A program made the translations under genes and the position numbers. A stretch of DNA of 46,422 nt, from contig CAITEF010000226.1 of NCBI GenBank assembly GCA_903891315.1, positions 1 to 46,422 on the forward strand. The letters run 5' to 3'. Below are positions 1 to 46,422 of this stretch, in pieces. The stretch is from an uncultured Rhodospirillales bacterium (lineage in GTDB: Bacteria > Pseudomonadota > Alphaproteobacteria > Acetobacterales > Acetobacteraceae). The notes under the pieces were generated by a model. That model was not told where the DNA came from and did not search any database. It was given only the letters and a program-made list of their open reading frames with translations. Positions within the stretch are counted from its first letter, which is position 1, and the number at the start of each line of letters is the position of its first letter.

Positions 1-1049
1 CCGCCCTTGGAGGTGATCAGCAATATGCCGAGCAAGCCAAGCTGGCTCAGGATCGGCAACTCAATTCCCACCGCTTGCGCAAGGAAGATCGAGGCAGCGG
101 CGAAATACAGGCAGGAGCCGTCATGGTTGAAGGCATAACCGGTCGGCAGCACGATGCCGACAATACCCTCATCGCAGCCCAGCGCACTCAATTTGCCAAC
201 CAATTGCGGCAGCACCGATTCCGATGAGCTGGTGCCGACCACCAACAGCAACTCGGTGCGGATATAGCGCGCCAGTTTCCACAGATTGATCCGGTTCCAC
301 CGGGCAATCGGCCACAGCACGCCTGCGACGAAGATCAGGCAGGTGAGGTAGAACCCACCCACCATCGCTCCCAGCGAGATCAGCGAGGCGAGGCCGAACT
401 TCGCCACCGTGAAGCCGATTGCCCCCATCGCGCCAATCGGCGCCAGCCACATCACGATGTTGATGATCCGGAACACGACGCCCTTGGTGAGATTGATCAT
501 CTCCAACAACGGGTCCGCCTTCGTCCCCATCGCCAGCAATCCGAAGGCAAACAGCACGGCGATGAACACCACCTGCAGCACGTTGCCGTCGGTGAACGCC
601 GAGATCGCGGTGTGCGGCACCAGATTGAGCAGGAAGCCGCTCGCACTGATCTGTCCCGCCGTCTTGAGGTACGGGTCCAGCCCCGCCCCGGTCAGCGTCT
701 TCACATCGACATGCATGCCCCGCCCAGGGCCGAGCAAATTGATCATCACCAGCCCGATCACCAGCGCGAAGCTGGTGACGACCTCAAAATACACCAGCGC
801 CTTGATCGCCACCCGCCCAACCCGGCGTGCGTCGCGAACGGCAGCGATGCCGTGGACGATGGAGCAGAAGATGATCAGCCCGACAAACACCGCAATCAGG
901 CGCACGAACAGGTCGCCCAAAGTGCGCATCCACTCCGCCGATGACGGCCACGCCCAACCAATGAGCGCCCCCAGCGCCATCCCGGCAAAGACCTGGACTG
1001 AGCGGTCCTGATAAAAACGCCGACGACGTGGTGCTGTGGCGAGTGTCAC
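1..1049 (-). CDS. Dicarboxylate/amino acid:cation symporter (DctA/GltP family), 3' end cut by window edge
   Basis: Inner-membrane secondary carrier of the DAACS family, which imports C4-dicarboxylates or acidic amino acids with Na+ or H+. The visible 349 residues contain the family's serine-rich signature (GTSSSESVLPQL) and the conserved segment LPTGYAFNHDGSCLYF, plus several hydrophobic helices starting near residue 17. The gene starts at a GTG whose first bases overlap the stop of the preceding gene (GTGA), so it is translationally coupled and is the last gene seen of the operon. The C-terminal part lies beyond base 1. Substrate is unknown; the neighbouring catabolic enzymes suggest an organic acid. 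An ATG-started frame covering 784-1356 is a shadow of this gene and the next. Confidence 0.9.
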   Translation of the reverse strand, partial: MTLATAPRRRRFYQDRSVQVFAGMALGALIGWAWPSSAEWMRTLGDLFVRLIAVFVGLIIFCSIVHGIAAVRDARRVGRVAIKALVYFEVVTSFALVIGLVMINLLGPGRGMHVDVKTLTGAGLDPYLKTAGQISASGFLLNLVPHTAISAFTDGNVLQVVFIAVLFAFGLLAMGTKADPLLEMINLTKGVVFRIINIVMWLAPIGAMGAIGFTVAKFGLASLISLGAMVGGFYLTCLIFVAGVLWPIARWNRINLWKLARYIRTELLLVVGTSSSESVLPQLVGKLSALGCDEGIVGIVLPTGYAFNHDGSCLYFAAASIFLAQAVGIELPILSQLGLLGILLITSKG

Positions 1050-1942
1050 AGAATCTCATCTCCCAGCAGCTTCCGCGCCGGGGCGTACAGTTCGTCGATT
1101 TTAACCGACTGCGGCAACAGCGCCTGCTGGGCGCAATACTCCAGCAGCATCTCAATCGGCGGCCTGTTCTGCGCAATCCCGATAGAGGCGAAATCAACTT
1201 CGCCGGATTGTGCAGGTTTCGCCCGCAACAGACAGCGCCACAACGCACGAAGCGCATCAGGATTGGCCTCCGCCACATCCTGGCGCACCACCAGCACGTG
1301 ATTTGTCGGCACCACGCGATGGACTGCAAACCATGCCTTCGCTGTAGCCGCCGCATCAGCGATCACCGGCACCAGATCGGGATCATCCGGCAGATCATTG
1401 CCGAGGATCGCCGCATCGATATCGCCATCGTGCAGCATCTGCGGCAGCGAGCGCGGGTCATCCTGCTCGCTCACCCAAGCCGGATTGGCATATTCCGCCA
1501 CATGTGCGCCTTCCTGCGTCACCCAGGTGATCGCCGAGGCAGGCACGCCGTAATCATTCTCCAGAATGCCACGAACCCACACGCCGGTTGTCTGCGTGTA
1601 GGCGCGCACACCGATGCGCCGTCCGGCGAGATCGGCGGGCTTGAGCGGCGTGGCGGATTTGCGGGTGATCAGGCACTGATGCTGAAAACGCGAGGCAATC
1701 GTCACCGGAAGCACCAGCAACTTCTTGCCATAGGCCTGCGCCTGCAACGCGGTGACAATCGCCATCTCGCTGACATCAAAGCGCAATTCGCGCGCCATCG
1801 GCCCAAAGGCGCGGTGAATTGGGTTGACCTCGATAAAATCGAGATCAAAAGCACTCTCCTGCACCTGCTCCCGCGCAAGCCCCTCGCGCCAGCCCTTGAA
1901 GCCGATGGCGGCGGTGAGTTTGAGTTTCGATGCGCTGCTCAT
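1046..1942 (-). CDS. 4,5-dihydroxyphthalate decarboxylase-like protein (periplasmic-binding-protein fold)
   Basis: Protein of about 298 residues resembling Pht5-type 4,5-dihydroxyphthalate decarboxylases, which have a type 2 periplasmic-binding-protein fold but act in the cytoplasm. The typical opening (KLKLTAAIG, then the RFDVSEM segment) and the central TWVTQEGAHVAEY region support this. No signal peptide is seen, arguing against a true solute-binding protein. The start is the ATG at 1942, which overlaps the stop of the upstream amidohydrolase (ATGA); the frame stays open to 2032 but those residues read as an amidohydrolase shadow. Decarboxylation of an aromatic or enol acid is inferred from the family. 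Genomes carry many such paralogues with unproven substrates. Confidence 0.75.
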   Translation of the reverse strand: MSSASKLKLTAAIGFKGWREGLAREQVQESAFDLDFIEVNPIHRAFGPMARELRFDVSEMAIVTALQAQAYGKKLLVLPVTIASRFQHQCLITRKSATPLKPADLAGRRIGVRAYTQTTGVWVRGILENDYGVPASAITWVTQEGAHVAEYANPAWVSEQDDPRSLPQMLHDGDIDAAILGNDLPDDPDLVPVIADAAATAKAWFAVHRVVPTNHVLVVRQDVAEANPDALRALWRCLLRAKPAQSGEVDFASIGIAQNRPPIEMLLEYCAQQALLPQSVKIDELYAPARKLLGDEIL

Positions 1943-2808
1943 GCCAAGACTCCCTTCGCGTTGGCCAATGCCGGATACAGGCGCCGTGCGGTGCCCGCAA
2001 AAATCTCCGCCCGATCCGCCTCGCCAAGGCAAGACAGTCCCGATTTCGCCGCCTCCACCAATGCCGACATCGGCCCGTGATGCGCCGGGAAGTTCGAGCC
2101 CCAGGCAATCCGGCTGGCCCCGAAGGCGGCGACGACGCGCGGGAAAAAATCCTCCGGCCGTGAGCCATCCTCGGCCGATTGCTCAACCGTCCGGCTGGTC
2201 AGTTTCAGATAGAGGTTGGGCCGATCCGCCAAATCGAACAGCCAGCGCGCGGAGTCATACGGCGCGCCGCCCTTGAGTGAGACGCGCGCCAGATGGTCGA
2301 GCACGATCGGCACGCGGCGGAAGCGGTCAAGCAGGATGCGCAGGAATGGCTCGCCCTCGGGGCGCATCTGCAAACAGACCGGGATATTCTCCGCCTCCGC
2401 CATCTCCCAAATCGGGAAGGTTGCTGGGTCAGCGAGCCATCCTGCCTGCCCTGGGCTGGTGCTGCCGGTGGTGAACAGCCGCATGCCGGTCAGCCCAGCA
2501 TCACGACATTTCCGAAAAGCCGGAGCGGCATCGGGCGCGAGCATGTCGATGGTGAACACACCGGTGAAGCGCTCGGGATATTTCGCCACCTCATGGGCGA
2601 GGAAAGAATTGTCGAAGCCATAGGCTGTCGAGGCCTGCACCACAGCGGATTGCGACACGCCAGCTGCGTCCATCTCGGCGAGCAATGCCGCGCCATCGGT
2701 CGGTCTGCTCTGCGACCAGTCCGATTGCTTGCCACCCATCGGATTGAGCGGATAACGCTTTGTGTCGGTGGAAATGACGTGTGTGTGGATATCGACAATA
2801 TCGAGCAT
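1939..2808 (-). CDS. Amidohydrolase family 2 protein (PDC-hydrolase/lactonase-like)
   Basis: TIM-barrel metal-dependent hydrolase of 289 residues in the Amidohydrolase_2 group, which includes 2-pyrone-4,6-dicarboxylate hydrolase and sugar lactonases. The N-terminal HxH pair is H8/H10 (DIHTHV), a later histidine sits in VLDHLAR, and the strand-8 motif reads WGSNFP, with Asn where many relatives have Asp, as is common in lactonase-type members. It overlaps the next gene by four bases. A paralogue of nearly the same length lies at 8699-9559 on the other side of the operon's regulator, so both probably act on related lactones or carboxylates of one pathway. Substrate is not identifiable. Confidence 0.85.
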   Translation of the reverse strand: MLDIVDIHTHVISTDTKRYPLNPMGGKQSDWSQSRPTDGAALLAEMDAAGVSQSAVVQASTAYGFDNSFLAHEVAKYPERFTGVFTIDMLAPDAAPAFRKCRDAGLTGMRLFTTGSTSPGQAGWLADPATFPIWEMAEAENIPVCLQMRPEGEPFLRILLDRFRRVPIVLDHLARVSLKGGAPYDSARWLFDLADRPNLYLKLTSRTVEQSAEDGSRPEDFFPRVVAAFGASRIAWGSNFPAHHGPMSALVEAAKSGLSCLGEADRAEIFAGTARRLYPALANAKGVLA

Positions 2809-2849
2809 GAATCCCCCGGTGTTGATCGTATGATAGCAGCTTTGGAGGT

Positions 2850-3701
2850 TTATTCAGCCACTACTGGATTTTGCAGAGAGCCTACCCCGCCGACATCAAT
2901 GCGCAGCCGATCCCCAGATTTGAGGAAACGCGGCGGCGTAAACCGCACCCCTGCCCCTGTCGGCGTCCCGGTCAGGATCATGTCGCCCGGCAGCAGTGTG
3001 GTGAATTGCGAGACGTAATGCAGGATGAGGTCGAACGGGTAGATGATGCTCTTGGTGGTGTCGTTCTGCCGCAACTCGTCATTCACCCAGGTTTGGACCG
3101 AGAGTTCAGCGCCACCAAGTTCGGCGGCATCTTCGATCCATGGGCCGATACTGCCAGACGCATCAAAATTCTTGCCGCCCGCTGAGTTGCGCGCCCCATG
3201 CCGCGTCCAATCGCGCACGGTGCCCTCATTGCCAATGGTCATCCCCGCCACATGGCTCATCGTCGTCTCGCGCGGGATGTAGCGGCCTTGTTTGCCGATC
3301 ACCAAGACGATCTCGCCCTCGTAATCGAGCTGCTCTGAAATCTTCGGCACCACCAACGGCACGTTGTGGCCAACGAAAGACTGCGTGGCCCGCAGGAAGA
3401 GGTTGGGATAGGCCGATTCCTTGATCTTCTCGGCGTATTCTTCCGACCGATTGGCGTAGTTCACGCCGACACAGACGATCTTCGACGGCTCGGGGATCGG
3501 CAGCAGGAACGTCACGTCGTCAAAGCCGTAATCCGTGGCAGCGCCAGACGCCGCCTTGGCCAACACTGGCAGCGCGTCAGCGGCAAGCGCCTGCCGCAGG
3601 TTTGTGAACCCGGTGTTGCGCAGGCTCAGATCGACAATGCCGCTCTCGGTGGCCACACCGAAACGGTCGCTGCCGCCAGCCCGAAAAGAGACATAACGCA
3701 T
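2850..3701 (-). CDS. Fumarylacetoacetate hydrolase (FAH) family protein
   Basis: FAH-superfamily enzyme of 283 residues; members hydrolyse, hydrate or decarboxylate acylpyruvates and related oxo-acids. The metal-binding DYEGEI motif, the NEGTVRDW segment and the GGKNFDASGSIGPW region are clear. At the catalytic-dyad position the usual NYxxHxxE is NYANRSEE, so His is replaced by Arg85; this Arg variant belongs to a recognised subgroup whose activity is less well defined. The start is the ATG at 3701; the open frame upstream to 3788 lies in the end of the GST gene. Placement right after a glutathione transferase recalls the maleylpyruvate isomerase/fumarylpyruvate hydrolase pair of gentisate catabolism, but no ring-cleavage dioxygenase is present here. 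Confidence 0.85.
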   Translation of the reverse strand: MRYVSFRAGGSDRFGVATESGIVDLSLRNTGFTNLRQALAADALPVLAKAASGAATDYGFDDVTFLLPIPEPSKIVCVGVNYANRSEEYAEKIKESAYPNLFLRATQSFVGHNVPLVVPKISEQLDYEGEIVLVIGKQGRYIPRETTMSHVAGMTIGNEGTVRDWTRHGARNSAGGKNFDASGSIGPWIEDAAELGGAELSVQTWVNDELRQNDTTKSIIYPFDLILHYVSQFTTLLPGDMILTGTPTGAGVRFTPPRFLKSGDRLRIDVGGVGSLQNPVVAE

Positions 3702-3712
3702 GGTGGTCCTCG

Positions 3713-4345
3713 CTAGGCTGTGGGATCGAATTGGGTGGTGATGGCTGGATCGATCACACGCGTCGGCCAGCCCGGCAACGCACGGCATCGGTGGAGCCAG
3801 GCGGTGATGCCGGGATAAGGGGCGAGATCAATCAACGCTTCCGGCGCGCTCTCGACATAGGGAAAACACGCAATGTCGGCGATGGTCGGGCGGTCGCCGC
3901 AAAGCCAATCATGGCCGGCAAGTCGTGTCTCCAGCGGGGCCAGACCGAGCACGCCGATCGCCTGCAACTGCTCCAGATCGCCCGCGATCCATCGTCCCCG
4001 CACAACGCCACGCCGCGCATATTGCAGGCCGAATTGAAGCTCGGCGGCGGCGAGCGCCATCCATTGCACGATCTCCGCCCGCGCCAGCGCGCCCTGCGGC
4101 AGCCAATCCGATCCGCCATATTTCTCGGCCAGATAGTAAAGACAGGCCCCCGAATCCCAGAAGATATGCCCCTCGTCCTCCAGCACCGGCACCTGTCCGC
4201 GCGGGTTCAGCTTCTTAAACGCTTCGCTCTTGTGATGCTTCTGGGCGAGGCTGACGATCACCAGTGCATGCTCGATACCCAGCAACGCAAGCAGGATACG
4301 CACCTTGTAGGAATTGCCGGAATGCGGCCCCGCATAGAGCTTCAT
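3713..4345 (-). CDS. Glutathione S-transferase family protein
   Basis: Cytoplasmic GST of 210 residues with an N-terminal thioredoxin-fold domain (about residues 1-80, including GPHSGNSYKVRI and the QVPVLED turn that holds the cis-proline) and an all-helical C-terminal domain with the GDRPTIADIA N-capping box. It could isomerise a cis double bond (maleylpyruvate isomerase type) or remove a leaving group; the adjacent FAH-family gene favours the first. Its ATG overlaps the stop of the dehydrogenase gene by four bases, and the FAH gene follows after 11 bases. Confidence 0.85.
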   Translation of the reverse strand: MKLYAGPHSGNSYKVRILLALLGIEHALVIVSLAQKHHKSEAFKKLNPRGQVPVLEDEGHIFWDSGACLYYLAEKYGGSDWLPQGALARAEIVQWMALAAAELQFGLQYARRGVVRGRWIAGDLEQLQAIGVLGLAPLETRLAGHDWLCGDRPTIADIACFPYVESAPEALIDLAPYPGITAWLHRCRALPGWPTRVIDPAITTQFDPTA

Positions 4346-5328
4346 GCCCGCGGCTCACGGTTGACCAGCAATGCCTCGGGATATTCCACATCAACAGGGT
4401 TCCCGGTGGCAAAGGCCAGCACGCGGTCGAATTGGTCTGAGAAATAAGCCTCCATCTGATCCCGCTCGACATAGCCCAGATGCGGCGTGCAGATCGCCTG
4501 CTGCATCGAGAGCAGCGGATGCCCACTCGGCGGAACCGGCTCCTGCTCGTAGACATCGACGGCAGCAAAGCCTGGACGCCCAGCCCGCAACGCCGCCTCC
4601 AACGCACCCGGCGCGATCAAACCGGCCCGACTGGTGTTCACGATCAACGAGTCAGGGCGCATCAGGGAGAGATCATCCGCCGTCACGATGCTGTCGGTCT
4701 GCTTGTTGTAGCGAACATGCAGGCTGACCACGTCCGATCGGCGAAAGATCTCACTGCGGTTTGTGGTCGTCTCATATCCCGCCTGCGTCGCTGCTTCGAT
4801 CCCTTTGCTGCGCGACCAGACCAGCACATTCATCCCAAACGCACGCCCATAGGACGCCACCACCGAGCCAATCTTGCCGAAGCCAATGATCCCGAGGGTC
4901 CTGCCGCGCAACGTCGTGCCCACGGCACTTTGCCAGCCACCATTGCGCAGCCGCTCGACCTGCTGCGGGATCTGACGGATCGAGGACAAGATCAAGCCCC
5001 AGGTCAGTTCCGCCGTGGCGTAGGAGATCCGGCCATGGCCGACGCAGATCACCACGCCCTGGGCGGTGCAGGTCTCCACGTCGATATTCGGATGTGGCCC
5101 GTTGATGGTGATCAGCTTCAGCCTCGGGAGACGCTGGATCAGCGCGCCGGGCAGCCGTGTGCGCTCACGCAAAAGCACCAGCGCGTCGAGATCAGCGAAG
5201 CGCGCAGCCAGCGTGTCGACATCGCGCTCGGCGTCGTTCCACACCACCACCTCATGCCCCGCCAGCTTGCCGAAGCACGGCAGCGCGCGGACCATGTCCG
5301 CATAATCATCCGGAATCCCGATCTTCAC
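4342..5328 (-). CDS. D-isomer-specific 2-hydroxyacid dehydrogenase family protein
   Basis: NAD(P)-dependent oxidoreductase of about 328 residues interconverting a 2-oxo acid and a D-2-hydroxy acid. The Rossmann glycine motif GFGKIG lies at residues 139-144, and the catalytic triad is present: R224 in NTSRAG, E253 in VYEQEP and H273 in TPHLGY. Two GTG starts are possible (5346 and 5328). I prefer 5328, which has GGAAAG upstream and begins just beside the stop of the binding-protein gene; 5346 would add six residues and overlap that gene by 17 bases. The gene lies between the ABC importer and the GST/FAH pair, suggesting oxidation or reduction of an imported hydroxy or oxo acid. Confidence 0.88.
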   Translation of the reverse strand: MKIGIPDDYADMVRALPCFGKLAGHEVVVWNDAERDVDTLAARFADLDALVLLRERTRLPGALIQRLPRLKLITINGPHPNIDVETCTAQGVVICVGHGRISYATAELTWGLILSSIRQIPQQVERLRNGGWQSAVGTTLRGRTLGIIGFGKIGSVVASYGRAFGMNVLVWSRSKGIEAATQAGYETTTNRSEIFRRSDVVSLHVRYNKQTDSIVTADDLSLMRPDSLIVNTSRAGLIAPGALEAALRAGRPGFAAVDVYEQEPVPPSGHPLLSMQQAICTPHLGYVERDQMEAYFSDQFDRVLAFATGNPVDVEYPEALLVNREPRA

Positions 5329-5329
5329 G

Positions 5330-6295
5330 TCAGAACCGCTTTCCACCGAGACTGGCCGGCAGCAGGATTTCGTCCAGCGCCGGGGCCTGTTTGGCGTCGA
5401 GTTCGTGGTGCTCGATCAGTGTCTGGATGGCATTCGTGATCGCCGATCTATCGACAGCACAATCGGGCGTGTAGAATTTTTCTTTGACGAAATAGAGCTG
5501 ATAAACGTCCTCAATCGCGTCTTCCGACGTGGACGAATTCTTCTTCAGCATGGCGATGGCTTCCGCCTTGTTGGCGGGGTTGTAGAGCCAATCATGTGCC
5601 TTTTGCAGTGCACGGGCGAGCCGCACCCCGCGATCATTCTCCGCTGCCCAGCGACGGTTGACGATATACATGCCGGGGATGAACCCAGGATAACGGCCCA
5701 ACGCGTCGATCCGATTATATCCGGAATGCACCGCCTGGCTGGCGGTAGGCTCGAACAGGATGGCGGCTGAGATCGAGCCTTTGCTCAGAGCAGCAAACTT
5801 GGCGGGCGAGGTGCCGATCTGGAGCGTGTCGTAGCTTCCCACCGGCATCCCAGCCTCGGCCATCGCGCGCTGTGTCAGCCAGAATTCGGTGACGCGCAGG
5901 CCACTGAAGCCGATGGATTTGCCCTTGAGATCGGCAGGCTTGGTGATGTCCTTCTGCGCCACCAGCATCCAATCCACCCGACGCATCGGCGCTGCGATCC
6001 CGCCGAGATCATGGGCACCGCGCACAATGGCGGTGATCAGCGATTCCGGCTGCACCACGGCCAATTGCACCGCCTGGGTCAGCAGCAATTGCGCCGATTG
6101 CGCCGACCCGGCGTTGGAGGCGTATTCGGGCGCGAAGCCTTCCTCGGCGAAGAACCCCTTCTCGATGGCAACGCCCAGGTCCCAGTAATCCGCATTGGCC
6201 TTGATGTAGGTCATCACCAACGGATCGGGCGTGGCCGACCGCGCCGAGAACGGCGCGATCAGCAGAGCCAGCAGCAACGGCAACAGGCGACGCAT
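5330..6295 (-). CDS. ABC transporter substrate-binding protein, NMT1/THI5-like (SsuA/TauA type)
   Basis: Periplasmic binding component of about 321 residues. The N-terminus is a Sec-type signal peptide (MRRLLPLLLALLIAPFSARSA), and the mature protein has the NMT1-like opening (GVAIEKGFFAEEGF) and the KPADLKGKSIGFSG segment typical of SsuA/TauA/ThiY relatives. The ATG at 6295 is preceded by GGAGG eight bases away; the frame upstream to 6493 lies within the ATPase gene. This family binds sulfonates, pyrimidines, aromatic carboxylates or nitrate. The operon has no desulfonation enzyme, so an organic acid is more likely than a sulfonate. Confidence 0.88.
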   Translation of the reverse strand: MRRLLPLLLALLIAPFSARSATPDPLVMTYIKANADYWDLGVAIEKGFFAEEGFAPEYASNAGSAQSAQLLLTQAVQLAVVQPESLITAIVRGAHDLGGIAAPMRRVDWMLVAQKDITKPADLKGKSIGFSGLRVTEFWLTQRAMAEAGMPVGSYDTLQIGTSPAKFAALSKGSISAAILFEPTASQAVHSGYNRIDALGRYPGFIPGMYIVNRRWAAENDRGVRLARALQKAHDWLYNPANKAEAIAMLKKNSSTSEDAIEDVYQLYFVKEKFYTPDCAVDRSAITNAIQTLIEHHELDAKQAPALDEILLPASLGGKRF

Positions 6296-6299
6296 CGAT

Positions 6300-7067
6300 C
6301 TATCCTCCAACGCGAGTTTCGGTTTCAGCTTGCGTGACCATCGTCCAGATCCCATCCACGTAAGCCTGGAATTCCGGTGTCCGCTTAAGGTCGAGCGTGC
6401 GCGGGCGCGGCAGATCAATCCGCACGATATCCAGAATATGGCTCGGCCTCGCCCCCAGCACCGCCACACGGTCAGCAAGAAGCACGGCCTCATCGATTTG
6501 GTGGGTGATCAGAATGACGGTCTTTCCCGCCGCCGCCGAGATGCGGATCAGCTCTTGCTGCATGTTCTCGCGCGTGAGCGCGTCGAGAGCGGCGAATGGC
6601 TCGTCCATCAGCAACATGTCGGGATCAATTGCCAGCGCCCGCGCCAGATTGACGCGCTGGCGCATGCCGCCGGAGAGTTCGTTCGGATAATGGCCCTCAA
6701 ACCCGCGCAGCCCGACCAGATCGATCATCGCTTCCGCACGCGGCTTCGCCTCTGAGACAGGGACGTGGGCCAGTTCCAGCCCGAGCATGACGTTGCGCAA
6801 CACCGAGCGCCACGGATACAGCCCGTCGCGCTGAAACACGAACCCCCGCGTCGTGGCCTCCCCGGCGCCGACGCGCACGCTGCCGGATGAGAGCGTCTCC
6901 AGCCCCTGGATCATCCGCAGCAACGTGCTCTTGCCGCAGCCACTCGGCCCGACAACAACAAGAAACTCGCCCGCCTGCACCGTCAGGCTGACATCGCGCA
7001 TGATCTCCAACGACTGACCGCGTGAGGCGAAACTCTTGCTAACATGGCTCAGTTCGAGCGCAATCAT
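6300..7067 (-). CDS. ABC transporter ATP-binding protein (SsuB/TauB type)
   Basis: Cytoplasmic ATPase of 255 residues that energises the importer encoded with it. Walker A is GPSGCGKST (about residues 40-48), the Q-loop follows near residue 79 (FQRDGLYPW), the signature LSGGM is at 131-135 and Walker B LLMDEP starts at about 152. Length and the absence of a C-terminal regulatory domain match the nitrate/sulfonate/taurine group. The ATG overlaps the permease stop by four bases, and the binding-protein gene follows after four bases. Confidence 0.92.
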   Translation of the reverse strand: MIALELSHVSKSFASRGQSLEIMRDVSLTVQAGEFLVVVGPSGCGKSTLLRMIQGLETLSSGSVRVGAGEATTRGFVFQRDGLYPWRSVLRNVMLGLELAHVPVSEAKPRAEAMIDLVGLRGFEGHYPNELSGGMRQRVNLARALAIDPDMLLMDEPFAALDALTRENMQQELIRISAAAGKTVILITHQIDEAVLLADRVAVLGARPSHILDIVRIDLPRPRTLDLKRTPEFQAYVDGIWTMVTQAETETRVGG

Positions 7068-7888
7068 TCCTGCACCGTGCCCTTCCAGCCCGAAATCCGG
7101 TCCTCAACGGCACGAATCCCCAGCGTCAACCCCATGCCGATGAACGCCAGCGTGATGACGCCCACAAAGAGCGACGGCGTGTCGAAGGTTTGGCCCGCGG
7201 TGAAGATCAGGAAGCCCAAACCGGCACGCGCACCGAACAACTCGCCCACCACCACACCCACAATCGCACGCCCCACCGCAAGCCGCAGTCCGGTCACCAC
7301 AAAAGGAATGGCGGCGGGGATCATCACCTTCCACACCGCCTGCAACCGGCTCGCGCGGAAGGCATAGGCGACTTCGAGATATTCGCGGTCGGTGTTGCGG
7401 ATGCCCGCAGAGGTGTTGATTGCAATCGGGAAGATCGCCATCAGAAACACCACAGCGATCTTTGAGGCGATGCCGATGCCGAACCACAGGATCAGGATCG
7501 GCGCCATCGCCACCAGCGGGGTGGCGTAAAACGCCGTCAACAACGGCTCGACATATTCGCGAAACGCCGTGCTCGCCCCCATCGCCACGCCGATCAGAAT
7601 GCCGATGATCATCGCCAGCACCATGCCATACGCCACCGCCGTCAGACTGGCGGCGATGTTGGTCTGCAACTCGCCCCGTCCCCACATTTCAATCGCCGAC
7701 TGCACCACGGCGGAGAACGGCACGGCAAACACCTGATTGGTCAGCACGAAGCGGCCGATCAACTCCCAACCCACCAGCAAGATGATGAACGAAGTTAGCC
7801 CGCGACGCAGCGCACGGTAATTCGTCCGCCGACCCGATGCCGGGCGCTGCGCTTGGACTGTGCCGTTTTCGGTCGTTGTTATCGACAA
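7064..7888 (-). CDS. ABC transporter permease (SsuC/TauC type)
   Basis: Inner-membrane permease with about six hydrophobic helices, the first at LTSFIILLVGWELIGRF. The EAA-type coupling loop reads EVAYAFRASRLQAVWKV. It is the first gene of the nine-gene minus-strand operon, transcribed away from the GntR gene. The start is uncertain: a TTG at 7888 has AAGGGATGG upstream, while another TTG at 7945 would add 19 residues and run into the shared regulatory region. I prefer 7888, which leaves about 112 bases for the divergent promoters. Confidence 0.85.
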   Translation of the reverse strand: MSITTTENGTVQAQRPASGRRTNYRALRRGLTSFIILLVGWELIGRFVLTNQVFAVPFSAVVQSAIEMWGRGELQTNIAASLTAVAYGMVLAMIIGILIGVAMGASTAFREYVEPLLTAFYATPLVAMAPILILWFGIGIASKIAVVFLMAIFPIAINTSAGIRNTDREYLEVAYAFRASRLQAVWKVMIPAAIPFVVTGLRLAVGRAIVGVVVGELFGARAGLGFLIFTAGQTFDTPSLFVGVITLAFIGMGLTLGIRAVEDRISGWKGTVQE

Positions 7889-7946
7889 TTGCGATCCATC
7901 CCTTGACGGCGGGATAACACCATCGCCCCCTGAGCCACGCAACAAA

Positions 7947-7986
7947 AAATCGATGACTTTGGTATCCGGGCTGATATCATCGATTT
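7947..7986. promoter_or_regulatory. Inverted repeat, candidate operator between divergent operons
   Basis: A perfect 10-base inverted repeat, AAATCGATGA at 7947-7956 and TCATCGATTT at 7977-7986, is separated by 20 bases. The right arm overlaps the 8-base palindrome TGATATCA at 7972-7979. It lies between the minus-strand importer operon and the GntR gene starting at 8001, where a self-acting regulator would bind. Binding by the adjacent GntR protein is inference. The site does not match the classic FadR-type consensus TNGTNNNACNA. Confidence 0.5.
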
Positions 7987-7989
7987 ATT

Positions 7990-7994
7990 GGAGG
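7990..7994 (+). promoter_or_regulatory. Ribosome-binding site fixing the GTG start of the GntR gene
   Basis: GGAGG ends six bases before the GTG at 8001. This decides the start of the regulator, because the same frame is open back to 7860 and would otherwise suggest a protein about 47 residues longer that overlaps the divergent permease. Confidence 0.75.
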
Positions 7995-8000
7995 CGGCCA

Positions 8001-8702
8001 GTGAACGACAGCATCGAGGACGAGCGGCCGACTTTGGCCTCCGTGGCCTATCTGCAACTTCGCGACGAGATCATCCGCGCCGAGTTGCCGCCGGGCACCA
8101 AGCTCAACATGCGCGTGCTCTGCGACCGCTTCGGCGTCAGCCTCAGCCCGATGCGTGAGGCGCTCAGCCGGCTCGCCAGCGACGGGCTGGTTACGCAATC
8201 CGCCCAACGCGGTTTCGCCGTCGCCCATCTCACCCTCGACGGCCTCGACGACTTGATCCGCGCGCGCTGCTGGGTGAACGAGTTGGGTCTGCGCAAATCC
8301 ATCGCGCATGGCGACAGCGCCTGGGAGGAAAACCTCGTCCTCGCCCTGCACCGGATGAACCGCATCCCGCGCGTGGTCGATGACCCGCTGGAGCGCACGG
8401 CCGCGTGGTCGAAGGCCCACATGGAATTCCACCGCGCCTTGGTCTGCGCCAGCGGTTCCGGTTGGATCACCCGCTTCTGCGACGAACTGTTCGAAGCCGC
8501 CGAGCGCTATCGCTATTTCGCCCGCCGCGCCAATCGCGAGCAATCCATCGGGGCGGACGAGCACGAGATGATCACGTCCGCCGCGATCTCACGCGATGCC
8601 GATCGCGCCGTCGCCCTGCTCAACGCCCATTTCCAAAAGACCGCCGACCGCGTGCGCCAGGTTCTGGCGGCCAATACGACCACCGAGGAGACTGCCCCAT
8701 GA
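8001..8702 (+). CDS. GntR family transcriptional regulator, FCD (FadR) subgroup
   Basis: DNA-binding regulator of 233 residues. The N-terminal winged helix (about residues 10-75) contains the GntR signature running from LRDEIIRAELPPGTKL through VSLSPMREALSRL; the C-terminal helical FCD domain (about 85-225) binds an organic-acid effector with metal-ligating histidines (for example AHMEFHRAL). It probably controls the divergent importer operon and its own transcription unit, which goes on to an amidohydrolase (ATGA overlap) and a MmgE/PrpD gene. The effector is unknown. Confidence 0.9.
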   Translation: MNDSIEDERPTLASVAYLQLRDEIIRAELPPGTKLNMRVLCDRFGVSLSPMREALSRLASDGLVTQSAQRGFAVAHLTLDGLDDLIRARCWVNELGLRKSIAHGDSAWEENLVLALHRMNRIPRVVDDPLERTAAWSKAHMEFHRALVCASGSGWITRFCDELFEAAERYRYFARRANREQSIGADEHEMITSAAISRDADRAVALLNAHFQKTADRVRQVLAANTTTEETAP

Positions 8703-9559
8703 TCGTCGACACCCACACCCATGTGCTGACCAATGACCGTGTCCGATATCCGCAAATCCAGGACACGGCGAAGGCTGGCAGCATCCCGACGATCAGCGAT
8801 ATCGGTCAGGCACCCTGGCCGCTGACCACCGCCGAGGATCTGATCGCGCAGATGGACGAGGCGGGCGTGGCGAAGGCGACGCTGGTGCAGTCCTATTTCC
8901 TCTACGAATACGACAATTCCTACGCCATCGATTCCGCCAACGCATATCCCGACCGCTTCGTCTCTATCTGCTGCCTCGACCCGGTCGATCCCGCCTCGCC
9001 CGACAAGCTGAGTGATCTAGTGGAAAATCACGGCGTCAAGGGCATCCGCTTCATGCGCGGTCGGCTGCCGAAATGCACGTTGGGCAACCCGGAGACGGTC
9101 GCATTGTGGGAGCGCATCAACGCGCTGAAAATCCCGCTCTGCATCCACGACAAGGTCGAGGAAGCCCCTCGCACCCGCGCGCTGATCGAGCGCTTCCCGG
9201 AGATGAAAGTCGTCTTCGATCATGGCTGGGGCCACAAGGTCGGCGAGCCGCCTTATGATCTGCTCCGCCCATTGTTCGATCTGGCGGTGTTCCCCAACGT
9301 GTATGTGAAGACCGCGATCAACAACATCGTCGCCGCCCAAGGCGAGCGCAGCACACCGCAAATCTTCTACGCACAGATGATCGGCACGTTCGGCATCAAC
9401 CGGCTGATCTGGTCGTCGAACTACCCCGCGCATCCGAAATTCGGCAGCATCGCCAGCCGTCTGGCGGTGGCGCGTGAGGCATTGTCGTTCCTCGATCAGC
9501 CGTCGCAGGACGCCATTTTCGGCGAGAACGCACTGACTGTCTGGCCATGGCTGCGCTGA
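8699..9559 (+). CDS. Amidohydrolase family 2 protein, second paralogue
   Basis: TIM-barrel hydrolase of 286 residues, homologous to the protein at 1939-2808. The HxH motif is at residues 5-7 (DTHTHV), later histidines occur in CIHDK and VFDHGWGHK, and the strand-8 motif is WSSNYP, again with Asn in place of Asp. The ATG overlaps the stop of the GntR gene by four bases, so regulator and enzyme are coupled. Two paralogues on either side of one regulator suggest two successive or alternative lactone or amide substrates in one pathway. Confidence 0.87.
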   Translation: MIVDTHTHVLTNDRVRYPQIQDTAKAGSIPTISDIGQAPWPLTTAEDLIAQMDEAGVAKATLVQSYFLYEYDNSYAIDSANAYPDRFVSICCLDPVDPASPDKLSDLVENHGVKGIRFMRGRLPKCTLGNPETVALWERINALKIPLCIHDKVEEAPRTRALIERFPEMKVVFDHGWGHKVGEPPYDLLRPLFDLAVFPNVYVKTAINNIVAAQGERSTPQIFYAQMIGTFGINRLIWSSNYPAHPKFGSIASRLAVAREALSFLDQPSQDAIFGENALTVWPWLR

Positions 9560-9614
9560 AACAACCGCCGAAAAACAGGCAAGAGAAAAAACAAACAAGC
9601 GGGAGGAACCCAGC

Positions 9615-11105
9615 ATGACCACCTCAACCAGCGTTGTCAGCCGACGTGGAATTCTCAATGCAGCGATGGTGGCGGGTGCCGTCCCTGCCTTGATCCCGGT
9701 TGCGGCCTCATCGGCGGAGCAAGCACCGGTCGGCGCACTTCAGAAGAACACCAACACCGAAGGCGGCCAGACCGTCACCTTGGCCAAATACGGTGCCGCT
9801 CTGCGCTACGAGGACATTCCCGCCCCGGTGCTGCAACGCGCCAAGGACGCGATCACCGATGTGGTGGGGGCGATCATCTTCGGCGCGCAACTGCCCTGGA
9901 GCAAAATGATCATCGCCTATGCCCGCGCCACCGGACCGGGCGGGAAGTCGGCGATCATCGGCGCGGGGGGCGGCAATGTGCAGGCCCCGATGGCAGCGTT
10001 TGCGCATGGTGCGATGGCGCACGCATTCGAACTCGACAATCTCACCCGTCCAGACAGCGGGAGCCATCCGGGGGCCGCCCTGTTCTCCTCCGGAATCGCG
10101 GTGGCGCAGGCGCACGGCCTGTCCGGTCGCGCGTTGGTCACTGCCTTCGTCGCCGGGGCCGAGGTGATGATGCGCATCGGCTATGCCACGCTGCATTCGG
10201 ATGAAGAACGCGGCTTTCACGCACCGGGGGCATCCGGCCCGTTCGGCGCGGCCACCGTCACCGGCCATCTGCGCGGCTTCGATGCCAAGAAGATGACCAA
10301 TGCGCTCGGCATCGCGGCCTCCTGCTCCAGCGGTCTGCTCGCCTTCGCGCATTCCGGCGATGGTGCGATGGTCAAGCGGTTCAACATGGGACGCGGTGCA
10401 GAGGGCGGTGTTCTCGCCGCCAGCCTCGCCGCCGAGGGCTTCGAGGGGCCGAGCAAGGTGGTCGAATGCGAGGCAGGCTTCCTGCACGCCTTCTGCCCGG
10501 AATGGGACATGGCGCTGCTCACCGAGGGGCTCGGGCAGAGCTTCAAGACGATGAACATCATGATCAAGCGCTATGCCTGCCACATCACCGCGCACAACCC
10601 GGTCGAAGGCATCCGCAATCTTCGCGCCGAACACGGTTTCAAGCCCGAGGATATCGCGTCGATCAGCATCGCCGGGAGCCAGCGCATGGCCACGATCAAC
10701 AACATCCCCGAGCCGCCGGACGCCCTGCTCGCCCAGTTCAGCATCCCGTTCTGCGTGGCGCTGTCGATGTATCGCGACCCGATCGACCCGCGGTCCTTCG
10801 ACGCCAATGTCGTCAAGGATCCGCACATCCTCGCCCTGACCAAGCTGGTCACCATGGTCGTCACCCAGGGGCAGTCGAACCGTGACCCCACCACCATCGT
10901 CACCGTCAAGCTGAAGGACGGGCGGGAGGTCTCCACCAAGGTGACGGCCTTCACCGGCACGCCGGAGCACCCGCTCGACCGTGCTGGGCTGAAGGAGAAG
11001 TTCATGCTGCTCACGGCGGACCATCCAAAGGCCAAGATGTCGGACCTGTTCGACAGGTTGCAGAGGATCGACACCGAGACATCGTTGGATTGGCTAAGGC
11101 TCTAA
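9615..11105 (+). CDS. MmgE/PrpD family protein with a twin-arginine signal
   Basis: Protein of 496 residues in the MmgE/PrpD family (2-methylcitrate dehydratase, cis-aconitate decarboxylase and isomerase-like members). The all-helical domain begins at about residue 50 (LAKYGAALRYEDIP) and includes the conserved AHAFELDN segment. Unusually, the N-terminus carries VSRRGILNAAM, a hydrophobic stretch and an alanine-rich possible cleavage site near residue 33, which reads as a Tat export signal. Known members are cytoplasmic, so a periplasmic location would be notable. The gene follows the amidohydrolase after 55 bases with AGCGGGAGGAA as ribosome-binding region, and ends before a strong hairpin. 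Confidence 0.88.
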   Translation: MTTSTSVVSRRGILNAAMVAGAVPALIPVAASSAEQAPVGALQKNTNTEGGQTVTLAKYGAALRYEDIPAPVLQRAKDAITDVVGAIIFGAQLPWSKMIIAYARATGPGGKSAIIGAGGGNVQAPMAAFAHGAMAHAFELDNLTRPDSGSHPGAALFSSGIAVAQAHGLSGRALVTAFVAGAEVMMRIGYATLHSDEERGFHAPGASGPFGAATVTGHLRGFDAKKMTNALGIAASCSSGLLAFAHSGDGAMVKRFNMGRGAEGGVLAASLAAEGFEGPSKVVECEAGFLHAFCPEWDMALLTEGLGQSFKTMNIMIKRYACHITAHNPVEGIRNLRAEHGFKPEDIASISIAGSQRMATINNIPEPPDALLAQFSIPFCVALSMYRDPIDPRSFDANVVKDPHILALTKLVTMVVTQGQSNRDPTTIVTVKLKDGREVSTKVTAFTGTPEHPLDRAGLKEKFMLLTADHPKAKMSDLFDRLQRIDTETSLDWLRL

Positions 11106-11109
11106 CGCG

Positions 11110-11138
11110 AAACGGCCTGTCGCACCGACAGGCCGTTT
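11110..11138. terminator. Bidirectional hairpin terminator between convergent operons
   Basis: A 13-base perfect stem (AAACGGCCTGTCG, loop CAC, CGACAGGCCGTTT) begins five bases after the stop of the MmgE/PrpD gene and lies just before the stop of the convergent TRAP gene at 11146. The A/T ends of the stem give each strand a short terminal T tract, so it can end transcription from both sides. Confidence 0.85.
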
Positions 11139-11145
11139 CCGCCGC

Positions 11146-12141
11146 TCAGCGGTATTTGTCGCCAATCGCGATCAGCTTGGTCATCGCCGCCTGACCGATC
11201 AGCGGCGTGCCGACTTGATCCCAGAGCGGGCGCATCGCCGCCGCCCAGGCATGCGCCTGTTCAGGGGTGAGTTCGTAGATCGTCGCACCCGCCTTGCGCA
11301 TCACATCGAAGGAGCGCTCGTTTTCGGCGTTGGTGTTCTCCCAGTTCCACTTCGTCGTCTGATCCATCGCTTCCCGGATCGCCTGACGCGTGGCCGCAGG
11401 CAAGCTGTTCCACCAGGCACGGTTGGCGGTGACGATGTAGAAATCCCAGATATGCTCGGTTTTGGTGATCTGCTTGGCGATCTCGTAGAGATGGCTGCCC
11501 ACCCAGTTGTTCGGCGTCGGCTCCACCGCGTCGATCACGCCCTGGCGCAAGGCGGTCGGCACCGAGCCCCAGGCCATCGTGGTCACGTTCGCCCCCACCT
11601 GACGGAACGTGTCGACATAGACGCCGCCGGGGGCGACGCGGATCTTCACGCCCTTCATGTCCTCCGGCATCAGGATAGGCTTGTCGCCAGTGCGGCCAAC
11701 ATCGCGCGGGCCGTTGAGCCAGATATCGAGCGGCTCCAAACCCTTGGCGCGCATATCGGCGAACAGCACGCCGCCGATATCAGGGTCCGCCACGGCGGCG
11801 CGGATCGCGTCCGGATTGGGGAGCAGATAGGGCAATCCGATCACGGTCAGCTTGGGGAAGGTGCCGGTGAACACGCCGACGCCGGGGGCTGCAATCTGGA
11901 TCGCACCAAGTTGCTGCGCCTGCACCAGCGAGGTTTGGTTGTAGAGCGCTTCGCCGTTGGAGACCGTCACCTGAATCTTGTCGCCGAGTTTCTCGATGAT
12001 GAGCTTCTTCAGCAACGCAAACGACTGCCCCTTCACCGAGGTCTCCTCGGTGTCGTTGACGGCCAGCACGCGGCCTTGGGCCAGAACCTGGAGCGGGAAC
12101 AGCAGCAGCGTCAGCACAATGAGGCGGATCAGGACACGCAT
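11146..12141 (-). CDS. TRAP transporter substrate-binding protein (DctP family)
   Basis: Periplasmic binding subunit of 331 residues. A Sec signal peptide (about residues 1-21, ending VLAQG) is followed by the DctP fold with the characteristic MKGVKIRVAPGGVYVDTF segment and the QGVIDAVEP loop. It is the last gene of the operon, 16 bases after the large permease gene, so permease genes come before the binding protein here. The likely ligand is a carboxylate, because the family binds a substrate carboxyl through a conserved Arg; its identity presumably matches the substrate of the upstream AtuA/PEPM enzymes. Confidence 0.93.
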   Translation of the reverse strand: MRVLIRLIVLTLLLFPLQVLAQGRVLAVNDTEETSVKGQSFALLKKLIIEKLGDKIQVTVSNGEALYNQTSLVQAQQLGAIQIAAPGVGVFTGTFPKLTVIGLPYLLPNPDAIRAAVADPDIGGVLFADMRAKGLEPLDIWLNGPRDVGRTGDKPILMPEDMKGVKIRVAPGGVYVDTFRQVGANVTTMAWGSVPTALRQGVIDAVEPTPNNWVGSHLYEIAKQITKTEHIWDFYIVTANRAWWNSLPAATRQAIREAMDQTTKWNWENTNAENERSFDVMRKAGATIYELTPEQAHAWAAAMRPLWDQVGTPLIGQAAMTKLIAIGDKYR

Positions 12142-12157
12142 GGGGGAACGTCCTTTT

Positions 12158-13483
12158 TCAATTGGTCATCAGGCTGGGCAAGAAGGTGCTGATCCAGGGG
12201 ATGTAGGTGATGATCAGCAATTGAACGATGGTCACGCACATCCAGGGCAATGTCGCGCGGATCACCCGGCCGAGCGGCACGCCAGAGATCGAGCTGACGA
12301 CGAACAGATTCATCCCCATCGGCGGATGCTGCAGGCCAAGCTCGATATTCACCACAACGATGATTGCGAAATGGTAGGGATCAACGCCAACCGCCATCGC
12401 CGCCGGATAGAGCACCGGGATGCAGGTCAGGATCATCGGCACGCCGTCGAGGAACAACCCGGCCAGGATCAGCACGAAATTGACCATCATCAGAAACGCC
12501 CAGCGCGGCATCTGAATGGCGACCAGCCAATGCGCCAGCGCGTCCGGCACGCCCTGATTGGCGAGGAAGAAACCGAACAGGGTGGCGTTGGTGATGATCC
12601 AGAAGATCATGCCGATGCGCGGCGTCACCTTGATCACGGTGGCGGCCAGCGTGTTGATGTGGATCTTGCGATAGACCAGCACGCCGATCATCAATGCAAA
12701 CACCGCGCACATCACCGCCGCCTCGGTCGGCGTGAAGATGGCACCGCCCTGGAATTTCCATTTCCCAAGGCTGAACGCCGGGAAGCCATAGATGCCGATC
12801 ACCAGGAACACCGGCAGGCAGAGCGCAGGAAGTGCGACGCGCAACGTCTCGATGCGCTCGGCCAAATTCATCGGTGGTGGGGTGCTGACCTTCAGATGCT
12901 TGGCCATGAAACGCGCCATCAGCATCAGCAACCCGGTGTAGAGAATGCCCGGCAGAATCCCTGCCACGAACAGCTTCGGGATCGAGTTCTCCGTGACGAA
13001 CCCATACAGGATCAGCGCGATGCTAGGCGGCACCAGAATGCCCAGGGCACCTGCCGTCGCCACAACACCCACCGCGTAATTCGTCGGATAACCCCGTTCG
13101 ATCAACGAGGGAATCATCAGCCCGCCCACGGCGGCAACGGTTGCCGAACTGGATCCGCAGATTGCGGCGAAGAACATCGAGGTCAGCACGGTGGTCATGC
13201 CGAGACCGCCTTGCAGCCGCCCCACCGCCATCGCCGCCAGATTGACCAGATGTCGGACAATCCCGCCCGCCTCCATCAGGGCGGCAGCGAGCAGGAAGAA
13301 CGGCACCGACATCAGCAGAAAATTGTCGAGATTGCCGTAGACCTTCTGCCCCATCACCGCGAGCGGCACCGAGGAGAACATCGTCACGGCAACCGCCACC
13401 GAACCACCGAGGGCAATCGCCACCGGCACGCCGAGAAAGAGCAGCACGCCAAAACTGGCAAAGAGGATCCAGACTTCGATCAT
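12158..13483 (-). CDS. TRAP transporter large permease (DctM family)
   Basis: Inner-membrane subunit of about 441 residues with a dozen hydrophobic segments. The CGSSSATVAAVGGLMIP region and the GILVPPSIALILYGF segment are DctM hallmarks. It forms the Na+-driven translocation unit with the small permease. The ATG at 13483 begins one base after the stop of the DctQ gene; an earlier start at 13510 would extend into that gene and is unlikely. Confidence 0.93.
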   Translation of the reverse strand: MIEVWILFASFGVLLFLGVPVAIALGGSVAVAVTMFSSVPLAVMGQKVYGNLDNFLLMSVPFFLLAAALMEAGGIVRHLVNLAAMAVGRLQGGLGMTTVLTSMFFAAICGSSSATVAAVGGLMIPSLIERGYPTNYAVGVVATAGALGILVPPSIALILYGFVTENSIPKLFVAGILPGILYTGLLMLMARFMAKHLKVSTPPPMNLAERIETLRVALPALCLPVFLVIGIYGFPAFSLGKWKFQGGAIFTPTEAAVMCAVFALMIGVLVYRKIHINTLAATVIKVTPRIGMIFWIITNATLFGFFLANQGVPDALAHWLVAIQMPRWAFLMMVNFVLILAGLFLDGVPMILTCIPVLYPAAMAVGVDPYHFAIIVVVNIELGLQHPPMGMNLFVVSSISGVPLGRVIRATLPWMCVTIVQLLIITYIPWISTFLPSLMTN

Positions 13484-13484
13484 T

Positions 13485-13985
13485 CTATTCCACCGCCATG
13501 CCAGGCTCATGCAACTCGCCGCGCCAGATACGGGGTACGAGTTGGATGTAGCGGAAGATGAACAGCCCCATCGCCAGCGGCGTGGTGGAGAACTGGATCC
13601 AAAGCGGCAATCCGGTCTGCAACGCCATCACATCGGCGTCAACGAGGAACTGCAGGAACAGACAGCCGATATAGAAAATGAAACCGCAATAAATCATCGA
13701 CAGCGACGCTGCCAGCAGATGGAACCAGCGACGGATGTTGTGTGGCAGCCAATCGACCAGAAATCCGACACGCACATGCGCGTGCAATGTCACCGCCCGT
13801 GCGCCGCCGATCATGGCACCCAGCAATGTCAGGTTCACCACAATCGGCTCGATCCAGATGATGCCGGTGTTGAAGACGTAGCGCAGAGTCACCTGGGTGG
13901 CCGCCATCACCAGGGCGAGCAGGATCGTCACCACCATGATGATGTTCTCGAAGCGGGTCAGCAGCCGATCTATCGCCTGCAACAC
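13485..13985 (-). CDS. TRAP transporter small permease (DctQ family)
   Basis: Four-helix inner-membrane subunit of 166 residues that associates with DctM. The YVFNTGIIWIEPI segment after helix 1 and the VRVGFLVDWLP stretch are typical. The gene begins two bases after the stop of the first AtuA gene, tying the transporter to the AtuA/DUF4387/PEPM enzymes in one transcript. Confidence 0.9.
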   Translation of the reverse strand: MLQAIDRLLTRFENIIMVVTILLALVMAATQVTLRYVFNTGIIWIEPIVVNLTLLGAMIGGARAVTLHAHVRVGFLVDWLPHNIRRWFHLLAASLSMIYCGFIFYIGCLFLQFLVDADVMALQTGLPLWIQFSTTPLAMGLFIFRYIQLVPRIWRGELHEPGMAVE

Positions 13986-13987
13986 GG

Positions 13988-15382
13988 TCAGATCTCCTCC
14001 ATCGTGACGGGAAAAAGCTCGTCCAGATTGTCGACTTCGACCAAGTGATAGACGTTGAACCGATAGGCTGGGCCGACCGAAACCTCAGGCGGCGCGAACG
14101 GAAATGCCAGATTGCCGCCGGTCGACAGACGGCCAGGATAGCCGTGATGCAGCAGATATTGCTTGGTCGAGCGTACCACCTCGGCCGCGCGCTGCGGCGT
14201 GGGCGCGATGCATTCACCCAACACGAAGGCCTCGCGCGGCGGCGGGATCGGTGTCGCACTCGGCGGCAGCACGCCATCATAGCCATAGAGGCGGAAGAAA
14301 AGGTCGTAGTCCGGCTCGACGCCTTCGGAGATCAGATTGCGCACGACCTGTTTGACTTCGGCGAAGATCGTCTCATGCGCCGCCATGAAGCGCGGATCGC
14401 TGACACCGGCCAGCAGAACCGCGCGATGGCCAATCAACCGTGCGCCTTCGATCTTCACCGAGGGCTTCGCCGCCGCATGCCACACCGCACCTGTCACCCG
14501 GGTTCGGCGCGCGTCGATGGCGGTGTATTGTGCACCGCGCAGATCGAGTTCGCCCTCCGGCTCGTTGACCACGAACGGGTCGGCCTGCTCGTAGAGCGCG
14601 TGGGCGGCCACCGACATCGGGGTGGCGGCACGTTGCGGGGCCATGCTTTCCAACTCGAACCCCTCGCGGTCGAGGGTTGCCAGCAGCGGGTCCCGCCCGC
14701 CCGGCACGCAGCACAGCGAGGCGCATTCGATGATCTTTGCCATGTGGACCGCAAGCCCTGCCGGAAACCCCAGCATGATCGGCAGCGAGGCGAAGATCGC
14801 GGTGTCGCAGGCGCGTCCGGCGATGATCACGTCGGCCCCCTGCTCGAAGGCGCGGATAAAGCTCGTCGATCCCATCTGGCCGACGATGTTGCCCGCCGCG
14901 TCGATCTCCTCATCGGCAAGCTTTGGAGAGCCGTCGAACCCCCTCACCTTGCCTGCCGCAAGTGCCGCTTTGAGATCATCGCGGTTCATGTCGGCGCGGA
15001 TCGAGGCGAGGCGGAAATGCAGCCCTTCCTCGCGCGCGATCTGCCGCACCATCGCAAGCGTCGCCTCCAGATGCGGTGCCGCCCCTGCCGCACCCGCGGT
15101 GCCGATCACCAACGGCACATCAAGCGAGCGCGCGCCCTTCAGAACACGACGCAGATCGCGGATCGTGGACGCCGGAGCGGTGCCCATCTCACCACTGCCG
15201 AGGCAGTACGGGCCGATATCGATCGAGCCCATGTCGCAGCCGATCAGATCCGGGCGACGCGCAAGCCCCGCCTCGAAACTCTCAGAGGGAATGCCGTAGC
15301 CGAGTTGGCCCGAGGCACCGAGGATGTGCAGCGGGCGATCCTTTGCCGCGAGTTCGGCGGCAAGCCGTTGCGCGGCGCTCAC
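13988..15382 (-). CDS. Acyclic terpene utilisation AtuA family protein (DUF1446), copy 1
   Basis: Protein of 464 residues in the AtuA/DUF1446 family, named after the Pseudomonas citronellol/geraniol cluster, where AtuA's biochemical role is unresolved. The conserved N-terminal block IGCDMGSIDIGPYCLGSGE (residues about 47-65), the ADVIIAGRACDTAIFA motif and the AAHALYEQADPF motif are clear. The ATG overlaps the stop of the DUF4387 gene (ATGA), and such coupling usually means the two proteins work together. A second copy lies at 18436-19821. Nothing else of a terpenoid pathway (geranyl-CoA carboxylase, for example) is in the window, so terpene use should not be assumed. Confidence 0.87.
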   Translation of the reverse strand: MSAAQRLAAELAAKDRPLHILGASGQLGYGIPSESFEAGLARRPDLIGCDMGSIDIGPYCLGSGEMGTAPASTIRDLRRVLKGARSLDVPLVIGTAGAAGAAPHLEATLAMVRQIAREEGLHFRLASIRADMNRDDLKAALAAGKVRGFDGSPKLADEEIDAAGNIVGQMGSTSFIRAFEQGADVIIAGRACDTAIFASLPIMLGFPAGLAVHMAKIIECASLCCVPGGRDPLLATLDREGFELESMAPQRAATPMSVAAHALYEQADPFVVNEPEGELDLRGAQYTAIDARRTRVTGAVWHAAAKPSVKIEGARLIGHRAVLLAGVSDPRFMAAHETIFAEVKQVVRNLISEGVEPDYDLFFRLYGYDGVLPPSATPIPPPREAFVLGECIAPTPQRAAEVVRSTKQYLLHHGYPGRLSTGGNLAFPFAPPEVSVGPAYRFNVYHLVEVDNLDELFPVTMEEI

Positions 15383-15681
15383 AGCTCAATCCCAAGCAAG
15401 GGCGCGTGCTGTTGTGCGCCATAGACGTCACAATCCCCCGGATCACCCGACATCACCAGCCGGTCGATGGTCAGCTTCACCGCGCGGGCGGGCGGGTAGT
15501 CGATCACGGTGAGCCGGTTGCGCGGCACGCCAAGGCGCTGGGCCGCTTGCTCGCCCAGGCTGTCCAGGGCGGCGCGGACCTTCTGATAGGCCTCTTCACT
15601 GTCGAATAGCAGATCGAAGGTCTGCTTGCGCGGACCGGCGTTCTTGCTGCGGATCACACGCGCGATCTCATCAAGGCGCAT
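15379..15681 (-). CDS. DUF4387 family protein, copy 1
   Basis: Small protein of 100 residues of unknown function. It shares with its paralogue at 18116-18424 the blocks IRSKNAGP (about residues 9-16), TFDLLFDSEE and a C-terminal QQHAPLLGIE. The ATG at 15681 overlaps the end of the PEPM gene by 11 bases, and its stop overlaps the AtuA start by four bases. DUF4387 genes recur beside DUF1446 genes, so a role as small partner subunit of AtuA is a reasonable inference. No enzymatic motif is recognisable. Confidence 0.85.
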   Translation of the reverse strand: MRLDEIARVIRSKNAGPRKQTFDLLFDSEEAYQKVRAALDSLGEQAAQRLGVPRNRLTVIDYPPARAVKLTIDRLVMSGDPGDCDVYGAQQHAPLLGIEL

Positions 15682-16567
15682 GGTTGCCCCCGAATTCCAC
15701 CGTCTCCTCTTCAATGGCATAATACTCATCAAGACGAATCACGTCTTCAATCTGCTGGCGGGCGACGACGAAATCTTCCTGGCTGACCAGCGTTGAATCG
15801 CCAGTCTCGCGCAATTCCACCAGCGCCTTGCGGATAAAGTGAAACGCGGTGCCGAGCACAATCTGCGCGTCGATGCAGGCGACATAGCCCATGTCGCGCA
15901 GTTGGTTGGTGGTGAACAGCGGCCGACCATCGCGGTTGCCACGGCTTTGCACATAGACCAACGGCAGCTTCACCCGGCGCACCGCCGCTTCGGCCTCGGC
16001 GTTGGAGCGCGGAAACAGCAGACCCATATCCGCCCCAGTTTCGGCGGCGGCGTTGAGACGGTCGACCGCCTCGTCCAGCCCCTCGGTGCGGGCGGAATCG
16101 GTGCGGGCGATGATGGTGAAGTCAGGGTCGAGCCGATCACGCTCGCGGCACGCCATGCGCAGCTTCATCAGCCACTCTTCGCGCGGGGCGCAATGAACAT
16201 GGTATTTGTGATAATGCGCCCGCTTGGGGAAATGCTGGTCCTCCAGATGAAGACCGGCCAGCCCCTGACGGATCGCAACCGCCACCGTGCGCATCGTGTG
16301 CAACGGCTCGCCAAACCCAGCGCCGGCGTCGAAAATCACCGGGATTTCCACTTGGCTGGCCACTTCGCCCGCCACGTCGATCTGCTCGTTCATCGTCAAC
16401 AGCGGCTCGGTGATCGCACGCGAGCCGCCGGTGACGTAGCCACCAACATAGGTGGCCTCGAAGCCAACCGACTGAACGAGCCGACCGCCAATCGGGTCGT
16501 AGACCGCAGGCATGTGAAGGAATTTTCCCTCACGCAGCAACGCACGGAAGCGGGCGGACATTGTCAT
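15671..16567 (-). CDS. PEP mutase/isocitrate lyase superfamily protein with altered active site, copy 1
   Basis: TIM-barrel protein of 298 residues in the superfamily of methylisocitrate lyase and PEP mutase. The barrel landmarks are present (LEDQ at 108-111, IIARTDS at 152-158, LFTTNQL), but key residues differ: the metal-binding DxD is D80-A-G82, the lyase loop KRCGH is KRAHY (115-119, no Cys) and the FPEA glutamate is Arg187. The paralogue at 16592-17497 shares these losses. It is therefore probably not a standard C-C lyase; hydrolysis, decarboxylation or a mutase-type reaction are possible. Start at ATG 16567, with GGGAGAG upstream. Confidence 0.85.
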   Translation of the reverse strand: MTMSARFRALLREGKFLHMPAVYDPIGGRLVQSVGFEATYVGGYVTGGSRAITEPLLTMNEQIDVAGEVASQVEIPVIFDAGAGFGEPLHTMRTVAVAIRQGLAGLHLEDQHFPKRAHYHKYHVHCAPREEWLMKLRMACRERDRLDPDFTIIARTDSARTEGLDEAVDRLNAAAETGADMGLLFPRSNAEAEAAVRRVKLPLVYVQSRGNRDGRPLFTTNQLRDMGYVACIDAQIVLGTAFHFIRKALVELRETGDSTLVSQEDFVVARQQIEDVIRLDEYYAIEEETVEFGGNHAP

Positions 16568-16591
16568 TGGTTTCTCTCCCTGCTGGCCGGT

Positions 16592-17497
16592 TTAGGCCTT
16601 CTTTTTCTCGGTCGTCCTCTCTTCGATGCGATACAGTTCTGGCAGGCCGATCAGGTCTTCCACGGCCTGACGGGCATCAATGGCTTCCTGCTGGCTCATC
16701 GCCACCTCACCAGTGTCATGCAGGCGGGTGAATGCGTCGGTGAGCGCGCGGTAGGTCACCAAGGTGCTCAGGATGGCAATCGAGATAACCTTGTAGCCCA
16801 TATCCGCCAATTCCGCCGGGCTCGGCACCGGCCGACCAACGCGGTTGCCGTGGCTGACGACGTAAACCAACGGAGCATCGATCTCCTTCGGGGCACGGAT
16901 CGTCTCTTCCAAAGAGTTCGGGAAGAGCATGATCAGATCGGCCCCGGCGCGCGCATAGGCGTTGGCGCGCTTGACGCCTTCGGCAAAGCCGTCGGTGCGC
17001 ATCGCATCCGTGCGCGCCATCAGCACGAAATTCGGATCCGTCTTTGCCTCCACGGCGACGCTGATCTTCTCCAGCATGTGATCCATATCGATCACGTGCT
17101 CGACATAGTCGCGGTGATAATGCGCACGCTTGGGGAAGACCTGGTCTTCCATCTGCACGCCACCGAGACCGGCGCGTTCCATCTCCCGGATGGTGCGCCA
17201 GACCTGAATCGCCTCGCCGAAGCCGCAGCCGATATCGACGATGGTTGGAACCGTCACCGCCGCCTGGATCTTGCGCGATTCATCGGCCAGTTCGGACATG
17301 CCGAACATCGGCTCGGTGACACAAGTATGCGCCCCCATCGCGAACCCGCCGATGCCAAGGCATTTGAAGCCCGCCTTCTGCGCGATGCGCGCCATCATCG
17401 GATCACAGACCGCCGGGCGAATAAACGCACCCGGCGCGTTCATCAGGGCACGCAAAGCGGCAGGAGCGTTGAAGGTCATTTTCGGGGCCTCATTCAT
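16592..17497 (-). CDS. PEP mutase/isocitrate lyase superfamily protein with altered active site, copy 2
   Basis: Protein of 301 residues homologous to the next gene in the operon. The same positions are changed: D88-I-G90 for DxD, K123-R-A-H-Y127 for KRCGH, and Asn194 for the FPEA glutamate, while MEDQ (116-119) and LMARTDA (159-165) remain. Its start overlaps the end of the HD-domain gene by eight bases and the first copy follows after 24 bases. Neighbouring paralogues may form a hetero-oligomer or act on two related substrates. Database names such as carboxyphosphonoenolpyruvate phosphonomutase for this type should not be taken literally. Confidence 0.85.
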   Translation of the reverse strand: MNEAPKMTFNAPAALRALMNAPGAFIRPAVCDPMMARIAQKAGFKCLGIGGFAMGAHTCVTEPMFGMSELADESRKIQAAVTVPTIVDIGCGFGEAIQVWRTIREMERAGLGGVQMEDQVFPKRAHYHRDYVEHVIDMDHMLEKISVAVEAKTDPNFVLMARTDAMRTDGFAEGVKRANAYARAGADLIMLFPNSLEETIRAPKEIDAPLVYVVSHGNRVGRPVPSPAELADMGYKVISIAILSTLVTYRALTDAFTRLHDTGEVAMSQQEAIDARQAVEDLIGLPELYRIEERTTEKKKA

Positions 17498-18098
17498 GAG
17501 CCAGGGTCCATTTCTCGGAATACATCTTGGCCCCAGCGAGGCTCAGACCGGCATCGGTGTCGGCAAAATCGGCATAGAACAGCGCCGCCGCTTCCCAGGT
17601 TTTGCCACGCATGTTGCTGCCATGGGTGTGGGTGATCACCAGATTGATCATCTCCAGCGACAGCCCCTTGGAGAACATCTTGTGCGACGCATAGACGGCG
17701 TGCTGGATGTTCTTGCCGAGCCTGCTCTGCCGACCCGGACGCGGACCGGTATTGCCGCGGGTCTGTGCCGGATCCGGCTCGTATTCGACGAGCTTGCTGA
17801 CATCGTGCAGCAAGCCCACCGCGATCATCGTGTCGCGGTCATAACTGCGACCGGAGAGCTTGAGCGCGGTCTCGCAAATCTGCATCGCCATCTGTGTGAC
17901 GCCACGGATGTGCTCGACGAGGCAGCGGCCCTTCTCACCCTTGGTGTTTTTCGGAATCTCTTCGAGGCTGTCCCACGCCATCTCGGAAGCCATCTCAATC
18001 CAGATCTCGCTTACGATGCGGCGCAGATTGGGGTCCTGGATTTCGGTTATCTCGGGGAACACTCTGGCCACGTCTTCGTGGGTCATTTGCAGAGCCAT
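17490..18098 (-). CDS. HD-domain protein (putative metal-dependent phosphohydrolase)
   Basis: Protein of 202 residues with an HD-superfamily fold: H63 in VEHIRGV, the H98-D99 pair in LLHDVSK, and further histidines at 133, 139 and 157/159 (HAVYASH, ITHTHG). HD proteins usually hydrolyse phosphate esters or nucleotides, but some act as oxygenases or lyases. It sits inside the mirror-ordered AtuA/DUF4387/PEPM operon, 17 bases after a DUF4387 gene and overlapping the next PEPM gene by eight bases. It is the only member of that module present once, so a central catalytic role is plausible but unproven. Confidence 0.82.
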   Translation of the reverse strand: MALQMTHEDVARVFPEITEIQDPNLRRIVSEIWIEMASEMAWDSLEEIPKNTKGEKGRCLVEHIRGVTQMAMQICETALKLSGRSYDRDTMIAVGLLHDVSKLVEYEPDPAQTRGNTGPRPGRQSRLGKNIQHAVYASHKMFSKGLSLEMINLVITHTHGSNMRGKTWEAAALFYADFADTDAGLSLAGAKMYSEKWTLAHE

Positions 18099-18115
18099 CG
18101 GATTGTCCTTTCCGG

Positions 18116-18424
18116 TCAGGGGATCTCGATATCGATCAACGGGGCATATTGCTGGCCGCCATGGCCGTCGCTGTCGAGCACGTCGCCTTGGAAACGCGGG
18201 CGCGGGATCGAGGCCTTGATGGCGAGTGCAGGCGGCACGATGAAGAACTGCACTTGGTTGGCCGATAAGTTGTAGAGCCGCGCGATCAACTCGGCGTTCA
18301 GCACGTGGCTGTCGCAGACACGTTTGAATGTCGCCTCGTCGTCGAACATGATGTCGAAGGTCAGTTCGAACGGCCCAGCATTCTTGCTGCGGATCAATCG
18401 GGCGAGTTCGCCGAGTTTGGCCAT
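18116..18424 (-). CDS. DUF4387 family protein, copy 2
   Basis: Small protein of 102 residues with the same conserved blocks as its paralogue: IRSKNAGP near residue 11, TFDIMFDDE, and a C-terminal GQQYAPLIDIEI. The start is the ATG at 18424, 11 bases after the stop of the second AtuA gene; the frame is open further upstream only as an AtuA shadow. Function unknown; its position beside AtuA repeats the arrangement of copy 1. Confidence 0.85.
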   Translation of the reverse strand: MAKLGELARLIRSKNAGPFELTFDIMFDDEATFKRVCDSHVLNAELIARLYNLSANQVQFFIVPPALAIKASIPRPRFQGDVLDSDGHGGQQYAPLIDIEIP

Positions 18425-18435
18425 GTTTGCGCTCC

Positions 18436-19821
18436 TCAGCCGACGTTGATGTATTCGATGGGGAACATCTCGAACGGATCGGCGGGCTCGACGACGTGGT
18501 TGACGCAGAAGCGATAGACCGCGCCGCGTTCCAGATAGGCCGGGCTGTAGATGCAGGCGACCGCTGTGATCAGCCCGCCCCATTCCGGGATCGGCAGATG
18601 CAACGCCTGGTGCCGCGCCATCGAGACGATGGTGGTCGCGATCTCCTGGGTGGAGGCGGTGGCCTCCATCACCATGCACAACTCGTGTGAGCGTATCTCG
18701 GTCTCCGGCTCCAACGGCCCCATCGTGCCGTTCTTGCCGTAGAGGCGGACATTGAAGATGTAGCCCTCGGCGGCTTTGTCGCCCTTCATCACGTCGGCGA
18801 CGCGCTCGTGCACCTTGGTCTCAAGGCGGGCGACCCAGCTATCGATCTGGCGGATGATGTAGGGGTCCCGGATGCCGCCGATCACCACACTCTGATAGCC
18901 GACCAGTTCGGCCCCTTCGAGCTTGACGGTGTAGGTCTGTGCCGGTTCGAACACGCTGCCTTGCACCCGCACGCGGCGGTGATCGAGCGCCTCGTAAGTC
19001 GCATGGGTCAGATCGAGAACGCCGCTCGATTCCACCAGACGATACGGGTTGGAGTTCTCATACAGCGCATGGGCGGCCACCGATTGCGGCGTGGCACGCA
19101 TGGTGGGATCCAGCGGCTCGATGTCGAAATGGCGCCGGCCAAAGGTGACGAACACGCTGTCCGGATTGGTCCGCTCGACAGCGACTGCGGCACCACATTC
19201 GAGCAGCTTGGCCGCGTGCCACGCCATGCCGGGATCGACGCCCATGCGGATCGGAATTCCAGCGAAAATCGCGCAATCGCTCGAACGCCCGGCGATCACC
19301 ACATCGGCACCCTCATCGAGCGCACGCAGGAACGGGTCTTCACCCATCATGCCGACGATGCGCTCGGCACGGTCGATCACGCCCTCATCGAAATCCGGTG
19401 CGGGCGAGAGCGGGCGAATCCGACCCTCGGCGAGACGGCGCTTCAGGTAGTCCTTGTTCTGCTCGGCATGGATCAACGCGAGCTTGAAGCTCAGCCCTTC
19501 CTCCCGTGCGATCTCCAACACGATGTCACGCACCAGCTCCAGATGCGGCTTGCCACCGGCAGTACCGGCCGAGCCGATCAGCAGCGGAATGCCGTTGGCA
19601 CGCGCTCCCTTGAGCATGATGCGGAGGTCGCGCTTTATCGAGCGGGCGGGAAACGAAGGCTTGCCGGTGCCAAGCGGCGCGGGGCCGGGGTCGGTTGAGC
19701 CTGCGTCACAGCCGATGAAATGCGGATTTCGAGCGAGACCAGCGGCGAACGAGCTTTCCTTAAAGCCGGAACCACATACACCGCTGGCAGAGACGACACG
19801 CACTTCAACCGGATCGTCCAT
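18436..19821 (-). CDS. Acyclic terpene utilisation AtuA family protein (DUF1446), copy 2
   Basis: Protein of 461 residues and the first gene of the ten-gene operon. It has the canonical DUF1446 opening IGCDAGSTDPGPAPLGTG (about residues 37-54), ADVVIAGRSSDCAIFAG and AAHALYENSNPY. It differs considerably from copy 1, including the VFVTFGRRHFDIEPL region, so the duplication is old or the copies were acquired separately. The ATG at 19821 has CGGGAGAA upstream. The 154-base leader before it should hold the operon promoter. Confidence 0.87.
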   Translation of the reverse strand: MDDPVEVRVVSASGVCGSGFKESSFAAGLARNPHFIGCDAGSTDPGPAPLGTGKPSFPARSIKRDLRIMLKGARANGIPLLIGSAGTAGGKPHLELVRDIVLEIAREEGLSFKLALIHAEQNKDYLKRRLAEGRIRPLSPAPDFDEGVIDRAERIVGMMGEDPFLRALDEGADVVIAGRSSDCAIFAGIPIRMGVDPGMAWHAAKLLECGAAVAVERTNPDSVFVTFGRRHFDIEPLDPTMRATPQSVAAHALYENSNPYRLVESSGVLDLTHATYEALDHRRVRVQGSVFEPAQTYTVKLEGAELVGYQSVVIGGIRDPYIIRQIDSWVARLETKVHERVADVMKGDKAAEGYIFNVRLYGKNGTMGPLEPETEIRSHELCMVMEATASTQEIATTIVSMARHQALHLPIPEWGGLITAVACIYSPAYLERGAVYRFCVNHVVEPADPFEMFPIEYINVG

Positions 19822-19858
19822 TATCGGTTCTCCCGATTATTCTAACTTATTCCTGATT

Positions 19859-19878
19859 TGGTCCCATGCTGCGGACCA
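19859..19878. promoter_or_regulatory. Short inverted repeat upstream of the AtuA/PEPM operon
   Basis: TGGTCC at 19859-19864 and GGACCA at 19873-19878 form a 6+8+6 inverted repeat about 38 bases before the first AtuA start, within an otherwise A/T-rich leader of 154 bases. It could be an operator. No regulator gene is adjacent, and repeats this short arise by chance, so this is tentative. Confidence 0.25.
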
Positions 19879-19975
19879 CGAGTCAATATTGTCGTGAGGT
19901 GTAAGACCTGAGTTAAGCTATTTCGTTATATGGTATTTGAATTGATCCGAACCGCATAAGGCTGTCGGTCGATCT

Positions 19976-21019
19976 TCATCCACCGCCCAGAAAAGCGATC
20001 GCCACCGGCGTGCTGACCTTTGCGACCACGCGCGGTGCCGACAACGCGCCGTCGGCGGGAGAGATGTCGAAGCTGACGATGCTGTCGCTGTGTTGCTGCG
20101 CCACATGTAGATGTCGCCCGCCCGGATCGATGGCGAAAAAACGTGGCTCTTTTCCCGGCAGTTTGGTGGTCTCAATCAGCCCAATGGCACCATCATGGGC
20201 CACGGCGAAGCGCGCAATGCTGTCGTCACCACGATTTGAGCTGTAGATCCAGCGACCATTGGCCGAAATTGCAATTTCAGCGGCAAGTGCACCTTCCGCA
20301 GAGCCGGGCATCATTCCCGGTTCACGCTGACGATGCGCCAGATGGCCGTCCTTCCAGTCGAACACCTGGACGCTGCAATCCAACTCGCACACGACGTATA
20401 GAATGGGGAGTTTCGGATGGAACACTGCATGGCGCGGCCCCGCCCCCGGCGAAGTGGCTGCGCGGCTGACCTCGCGCAACACGCCCGCCTCGAACAAAAA
20501 GACCAGCACGACATCCAGCCCCTTGTCCGGCACCAGCAGATAACGCCCGGTCGGATCGGGTGTGACGCCATGCGGTAGCGGGCCGGGCTGATCCTGTCCA
20601 AGCGGGCCGGGCGTTCCTTCGATCTTGATCGTCTGAATCGCACCCCCCGGTATCCCGCCCGCCGAGATCGGCAGGATCGACACCGAGCCCGAGACGTAAT
20701 GCGCGGCCAGAATATGTCGGTGGTCGGTGGTAAAGCCGAAATCAACCGGATTGTTGCCCTTACTGTCCGCCTGCCCGAGCAGCGCGATCCGGCCATTGGA
20801 CCAATCCATCGCATAGGCGCTGACCGCACTGCGTCCACCATGGACCGAAAGCAGCGTCGTCTTGTCGGGGGCGATCCGCAAGAAGGATGGGTTGTCGTAG
20901 GTCTTCAGGCACTGCACGAATTCCCAGGGAGCGCCTGGATCTTCCACGTGAAAGACGCTGATCCCCTCGCCTTTGCCTTTGCGTTCCGGCGTTGAATAGC
21001 AGCCGACATAGGCGAACAT
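19976..21019 (-). CDS. Lactonase family protein (7-bladed beta-propeller, YbhE/Pgl type)
   Basis: Protein of about 347 residues of the lactonase family that includes the propeller-type 6-phosphogluconolactonase. Propeller repeats are visible (PSFLRIAPDKTTLLSV, GPRHAVFHPKLPILYV, AAEIAISANGRWIYSSNRG, EPRFFAIDPGGRHLHVAQQ). The ATG at 21019 has GGAGAG upstream. It closes the sugar importer and dehydrogenase operon, where two Gfo/Idh/MocA enzymes could oxidise a sugar to the lactone this protein opens. Confidence 0.87.
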   Translation of the reverse strand: MFAYVGCYSTPERKGKGEGISVFHVEDPGAPWEFVQCLKTYDNPSFLRIAPDKTTLLSVHGGRSAVSAYAMDWSNGRIALLGQADSKGNNPVDFGFTTDHRHILAAHYVSGSVSILPISAGGIPGGAIQTIKIEGTPGPLGQDQPGPLPHGVTPDPTGRYLLVPDKGLDVVLVFLFEAGVLREVSRAATSPGAGPRHAVFHPKLPILYVVCELDCSVQVFDWKDGHLAHRQREPGMMPGSAEGALAAEIAISANGRWIYSSNRGDDSIARFAVAHDGAIGLIETTKLPGKEPRFFAIDPGGRHLHVAQQHSDSIVSFDISPADGALSAPRVVAKVSTPVAIAFLGGG

Positions 21020-21052
21020 GGCTCTCTCCGTTCGGGACCCGATCAAGCCCGT

Positions 21053-22135
21053 TTAACCGCGAAACGGCTCCGGCAGCCAAGACCCATATGCCGGATGGTC
21101 CGGCCGCAACGGCAGATCAACCGGAAGGCGTTGCTCTGCGGAGTGATAAAGAGCGGTCACCAACTCAAGCGAGTTGCGCGCATCCTGCAATGTCACCGGC
21201 AATTCCGAGCCGTCGACCAAAGCTGTGTGCATCGCCGCGAACAATCCGGCAAAGCGAGACGGCACGAAGCGCCAATCCGCAAGTGCCGCGTCAATCGCCG
21301 TGGCGGCGGCCTTTGAGTTCGGGATGATGTGCCAGGGATCATTGGCGGGCGCGTAGGGTTCCAGCGCGCTTTGGAAGGTGACGTGCTCGAAACACAAACG
21401 TAGCCGAGACAGCTCGCGCGCCGAGCCGAGCGTGACTGACAACGAGGCAAGCGCGCCATTCGCCATCTCCAGCGATGCCGTCGCCGTGTCCTCGACCTCA
21501 ATCGGATTGACCAATGTGGCGGTGCGCGCGAACACCGAGGCGACCGGGCCCATCAGATAGCTCAGCAGATCATGCGCATGGATCGCGTGACCCAGCAGCG
21601 CGCCGCCGAGTTCGGTGGCAAAGCGACCACGCCAGGGCACCGAATAATAGGCGGCGTCGCGGTTCCAGGCGGTCTCGATGGTCGCCAAATAGGGCTTCCC
21701 GGCAAGACCTTGCTGGATAATGTGCCGCGCCTTCTGCAAGCCATTGCCGAAGCGGTATTGAAAGATCGGCATCAGCCGCCCCTTCGCCCCATGCGCCGCC
21801 GCGATCAGACGATCCACCTCGGCAAGTGAGCCGACCAGCGGCTTTTCGCACACCACATGCTTCCCCGCCGCCAACGCCGCCAAACATTGCTCCAGATGCA
21901 ACGATGGCGGCGTGCAGATATCGATGATGTCGATATCCGGCATCGCCAGAACTTCGTCGAACGAAGCGACCTGCCGGGCTATCCCGAATTGCTTGCCGAC
22001 ATTGCCCAACCGCACCGGATCGATGTCACACAGCACCACGACCTCAAACAGATCGGGACGTGCGCTATAGCCCTCGGCAATATGCGCCCGCCCAATCCCG
22101 CCGCCAATCACGGCGACTTTGAATATCCGGCTCAT
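21053..22135 (-). CDS. Gfo/Idh/MocA family oxidoreductase, copy 1
   Basis: NAD(P)-dependent sugar dehydrogenase-like protein of about 360 residues: N-terminal Rossmann domain with GGGIGRAH, the CEKPL motif carrying the conserved Lys, then the alpha/beta domain with a GGALLGHAIHAHDLL segment providing the catalytic-region histidines. The ATG at 22135 overlaps the stop of the preceding paralogue (ATGA). With that gene and the lactonase it forms a sugar or inositol oxidation set beside a sugar importer. Confidence 0.88.
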   Translation of the reverse strand: MSRIFKVAVIGGGIGRAHIAEGYSARPDLFEVVVLCDIDPVRLGNVGKQFGIARQVASFDEVLAMPDIDIIDICTPPSLHLEQCLAALAAGKHVVCEKPLVGSLAEVDRLIAAAHGAKGRLMPIFQYRFGNGLQKARHIIQQGLAGKPYLATIETAWNRDAAYYSVPWRGRFATELGGALLGHAIHAHDLLSYLMGPVASVFARTATLVNPIEVEDTATASLEMANGALASLSVTLGSARELSRLRLCFEHVTFQSALEPYAPANDPWHIIPNSKAAATAIDAALADWRFVPSRFAGLFAAMHTALVDGSELPVTLQDARNSLELVTALYHSAEQRLPVDLPLRPDHPAYGSWLPEPFRG

Positions 22136-23136
22136 GCGCTTTTCTCCGCCAAGGCCTGCGCCTTGAGTGCGATTTCCATCGCCTTGAAACACCGCGCCTG
22201 CGGCATCGCTGTCTCGGTGCGGTGCAGCACGTCATGGATCAATTGCCGCCCATAGGGCAGCTCGACATGGCGGCAATCGATACGCTGGATGCTGTGATTG
22301 TCGGCCAAGAACAGGTGATCAGCGCCGTTCTCGCCACCGAGATCGAAATATTTGCGCAGTTCGATGGTCCCATGCGTGCCGATCAGCATCAGCCGCCCAT
22401 CACCCCAGGTTGGCATCGCATCCGGGGTGAACCAATCGACGCGGATATAACCCGTGGCATCTTTGGTCCGCAGCAGCATCTCACCGAAATCCTGCAACTC
22501 GGGATCGGCCGGATTGTCGCGATTGGCCACACAGGCGCTGGCGATCTCCGCGTCCTCGGCCCCGGTGAAGAACAGGAACTGCTCGACCTGATGCGAGGCG
22601 ATGTCGGTCAGGATGCCGCCATATTTCTCGCGCTCGAAAAACCACGCCGGTCTTGTCGCCCGCCGCAGCCGATGCGGGCCGATGCCGATGCAATTGACCA
22701 GCTTGCCAATCGCCCCGGCCTGCACCAACTCGCCCGCCTTGACCACGCAGCGAACCTCGAAATGCTCGGAATAGCAGATCGAGTAGATCCGCCCGGTCTC
22801 CGCCTGCACGCGGCGCAGTCCATCAAGCTGAGCCAGCGAAGTCGCCCCCGGCTTGTCGGACATGTAGTCCTTCCCCGCCCGCATCACCTCGACACCGAGC
22901 GGCGCACGCTCCGAGCTGATCCCGCTGCTCACCACCAGTGCAATGGCCGGATCATTCAAGATCTCCCGGTAATCCGCCACGCGCTTGGCCTGCGGAAACC
23001 GCACGGCGAATGGTGCGGCGAGCATGTCCAGGTTTGTGTAAAAGCTGGACAAATGCGCCCCTGCCCGCAGCAGGAGATCGACCTGGGCGTAGATATGCGG
23101 GTGATCGATGCCGATGGCGGCGAACTGGATGCTCAT
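22132..23136 (-). CDS. Gfo/Idh/MocA family oxidoreductase, copy 2
   Basis: Protein of 334 residues with an atypical Rossmann start (AAIGIDHPHIYAQ in place of a glycine-rich GxGxxG) and the SDKPGA motif that supplies the conserved Lys. The C-terminal domain has GGILTDIASHQVEQF, corresponding to the usual GG..xDxxxHxxD catalytic segment. The glycine-poor loop suggests altered cofactor binding. It lies six bases downstream of the MalG-type permease gene and overlaps the next dehydrogenase gene. Confidence 0.85.
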   Translation of the reverse strand: MSIQFAAIGIDHPHIYAQVDLLLRAGAHLSSFYTNLDMLAAPFAVRFPQAKRVADYREILNDPAIALVVSSGISSERAPLGVEVMRAGKDYMSDKPGATSLAQLDGLRRVQAETGRIYSICYSEHFEVRCVVKAGELVQAGAIGKLVNCIGIGPHRLRRATRPAWFFEREKYGGILTDIASHQVEQFLFFTGAEDAEIASACVANRDNPADPELQDFGEMLLRTKDATGYIRVDWFTPDAMPTWGDGRLMLIGTHGTIELRKYFDLGGENGADHLFLADNHSIQRIDCRHVELPYGRQLIHDVLHRTETAMPQARCFKAMEIALKAQALAEKSA

Positions 23137-23142
23137 ATGACC

Positions 23143-23991
23143 TCAGCGTTTCATGCCGGTTGTCGCGATGCCCTGGATGAGCAGACGCTGGAAAAACACA
23201 AAGAGTGCGAGCACCGGCAGCAGCGTCAGCACCGCCATGGCGAACATCGCGCCCCAATCGGATTGCCCGCCTGAATCGAGAAAGCCGCGCAATCCGAGCT
23301 GCACGGTGAAATTCTCAACGTCAGAGAGATAGATCAGCGGGCCGAAGAAATCGTCCCAGGTGAAGATGAAGGTGAAGATCGCCGCCGTCGCCAGCGCGGG
23401 CACCGAGAGCGGCAGGATGATCTTCCAGTAGATCCGCCACGGCCCGCAGCCATCCATGACCGCCGCCTCATCCAACTCGCGCGGCAGGCCGCGGAAAAAC
23501 TGAGTCAGCAGGAAGATGAAGAACGCATCCACCGCCATGAATTTCGGCACCACCAACGGCAGAAAGCTGTTCACCCAATCGAGGTTCAGAAACAAGATAT
23601 ACTGCGGCACCAATGTCACCTGATACGGGATCATCAGAGTCATCAGCATCAGAGAGAAGCAGATATTACGACCGGGAAACCGCATCCGGCTGACGGCATA
23701 TGCGGCCAGCGAGCAAGAGATCAGATTGCCGGTCACCGACAACATCGAGATCAGCAACGAGTTCCAAAAGAACTGGCCGAAACTGACCTGCAAGCCATTC
23801 CAGCCGCGCGAGTACGCGCTGAAATCCCAGTGTTCCGGAAACAGCGAGAAGGTTTCGAAAATCTCGGCATTCGGCTTCAGCGAGGACGCAAACATCCACA
23901 ACAGCGGATAGAGCATCACCAGCGAGGCGGCGCAGAGGACGATGTGATAGGCCAGCGAGCGCGGCCAGGGGCGTCGGGCGCGTTCAATCAT
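23143..23991 (-). CDS. Carbohydrate ABC transporter permease (MalG/UgpE type)
   Basis: Inner-membrane permease of about 282 residues with six hydrophobic segments and the EAA coupling loop ELDEAAVMDGCGPWRIYW. The start is ATG 23991, eight bases inside the end of the preceding permease gene; the longer frame to 24165 lies within that gene. With the neighbouring permease and binding protein it forms a CUT1-type sugar importer. Confidence 0.9.
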   Translation of the reverse strand: MIERARRPWPRSLAYHIVLCAASLVMLYPLLWMFASSLKPNAEIFETFSLFPEHWDFSAYSRGWNGLQVSFGQFFWNSLLISMLSVTGNLISCSLAAYAVSRMRFPGRNICFSLMLMTLMIPYQVTLVPQYILFLNLDWVNSFLPLVVPKFMAVDAFFIFLLTQFFRGLPRELDEAAVMDGCGPWRIYWKIILPLSVPALATAAIFTFIFTWDDFFGPLIYLSDVENFTVQLGLRGFLDSGGQSDWGAMFAMAVLTLLPVLALFVFFQRLLIQGIATTGMKR

Positions 23992-24886
23992 CGTAATGCA
24001 CCCACAGCCGCTCGGTGACGAAGGCCACCGCCGTGACCGCCACAATCGCCAGCACCAGCAACCAGGCCAGCGCCGCCGCATAGCCCATCCGCAGATAGCC
24101 GAACGCCTCCTGATACAGGTACAGCGTGTAGAACAATGTCGAGTTGATCGGCCCACCCGATCCACCGCTGACGATGAAGGCCGGGGTGAACGCCTTCAGC
24201 GCGTCAATGGTCTGCACGACGACGTTGAAGAAGATCACCGGTGTCAGCATCGGCACGGTGATCCGCCAGAATTGCTGACGTGGCGTGGCCCCATCGATGC
24301 TCGCCGCCTCGAACAGATCCTGCGGCAATTGGCGCAGACCGGCCAGGAAGATGATCATCGGCGAGCCGAACTGCCACACGCTGAGCGCGACAAGCGTGTA
24401 AAGCGCGGTGTTGGGATCAGACACCCAACTCGGCCCGTGAATGCCGAACACCAGCAGCACATGGTTGAGCAGCCCGTCGCCCGCAAACACCTTGCGCCAC
24501 AGGGTCGCGATGGCAACGGAGGCACCCAGCAAAGACGGAAGATAGAACAGCGCCCGATAGATCGGCAGCCCGCTGATCCCCTTGTTGAGCACCACCGCAA
24601 TCGCGAGCGCGAAGCCGAGCTTCAGCGGCACGGACATCGCGACATAAAGCAGCGTGACGTGGACGGAATCCGCCACTTTGCTGTCCGCCGTCATGATGCG
24701 AACGTAGTTCTCCAGCCCCACCCAATGCGGCGTGCCGATCAGGTCGTAATTGGTGAACGACAGATAAAGCGACGCCAAAGCTGGCCCCAGAGTGAGGCCG
24801 AAGAACCCCAACAACCAGGGCAGAAGGAACACATACCCCGCCAAGGATGGCCGTCGCCGACGAATGATCTGGGCAGTCACACTCAC
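23984..24886 (-). CDS. Sugar ABC transporter permease (MalF/UgpA type)
   Basis: Inner-membrane permease of 300 residues with about six helices, beginning with an early hydrophobic stretch after a basic tail (IRRRRPSLAGYVFLLPWLLG). The coupling loop is DLFEAASIDGATPRQQFW. It follows the binding-protein gene after five bases and overlaps the MalG-type gene by eight. No ATPase gene is in this operon. Confidence 0.9.
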   Translation of the reverse strand: MSVTAQIIRRRRPSLAGYVFLLPWLLGFFGLTLGPALASLYLSFTNYDLIGTPHWVGLENYVRIMTADSKVADSVHVTLLYVAMSVPLKLGFALAIAVVLNKGISGLPIYRALFYLPSLLGASVAIATLWRKVFAGDGLLNHVLLVFGIHGPSWVSDPNTALYTLVALSVWQFGSPMIIFLAGLRQLPQDLFEAASIDGATPRQQFWRITVPMLTPVIFFNVVVQTIDALKAFTPAFIVSGGSGGPINSTLFYTLYLYQEAFGYLRMGYAAALAWLLVLAIVAVTAVAFVTERLWVHYDD

Positions 24887-24891
24887 CCGGA

Positions 24892-26184
24892 TCAGCCGCG
24901 CGTGATGATGCTGTCACATTCGCGCATGAAATCCCTTGCCGCTTCCGTCACCGATTTCTTCCCGAAGCCGATGATTTCGTTGGTGCGCACCATCAATGCC
25001 AGAACCTCCCCTGCCCCACGCGGCGGCGGCGGCGGTAGGTCGCGCACTTTGTCGGAGATGAAGGCGATGTAGTTCAGCCCCCGGCGGCTGATCGTATCGA
25101 GCGACGGCTCAATCGCGTCGCGCACCGGCTTGGAGGCCGGAATACCGCGCTCCACGCCGAGAATTTTGCCCGCCTCGATATCGGCGACGAAATAACTCAA
25201 CAGCCGTGCTGCGGCCTCAGGTGCCTTGCTGGTGGCGGCGATGCTCCACATCTGCGACGGCTTGAGATACTGGCCGGATTTCGTCTTCGAACTGCCCGCC
25301 GGATACATCGCGATGTCGAGCTTGCGCTTGTTCAGCGCCTGGAAGCCGACATGCTGGTTCGAGTTCGAGAAGGTCAGCGCCGCCTTGCCTTGCGTGAGAC
25401 CGTTGGTGTCGATGTCGAGTTTGTCGAGCGACTGCACCTCGGGTGGCACGCAGCTGCCTTGGGCGCGCAGTTTCGCCCAAAAGCCGAACCAATCCGCCAT
25501 ATCCTCGGCATTTGCGCCGAATTTGCCATCCTGCGTGTACATGAACTTACCACGCTCAGCGAGCCAGCACTCAAAACCCGGGCCGGAGCCACCATTGTCG
25601 GTCATGCCCCAATAGCCTGGACGATTGGCAGCCTTGGTGAGAGCAGCGGCGCGTTCGCCAAGCTCGTCCCAGTTCATCGGCCACTCGGGGATCGGGATGC
25701 CAAACTGCTCGAAGGTCTCGCGATCATAGATCAGCGCCGTCGAGTTCAGGCCGAGGCTGACGCCATAAATCTTGCCATCGACCTTGCAACCATCGATCGA
25801 TTGCTGGGTGAAGCCGCTGAGATCGATCTCCTTGCCGACGAATTGGTCGAGCGGCAGCAAAGCTCGGCGGCGCGCATAGTCGAAGATATAGCCGAAATCC
25901 ATCTGGATCAGATCGGCCAGATTGCGCCCAGCCGCCTGGGTCGCCATCCGCGTCCAGTAATCGCCCCACCCCAGCGTCTCACCGGTGATGGTGACACCGG
26001 GATGGGCGGCCATATACATCTCGTCGACCTTGTTGGTGCGGTCAGCGCGTTCCTTCGCCCCCCACCAATAGGTCCGCAACCGCGTCGCGGCCTGTGCCTG
26101 TGCGCCGCGCGGCAGCGACGCCATCGCAGCCAAAGCGGCCGATCCGCTGAGGATAGTCCGTCGATTGACACCAAACCGGTTCAT
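24892..26184 (-). CDS. Extracellular sugar-binding protein of ABC transporter, Tat-type signal
   Basis: Periplasmic family 1 solute-binding protein of 430 residues. The N-terminus has a twin-arginine-like motif (NRRTILSG), a hydrophobic core and a possible AQA cleavage site near residue 31. The mature part has the family-1 pattern: WWGAKERADR at the start, GVSLGLNSTALIYDRETFEQFG in the hinge region and GKAALTFSNSNQH. It is the first gene of the minus-strand sugar operon and has AAGGGGAAACG upstream of its ATG. The ligand is probably a sugar, sugar acid or polyol, judging from the linked dehydrogenases and lactonase. Confidence 0.9.
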   Translation of the reverse strand: MNRFGVNRRTILSGSAALAAMASLPRGAQAQAATRLRTYWWGAKERADRTNKVDEMYMAAHPGVTITGETLGWGDYWTRMATQAAGRNLADLIQMDFGYIFDYARRRALLPLDQFVGKEIDLSGFTQQSIDGCKVDGKIYGVSLGLNSTALIYDRETFEQFGIPIPEWPMNWDELGERAAALTKAANRPGYWGMTDNGGSGPGFECWLAERGKFMYTQDGKFGANAEDMADWFGFWAKLRAQGSCVPPEVQSLDKLDIDTNGLTQGKAALTFSNSNQHVGFQALNKRKLDIAMYPAGSSKTKSGQYLKPSQMWSIAATSKAPEAAARLLSYFVADIEAGKILGVERGIPASKPVRDAIEPSLDTISRRGLNYIAFISDKVRDLPPPPPRGAGEVLALMVRTNEIIGFGKKSVTEAARDFMRECDSIITRG

Positions 26185-26342
26185 CTCGTTTCCCCTTCAG
26201 AGTCCCGCATATGCAGCGGCGTATTTTTTTTGTTCCGCACCGATTGAAGCATTGGCTTCCAGGCGACGGAAGGTAGCGCTATCGTGGCGTGCCCTCGCCT
26301 GAAAGACAAGCCGCGTGGCGGGATGGTGTGAGGGGAGACGCA
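26185..26342. promoter_or_regulatory. Divergent promoter region of the sugar operon and a Gfo/Idh/MocA gene
   Basis: This 158-base gap separates two divergent start codons and must hold promoters for both. It contains a T8 tract near 26224-26231 and the 8-base palindrome GCATATGC at 26207-26214. I see no convincing sigma-70 hexamer pair and no local regulator gene. Confidence 0.4.
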
Positions 26343-27719
26343 ATGAAAACCTATGCCATCGTCGGGACCGGCCATCGGTCCTATATGTATCTCAACGCGC
26401 TGATTGGCCCGCACGCCGAAGACGGCCGCTTGGTCGGGCTGTGCGATCTCAATATCGGCCGCGCCGAGACCGCCGCCCGTGTCGCGGCAGGCAAGGGCTT
26501 CTCAGTGCCGGTCTATGCCCATACCGATTTCGACCGAATGATCGCTGAGCAATCACCGGATCGGGTGATCGTCACCGTGCCGGACAATATCCACGCGATC
26601 TATATCGAGCGCGCGCTGGATCTCGGCTGTGACGTGATCACCGAAAAGCCGCTCACGATGAATGCCGAAGCCTGCGCGCGAATCCTCGCGGCGCGCAGGC
26701 GGACAGGACGTTCAGTGATCGTTGGCTTCAACTACCGCTATTCCCCGGTGCGCACGCTGGTCAAACAGGTGCTGATGTCCGGCATCATCGGCCATGTGCA
26801 GAACTGCACCTTCGAGTGGCTGCTCGACACCCATCACGGTGCTGATTATTTCCGCCGCTGGCACCGCACAAAATCCAACTCCGGCGGGCTGTTCGTCCAC
26901 AAGGCGACGCATCATTTCGATCTGCTGAACTGGTGGCTCGGCACCACACCGCGCCGGGTGACGGCGCTGGGGCGGCGGGTGTTCTATCGGCCCGAGATCG
27001 GCGATGCCATTGGCCTGACCGCACGCGGCGAGCGCTGCACCGGATGCCGCGAGTTCGAGCGCTGCGGCTTCCGCCTCGATATCGCGGACAATGCGCATTT
27101 GACCGATCTTTACGCCGAAAACGAGCATATTGACGGGTATTTGCGCGACAAATGCGTGTTCAGCCCAGATATCGATATCGAAGACTCAATGAATGCGATG
27201 ATCGAATACGACAACGGCGTTGTCGCGAATTACGTGCTCACCGCCTACAACCCTCAGGAAGGCTACCGCGTGGTGTTCGACGGCACGCGGGGACGGCTGG
27301 AATTGCTCAATGTTGAGCGGAGCCACGTCCAGCCTGACGGCCGTCTGGTAAGGCCCGCGTTGGAAGAGACCAACCGGGTCCGGGTGCAACCGCATTTCGG
27401 GCGGACCTATGAGATGGCGCTGCCGAAAGCGACCGGCCTGCATGGCGGCGGCGACAAGGTGATGCTGGGTCGGCTGTTCGGGCCTGCCTCGAACGACGAA
27501 TATGGCCATGTTGCCGATGACCGTGCCGGTGCGTGGTCGGCAATGGTAGGGATTGCCGCCAACGAATCCCTAAAATCCGGAAGCGCCGTGGTGCTGCGCG
27601 ATCTCGTCGAAGGCGTTGAAACCCCGGATCTCGTCGCCGAGCCTTACGGTGCGGCGCGGATCTGGCAGGATTTCGACCCTGAACTTTACCCGTTCCTGGA
27701 GGGGGCGGAGATCGTGTGA
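26343..27719 (+). CDS. Gfo/Idh/MocA family oxidoreductase with four-cysteine insertion
   Basis: Protein of 458 residues, longer than typical family members. The Rossmann domain opens with AIVGTGHRSYMY, the conserved Lys is in TEKPLTM, and the catalytic-region segment is GGLFVHKATHHFDLLNWW. An insertion holds C232, C235, C241 (ERCTGCREFERCGF) and C271 (RDKCVFSPD), which could bind zinc. The ATG at 26343 has AGGGGAGA upstream. Transcribed divergently from the sugar importer, it is a third dehydrogenase for the same sugar or polyol pathway. Confidence 0.88.
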   Translation: MKTYAIVGTGHRSYMYLNALIGPHAEDGRLVGLCDLNIGRAETAARVAAGKGFSVPVYAHTDFDRMIAEQSPDRVIVTVPDNIHAIYIERALDLGCDVITEKPLTMNAEACARILAARRRTGRSVIVGFNYRYSPVRTLVKQVLMSGIIGHVQNCTFEWLLDTHHGADYFRRWHRTKSNSGGLFVHKATHHFDLLNWWLGTTPRRVTALGRRVFYRPEIGDAIGLTARGERCTGCREFERCGFRLDIADNAHLTDLYAENEHIDGYLRDKCVFSPDIDIEDSMNAMIEYDNGVVANYVLTAYNPQEGYRVVFDGTRGRLELLNVERSHVQPDGRLVRPALEETNRVRVQPHFGRTYEMALPKATGLHGGGDKVMLGRLFGPASNDEYGHVADDRAGAWSAMVGIAANESLKSGSAVVLRDLVEGVETPDLVAEPYGAARIWQDFDPELYPFLEGAEIV

Positions 27720-27795
27720 TCAATCTCCAATCCCGGCGCTGAATACTCGAAACGGCAAATTTCGGCGGCTGGCCCGAGACTGTGGGTGAGACGGA
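27720..27795. other. Convergent intergenic gap without a clear terminator
   Basis: The 76 bases between the Gfo/Idh/MocA stop and the ATPase stop hold no gene and no strong hairpin; only a 5-base CGAAA/TTTCG stem is visible. Transcription from the two sides may overlap. Confidence 0.4.
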
Positions 27796-28857
27796 TCAGA
27801 CTGTGATGCAATCCTCTGGCGGCAGATGCACCAGGATGTTGTCCCCCGCCTGCGGCAGGTTGCGCCGCGCCACCAGATCCATTTGCAGAAAGCTGCCGCT
27901 GCCGAGATCGAGTTCGTATTGTGCCCGGTCGCCCAGATAGATCACCCGCAGCACCAGCGCCTTGCAGAGATTGTCGCTCTCGCGTGTCTCTGTCGGTACC
28001 AATCGGACGGAATGCGGTCGGATCACCAATGAGCCCAGATTGCGGGCAGCGGATAACGGCAGCGTCAGCCAATGCCCGCCCGCGACCAGAACCTCGGCCC
28101 CGTTGCTCCTGGTCTCCATGATCGGCAGCACATTGGCCTGTCCGATGAACTCAGCGACGAAGAGATCGGCGGGTTGCTCGTAGAGTTCCCTCGGAGAGCC
28201 GGATTGCACGATCCGGCCCTTGTTCATCACGTGAACCCGGTCAGACAATACCATCGCCTCCGTCTGGTCATGCGTGACATACACAGCCGTGAAGTGGAAC
28301 CGTTCGTGCAACGAGAGCAGCAGATTGCGCATCGACTCCCGCAATTGCGCATCGAGATTGGACAGCGGCTCGTCGAACAAGATCACCTCAGGCCGCGCCA
28401 CCATCGCCCGTGCAAGCGCGACGCGCTGCTGCTGACCGCCGGAGAGTTCGGACGGATAGCGCTGCGCCAGCCCGCCGAGTTCGACCATCTCCAGCATCTC
28501 CTGCACGCGCCCCGCCTGCTCACGTTGCGCCACGCCGCGCTGTTGCAACGGGAAGGCGACATTGCCGAACACCGTCTTGTGCGGCCAGACCGCGTAGCTC
28601 TGGAACACCATGCCGAGATTGCGCTCGCTGGTCCGCACCAGCTCGCGCTCATCGAACACGAGGCGCTCGCTGATCATCAGCGTGCCGGAACTCGGCTGCT
28701 CCAGCCCTGCGATCATCCGCAGCGTGGTTGTCTTCCCCGAGCCGCTGGGGCCGAGCAAGGTGACAAACTGGCCCGGCTCGACATCGAGCGACACATCGGC
28801 CACAGCGAAGACCGGGCCGTACTGCTTGCGGATATTGGCCAGGCGGATGCTGCTCAT
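27796..28857 (-). CDS. ABC transporter ATP-binding protein (UgpC/FbpC/PotA type)
   Basis: ATPase of 353 residues. Walker A is GPSGSGKTT at 36-44, signature LSGGQ at 138-142 and Walker B VILFDEP at 158-164, followed by a C-terminal TOBE-type region of about 120 residues, as in iron, polyamine and sugar importers. The ATG at 28857 overlaps the stop of the SMP-30 gene by four bases. It is the only ATPase near two ATPase-less importers: the iron-type permease of its own operon (31309-33003) and the CUT1 sugar permeases at 23143-24886. It may serve either or both. Confidence 0.9.
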   Translation of the reverse strand: MSSIRLANIRKQYGPVFAVADVSLDVEPGQFVTLLGPSGSGKTTTLRMIAGLEQPSSGTLMISERLVFDERELVRTSERNLGMVFQSYAVWPHKTVFGNVAFPLQQRGVAQREQAGRVQEMLEMVELGGLAQRYPSELSGGQQQRVALARAMVARPEVILFDEPLSNLDAQLRESMRNLLLSLHERFHFTAVYVTHDQTEAMVLSDRVHVMNKGRIVQSGSPRELYEQPADLFVAEFIGQANVLPIMETRSNGAEVLVAGGHWLTLPLSAARNLGSLVIRPHSVRLVPTETRESDNLCKALVLRVIYLGDRAQYELDLGSGSFLQMDLVARRNLPQAGDNILVHLPPEDCITV

Positions 28858-29741
28858 GCCGCCCCGCCGAACATCGGCTCCGGCAACCCACGCACACCGA
28901 CATGAACGGCGAGCAGGCAACCGGCAAGCGGCTGCTGGCGCAGATCCTCCTCGGACAGACGAAACCGCATCGAGGTGATGTAGAGTGTCGCCAGATCCGG
29001 CCCGCCGAACATCACGCTGGTGGGCCGAGTGATCGGCAGTTCAATCGAGCGGTCGAAAATGCCATCAGGTTGATAGCGCGAGATGCGCGACGCGCCGACC
29101 TCCGCCACCCAAATCCCGCCTTCCGCGTCCACCGTGCAGCCATCGGGATGGGCTGGGTCGCCGTGCGCGTAGACGATCAGCGGGCGACGGTTGGAAATCT
29201 TGCCGGAGGCGAGGTCGAAGTTACACGCGTCGATACGTCCGGGCCGCGTCTCGGTGTGGTAGAGCGTCTTGCCATCCGGGCTGAACGCAATGCCGTTGGA
29301 TACCACGAAGCCTGCGCTGTGATGCGTCACCGCGTAGTCGTGGCCCAACGAATACAACGAGCCGCGGGGATTGGTCACTTCCAGATCACGCGTGCCGACC
29401 CAGAGCCGCCCCATTTTGTCGCAGGCACCATCGTTGAATACCTCGATGGAGAAATCGACGCCGGTGAGCTTGATGCTGGTGAGCGCGCCACTGTCGAAGT
29501 CGAAGCGGGCGAGGCCTTTTTTGGTGACCAGCAACTGGCCACCCTCGGCGTGGTCGAAAATGCCGCCCGGTGCATAGGGCAGATCACGGGTCTCAGTCAG
29601 GCCAGTGGAAGGCTTGTGCCGCAGCACGCGACGGCCCGAGATGTCGATCCAATAGAGTGCCTGATCGCGCATTGACCACATCGGACCTTCACCGAGTATC
29701 GTCGGCGGCGCGTCGATGGCGGTGATTGCAGGGGTGGCCAT
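28854..29741 (-). CDS. SMP-30/gluconolactonase/LRE family protein
   Basis: Six-bladed beta-propeller lactonase of about 295 residues. Metal-ligand positions are recognisable: the Glu of ILGEGPMW, Asn in FNDGACDKMGRLWVGT, VVSNGIAFSPDGKTLYHTE, and DGCTVDAEGGIWVAE with its Asp. I prefer the ATG at 29741, six bases after GAGGAA; a GTG at 29747 would overlap the preceding stop but has no usable spacing. It could open a sugar lactone made by the nearby Gfo/Idh/MocA enzymes, though it is in the acyl-CoA operon. Confidence 0.87.
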   Translation of the reverse strand: MATPAITAIDAPPTILGEGPMWSMRDQALYWIDISGRRVLRHKPSTGLTETRDLPYAPGGIFDHAEGGQLLVTKKGLARFDFDSGALTSIKLTGVDFSIEVFNDGACDKMGRLWVGTRDLEVTNPRGSLYSLGHDYAVTHHSAGFVVSNGIAFSPDGKTLYHTETRPGRIDACNFDLASGKISNRRPLIVYAHGDPAHPDGCTVDAEGGIWVAEVGASRISRYQPDGIFDRSIELPITRPTSVMFGGPDLATLYITSMRFRLSEEDLRQQPLAGCLLAVHVGVRGLPEPMFGGAA

Positions 29742-29743
29742 GC

Positions 29744-30166
29744 TCACTTCCTCACCGGACGGAACTTCACCAGCGTGACCTCGTCCGTCACCGACTCGAA
29801 CACCGCCTCCACCTCCATGCCGATGGGCATTTCGTCCAACGTGCCGTGCTCAAGGCCCACGATATTGGTCATCAGCCGTGGCCCTTCATCGAGTTCCACC
29901 ATGGCGACATTGTAGGGCAGCGACTCTTCCATGCCGCTGAAATAGGAGCGGTGGAAGCGGCAATTCGTCCAGATTTTGCCGCGTCCGCTTAGTTCCTCGA
30001 AATGCACGCCCTCCTCGCCGCAGGTGCTGCACCAGGGCTCGAAATAGGTGTGGAAGGTGCCGCAATGGTTGCAGCGCGGCAGGATCAGACGGCCCTGTTT
30101 CGTCGCCTCCCAGAACGGGCGGGAGAGATGGTTGATGGGCGGCAATGGCTTGCGATACTCGCTCAT
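29744..30166 (-). CDS. Zn-ribbon/OB-fold protein (DUF35 family), thiolase partner
   Basis: Protein of 140 residues: an N-terminal helix, a zinc ribbon with C32, C35, C46 and C49 (CNHCG...CSTCG), and a C-terminal OB-fold (about 60-140). DUF35 proteins bind thiolase-superfamily enzymes and are needed for their activity or stability, as in the Ltp2-type steroid side-chain aldolases. The start overlaps the stop of the thiolase-like gene by four bases, as expected for a complex. Confidence 0.9.
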   Translation of the reverse strand: MSEYRKPLPPINHLSRPFWEATKQGRLILPRCNHCGTFHTYFEPWCSTCGEEGVHFEELSGRGKIWTNCRFHRSYFSGMEESLPYNVAMVELDEGPRLMTNIVGLEHGTLDEMPIGMEVEAVFESVTDEVTLVKFRPVRK

Positions 30167-31308
30167 GTCACGTCCCTCCCATAGATGATGGATGTACAGA
30201 TCGGCCCGCCTTGCAGATATTGCACGACATCGGCACCGGGCACCTGACGCGATCCCAATTCGCCGCGCACCTGCCTCACCGCCTCCACATTGAGCGCCCA
30301 GCCCTGCATGTAGCTCTCAGACAAATGCCCGCCGCTGGTGTTGGTTGGGTATTGCCCGCCAAGTTCCAACCTGCCGCCCTCGACGAACCGACCGCCCTCG
30401 CCCACCGGGCAATAGCCGAAGCCTTCCAGGCAGAAGAGCACGATGGGGGTGAAATTGTCGTAGATCATCAGGCTTTTGACATCCTCGCGCGTGACGCCCG
30501 CCATCGGGAAGACGCGCTTGGCGACTGACTGCATGGCGGCAAACCCGAAATCGTCCGGCAACTCGCCCTGCGCCAATCGCGAGGTCTGCGCGATGCCGCG
30601 CACATAGACCGGCGGTTTCGGGAAATCCTTGGCGCGGTCGCCTCGGGTGAGGATCATCGCGACCCCACCATCATTGATCAGGCAGTAATCCAGCAGCCGC
30701 AACGGCTCGGCGATGAACTTCGCCGCAATGTAGTCTTCCATGGTGATCGGCTTCTGCATCACCGCTTTGGAGTTATGCAGCGCATGTTTGCGGAACGCGA
30801 CCGACACCGCGCCAAGCTGCTCTGGCTTGGTGCCGTAGAGTTTCGCATGGCGCTGATAGAGCATCGCATGCACAGCACCGGGCGAGGTCATGCCATACGG
30901 CGACCAGAACTGATCCGCGCCGGTGCCATAGGAATCGTCCTTGCCGCCATATTTGGCACCCGCAGTGCGACCGTCATTGCCGTAGACGACGGCCACCGTG
31001 TTGACGAGGCCGGACAGAATTGCCTGCACGCCCAAGGCAATCGTGCCGCCGGTAATCCGCCCCGCCCCCGGCGTGCAGTTCAGCAGATGCGGCGACATGT
31101 TGGTGATCTGGACGAATTTTTGATAATCGGTGATGCGCTGGACGATCAGTCCGTCAATGTCCTTGAGCGAAATCCCGGCATCCGCTGCCGCCTCGCGCAG
31201 CGCCCAGATGCCAAGCGAGGTTTTGTCGTGGTCCGGCAGCCTGCCGAAATCCGTGGTCCCGACGCCCACGACAGCAACGCTGTCGCTGCGATTGCTCGCG
31301 ATGGACAT
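30163..31308 (-). CDS. Thiolase-superfamily protein (SCP2/lipid-transfer type) without N-terminal Cys
   Basis: Protein of 381 residues with the thiolase fold. The usual nucleophilic Cys is absent; the region reads GRITGG, with Thr86 near the expected place. The HDxF motif is YDNF (in SLMIYDNFTPIV), and the C-terminal NTSGGHLSE keeps the glycine pair and a His. This pattern fits non-thiolytic members such as retro-aldolases that cleave beta-hydroxyacyl-CoA, rather than an acetyl-CoA acyltransferase. The DUF35 partner follows immediately and an acyl-CoA ligase is in the same operon. Exact reaction not determined. Confidence 0.87.
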   Translation of the reverse strand: MSIASNRSDSVAVVGVGTTDFGRLPDHDKTSLGIWALREAAADAGISLKDIDGLIVQRITDYQKFVQITNMSPHLLNCTPGAGRITGGTIALGVQAILSGLVNTVAVVYGNDGRTAGAKYGGKDDSYGTGADQFWSPYGMTSPGAVHAMLYQRHAKLYGTKPEQLGAVSVAFRKHALHNSKAVMQKPITMEDYIAAKFIAEPLRLLDYCLINDGGVAMILTRGDRAKDFPKPPVYVRGIAQTSRLAQGELPDDFGFAAMQSVAKRVFPMAGVTREDVKSLMIYDNFTPIVLFCLEGFGYCPVGEGGRFVEGGRLELGGQYPTNTSGGHLSESYMQGWALNVEAVRQVRGELGSRQVPGADVVQYLQGGPICTSIIYGRDVT

Positions 31309-33003
31309 TCACGCTCTCCCTGTTTGCATTCTTGATCTCATCGCGGGCAGCGCCGTCCCCGCCAGCCACAGAAACGCCAACCCGGCCATCAGGATGACGA
31401 TCTGCACCAGCGCCAAGGCCGAGGCCTGCGAGTAATTGCCGTCGAACATATAGTTGAAGATCACCACCGGCAGGACGCTCGACGTGCTGGTGAACACCAG
31501 CGCGGAGGCGGTCAGCTCATTGAAGATTTGCGTCCCCACCACCGCCGCTGCCGAACGCATCGTGCCGGCCAGCAATGGGATGCGGATTTGCAGCGTGATC
31601 GTCAGGTCAGACGCTCCGCAGATCGCCGCCGCCTGATCGAGTTCGCGGCCAACCTGGATCAGCCCGGTCTCGAACATCCGCACCAGGATCGGCAGGAAGC
31701 GCGCCAGCATGACCAGGAAGATGATCGCAAGTGTGGCGTAGATCGGCGTGCGGATGTAAAGCCAGATCATGCCGAGCCCGATCAGCACGCCGGGCACCGC
31801 GATCGGAATGCTCGCCACCAGCCACGTCACCAGCGATAGAGCGCTCGGCTTGCGCACACGACCGAGTGCGACAAGGAAGGCGATCATCATCAGCAACACG
31901 GTGGAGCCCGCCGTGACGATGATGCTGTTGCCGAGGGCGGTGATCGCCAACTGGTCGGCCATGGTGTGGCGCAGATTGACCAGGGAGAGATCGGAGAGCG
32001 CGAAATCACCGGAGAAATAGGGCAGCAACGCCCGCAAAGTCAGCGCCAGAACGGGTAAAACCGAGCTGATGATCACGTAGATCAGCACAATCAGACAGCC
32101 GATCAGCGCGGGCAGGCTCCACGGCCCCGAGCGCATCACCGCGCGCGGCGATTTTGGGCCGATGGAGATAAAGCGCTCCTGCACGCGCACCGCATAGGCG
32201 TAGATCGCCATCCCGATCAGCGTCATCACCAGCAGCACGATGCCAATCGCCGACGCCTCGGCCTGATTGATCGGCCAATGCGTGGTCTTGGCGTAAATGG
32301 CATAGGACAGATTGCTGTAGCCATGCGGCACCAGCAGCAGGCCGGGGATGGAGAACATCTCCGCCGACAGTACAAACAAGATCACGAACGCCGACAGCAG
32401 CGACGGCCAGAGCATCGGCACGATGACGCCTAGAATGGTGCCGCGCGTATGTGCGCCGCACACGGCAGCTGCTTCCTCCAATTCCGGATTCAGACGGTCA
32501 AGCGAATGGCGGATCAGCGTGTAGCCATAGGGCACCAGAAACAGCGCCATGATGAACATTGCACCGCCATAGCTGAGGATGTTGATTGTCGGCAGACCAA
32601 GGGCTCGCAGCGCCACATTGATCATGCCGGTGTTCGGCTGGCCCAGCGTGATCCAGCCAATCGCGCCAACGAAGGGCGAGATGAAGATCGGCAGCATGAT
32701 GCCAACCTCTAGAAGCCCCCTGCCCGGCGGTCTTATGCGCGACATGATCCAGGCAAGTGCGACGCCGAACAACGTGCCCAGCAGAGCCACGTGGAACGCG
32801 ATCTCAAGTGTTGCCATCAGCGGTTTGAGATAGGCAGTGGTCAGAAACACCCGCGCCAAGGCTGTGGTGCCGAAACTCCCGCCCGGACCAGAGCGCAGCG
32901 CACCAAGCAGCATCGACAACACCGGCAACCCGGCCAGCGCGAACACCACTGCGAGCAGCAGGAGCGCTGGTAGGTTGCGGGGCAGTCGAAGGCGCGGCAT
33001 CAC
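31309..33003 (-). CDS. Iron(III)-type ABC transporter permease, fused double-domain
   Basis: Inner-membrane protein of 564 residues with about 12 hydrophobic segments and two permease domains in tandem, as in FbpB/AfuB. The two coupling loops are ELEEAAAVCGAHTRGTILG (first half) and ELDQAAAICGASDLTITLQ (second half). The stop lies directly against the start of the thiolase-like gene, and the start is three bases after the binding-protein gene. Though the family is named for Fe3+, many members carry other ligands; the acyl-CoA context suggests an organic acid or its metal complex. Confidence 0.9.
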   Translation of the reverse strand: MMPRLRLPRNLPALLLLAVVFALAGLPVLSMLLGALRSGPGGSFGTTALARVFLTTAYLKPLMATLEIAFHVALLGTLFGVALAWIMSRIRPPGRGLLEVGIMLPIFISPFVGAIGWITLGQPNTGMINVALRALGLPTINILSYGGAMFIMALFLVPYGYTLIRHSLDRLNPELEEAAAVCGAHTRGTILGVIVPMLWPSLLSAFVILFVLSAEMFSIPGLLLVPHGYSNLSYAIYAKTTHWPINQAEASAIGIVLLVMTLIGMAIYAYAVRVQERFISIGPKSPRAVMRSGPWSLPALIGCLIVLIYVIISSVLPVLALTLRALLPYFSGDFALSDLSLVNLRHTMADQLAITALGNSIIVTAGSTVLLMMIAFLVALGRVRKPSALSLVTWLVASIPIAVPGVLIGLGMIWLYIRTPIYATLAIIFLVMLARFLPILVRMFETGLIQVGRELDQAAAICGASDLTITLQIRIPLLAGTMRSAAAVVGTQIFNELTASALVFTSTSSVLPVVIFNYMFDGNYSQASALALVQIVILMAGLAFLWLAGTALPAMRSRMQTGRA

Positions 33004-33006
33004 TGG

Positions 33007-34077
33007 TTACTGGTGCATGATGTTGGTGAAGATCTCCTGGTATTTCGGGCTGTTCTCGAACCAGTCCTTCAGATCGGGATGCCAAACCTCGCCGGGCGGG
33101 TGATACCAGCTCTCCTTGGCCACCCGCGCGATCCCGGCCCTGGTGTCGTCCAGATTCGTCAGGCTGGAGCGCATCGCGTAGATCGGCCCTTGCATCGCCA
33201 AGCCGCCATCGCGGCTGAGCAGCCAAGTGAGCAGCAGACGCGCCGCGTTGGGATGCGGCGATTCGGTGACGATGCCCCAGCCATTGCCCAAGCTCTCCAC
33301 CATCGGGTTGCTGTAGACGAAGCGAACCGGTGCGCCGGATTCAATCGTGCCGAGGGCAACCGCTTCCCATTGCGCCAGGAACGCAATCGGCTGCTGGCCG
33401 GAGATCAACGCATCGCGCGCTTGGGCGGTGTTGAGATAGATTGCCGGATTCTGTGCCTTCAACTGCTTGAGGTAGGGCTCACCCAAGCCCGGCGCGTTCA
33501 TCACATAAAGCAGCGGGGCCAGCACCACGCCAAATGCCGGTTCCACCAGAGAGATGCGGCCCTTGAAGGCGGGGTCGAGAATGCTCTTCCAATCAACGAG
33601 CTTGGCCGCCTCTGCGTCGGTGACGAATTTCGGGTTGTACATCACCACGTAGCGGCTGACATCGGAGTAGTAGATCGACGGTGCGAGCACGGTGGCCGAA
33701 GCACCCATGTCTTTCACATTCTCCGGGACCACCGGCACGAAGGCGTGTTGTGCCGCCAACGTGCTGTTCGCCCCGGCATCGGTGCCGGCGAAGACATCGA
33801 TGCGGTGCACGCCGGCTGCGAGTTCCTGCAACAGGCTTTGCGCGCCGGTGGTGCCCGCCTTGCGTTCCAGGTTCACGTGGATCTTGGGGTAGGCCTTGTT
33901 GAAATCGGCCATCAGCGCCTGCATCGCCTCCAAGGGCGAGCTGTATTGCAGTGTGACTTGGCCCTCTTTTTCGGCTGCGGCCACCAAGGCGGGCGTGATC
34001 GACAGCTTCTCCTGTGCAAGCACAGGCTGGGTGACGCCACCCAGCAAAGCCACCGCCGCCATCAGGATCTTCTTCAT
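33007..34077 (-). CDS. Extracellular solute-binding protein, AfuA/FbpA-like
   Basis: Periplasmic protein of about 356 residues with a Sec signal peptide (MKKILMAAVALLGG, ending near VLAQ). The mature part follows the family-1 iron-type pattern: YSSPLEAMQALMADFNKAYP, DVFAGTDAG and DWKSILDPAFKGRISLVEPAFG. ATG 34077 has GGGAGAA upstream; the frame to 34137 runs into the intergenic region and end of the ligase gene and is not favoured. It supplies ligand to the fused permease encoded next. Confidence 0.88.
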   Translation of the reverse strand: MKKILMAAVALLGGVTQPVLAQEKLSITPALVAAAEKEGQVTLQYSSPLEAMQALMADFNKAYPKIHVNLERKAGTTGAQSLLQELAAGVHRIDVFAGTDAGANSTLAAQHAFVPVVPENVKDMGASATVLAPSIYYSDVSRYVVMYNPKFVTDAEAAKLVDWKSILDPAFKGRISLVEPAFGVVLAPLLYVMNAPGLGEPYLKQLKAQNPAIYLNTAQARDALISGQQPIAFLAQWEAVALGTIESGAPVRFVYSNPMVESLGNGWGIVTESPHPNAARLLLTWLLSRDGGLAMQGPIYAMRSSLTNLDDTRAGIARVAKESWYHPPGEVWHPDLKDWFENSPKYQEIFTNIMHQ

Positions 34078-34106
34078 TCTTGTTCTCCCGAGCGTTGCTT
34101 TTTGCG

Positions 34107-35630
34107 CTAGTTGATTCGGCGGCTGCGGCCCGCCCACATCGGATCACTCAACTTCCTGCGGTCCAACTTGCCGGTGGCGTTCATCGGGATTTCGGAAATC
34201 ACCCGGAACTCCTTCGGCACTTTGTAGCCTGCGAGCCTTTCGCGACAATGCGCGCGCAGTGCTTCATCACTGAACTGCGAGGCATCGCGCGGCACCACGA
34301 AGGCGATCACCCGCTCACCCCATTTGTCATCGGGGGCCGAGACCACCGCGGAGGAGAGCACTTGCGGATGGATGTTCATCACGTTCTCAAGTTCCAGCGG
34401 ATAGACGTTGAACCCGCCCGAGATGATCACGTCGCCCATGCGGTCGCGCAGGAACAGGAAACCGTCCTTCAACTCGCCAAGATCTCCGGTGGACGCCCAT
34501 TTCCCGCGCAAATCCTCGCGCCCGGTCTCTGTCAGCCTTGCATGTGGCAGCCAAGGGGCGAGAACTTCGATCTCGCCGATGGCGTCTCCGGGCTGGTCCT
34601 TCTTGATCCGCACCGCCGCCGACAGAAACGGCCTGCCCGCGCTCTGCCGCAGCACTGGATCACGATGCGAAGCCCCGTCGAGATAGGTGATCGAGCCCCC
34701 CTCATGCGAGCCATAGCTTTGGGTGATCTCGGTGTTCGGCAGAAGATCGAGCATCGCATCGACCACCTCAGGCCGCGCGGGGGAGCCGCCATAGAACAGG
34801 CGTGCGACGCCGGAAGTCCGCAGCCCTTCCCTCGCCCCGGGATGTTCCAGCAGCGTGTGCATCAAGGTCGGCACCATTTTGAGCAGATAGATCGGCTGAG
34901 CGGCGAGGATCGGGGCAACCTGATCGATCTGGAAATTCTCCATCACGATCACAGTGCCAAGCCGCAGGAAGGTCGGGATCACGCTCAGCCCGGCCGCATG
35001 TGACAGCGGCGAACCGAGTGTCAGCGTGTTCGCGCCAGGGGCGATCTGCAGGTGCTCCGCCTGCATCGTCACCGCCCGGATCAACCAGGCGCGATGCGAC
35101 ACCAACACGCCCTTGGGCAAGCCGGTTGAACCTGAAGTGAAACGAGCAATCGCGTCTTCATCCTCACGCCCTAGCACCTCCGTCGGACGTCCGGACGAGG
35201 CGAGAATGTCATCAAGTGAAAGACCCAGCGGCGGCGCGCCGTCGCGCAGCACGACGCGAATGCCGCTCATCTCCGGCAATTCGCGCAGTTGTTCTGCCTT
35301 CTCTTGCGTGGTCACCAGCACGCGCGCGCCGACCAAACGAAGCTGGCGGGTGACTTCGGTGGGCGAGAGGCGGTAATTGCAATAGGTGGCCACCGCGCCC
35401 GCGCGCGAACTGCCGAATTGGGCGATGAAAAACTCGACGCAATTGGGCAGATGAATGCCGATGGCATCGCCAACGGCCACGCCGTTCGTCTGCGCCCAAG
35501 CGGCAAAGGACGAAACGCCAGAGTCGAGTTGCGCATAGGTGAAGCTGCGCCCGGATTCCCATTCCCGAACCGCGATGCACTCAGGTGCCGCAAAGGCGGC
35601 ACGGGCGACAACGGAGTCGATCATGGGCAT
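34107..35630 (-). CDS. AMP-dependent acyl-CoA synthetase/ligase (ANL superfamily)
   Basis: Cytoplasmic ligase of about 507 residues activating a carboxylic acid to its CoA thioester. The P-loop motif FTSGSTGLPKG is at 164-174, followed by the substrate-pocket region, the A7 region WASTGDLGEL, the hinge GFNVYPLELEN and the C-terminal Lys in NATGKLDRRKL. Start choice: ATG 35630 (or 35624) with GGGGAA about ten bases upstream; the longer frame to 35771 would cover the GntR operator. It is the first gene of the operon that also encodes an importer, thiolase-like protein and DUF35 protein, so it probably primes the imported acid for side-chain cleavage. Confidence 0.88.
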   Translation of the reverse strand: MPMIDSVVARAAFAAPECIAVREWESGRSFTYAQLDSGVSSFAAWAQTNGVAVGDAIGIHLPNCVEFFIAQFGSSRAGAVATYCNYRLSPTEVTRQLRLVGARVLVTTQEKAEQLRELPEMSGIRVVLRDGAPPLGLSLDDILASSGRPTEVLGREDEDAIARFTSGSTGLPKGVLVSHRAWLIRAVTMQAEHLQIAPGANTLTLGSPLSHAAGLSVIPTFLRLGTVIVMENFQIDQVAPILAAQPIYLLKMVPTLMHTLLEHPGAREGLRTSGVARLFYGGSPARPEVVDAMLDLLPNTEITQSYGSHEGGSITYLDGASHRDPVLRQSAGRPFLSAAVRIKKDQPGDAIGEIEVLAPWLPHARLTETGREDLRGKWASTGDLGELKDGFLFLRDRMGDVIISGGFNVYPLELENVMNIHPQVLSSAVVSAPDDKWGERVIAFVVPRDASQFSDEALRAHCRERLAGYKVPKEFRVISEIPMNATGKLDRRKLSDPMWAGRSRRIN

Positions 35631-35724
35631 GGCTGCTCGTTCCCCATCTTGTTTTTTTACGCCATTCATTATTGACGGCGATTTGGACACAGGACGTGGT
35701 GATCGTCCAGCACCCACTTGGCGC

Positions 35725-35753
35725 TTGTGCATCGATTGCCTGATTGATAGATT
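35725..35753 (+). promoter_or_regulatory. Candidate sigma-70-type promoter of the GntR/RraA operon
   Basis: TTGTGC at 35725-35730 and TAGATT at 35748-35753 are 17 bases apart and each match four of six consensus positions. A start near 35760 would leave a leader of about 17 bases before the ATG at 35777. The -10 element overlaps the operator palindrome. Confidence 0.4.
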
Positions 35754-35763
35754 GTCAGACAAT
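35751..35763. promoter_or_regulatory. GntR (FadR-type) operator palindrome
   Basis: ATTGTCAGACAAT is a perfect palindrome with one central base. Its core TTGTCAGACAA matches TNGTNNNACNA, the established FadR/FCD-subgroup operator pattern, at every fixed position. It lies 14 bases before the start of an FCD-type GntR gene and overlaps the putative -10 element, so repression of the plus-strand operon, and possibly of the divergent ligase operon, is the natural reading. Confidence 0.7.
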
Positions 35764-35776
35764 TGGAGCATTGAAA

Positions 35777-36499
35777 ATGCCCACGTCCAGTCGTGAACAA
35801 CATACCGGCATTCAGCCGTCGCTCATCATCGAACGGGTGACATCGACCCTGCGCGAGCAGGTTGTTGCACGGCTGCGGGCGGCGCTGACCGAAGGGGTTT
35901 TCCGCCCAGGTGAGCGGATGGTCGAGCGTGATATCTGCGAGCGCCTTAATGTCAGTCGACCGCTGATCCGCGAAGCGCTGCGGCAATTGGACGCTGAGGG
36001 GCTGGTTGAGTTGGTGCCGCATCGCGGCCCAGTGGTGCGCAGACTTACCACTGAAGAGGCGACAGAACTCTATGATCTGATGGCGGTGGTTGAGGGCGAA
36101 TGTGCGCGATATTGCGTCCGCCGTGCCACCGCAGACGATCTTGCCTTGCTGCGCAAACGCACACTGGCACTCGTCGAGGCGCTGCGGGCGCGAGATCGGG
36201 GACGGATCGTCAAGAGCAAGAAACTCTATTACGACGCGTTGTTTGCCGCCTGCCATAGCGCGTCCATCGAGTTCTATCTCCGCCAGATCAGCGCGCGGCT
36301 CAGCCAGTTCTGGTCGAGTTCGGTGCAGGTACCAGGACGGATCGAGGAAGGCACGGCGGAATTGCTCGCCATTCTCGACGCCATCGAGCGCCGCGACGAG
36401 AACGCCGCCTCAGAAGCCGCCCAGATCTTCATCCGTCACGCCCGTCGCCAGCAAGATCTGCGGGCAATAGCAGAAGGGAGCCACCGCGATGCCGTCTGA
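35777..36499 (+). CDS. GntR family transcriptional regulator, FCD (FadR) subgroup, second
   Basis: Regulator of 240 residues: winged helix-turn-helix (about residues 20-85, including LTEGVFRPGERMVERD and VSRPLIREALRQLDAEG) followed by the helical FCD effector domain (about 90-230). ATG 35777 is chosen because GGAG lies upstream and the earlier in-frame start at 35744 lies inside the promoter and operator. It precedes an RraA aldolase and aconitase-like genes, so the effector is probably an organic acid of that route. Confidence 0.9.
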   Translation: MPTSSREQHTGIQPSLIIERVTSTLREQVVARLRAALTEGVFRPGERMVERDICERLNVSRPLIREALRQLDAEGLVELVPHRGPVVRRLTTEEATELYDLMAVVEGECARYCVRRATADDLALLRKRTLALVEALRARDRGRIVKSKKLYYDALFAACHSASIEFYLRQISARLSQFWSSSVQVPGRIEEGTAELLAILDAIERRDENAASEAAQIFIRHARRQQDLRAIAEGSHRDAV

Positions 36500-37109
36500 T
36501 ATGATCGCCGATCTGATGGAACGCCTCCGCCCGCTGCCCGCCGCGACCGTCTACGAGGCCGCTGGCAAACTGGGTGACATGGCCCCGAATATCCGCCCGA
36601 TGATTCCGGGTGCCCGCCTGCTCGGCCCGGCCTTCACGGTGAAAGCTATGCCGAGTGACAACCTCGTCGTTTTCAAGGCGATTGCCGCAGCTCCGGCGGG
36701 TTCGGTGTTGGTGGTAGATGCCGGTGACACCGAACGCTCGACGATCTGGGGCGGCACGTCCACCGTCGCCTCGGTCGCACGCAGATTGTTGGGGCTGGTG
36801 ACGAATGCGGCGGTGCGGGATTTGGATGAGATTTTGGAGAGCGGATGGCCGGTGTTCGCCGCTGGCGTCTCTGTGCGCGGCGCTTCGAAATCGCATCCGG
36901 GCTGGATCGGCATTCCGGTCGTGGTCGGTGGGGTGAACGTCAATCCGGGCGACATCATTTTGGCTGACGCGGACGGCGTGATCGTGATCCCGCCGGATCA
37001 ATTGGCGACCATCGTGCCGAAGGCGGAAGCCAAACGGGCTGTCGAGATCGACAACGAAGACCGGCTGCGGCGCGGCGAGAGCATTCAATCCGTGATGGGA
37101 TTTTCGTGA
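36489..37109 (+). CDS. RraA family protein (HMG/CHA aldolase-like)
   Basis: Protein of 206 residues in the RraA/4-hydroxy-4-methyl-2-oxoglutarate aldolase family. Family members are Mg2+-dependent pyruvate aldolases or oxaloacetate decarboxylases; some bind RNase E. The substrate and metal pair R110-D111 is present in NAAVRDLDEI, consistent with an active aldolase. The start lies inside the end of the GntR gene (11-base overlap), showing one transcript. With the downstream hydro-lyase pair and TRAP importer it suggests hydration of an unsaturated acid followed by cleavage to pyruvate or oxaloacetate. Confidence 0.87.
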   Translation: MPSDMIADLMERLRPLPAATVYEAAGKLGDMAPNIRPMIPGARLLGPAFTVKAMPSDNLVVFKAIAAAPAGSVLVVDAGDTERSTIWGGTSTVASVARRLLGLVTNAAVRDLDEILESGWPVFAAGVSVRGASKSHPGWIGIPVVVGGVNVNPGDIILADADGVIVIPPDQLATIVPKAEAKRAVEIDNEDRLRRGESIQSVMGFS

Positions 37110-37139
37110 AAGCCGACAACCAAATGTGTGCAACCAACC

Positions 37140-37169
37140 CGTCATCCTGAGCGAAGCGTCAGGATGACG
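37140..37169. repeat. Intergenic hairpin element (GTCATCCTGAGCGAAGCG type)
   Basis: An 11-base perfect stem, CGTCATCCTGA (37140-37150) with TCAGGATGACG (37159-37169), encloses the loop GCGAAGCG. It lies in the 91-base gap between the RraA and aconitase-like genes. Sequences of the form GTCATCCTGAGCGAAGCG are, to my recollection, common dispersed intergenic palindromes in many bacterial genomes. No T tract follows, so it is not a typical terminator; it may protect the upstream mRNA or simply be a repeat. Confidence 0.6.
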
Positions 37170-37200
37170 TTGAATAGAACCAAAGGGACGGAGAACAAGA

Positions 37201-38457
37201 ATGGGTGCCACCATCACCGAGAAGATTCTCTCCCGCGCTGCCGGTCGCCCGGTTGTTGCGGGTGAGACAATCTTTCCCGATCCGGATCTCGTCACCGTTC
37301 ACGACTGGTACGTGGTCAATTTCGACAAAGCGCTGATGGAACTCGGCGTGCCGAAACTGTTCGACGCCAGCCGTGTGCTGATCTGCACCGACCACGAGCC
37401 CATCGCGCTCAGCCGTGAAGCCGCCGCGCGTCAGAAAGCGGTGCGCGAGATCGTCGCCAAATACGGCATCGAGCAGTTCTTCGACAGCGGACGCGGCGGC
37501 CACGGCCATGTGTTTCCGATGGAGATGGGCATCGTTCGCCCCGGCATGTTCGTGTTCGCCTACGACACGCATGTGACCAATTACGGTGCCGTCGGAGCTC
37601 TTGGCTTCGCGATGGTGACGGAAATCTCTGAAGTCCTGGCATGCGGCAATGTGTGGATCAAGGTGCCGGAGACGGTGCGGGTGAACCTGCACGGCAAACT
37701 GCCATTCGGCAGCACATTCCGCGATCTGGCGCAAAAGCTGACGCTCGATCTCGCGGCGGATCTGATCGACTATTCGGTGGTGGAATATGGCGGCCCGGCG
37801 ATGGCCGGGATCGGCATCGGCGGGCGGCAGACTTTGTGCAACACGCCACTGGAGATCGGCGCGAAATCGGCCATCGTCGAGCCGGATGCCTGGACGCTCG
37901 ACTATGTCCGAGGCCGCACCGACAAGAAGTTCACCCCGGAGGTGAGTGACCCGGATGCCAAATACAAAGCGGTGTTCGATATCTCGCTGAATGACATCGA
38001 ACCGCAAGTCGCCGCGCCTCCCCGTCCGGACAATGTGATGGGGGTGAGCAAGGTCGAAGGCATCAAGGTCAATCACGCCTTCATCGGCTCCTGCGCCAAT
38101 GGCTCCTTCGAGGACATGCAGGACGCGGCGCGCATCCTGAGAGGGCGGCGGGTGCATCCCGACGTGCATCTGCTGATCACGCCGGCCACCAACGAGATTG
38201 CGGCGAAGATGGCGTCTGACGGGCTTTATTCGATCTTCGTCGAAGCCGGGGCCACTGTGGGCACGCCGGGTTGCGGACCGTGTGCGTCTGGACGGATCAG
38301 CCCGCTTGCCGCCGGTGAGGTGTCGATCAACACTGCAACGCGCAATGACCGTGGCCGCATGGGCGACCCGGGTGCGTCGCTTTACATCGCAGGTCCGCTC
38401 ACCGTCGCTGCTTCCGCCGTTGCGGGCGAGATCAGCGATCCGCGCAAATTTCTCTGA
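37201..38457 (+). CDS. Aconitase/IPM isomerase large-subunit family protein (LeuC-like)
   Basis: Fe-S hydro-lyase subunit of 418 residues. The cluster ligands are C298 (GSCANG), C358 and C361 (CGPC). The family's DSHT block is altered to YDTHVTNYGAVGALGF and SCTNGR to SCANGS, while the C-terminal RNDRGRMGDPG block is kept. This pairs with the small subunit encoded 13 bases downstream. Length matches bacterial LeuC/HacA/dimethylmaleate hydratase-type two-subunit enzymes; the absence of other leucine genes and the presence of TRAP genes argue for catabolism rather than leucine synthesis. ATG 37201 has GGAGA upstream. Confidence 0.87.
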   Translation: MGATITEKILSRAAGRPVVAGETIFPDPDLVTVHDWYVVNFDKALMELGVPKLFDASRVLICTDHEPIALSREAAARQKAVREIVAKYGIEQFFDSGRGGHGHVFPMEMGIVRPGMFVFAYDTHVTNYGAVGALGFAMVTEISEVLACGNVWIKVPETVRVNLHGKLPFGSTFRDLAQKLTLDLAADLIDYSVVEYGGPAMAGIGIGGRQTLCNTPLEIGAKSAIVEPDAWTLDYVRGRTDKKFTPEVSDPDAKYKAVFDISLNDIEPQVAAPPRPDNVMGVSKVEGIKVNHAFIGSCANGSFEDMQDAARILRGRRVHPDVHLLITPATNEIAAKMASDGLYSIFVEAGATVGTPGCGPCASGRISPLAAGEVSINTATRNDRGRMGDPGASLYIAGPLTVAASAVAGEISDPRKFL

Positions 38458-38470
38458 GGGGGCCATACAG

Positions 38471-38998
38471 ATGGACCTGATCTACGAAGGCAATTGCTGG
38501 AAATTCGGCGACAATGTCTCGGTCGACAGCGACATGACCAAGAAGGAGTTCTCCACCCAGCGTGAGACGCGGCACGAGGTGCTGAAGGACTTTCTGATGT
38601 GCGGGATCGACCCGGATTTCGCCAAGAAGGTCTCGCCCAACGACATCATCGTGGGCGGCAAACGGTTCGCACAGGGCAATCCGCATATTCAGGGTCTGCT
38701 CGGGATCGCCGCAAATCAGATGGGCCTCGTGGTGGAATCGATCCAACGCGGCTCCTATCGCAATGCGATCAATGCGGGTGTTCCTTTCATCTCACACGCC
38801 GCAGGTGTGACGCAGGCTTGTGAGACCGGGGACCGGCTGCGGGTGAACTTCACCACCGGCCTGTTCGAGAACCTAACACGCGGCGCCGCGCATCAATACA
38901 CGCCGCTTTCGACTGATCTTCTGGAGACCATCCGGATTGGCGGTTGGAAGCCGATGGTAAAATTGCGGTTGCAGAAGATGGGGCTGATCCCCGCCTGA
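38471..38998 (+). CDS. Aconitase/IPM isomerase small-subunit family protein (LeuD-like), atypical loop
   Basis: Swivel-domain subunit of 175 residues. The opening NCWKFGDNVSVDSD corresponds to the usual kfGDNidTD, and the GSYRNAINAGVPFI segment to sFadIFyrNainnGl. The catalytic loop normally reading GSSREHA is GNPHIQG (residues 69-75), so the usual Ser and Arg are missing. ATG 38471 is 13 bases after the large-subunit stop; the frame open from 38198 is a shadow of that gene. Together the two form a diverged hydro-lyase of unknown substrate. Confidence 0.85.
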   Translation: MDLIYEGNCWKFGDNVSVDSDMTKKEFSTQRETRHEVLKDFLMCGIDPDFAKKVSPNDIIVGGKRFAQGNPHIQGLLGIAANQMGLVVESIQRGSYRNAINAGVPFISHAAGVTQACETGDRLRVNFTTGLFENLTRGAAHQYTPLSTDLLETIRIGGWKPMVKLRLQKMGLIPA

Positions 38999-39036
38999 TT
39001 GCCGCCAACGATAAACAAAAACCGGGAGAAACGCCG

Positions 39037-40008
39037 ATGAAACGCCGCACAATCCTGACCACCGCTCTCGCAGCCCCCGTCGTGTTCGCGGCCGGTCGCG
39101 CACGCGCCGCCACCAAGATCATCGTGGGCGATCCGAGCCCCGCCGAGGGCGCTGTTGGCCGCACCGAGGCTTTGTTCAAGCAACTCGCCGAGAAATATTC
39201 GGGCGGCGAGTTGGTGGTGGAGGTCTATCCAAACAGCCAGCTTGGCACGTTCGATACGATGGCCACCCAGATGAAGGTCAATCTGGTCAACGTGATGTTC
39301 ATCCAGCCCGACGCGCTGGGTGGGCAGGTGCCGATTGTGACGGCCAATGCGTGGCCGTTCACCTTTGCCAATCAGGACGACATGCTGAAGGCCTGGAACG
39401 GCAAAGGTGGGCAGGCGCTGATCACCGAGGTGGAGAAGCGCAGCGGTTACCGGATGATCGCACCATCGTGGAACACTGCACGCTGGGTCTACACCACCCG
39501 CCAGGCCAAATCGCTCGACGATCTGAAGGGGATGAAGATCCGCGTGCCCGGCACGGCAATCTATGTGAACCAAGCCAAGCTGATGGGCATGTCGCCGATC
39601 CCGATGAGCATCGCGCAGACCTTCACCGCCATGCAGCAGGGCGTGGTGGAAGGCATCGAGGGTGCGATCACCGACATGGCGTCGCTGTCGATGCAGGATG
39701 TGTCGAAATCGGTGGTCAAAACCGGCCACGTGCTTTCGCCCAAGGCCTTCCTGACTTACGGCAAATTCGTCGACAGCCTGTCGCCGAAGAGCAAGGAAGC
39801 TTTCATGCAGGCGGCGCATGAGGCATCGGCCTATTTTGGCGACATCTCCAAGGCTGATGAGAACGTGCTGATCGAGAAGTTCAAGGCCAAGGGCGTGAAT
39901 TTCGTCGAACCTGGCCGGACCCTGGCCGAGATGCAGGCGTTGATGCAGCCAATGCAGACGCAGTTGCCCGAAGTCTACGAGTGGGCGCAAAAGCTGGTGG
40001 CGGGCTAA
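39037..40008 (+). CDS. TRAP transporter substrate-binding protein (DctP family), second system
   Basis: Periplasmic subunit of 323 residues. A KRRTILTTAL start and short hydrophobic stretch resemble a Tat or Sec signal, with likely cleavage after ARA (about residue 24). The DctP pattern is clear: LKGMKIRVPGTAIYVNQAKLM in the hinge and AMQQGVVEGIEG. GGGAGAA lies upstream of the ATG. In this operon the binding protein precedes the permeases, the reverse of the system at 11146-13985, so the two TRAP operons are of separate origin. Confidence 0.92.
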   Translation: MKRRTILTTALAAPVVFAAGRARAATKIIVGDPSPAEGAVGRTEALFKQLAEKYSGGELVVEVYPNSQLGTFDTMATQMKVNLVNVMFIQPDALGGQVPIVTANAWPFTFANQDDMLKAWNGKGGQALITEVEKRSGYRMIAPSWNTARWVYTTRQAKSLDDLKGMKIRVPGTAIYVNQAKLMGMSPIPMSIAQTFTAMQQGVVEGIEGAITDMASLSMQDVSKSVVKTGHVLSPKAFLTYGKFVDSLSPKSKEAFMQAAHEASAYFGDISKADENVLIEKFKAKGVNFVEPGRTLAEMQALMQPMQTQLPEVYEWAQKLVAG

Positions 40009-40015
40009 CGTCGCC

Positions 40016-40519
40016 ATGGCGCAGGACAATACCCCGCCCGGACCGATCACCCGCATGCTCGGCTGGTCGCAATTCGCCACAGAAGTGCTGGGCGGGGTGC
40101 TGGTGGCGATCAGTCTGGTCGCGGTCGCGATCCAGATCGTCATGCGCTATGGCTTCAACAACGCCAATACATGGTCCGACACGCTCGCCTCCGCTTCGCT
40201 CGCCTGGATCGCCTTCCTGGCAGCGACGGCGGCGGTGCGCAGTGATCGCAATCTCGCCGTCCGTTTCGCGGTGATACGTCTGCCAGCATTCTGGCAGCGC
40301 GTGGCGCAGACGGTCACCCATCTGGCGATCCTCGGCTTCGCGTTGATCCTCATGATATCTGGTGGTGAACTGATGGAACTGACCACCGATTCAAACGTTG
40401 AGGGCTTTCTGTTTCCCGCCAGTTGGGGGCAGATCTACTCGGTCTCGGTGATCTCGGGGGTGCTGATGACGCTGTATTCCATCGAGCACCTTGTTGCGAT
40501 GTGGCGAGGCAAACGATGA
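40016..40519 (+). CDS. TRAP transporter small permease (DctQ family), second system
   Basis: Four-helix membrane protein of 167 residues with the MRYGFNNANTWSD segment after helix 1 and FLAATAAVRSDRNLAV before helix 3, both typical of DctQ. It starts seven bases after the DctP stop and overlaps the DctM start by four bases (ATGA). Confidence 0.9.
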   Translation: MAQDNTPPGPITRMLGWSQFATEVLGGVLVAISLVAVAIQIVMRYGFNNANTWSDTLASASLAWIAFLAATAAVRSDRNLAVRFAVIRLPAFWQRVAQTVTHLAILGFALILMISGGELMELTTDSNVEGFLFPASWGQIYSVSVISGVLMTLYSIEHLVAMWRGKR

Positions 40520-41796
40520 TCGGCGGTGCGGTTCTTCTCAGCTTTCTGGCGCTGCTGCTGACCGGCATCCCGCTGGTGTTCAGCCTCTGTCTGGCCGCCC
40601 TGTTGGGGACGGTGCTGATGGGGATTCCGAGCTTGTCGGTGGTCTCGTTGCAGATTTTCGAGGGGCTGAACTCGTTTCCGCTGGTCGCCATTCCGCTGTT
40701 TCTGCTGATGGCGCAGTTGATGACAGTGGGCGGTGTGACGAACGCACTGGTGCGGTTTGCAACGTCGCTTGCAGGCCATATCCGTGGCTCGCTCGCACTG
40801 GGCAACGTGACAGCGTCCACGCTGCTCGCGGGCGTCACTGGCTCGTGTCTGGCCGACACCACGGCCATTGGCTCGATCATGATTCCGGCGATGATCGAAG
40901 AGGGCTATCCCCCTGCGTTTGCCGGTGCGGTGACAGCGGCGGCGAATATCGTGGGGCCGATTGTGCCGCCATCGACGCTGATCGTGATTTACGGCTTCGC
41001 CTCCGGGGCGTCGATCACGTCGATGTTCCTGGCCGGGATCGTGCCGGGATTGCTGTTGTCGCTGAGTTTTGGCGTGCTGACCTATCTGAAATCGGCGCGC
41101 AACGGCTATGGCGCGATGAATCACGGCTTCAATTTGAAGGTGACGCTGCTCGCTTTGATCGAAGCGCTGCCTGCCCTGGTGGTGCCTGCATTGATTGTGG
41201 CGGGCGTGGTGGGCGGCGTTTTCACCGTCTCGGAATCGGCCGCCGCGGCGGCGAGTTACGCGCTGCTCTACACCATCGGGATCGGCATGGCGCGCGGCCA
41301 TGTGGATTGGCGCGGCATCGCCCAGGCATTTCGACGGACGGCCAATGACACCGGCACGGTGATCATCATGGTCGGTGCGTCCAACCTGCTATCCTGGGTG
41401 TTGGCGCGCAGCCAATTGCCGCAGCAGGTCGCCGCCAGCATGATGGGATTCAGCCAGTGGGAGACGCTGGCGATGATCAATGTCGTGCTGCTGATCTTCG
41501 GCATGTTCCTCGAACCGGCCCCTGCCCTGTTGCTGGCCTGCTCAATCCTGCTGCCACTGGTGCGCAGCCTCGGAATCGACATCATCCATTTTGGGATCAT
41601 GATGATCGTCAATCTACAGATCGGCGTGATCATGCCGCCGCACGGGGCCTCGGCGCTGATCTGCTCGCGGATGGCGGGGATCAGTTTCGAGAGGCAAATT
41701 CAGGCGCTGGTGCCGTTCATATTGCTTGGATTGGTGACGGTGATCCTGGTGACCTATGTGCCGTTTCTGACGCTGTGGTTGCCGAGCCTGCTGTAG
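40516..41796 (+). CDS. TRAP transporter large permease (DctM family), second system
   Basis: Inner-membrane protein of 426 residues with about 12 hydrophobic segments. The GVTGSCLADTTAIGSIMIPAM and NIVGPIVPPSTLIVIYGF blocks and the C-terminal MPPHGASALICSRMAG are DctM features. ATG 40516 is fixed by the ATGA overlap; the open frame from 40423 is a DctQ shadow. It ends the plus-strand operon only six bases from the stop of the convergent nitroreductase gene, with no terminator between. Confidence 0.92.
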   Translation: MIGGAVLLSFLALLLTGIPLVFSLCLAALLGTVLMGIPSLSVVSLQIFEGLNSFPLVAIPLFLLMAQLMTVGGVTNALVRFATSLAGHIRGSLALGNVTASTLLAGVTGSCLADTTAIGSIMIPAMIEEGYPPAFAGAVTAAANIVGPIVPPSTLIVIYGFASGASITSMFLAGIVPGLLLSLSFGVLTYLKSARNGYGAMNHGFNLKVTLLALIEALPALVVPALIVAGVVGGVFTVSESAAAAASYALLYTIGIGMARGHVDWRGIAQAFRRTANDTGTVIIMVGASNLLSWVLARSQLPQQVAASMMGFSQWETLAMINVVLLIFGMFLEPAPALLLACSILLPLVRSLGIDIIHFGIMMIVNLQIGVIMPPHGASALICSRMAGISFERQIQALVPFILLGLVTVILVTYVPFLTLWLPSLL

Positions 41797-41802
41797 CGGC
41801 GA

Positions 41803-42477
41803 TCAGTCAAAACCCCGAAAGACCGTGAACGCCTCGGCAGGCTCTCGCGGCGTGCGGAATTGGTTCACCGGCTGGCTGGTGTCCTCGTAGCCGAGCGACA
41901 TCCCGGCGAACATCATCAGATGCTCGGGCGCATTGAGGAATTGTGGCACGGTGATCGGCCAGTTCGCCCAGATCTCCTGTGCGCAGGTTGCCAATCCGCG
42001 TTCGACACAGAGCAGCATGAAGGTCTGCATAAACAGGCCCATATCCACCCATTGCGGCGGGCCGACCCGGCGGTCGAGCAGGAAAAACAGGCCGACGGGC
42101 GAGCCGAAGAAGGAATAATTCAACTCGATCAGATGCTGCTGTTCCTGCGCCTTGTCGGGATGTTTCATCGCCTCGTTGCGCATGATCGCGGCAACGCGGC
42201 GGCGGGTACGCAACGGCTCCCAGAGTTTGGGCGGATAGACATCATATTCCGGCGTCTCTGTCTCGCCAGCATCGAGCTTGGACTTGATTAGTGCCTTAAA
42301 TTTGGCCAGCGGACCGCCGGTCAGCGCATAGACATGCCAGGGCTGGAGATTGCCGCCGGACGGCGAATGGCTCGCCAAATCGAGCAATTCCTTCAACAGT
42401 GCGCCCGGCACCGGGTCCGGCTTGAAGGCGCGGGCGGAATGGCGCTGGCGTACGGCATCCATCACATTCATGGTCAC
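41803..42477 (-). CDS. Nitroreductase family protein
   Basis: FMN-dependent oxidoreductase of about 224 residues. The N-terminal RHSARAF and SHSPSGGNLQPWHVY segments are the FMN-binding signatures, and ATCAQEIWANWP lies near the C-terminus. The start may be GTG 42477 (five bases after AAGGA) or ATG 42471. It is the last gene of an acyl-CoA operon, so its natural substrate may be an enone or quinone-like intermediate, or a flavin-linked reduction step, rather than a nitro compound. Confidence 0.88.
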   Translation of the reverse strand: MTMNVMDAVRQRHSARAFKPDPVPGALLKELLDLASHSPSGGNLQPWHVYALTGGPLAKFKALIKSKLDAGETETPEYDVYPPKLWEPLRTRRRVAAIMRNEAMKHPDKAQEQQHLIELNYSFFGSPVGLFFLLDRRVGPPQWVDMGLFMQTFMLLCVERGLATCAQEIWANWPITVPQFLNAPEHLMMFAGMSLGYEDTSQPVNQFRTPREPAEAFTVFRGFD

Positions 42478-42485
42478 TTCAGTCC

Positions 42486-42929
42486 TTACAGGTTGCGCAT
42501 CGCCAATTCGACCGATGCCGTGGCATCTCTCGAGACCGGGCTGCCGTCATCCTTGGTCACGTTCAAGCTGATATGGGCGAGCGAGCGGCCCGCCTCTTGG
42601 GATTTCCCGACAACCACGCCGGAGAGGACGATCTTGTCGCCCTCGAAGACGGTCGAGCGTTGGCGGTAGCTCAACCGCCGCACGAAGGCGTCGCGCCCGC
42701 CCCAGTTCATCAGCATGCCGGACATCAGGGCGCCCAGCATCTGCCCGTCCATGAACGGTGCAGGCATGCCCACTTTCTTCACGAATTCCGGGTCATAATG
42801 GTAGCGGTGAAAATCCCAGGTCGCCCCTGCATACATCACCAAAGCGGCCAGAGAGGTGGTGAATTCCAGGTTGGGCAGCGCGTCACCAACCGTCACGTCT
42901 TCGAAGAAATGCTGCGAGAGTTCGGTCAT
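42486..42929 (-). CDS. MaoC family dehydratase, C-terminal-type subunit
   Basis: Hot-dog-fold protein of 147 residues. The hydratase-2 motif region is YAGATWDFHRYHYDPEF, keeping the Asp and a His of the catalytic pair, followed by MDGQMLGALMS. Its ATG overlaps the stop of the gene encoding a second hot-dog protein (ATGA), so the two probably form a heteromeric enoyl-CoA hydratase in which one subunit carries the catalytic residues. Confidence 0.87.
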   Translation of the reverse strand: MTELSQHFFEDVTVGDALPNLEFTTSLAALVMYAGATWDFHRYHYDPEFVKKVGMPAPFMDGQMLGALMSGMLMNWGGRDAFVRRLSYRQRSTVFEGDKIVLSGVVVGKSQEAGRSLAHISLNVTKDDGSPVSRDATASVELAMRNL

Positions 42930-43411
42930 GGCGCGTAGACATTCGTTTCGCGATTGGTGGCGAGCAGTTCGCCTCGCTGATTGATGTAACGCGCCTCTGA
43001 AATGACGAACACCAACGAGCCTTTCTGTTTGGACGGGCGCTCGTAGATATCGAGCAAGGTCCAGGTGACATCGACGCGGTCATCTGGCCTGACCGGCTGG
43101 TGGAATTCGTATTCATTACCGCCGCGGATGAAGCGGCCATTGCCGATCGGCAGATCCCAGTGATGGCCGATATAGCCATCCGCGTTGGGCTTTTGCTGGA
43201 CGATTTGATTGGTCTCGCAGACCAAGGTGGGCGGCGCGATCACCCCGCCATGCCGGCTCGCGGTGGCGTAGTCTTGGTCGTGGTAGATCGGATTGTCGTC
43301 CTGCAAGGCGAGCGCGAAATAGCGGAAACTGGCAGCCCCCAGCGATTCAGGCGCGTGATAGGTGACCTGTCGCCCGACCCAACTCAGCAATTCGGGCGTG
43401 AGCCGGGTCAT
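42926..43411 (-). CDS. MaoC-like N-terminal (FAS1-like) dehydratase subunit
   Basis: Hot-dog-fold protein of 161 residues with the N-terminal MaoC-like pattern: SFRYFALALQDDNPIYHDQDYA, HGGVIAPPTL and a long FIRGGNEYEFHQPVRPDDRV strand. The hydratase motif is degenerate (DDNPIYHD), suggesting it may help bind the acyl chain while its neighbour supplies catalysis. ATG 43411 overlaps the stop of the RidA-type gene; the frame open to 43657 is a shadow. Confidence 0.85.
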   Translation of the reverse strand: MTRLTPELLSWVGRQVTYHAPESLGAASFRYFALALQDDNPIYHDQDYATASRHGGVIAPPTLVCETNQIVQQKPNADGYIGHHWDLPIGNGRFIRGGNEYEFHQPVRPDDRVDVTWTLLDIYERPSKQKGSLVFVISEARYINQRGELLATNRETNVYAP

Positions 43412-44130
43412 GGCATGCTGCCCAAGGTGGCAATCGCCTCGATCTGGATTTTGCAGCCTGGCCTGGGCAATGCGGACATGATGACACCCGTGGCGGCCGG
43501 ATACGGGGCGGCGAAGGTCTCGCGCCGCACAGTGGCGGTGTCGCGATAGGCGGCCAGCGCATCCGGCGTGATGAACTCGGTGGTCTTGACGACGCAATCG
43601 AGTGACGAGCCTGCTGCGATCAGCTTCTCGGCGATCTCGCGATAGGCCAGTCGGCATTGCTCCACGATCCCGTGTCCGGCCGGATCGCCCTCGGCGAAGA
43701 CGGATACCAGCTTGGCCGTGGTGGCGGTGATGTTGGCCACGCCTTCGATCTCGATCAGCGCCGCATCGCGCAGCAGGCGTTCGACCGGAATGATGTTGAT
43801 CTGCGGCTTTTGCGGCACAAGTTCGGCCAAAACCGCCTCAAGCTGCGCCATTTGCGGCTTTGCCGCTGGCGTCAGATACAGGCCGAGTCGGGTGATGTCC
43901 TTGAAACCGAGTGAGCGCGCCTCCAGCACATAGCGCATCTTGTCGAAAATCAACCGCGCCTGCGCCGCCAGATCGCCAGTGACGACCATCGCGTTTGACG
44001 CCTTGTCGTGGATGACGGCGGTTGAGCCCGACATGAACACCCGGTCGGCGGCTTCGATCCCGAGCGAGAAGGTGAAACGCCGATAATCGAAGAACGGATA
44101 TTCAGCCGGCTCAACCGCCTTGCGCGACAT
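43408..44130 (-). CDS. Tandem RidA/YjgF/UK114 family protein
   Basis: Protein of 240 residues made of two RidA-type domains, about 10-118 and 122-238, where ordinary members have about 130 residues in one domain. Domain 2 ends with VVKTTEFI, then PYPAATGVIMSALPRPG and IQIEAIATLG. The Arg needed for enamine/imine deaminase activity in RidA proper is absent at the expected place in both halves (NIIPVERL and PAATGV), so another role is likely. It follows the crotonase gene after one base. Possible roles include hydrolysis or binding of an acyl or imine intermediate. Confidence 0.87.
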   Translation of the reverse strand: MSRKAVEPAEYPFFDYRRFTFSLGIEAADRVFMSGSTAVIHDKASNAMVVTGDLAAQARLIFDKMRYVLEARSLGFKDITRLGLYLTPAAKPQMAQLEAVLAELVPQKPQINIIPVERLLRDAALIEIEGVANITATTAKLVSVFAEGDPAGHGIVEQCRLAYREIAEKLIAAGSSLDCVVKTTEFITPDALAAYRDTATVRRETFAAPYPAATGVIMSALPRPGCKIQIEAIATLGSMP

Positions 44131-44131
44131 T

Positions 44132-44947
44132 CTATTTGCCCTTCCAGACCGGGCGACGCTTCTCGGCATAGGCCTTCAACGCCTCGCGGTGATCCTCGGT
44201 GTCGCGCACCACGCGCTGGGCGCGTTCGGTGAAGCGGACGGCGTCGTCCAATGATTGGTAGAGCGACTCACCAAGAGCGAGCTTGAAAGCCTGCACGGTG
44301 ATCGGCGGGCAATTCTCAATGATCTCCATAGCGATCTTGCGGCACGCTGGGATGAGTTCCGATGACTCGACGAGTTCAGTAATGAACCCAATCCGCAACG
44401 CTTCCTCGGCGGTGATCGTTCGGCCGGTGACGCCCCATTCATAGGCGCGCGCGTAGCCGATTATCTGCGGCATCAAGGCAAGGCTCGCATCATCCGGCAC
44501 GATGCCGCGACGGACGAACACCCAGCCATAGCGCGAGCCAAGTGCGCCGATGCGGATATCGCATCCGGCGGCGATGCCAAGGCCGGAGCCGATGGCGGGG
44601 CCGTTGATCGCAGCGATGGCGGGTTTTGACATCCGGCGCAGAAGGGTGACGACACGTCGGATATCGGCTTCTTGCGGATAGAGTTGCTCGCGCAACGTCG
44701 GATCCGGCGGTTCGAGCGATTTCCCTTCCGCTGTCATCCGTTTGATGTTGCCGCCGGAGCAGAAGATCGTCCCCGATCCGGTGAGGATCATCACCCGCGC
44801 CGCCGGATCACCCTCGATGCGGTCGAATTCCGTGATCAATTCCTGGTTCATGATCCAGTTGACCGCGTTTTTCGCCTCCTGGTGGTCAATCGTGACGAGC
44901 ACGATGCCGGAAGAATCCTGTTCGGACTTAATAAATTGGTAGCTCAT
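44132..44947 (-). CDS. Enoyl-CoA hydratase/isomerase (crotonase) family protein
   Basis: Crotonase-fold protein of 271 residues. The oxyanion-hole region is kept (FCSGGNIKRM and NGPAIGSGLGIAAGCD), but both glutamates used by classical enoyl-CoA hydratase are replaced: the first corresponds to Gly124, the second to Phe144 (RYGWVFV). The GIVPDD segment (149-154) resembles isomerase or PaaG-like members. Delta-isomerisation, hydrolysis or decarboxylation are more likely than hydration, which the MaoC pair could provide. It overlaps the acyl-CoA dehydrogenase gene by 20 bases. Confidence 0.87.
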   Translation of the reverse strand: MSYQFIKSEQDSSGIVLVTIDHQEAKNAVNWIMNQELITEFDRIEGDPAARVMILTGSGTIFCSGGNIKRMTAEGKSLEPPDPTLREQLYPQEADIRRVVTLLRRMSKPAIAAINGPAIGSGLGIAAGCDIRIGALGSRYGWVFVRRGIVPDDASLALMPQIIGYARAYEWGVTGRTITAEEALRIGFITELVESSELIPACRKIAMEIIENCPPITVQAFKLALGESLYQSLDDAVRFTERAQRVVRDTEDHREALKAYAEKRRPVWKGK

Positions 44948-46085
44948 GCCGCTCCGTCCCGCGAAATTCGTTCATATTGTTCTTGAGGAGATCCGCCAGC
45001 ACACGGCGGTGATAGGCCGCGTCGCCATAGGCCGCCATCGCGGCGATTGCGCGGTGGTAGAAGAGTTCGAGCGGGTAATCCCGGTAATAGGCAATCGCGC
45101 CATGCACCTGATGGGCAATCCGCGTGATCCCCGGCACCGCCGCACTCGTCTTCGCCTTGGCAATCGCCACCTCGCGCAGCCCTAAGGTCGAATTGCCCTG
45201 CCAAGCCAGCAGGCGACAGACGACGAGGTCGCGATACATCTCGGCGCAATGGTGATGCACGCCTTGGAAACTTCCGATCGGTTTGCCGAACTGGATGCGG
45301 GTTTTGGCGTAGTCGAGCGTGAGGTCCAGCGAAGCTTGGCCGATGCCGACGAGTTCGGACGCCTTAAAGGCGGCACCGCGCAGGATGAGTTCCTGCAGAT
45401 GCGGCCAGCCGCCATCGATCTCGCCGATGATCTGATCGCTGCTGATCTCGACACCGTCGAACTTCACTTCCCACAGGCTCTCACCACCCGCCGCGCGCAG
45501 GCGTTGCAGTTGAACACCGGACTCCTTGGGTGAAACCATCACCAGCGTGATCGCGTCCGGGCTCCTGCCGGAGCGCGCGGCGCAGATAATCTGGTCGGCG
45601 CGTTTGGCGTCGCGCACGAAGAGCTTGGTGCCTGAGAGTTCGAACCCGTTGCCACGTCGGGCGAGCGTGGTCTGGATGTGCTCGCTGCCAATCTGGCCGC
45701 CCGGCTCCAGAAGTGCCGTGGTGAGCACGGCATTGCCCTCGGCAATCGCCGGCAGCCACTCGGATTTTTGTGTGGTCGAACCCGCCCGAAGCATCAGCAT
45801 CCCCGCCTCAATCACTGTCGAGAACAACGGGCTTGGGATCGCGCTCTGGCCCAGGGCCTCGACGATCAGGCCGAGTTCGGTTGAGCCGACACCGGCCCCG
45901 CCATATTCCTCCGGGAAAGCGGCACCCACCCAGCCCATCTGCGCCATCTCTTGCCAGACCGCCTCGTCGAAGCCGGTCTCGCTCTCCTCCAGTTTGCGGA
46001 TCTGCGCTTGTGTAAGGGCGGATTTGGCGAATTTGAGCGCCGTCTCCTGCAGCATCGTCTGGTCGTCGTCGAGGGTGATATCCAT
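44928..46085 (-). CDS. Acyl-CoA dehydrogenase family protein
   Basis: FAD-dependent dehydrogenase of 385 residues. The N-terminal helical domain ends with AAFPEEYGGAGVG, the middle beta domain spans about 120-215, and the C-terminal part has TRIQFGKPIGSFQGVHHH. The C-terminus reads HQVHGAIAYYRDYPLELFYHRA with no typical GTSEIQ block, like the FadE-type subunits that pair with a second dehydrogenase. A second, partial dehydrogenase gene lies six bases upstream, supporting a heteromeric alpha2beta2 enzyme. Confidence 0.9.
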   Translation of the reverse strand: MDITLDDDQTMLQETALKFAKSALTQAQIRKLEESETGFDEAVWQEMAQMGWVGAAFPEEYGGAGVGSTELGLIVEALGQSAIPSPLFSTVIEAGMLMLRAGSTTQKSEWLPAIAEGNAVLTTALLEPGGQIGSEHIQTTLARRGNGFELSGTKLFVRDAKRADQIICAARSGRSPDAITLVMVSPKESGVQLQRLRAAGGESLWEVKFDGVEISSDQIIGEIDGGWPHLQELILRGAAFKASELVGIGQASLDLTLDYAKTRIQFGKPIGSFQGVHHHCAEMYRDLVVCRLLAWQGNSTLGLREVAIAKAKTSAAVPGITRIAHQVHGAIAYYRDYPLELFYHRAIAAMAAYGDAAYHRRVLADLLKNNMNEFRGTERHELPIY

Positions 46086-46091
46086 GATGAC

Positions 46092-46422
46092 CTACCGTGG
46101 CAGCCCAAGACCGCGCTGGGCGATGACATTGCGGGTGATGTCGAAACCGCCAGCGGCGAACTGAAAATAGAGATGGTCGCGATATTCCAGCTCCACCTCA
46201 CCAGCCAGCGCCGCATGCGCCGAGCCAGCGCGCAGCGGGGCGTAAGGGCCAAGCATTTCCATGCCCACCTCATCCAGCAGCCGGGATGTCTCGCGTTTGA
46301 TCAACAATGCCGTCGAGGTTTCGTGCTGCGGTCGCAATCCGCGCGCATGCATCGAGGCAAGCCAGTAGACCCCGAGCTTGGCGGCCTCGGCCTCGATGGC
46401 CAGCCCGACCAGCTTGTCGCAG
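46092..46422 (-). CDS. Acyl-CoA dehydrogenase family protein, C-terminal part (5' end beyond window)
   Basis: The last 109 residues of an acyl-CoA dehydrogenase; translation begins beyond base 46422. The visible part includes AIEAEAAKLGVYWLASMHARG and ends with AGGFDITRNVIAQRGLGLPR, matching the family's usual GGTSEIQRNIIAERVLGLPR end with Asp in place of Glu. It is encoded directly before a second dehydrogenase, six bases apart, so the two probably form one complex. Confidence 0.87.
   Translation of the reverse strand, partial: CDKLVGLAIEAEAAKLGVYWLASMHARGLRPQHETSTALLIKRETSRLLDEVGMEMLGPYAPLRAGSAHAALAGEVELEYRDHLYFQFAAGGFDITRNVIAQRGLGLPR

What the first reader, a model, noticed from the sequence alone, without database searches (positions are those of the whole stretch)
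11146..19821. Mirror-ordered duplicated AtuA-DUF4387-PEPM module with its own TRAP importer
In transcription order the operon reads AtuA, DUF4387, HD protein, PEPM, PEPM, DUF4387, AtuA, DctQ, DctM, DctP. The enzyme genes are palindromic in family order around the two PEPM genes, all on one strand, with overlaps or gaps of at most 24 bases. Simple tandem duplication gives A-B-C-A-B-C, not A-B-C-C-B-A on one strand, so the order suggests selection for two cooperating sets or stepwise recruitment. AtuA and DUF4387 have no settled biochemical function, and the coupled TRAP importer implies an extracellular carboxylate as substrate. This is my best candidate for an undescribed catabolic system.
Basis: partly seen in the sequence, partly recalled or inferred. 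Interest (0 to 1): 0.82.

Follow-up and report, generated by a model that had tools for sequence, protein, structure and literature searches.

The report
Two-module organic-acid uptake and cleavage operon
A bacterial operon joins two older gene sets, each probably able to split a carboxylic acid, to an importer for such acids; its odd mirror-like gene order comes from the join, and it carries an uncharacterised branch of a well-known enzyme family.

Summary
On the minus strand, 19821-11146, the order is AtuA1, DUF4387-1, HD, PEPM1, PEPM2, DUF4387-2, AtuA2, DctQ, DctM, DctP.

The mirror order is explained. AtuA-DUF4387 pairs come in two lineages with opposite internal orders. Among 75 adjacent pairs sampled, 50 read AtuA-DUF4387 and 25 DUF4387-AtuA; the 25 form one clade (bootstrap 100, one change). 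The window holds one pair of each. It joins modules seen apart elsewhere: PEPM-HD-AtuA1-DUF4387 with divergent TRAP genes (L138, L139) and PEPM2-DUF4387-AtuA2 (L143). The ten-gene set was not seen again in the loci examined.

"No settled function" is out of date: AtuA+DUF4387 is deposited as citramalate lyase CmlA/CmlB (PDB 9erq, 9evf). Both window pairs match it and keep nearly all family-conserved residues.

Less familiar are the two PEPM proteins, from a clade lacking the catalytic Cys and one metal-motif Asp, and the HD protein.

Best reading: a carboxylate uptake and C-C cleavage operon built by stepwise recruitment. Substrate unknown, perhaps a hydroxylated, branched acid. A new variant of a known kind.

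The parts
18436..19821 (-). AtuA1, large subunit of a CmlAB-like pair, AD-type lineage (AtuA before DUF4387)
   Evidence: PF07287 1e-20; PDB 9erq_A citramalate lyase subunit A E 3.9e-91; AD-type in tree
18116..18424 (-). DUF4387-1, small subunit partner of AtuA1
   Evidence: PF14330 1e-35; 9erq_B citramalate lyase subunit B E 8.1e-20; ATG start read, stop from the ORF
17490..18098 (-). HD-domain protein, putative binuclear-metal hydrolase or oxygenase
   Evidence: PF01966 2.7e-5; no PDB sequence match at E 1; H63, D99, K102, H133, H157, D177 invariant in 18 of 18 sequences, the window's included; next to PEPM genes in 5 of 17 other loci
16592..17497 (-). PEPM1, isocitrate lyase/PEP mutase superfamily, KRAHYH clade without the catalytic Cys
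   Evidence: PF13714 1.4e-38; alignment to PrpB chains; tree and motifs
15671..16567 (-). PEPM2, same superfamily and clade, separate branch
   Evidence: PF13714 4.9e-32; best PDB 3lye oxaloacetate acetyl hydrolase 2.6e-34; tree
15379..15681 (-). DUF4387-2, small subunit partner of AtuA2 (ATG start at 15681)
   Evidence: PF14330 2.6e-26; 9erq_B E 9.5e-20
13988..15382 (-). AtuA2, large subunit of a CmlAB-like pair, DA-type lineage (DUF4387 before AtuA)
   Evidence: PF07287 1.5e-17; 9erq_A E 1.6e-100; DA clade UFBoot 100
13485..13985 (-). DctQ, TRAP small membrane subunit
   Evidence: PF04290 1.8e-19
12158..13510 (-). DctM, TRAP large membrane subunit
   Evidence: PF06808 6.8e-100
11146..12141 (-). 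DctP, TRAP substrate-binding protein; counterparts of the clamp residues Arg and Lys kept (Arg168, Lys37), other itaconate/succinate contact residues changed
   Evidence: PF03480 3.8e-67; PDB relatives 9dsy, 9dtl, 9ht3; site residues against PMC12599236

Best explanation
The operon is a catabolic unit for an extracellular carboxylate, built by joining two pre-existing enzyme modules to one TRAP importer. DctPQM imports the acid. Each AtuA-DUF4387 pair works like the CmlAB (citramalate lyase) enzyme and splits a C-C bond of a hydroxylated acid into a 2-oxo acid such as pyruvate plus a smaller acid; I do not file either pair as a citramalate lyase. The two PEPM proteins and the HD protein act on the same or the preceding intermediates. 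Shown: gene content, order, families, two AtuA lineages with opposite order in the sample, sub-modules recurring in other genomes, intact conserved residues. Inferred: both pairs are lyases, the substrate is a branched hydroxy-dicarboxylate near citramalate or 2-alkylmalate, the roles of PEPM and HD, and co-transcription. The mirror order is the join of an AD-type pair (with HD and PEPM1) to a DA-type pair (with PEPM2), not a duplication and not selection for symmetry. My odds: composite recruitment 0.85; both pairs are CmlAB-like lyases 0.6; substrate in the citramalate/2-alkylmalate class 0.35.
For: AtuA1 and AtuA2 match CmlA (E 3.9e-91 and 1.6e-100) and both DUF4387 match CmlB. Identity to the E. 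coli O157 homologue is 40% and 41% over almost full length; that homologue matches 9erq_A at 1.3e-291 and lies in the glutamate mutase/methylaspartate ammonia-lyase/fumarase cluster. Of 38 AtuA columns at least 95% conserved in 75 sequences, AtuA2 keeps 38 and AtuA1 37. Gene order follows lineage: DA one clade, support 100/100, one change, shuffled mean 21; DUF4387 tree 2 changes, shuffled mean 21. Modules apart: L138 and L139 PEPM-HD-AtuA1-DUF4387 with TRAP genes on the other strand; L143 PEPM2-DUF4387-AtuA2; L183 two AtuA-DUF4387 pairs with DctP, DctQ, DctM. All 5 other genomes of the 299-genome family sample in which (E 1e-40) found a KRAHYH-GNR PEPM also hold an AtuA gene, against 78 of 298 overall (chance 0.001, taking genomes as independent, although two are one genus). 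The 3 with an HD protein at least 50% identical are among these 5. DctP is related to itaconate- and succinate-binding proteins (PMC12599236, passages read).
Against: No substrate or activity is shown. AtuA1 and AtuA2 lie outside the branch holding the E. coli homologue, so the substrate may differ. Most KRAHYH PEPM genes stand alone: 28 of 33 outside the window have no AtuA or DUF4387 in the DNA fetched, some of it short. In G326 and G380 the PEPM and AtuA genes are present but not together. Five of the seven IctP ligand-contact residues compared are changed in DctP, so a plain C4-dicarboxylate is not supported. The joint set was not found elsewhere, and 7 of 7 other genomes of the genus lack AtuA at E 1e-20, so a passing or decaying assembly cannot be excluded. 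A consensus scan found no sigma-70-like promoter and fewer terminator-like sites than shuffles give.
Confidence: 0.6

Rival explanations
1. The two enzyme sets arose by duplication of one module followed by inversion or rearrangement inside the operon.
For: Each paralogue pair is about equally diverged, 40-42%, as one old block duplication would predict. PEPM1 and PEPM2 both belong to the same KRAHYH clade.
Against: AtuA1 and AtuA2 sit in different lineages, each shared with other genomes and each with its own order. PEPM1 groups with L018 and PEPM2 with a separate 29-row clade. No inverted repeats.
Confidence: 0.05
2. Two parallel branches of one pathway: AtuA1-DUF4387-1-HD-PEPM1 and PEPM2-DUF4387-2-AtuA2 act in turn, or on the two stereoisomers or homologues, of one imported acid.
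For: All ten genes on one strand with tiny gaps. In L138 and L139 a single set lies with TRAP genes, so the second set could extend the range. L183 has two AD pairs with TRAP genes.
Against: No direct evidence of order of action; the DA module of L143 has no TRAP genes beside it.
Confidence: 0.35
3. Citramalate is not the substrate; the AtuA pairs act on another acid and the citramalate lyase name fits only the enterobacterial branch.
For: Large divergence from CmlA (40-41%). AtuA-DUF4387 pairs elsewhere sit near citrate-synthase-like, LLM flavin oxidoreductase, aldehyde dehydrogenase, MmgE/PrpD, amidohydrolase or CoA-transferase genes. DctP site residues differ from those of dicarboxylate binders.
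Against: Nearly all strongly conserved AtuA residues are kept, and in L187 the neighbours (HpcH/HpaI lyase, a MaoC protein that also matches mesaconyl-CoA hydratase, MmgE/PrpD) belong to branched hydroxy-acid chemistry.
Confidence: 0.45

Closest known systems
Citramalate lyase CmlAB (PDB 9erq, 9evf), relative in the enterobacterial glutamate fermentation cluster
   Same: AtuA plus DUF4387 subunits, 40-41% identity for AtuA over almost full length, conserved residues kept, AtuA before DUF4387 as in pair 1
   Different: Here two divergent pairs from other branches, one with reversed gene order, with TRAP, PEPM and HD genes; no glutamate mutase, methylaspartase or fumarase among the ten genes. 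The paper behind the PDB entries was not found in the library.
Isocitrate lyase/PEP mutase superfamily (PrpB, 2,3-dimethylmalate lyase, oxaloacetate acetylhydrolase)
   Same: Same Pfam family and aligned active-site segments
   Different: KRAHYH in place of KRCGH and D-x-G in place of D-x-D, with a GNR motif; 33 of 35 clade members carry the G and 68 of 68 Cys-type rows carry D
IctPQM itaconate TRAP importer of Pseudomonas aeruginosa (PMC12599236; search listing and passages read)
   Same: TRAP importer linked to genes needed for growth on a branched C5 dicarboxylate; DctP E 1.1e-39 to 9ht3
   Different: Only Lys41 and Arg169 of the 7 contact residues compared are kept; position 234 is Asp here, and also in the L138 DctP
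AtuA of the acyclic terpene utilisation pathway (PMC4847356, search listing only)
   Same: Pfam family PF07287
   Different: Not compared directly; the ten genes include no acyl-CoA carboxylase or dehydrogenase, which I recall as the core of that pathway

Membership tests
CmlAB citramalate lyase | AtuA-family large subunit homologous to 9erq_A | tested here: met
CmlAB citramalate lyase | DUF4387 small subunit homologous to 9erq_B, gene adjacent | tested here: met
CmlAB citramalate lyase | Residues conserved across the AtuA family kept | tested here: met
   38 of 38 columns in AtuA2, 37 of 38 in AtuA1; which residues are catalytic is not known to me
CmlAB citramalate lyase | Same clade as the enterobacterial enzyme | tested here: not met
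   L223 groups with the Klebsiella plasmid gene L012, not with the window genes
CmlAB citramalate lyase | Cleaves citramalate | not testable with these tools
   needs enzyme assay
Methylisocitrate lyase PrpB or a Cys-type ICL-superfamily lyase | Catalytic Cys in KRCGH and D-x-D metal motif (catalytic roles recalled) | tested here: not met
   Ala and D-x-G in both; PrpB NCBIfam score 172.7 and 140.9 against a cut-off of 354.4
TRAP transporter | DctP, DctQ and DctM genes adjacent | tested here: met
C4-dicarboxylate/itaconate TRAP binding protein | IctP ligand-contact residues | tested here: not met
   2 of the 7 compared are kept; residue list from PMC12599236 passages; numbering shifted by 20, which fits all 7 letters; an eighth (V34) fell outside the alignment
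HD-domain metalloprotein | H...HD...D metal ligands | tested here: met
   H63, H98, D99, D177 present in the window protein; H63, D99, D177 invariant in 18 of 18, H98 not
HD mixed-valent diiron oxygenase (PhnZ or MIOX type) | Diiron oxygenase activity and fold | tested here: inconclusive
   ligand pattern compatible (likeness to PhnZ/MIOX recalled); single-sequence model too poor (pLDDT 46.6)

The most novel reading that the evidence does not exclude
The operon encodes a catabolic route not described in the papers my searches listed: an imported branched hydroxy-acid is processed by a Cys-less, Asp-reduced branch of the isocitrate lyase/PEP mutase superfamily with a new active-site chemistry, helped by an HD metalloprotein, and its products are split without CoA by two CmlAB-type lyases of different specificity.
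Probability: 0.35. Interest if true: 0.65.

Novelty: new variant of a known kind. Interest (0 to 1): 0.45.

Why it matters
It turns an apparent oddity of gene order into a rule that can be tested widely: AtuA-DUF4387 pairs of two lineages keep opposite orders. It ties proteins of unknown role to a deposited enzyme activity, and it points to a Cys-less clade of a classic enzyme superfamily (members by record title include SAR116-cluster single-cell genomes and alphaproteobacterial MAGs) whose reaction can now be approached through its partner genes and importer.

Tried and rejected
Inverted or tandem duplication as the source of the mirror order: rejected on trees and on absence of inverted repeats.

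Contamination of the assembly as the source of the contig (contamination 4.65%): made unlikely by a 77.7% identical syntenic block at window 21071-27211 in G395 of the same genus. Synteny ends at 21071, so the operon lies in a variable stretch; no empty site was recovered, since beyond that point the G395 contig (9,903 bases) carries other genes and then ends.

HD structure from one sequence: mean pLDDT 46.6, not used for fold search.

Papers: searches for DUF1446/DUF4387, AtuA with TRAP, citramalate lyase, CmlA, 9ERQ/9EVF and the methylaspartate pathway did not bring up the CmlAB paper (one search held 26 papers and listed 20, held 42 and listed 15). The search for the superfamily (9 listed of 10) showed no paper with a Cys-less clade in its title or visible abstract; I did not read those papers. 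PMC12290011 held none of the terms tried.

Genome searches for HD gave only distant matches outside the family sample: 1 of 288 other genomes in the class at E 1e-10 and 1 of 387 in the phylum at E 1e-18. A PEPM1 search of the order at E 1e-60 gave 3 of 374 others, all known.

The DUF4387 tree needs 2 changes, not 1, and has few columns. In the quick AtuA tree the AD rows needed 2 changes because the two rows without an adjacent partner count as outside; the long row L185 was left out of the careful tree. Those two rows (L185, L191) are not in the 75 pairs. The 75 sequences are another subset of the 77: full-length rows without L185. One of 122 PEPM rows was dropped as shorter than 200 aa. Nine loci that repeat parts of others were left out of the family sets.

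A first motif survey used some wrongly framed ORFs; the counts come, with frames checked. My first count of HD loci beside PEPM, 5 of 14, covered the window's family alone; with the 3 plasmid loci it is 5 of 17.
Full report
Observation. Transcription order is AtuA1 (19821-18436), DUF4387-1 (18424-18116), HD (18098-17490), PEPM1 (17497-16592), PEPM2 (16567-15671), DUF4387-2 (15681-15379), AtuA2 (15382-13988), DctQ (13985-13485), DctM (13510-12158), DctP (12141-11146). Gaps are at most 24 nt; the largest overlap is 26 (DctQ/DctM). The paralogue pairs are 40% (AtuA), 42% (DUF4387) and 40% (PEPM) identical. The first convergent plus-strand gene is a MmgE/PrpD protein (9615-11105), preceded by an amidohydrolase and a GntR/FCD regulator; upstream lie a lactonase, Gfo/Idh oxidoreductases and a binding protein of ABC type.

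Known function of the core pair. AtuA1 and AtuA2 match PDB 9erq/9evf, deposited as citramalate lyase subunit A (E 3.9e-91 and 1.6e-100); both DUF4387 proteins match its subunit B (8.1e-20 and 9.5e-20). The E. coli O157 gene ECs_0760 is a close relative of that chain (E 1.3e-291 over 456 of 456 residues). It is followed by the 318-nt gene ECs_0759, in the cluster of glutamate mutase, methylaspartate ammonia-lyase and fumarase. A 2015 paper on that cluster still listed the gene as unknown DUF1446 and left the fate of citramalate open (PMC4682846, passages). A lyase that cleaves citramalate to pyruvate and acetate would close that pathway (inference). I found no paper for the PDB entries in the library.

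Are both pairs likely active? In 75 AtuA sequences, the window's included, 38 columns are at least 95% conserved; AtuA2 keeps all and AtuA1 all but one. They include D39, D44, R179, D182, K205, E208, C209, E255, K300, E302, E380 and H442 (AtuA1 numbering), shared with the E. coli homologue. Of the 15 DUF4387 columns at that level in 77 sequences, both window proteins keep all 15.

Why the order is a mirror. I collected 77 distinct AtuA proteins, the two window genes included, from plasmid records, genome contigs and the window's own family. Seventy-five have DUF4387 within 400 bp on the same strand: 50 read AtuA then DUF4387, 25 read DUF4387 then AtuA. In the careful tree of 76 rows the 25 form one clade with support 100/100 and need one change; shuffled labels need 21. 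The DUF4387 tree, with few columns, needs two changes against 21. Window pair 1 is AD-type and pair 2 is DA-type, so any operon that holds one of each on one strand reads A-D-D-A or D-A-A-D. L186 shows the second case, with transporter-like genes (named by eye) on the other strand between the pairs. Sampling was by similarity to AtuA1 and then down the list, mostly from one alphaproteobacterial family (L032, an alphaproteobacterial MAG contig, appears to be the same contig as G364:C142, same length), with some Beta- and Gammaproteobacteria.

The modules exist apart. In G412 and G462 (one other genus of the family) the set is PEPM (65-67% to PEPM2), HD (50%), AtuA (52-53% to AtuA1), DUF4387 (58-59%), with DctQ upstream on the opposite strand, and in G412 also DctM (60%) and DctP (52%); the G462 contig begins in or just after DctQ. 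In G364 the set is PEPM2 (68%), DUF4387 (53%), AtuA2 (68%) in the window's own order, without TRAP genes beside it. In L038 and L040, close relatives of each other, DUF4387-AtuA2 lies about 3.2 kb before PEPM2. L200 holds DUF4387-AtuA2 between a 43-residue PEPM2-like stretch and a short HD-like gene, which I read as remnants. In G468 an AtuA1 that is 71% identical lies with a second AD pair and DctP, DctQ and DctM genes, with no PEPM or HD match in the 20 kb read. G326 and G380 hold PEPM2-like and AtuA2-like genes apart: about 20 kb apart on one contig in G326, on different contigs in G380. The complete ten-gene set was seen only in the window. The 7 other genomes of its genus gave no AtuA match at E 1e-20, no PEPM1 match at 1e-40 and no HD match at 1e-12. 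The neighbouring block at 21071-27211 is syntenic with one of them, so the contig belongs to the genus and the operon sits in a variable stretch. Horizontal gain is the simplest reading (inference).

Functional linkage. In the 299-genome family sample, one search found a KRAHYH-GNR PEPM in 5 other genomes; all 5 have an AtuA gene, against 78 of 298 overall (chance 0.001). HD proteins at least 50% identical occur in 3 of these genomes and in no other genome of the sample; two of the three are one genus. HD homologues lie beside a PEPM gene in 5 of 17 other loci, all 5 among the 14 loci of the window's family, three times beside a Cys-type PEPM. Against obligate coupling, 28 of 33 KRAHYH PEPM genes outside the window have no AtuA or DUF4387 in the DNA fetched.

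PEPM. Both window proteins belong to a group of 35 sequences with KR[AV]HYH where Cys-type members have K-CG[HF]; 33 of 35 have D-x-G (2 have D-x-H) where 68 of 68 Cys-type rows have D-x-D, and 33 of 35 carry GNR. Alignment to PrpB puts the Ala at the position that is Cys in 1mum and Ser in 1xg3; that this Cys is catalytic, and that the Asp pair binds metal, is recalled. The group is one side of a branch with modest support, 87. PEPM1 pairs with L018 (Pseudorhizobium pelagicum, 58-60%), which has no AtuA in the 20.9 kb fetched; PEPM2 lies in a 29-row clade. Their reaction is unknown; a plain methylisocitrate lyase is not supported by motif or by score.

HD. H63, D99, K102, H133, H157 and D177 are invariant in 18 of 18 sequences; H98 is present in the window protein but replaced in some homologues. 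That suits a two-metal HD centre, hydrolase or oxygenase (inference; likeness to PhnZ and MIOX recalled). The single-sequence model was poor.

Importer. The nearest solved relatives of DctP are the succinate protein DctP (9dsy) and the itaconate protein IctP (9dtl, 9ht3) (ligands from PMC12599236 passages). Of 7 IctP contact residues compared, Lys41 and Arg169 are kept; Ser91, Lys94, Gln171, Asn209 and Val234 are Gly, Val, Ala, Pro and Asp. The DctP of L138 has the same Asp. A carboxylate with a polar group where itaconate and succinate binders have Val or Leu is my reading (inference).

Mechanism proposed. Uptake of a hydroxylated, probably branched acid by DctPQM; conversion by PEPM and HD proteins; C-C cleavage by two CmlAB-like pairs to a 2-oxo acid and a smaller acid that enter central metabolism. 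The first and last steps rest on homology and linkage; the middle is open.

Novelty. Each part belongs to a known kind. The combination, the order rule and the Cys-less PEPM clade as partner are what is new here as far as my searches show.

Noticed in passing
window 9615-11105: MmgE/PrpD protein with an N-terminal twin-arginine-like stretch (SRRGILNA...; motif judged by eye), convergent with the operon; the assembly has 13 matches to it at E 1e-30, itself included.
   Followed up: partly
L223:8934-10618: E. coli O157 Sakai genes ECs_0760 and ECs_0759, annotated as methylaspartate ammonia-lyase and acyl-CoA synthetase, look like the CmlA and CmlB genes, so the annotation is probably wrong (ECs_0760 tested; ECs_0759 judged by its length and by a DUF4387 match in my tblastn set).
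   Followed up: partly
L187:1342-10562: A DA-type AtuA-DUF4387 pair lies near genes of an HpcH/HpaI lyase, a MaoC protein that also matches mesaconyl-CoA hydratase, a family III CoA transferase and MmgE/PrpD.
   Followed up: partly
L208:4559-7477: An amidohydrolase-family gene ends 4 bp before a DA-type DUF4387-AtuA pair; a similar gene, judged by eye, lies about 1 kb before the pair in L201.
   Followed up: no
L105, L106, L108-L111, L113-L117, L144, L149: A further Cys-less PEPM clade with the KRAHHH motif and D-G-A in place of D-x-D, 13 rows, support 100, in the window's family.
   Followed up: partly
L012:7983-16042: Klebsiella plasmid region with an AtuA-DUF4387 pair, aldehyde dehydrogenases and a fumarate hydratase; its AtuA groups with the E. 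coli CmlA-like gene.
   Followed up: no
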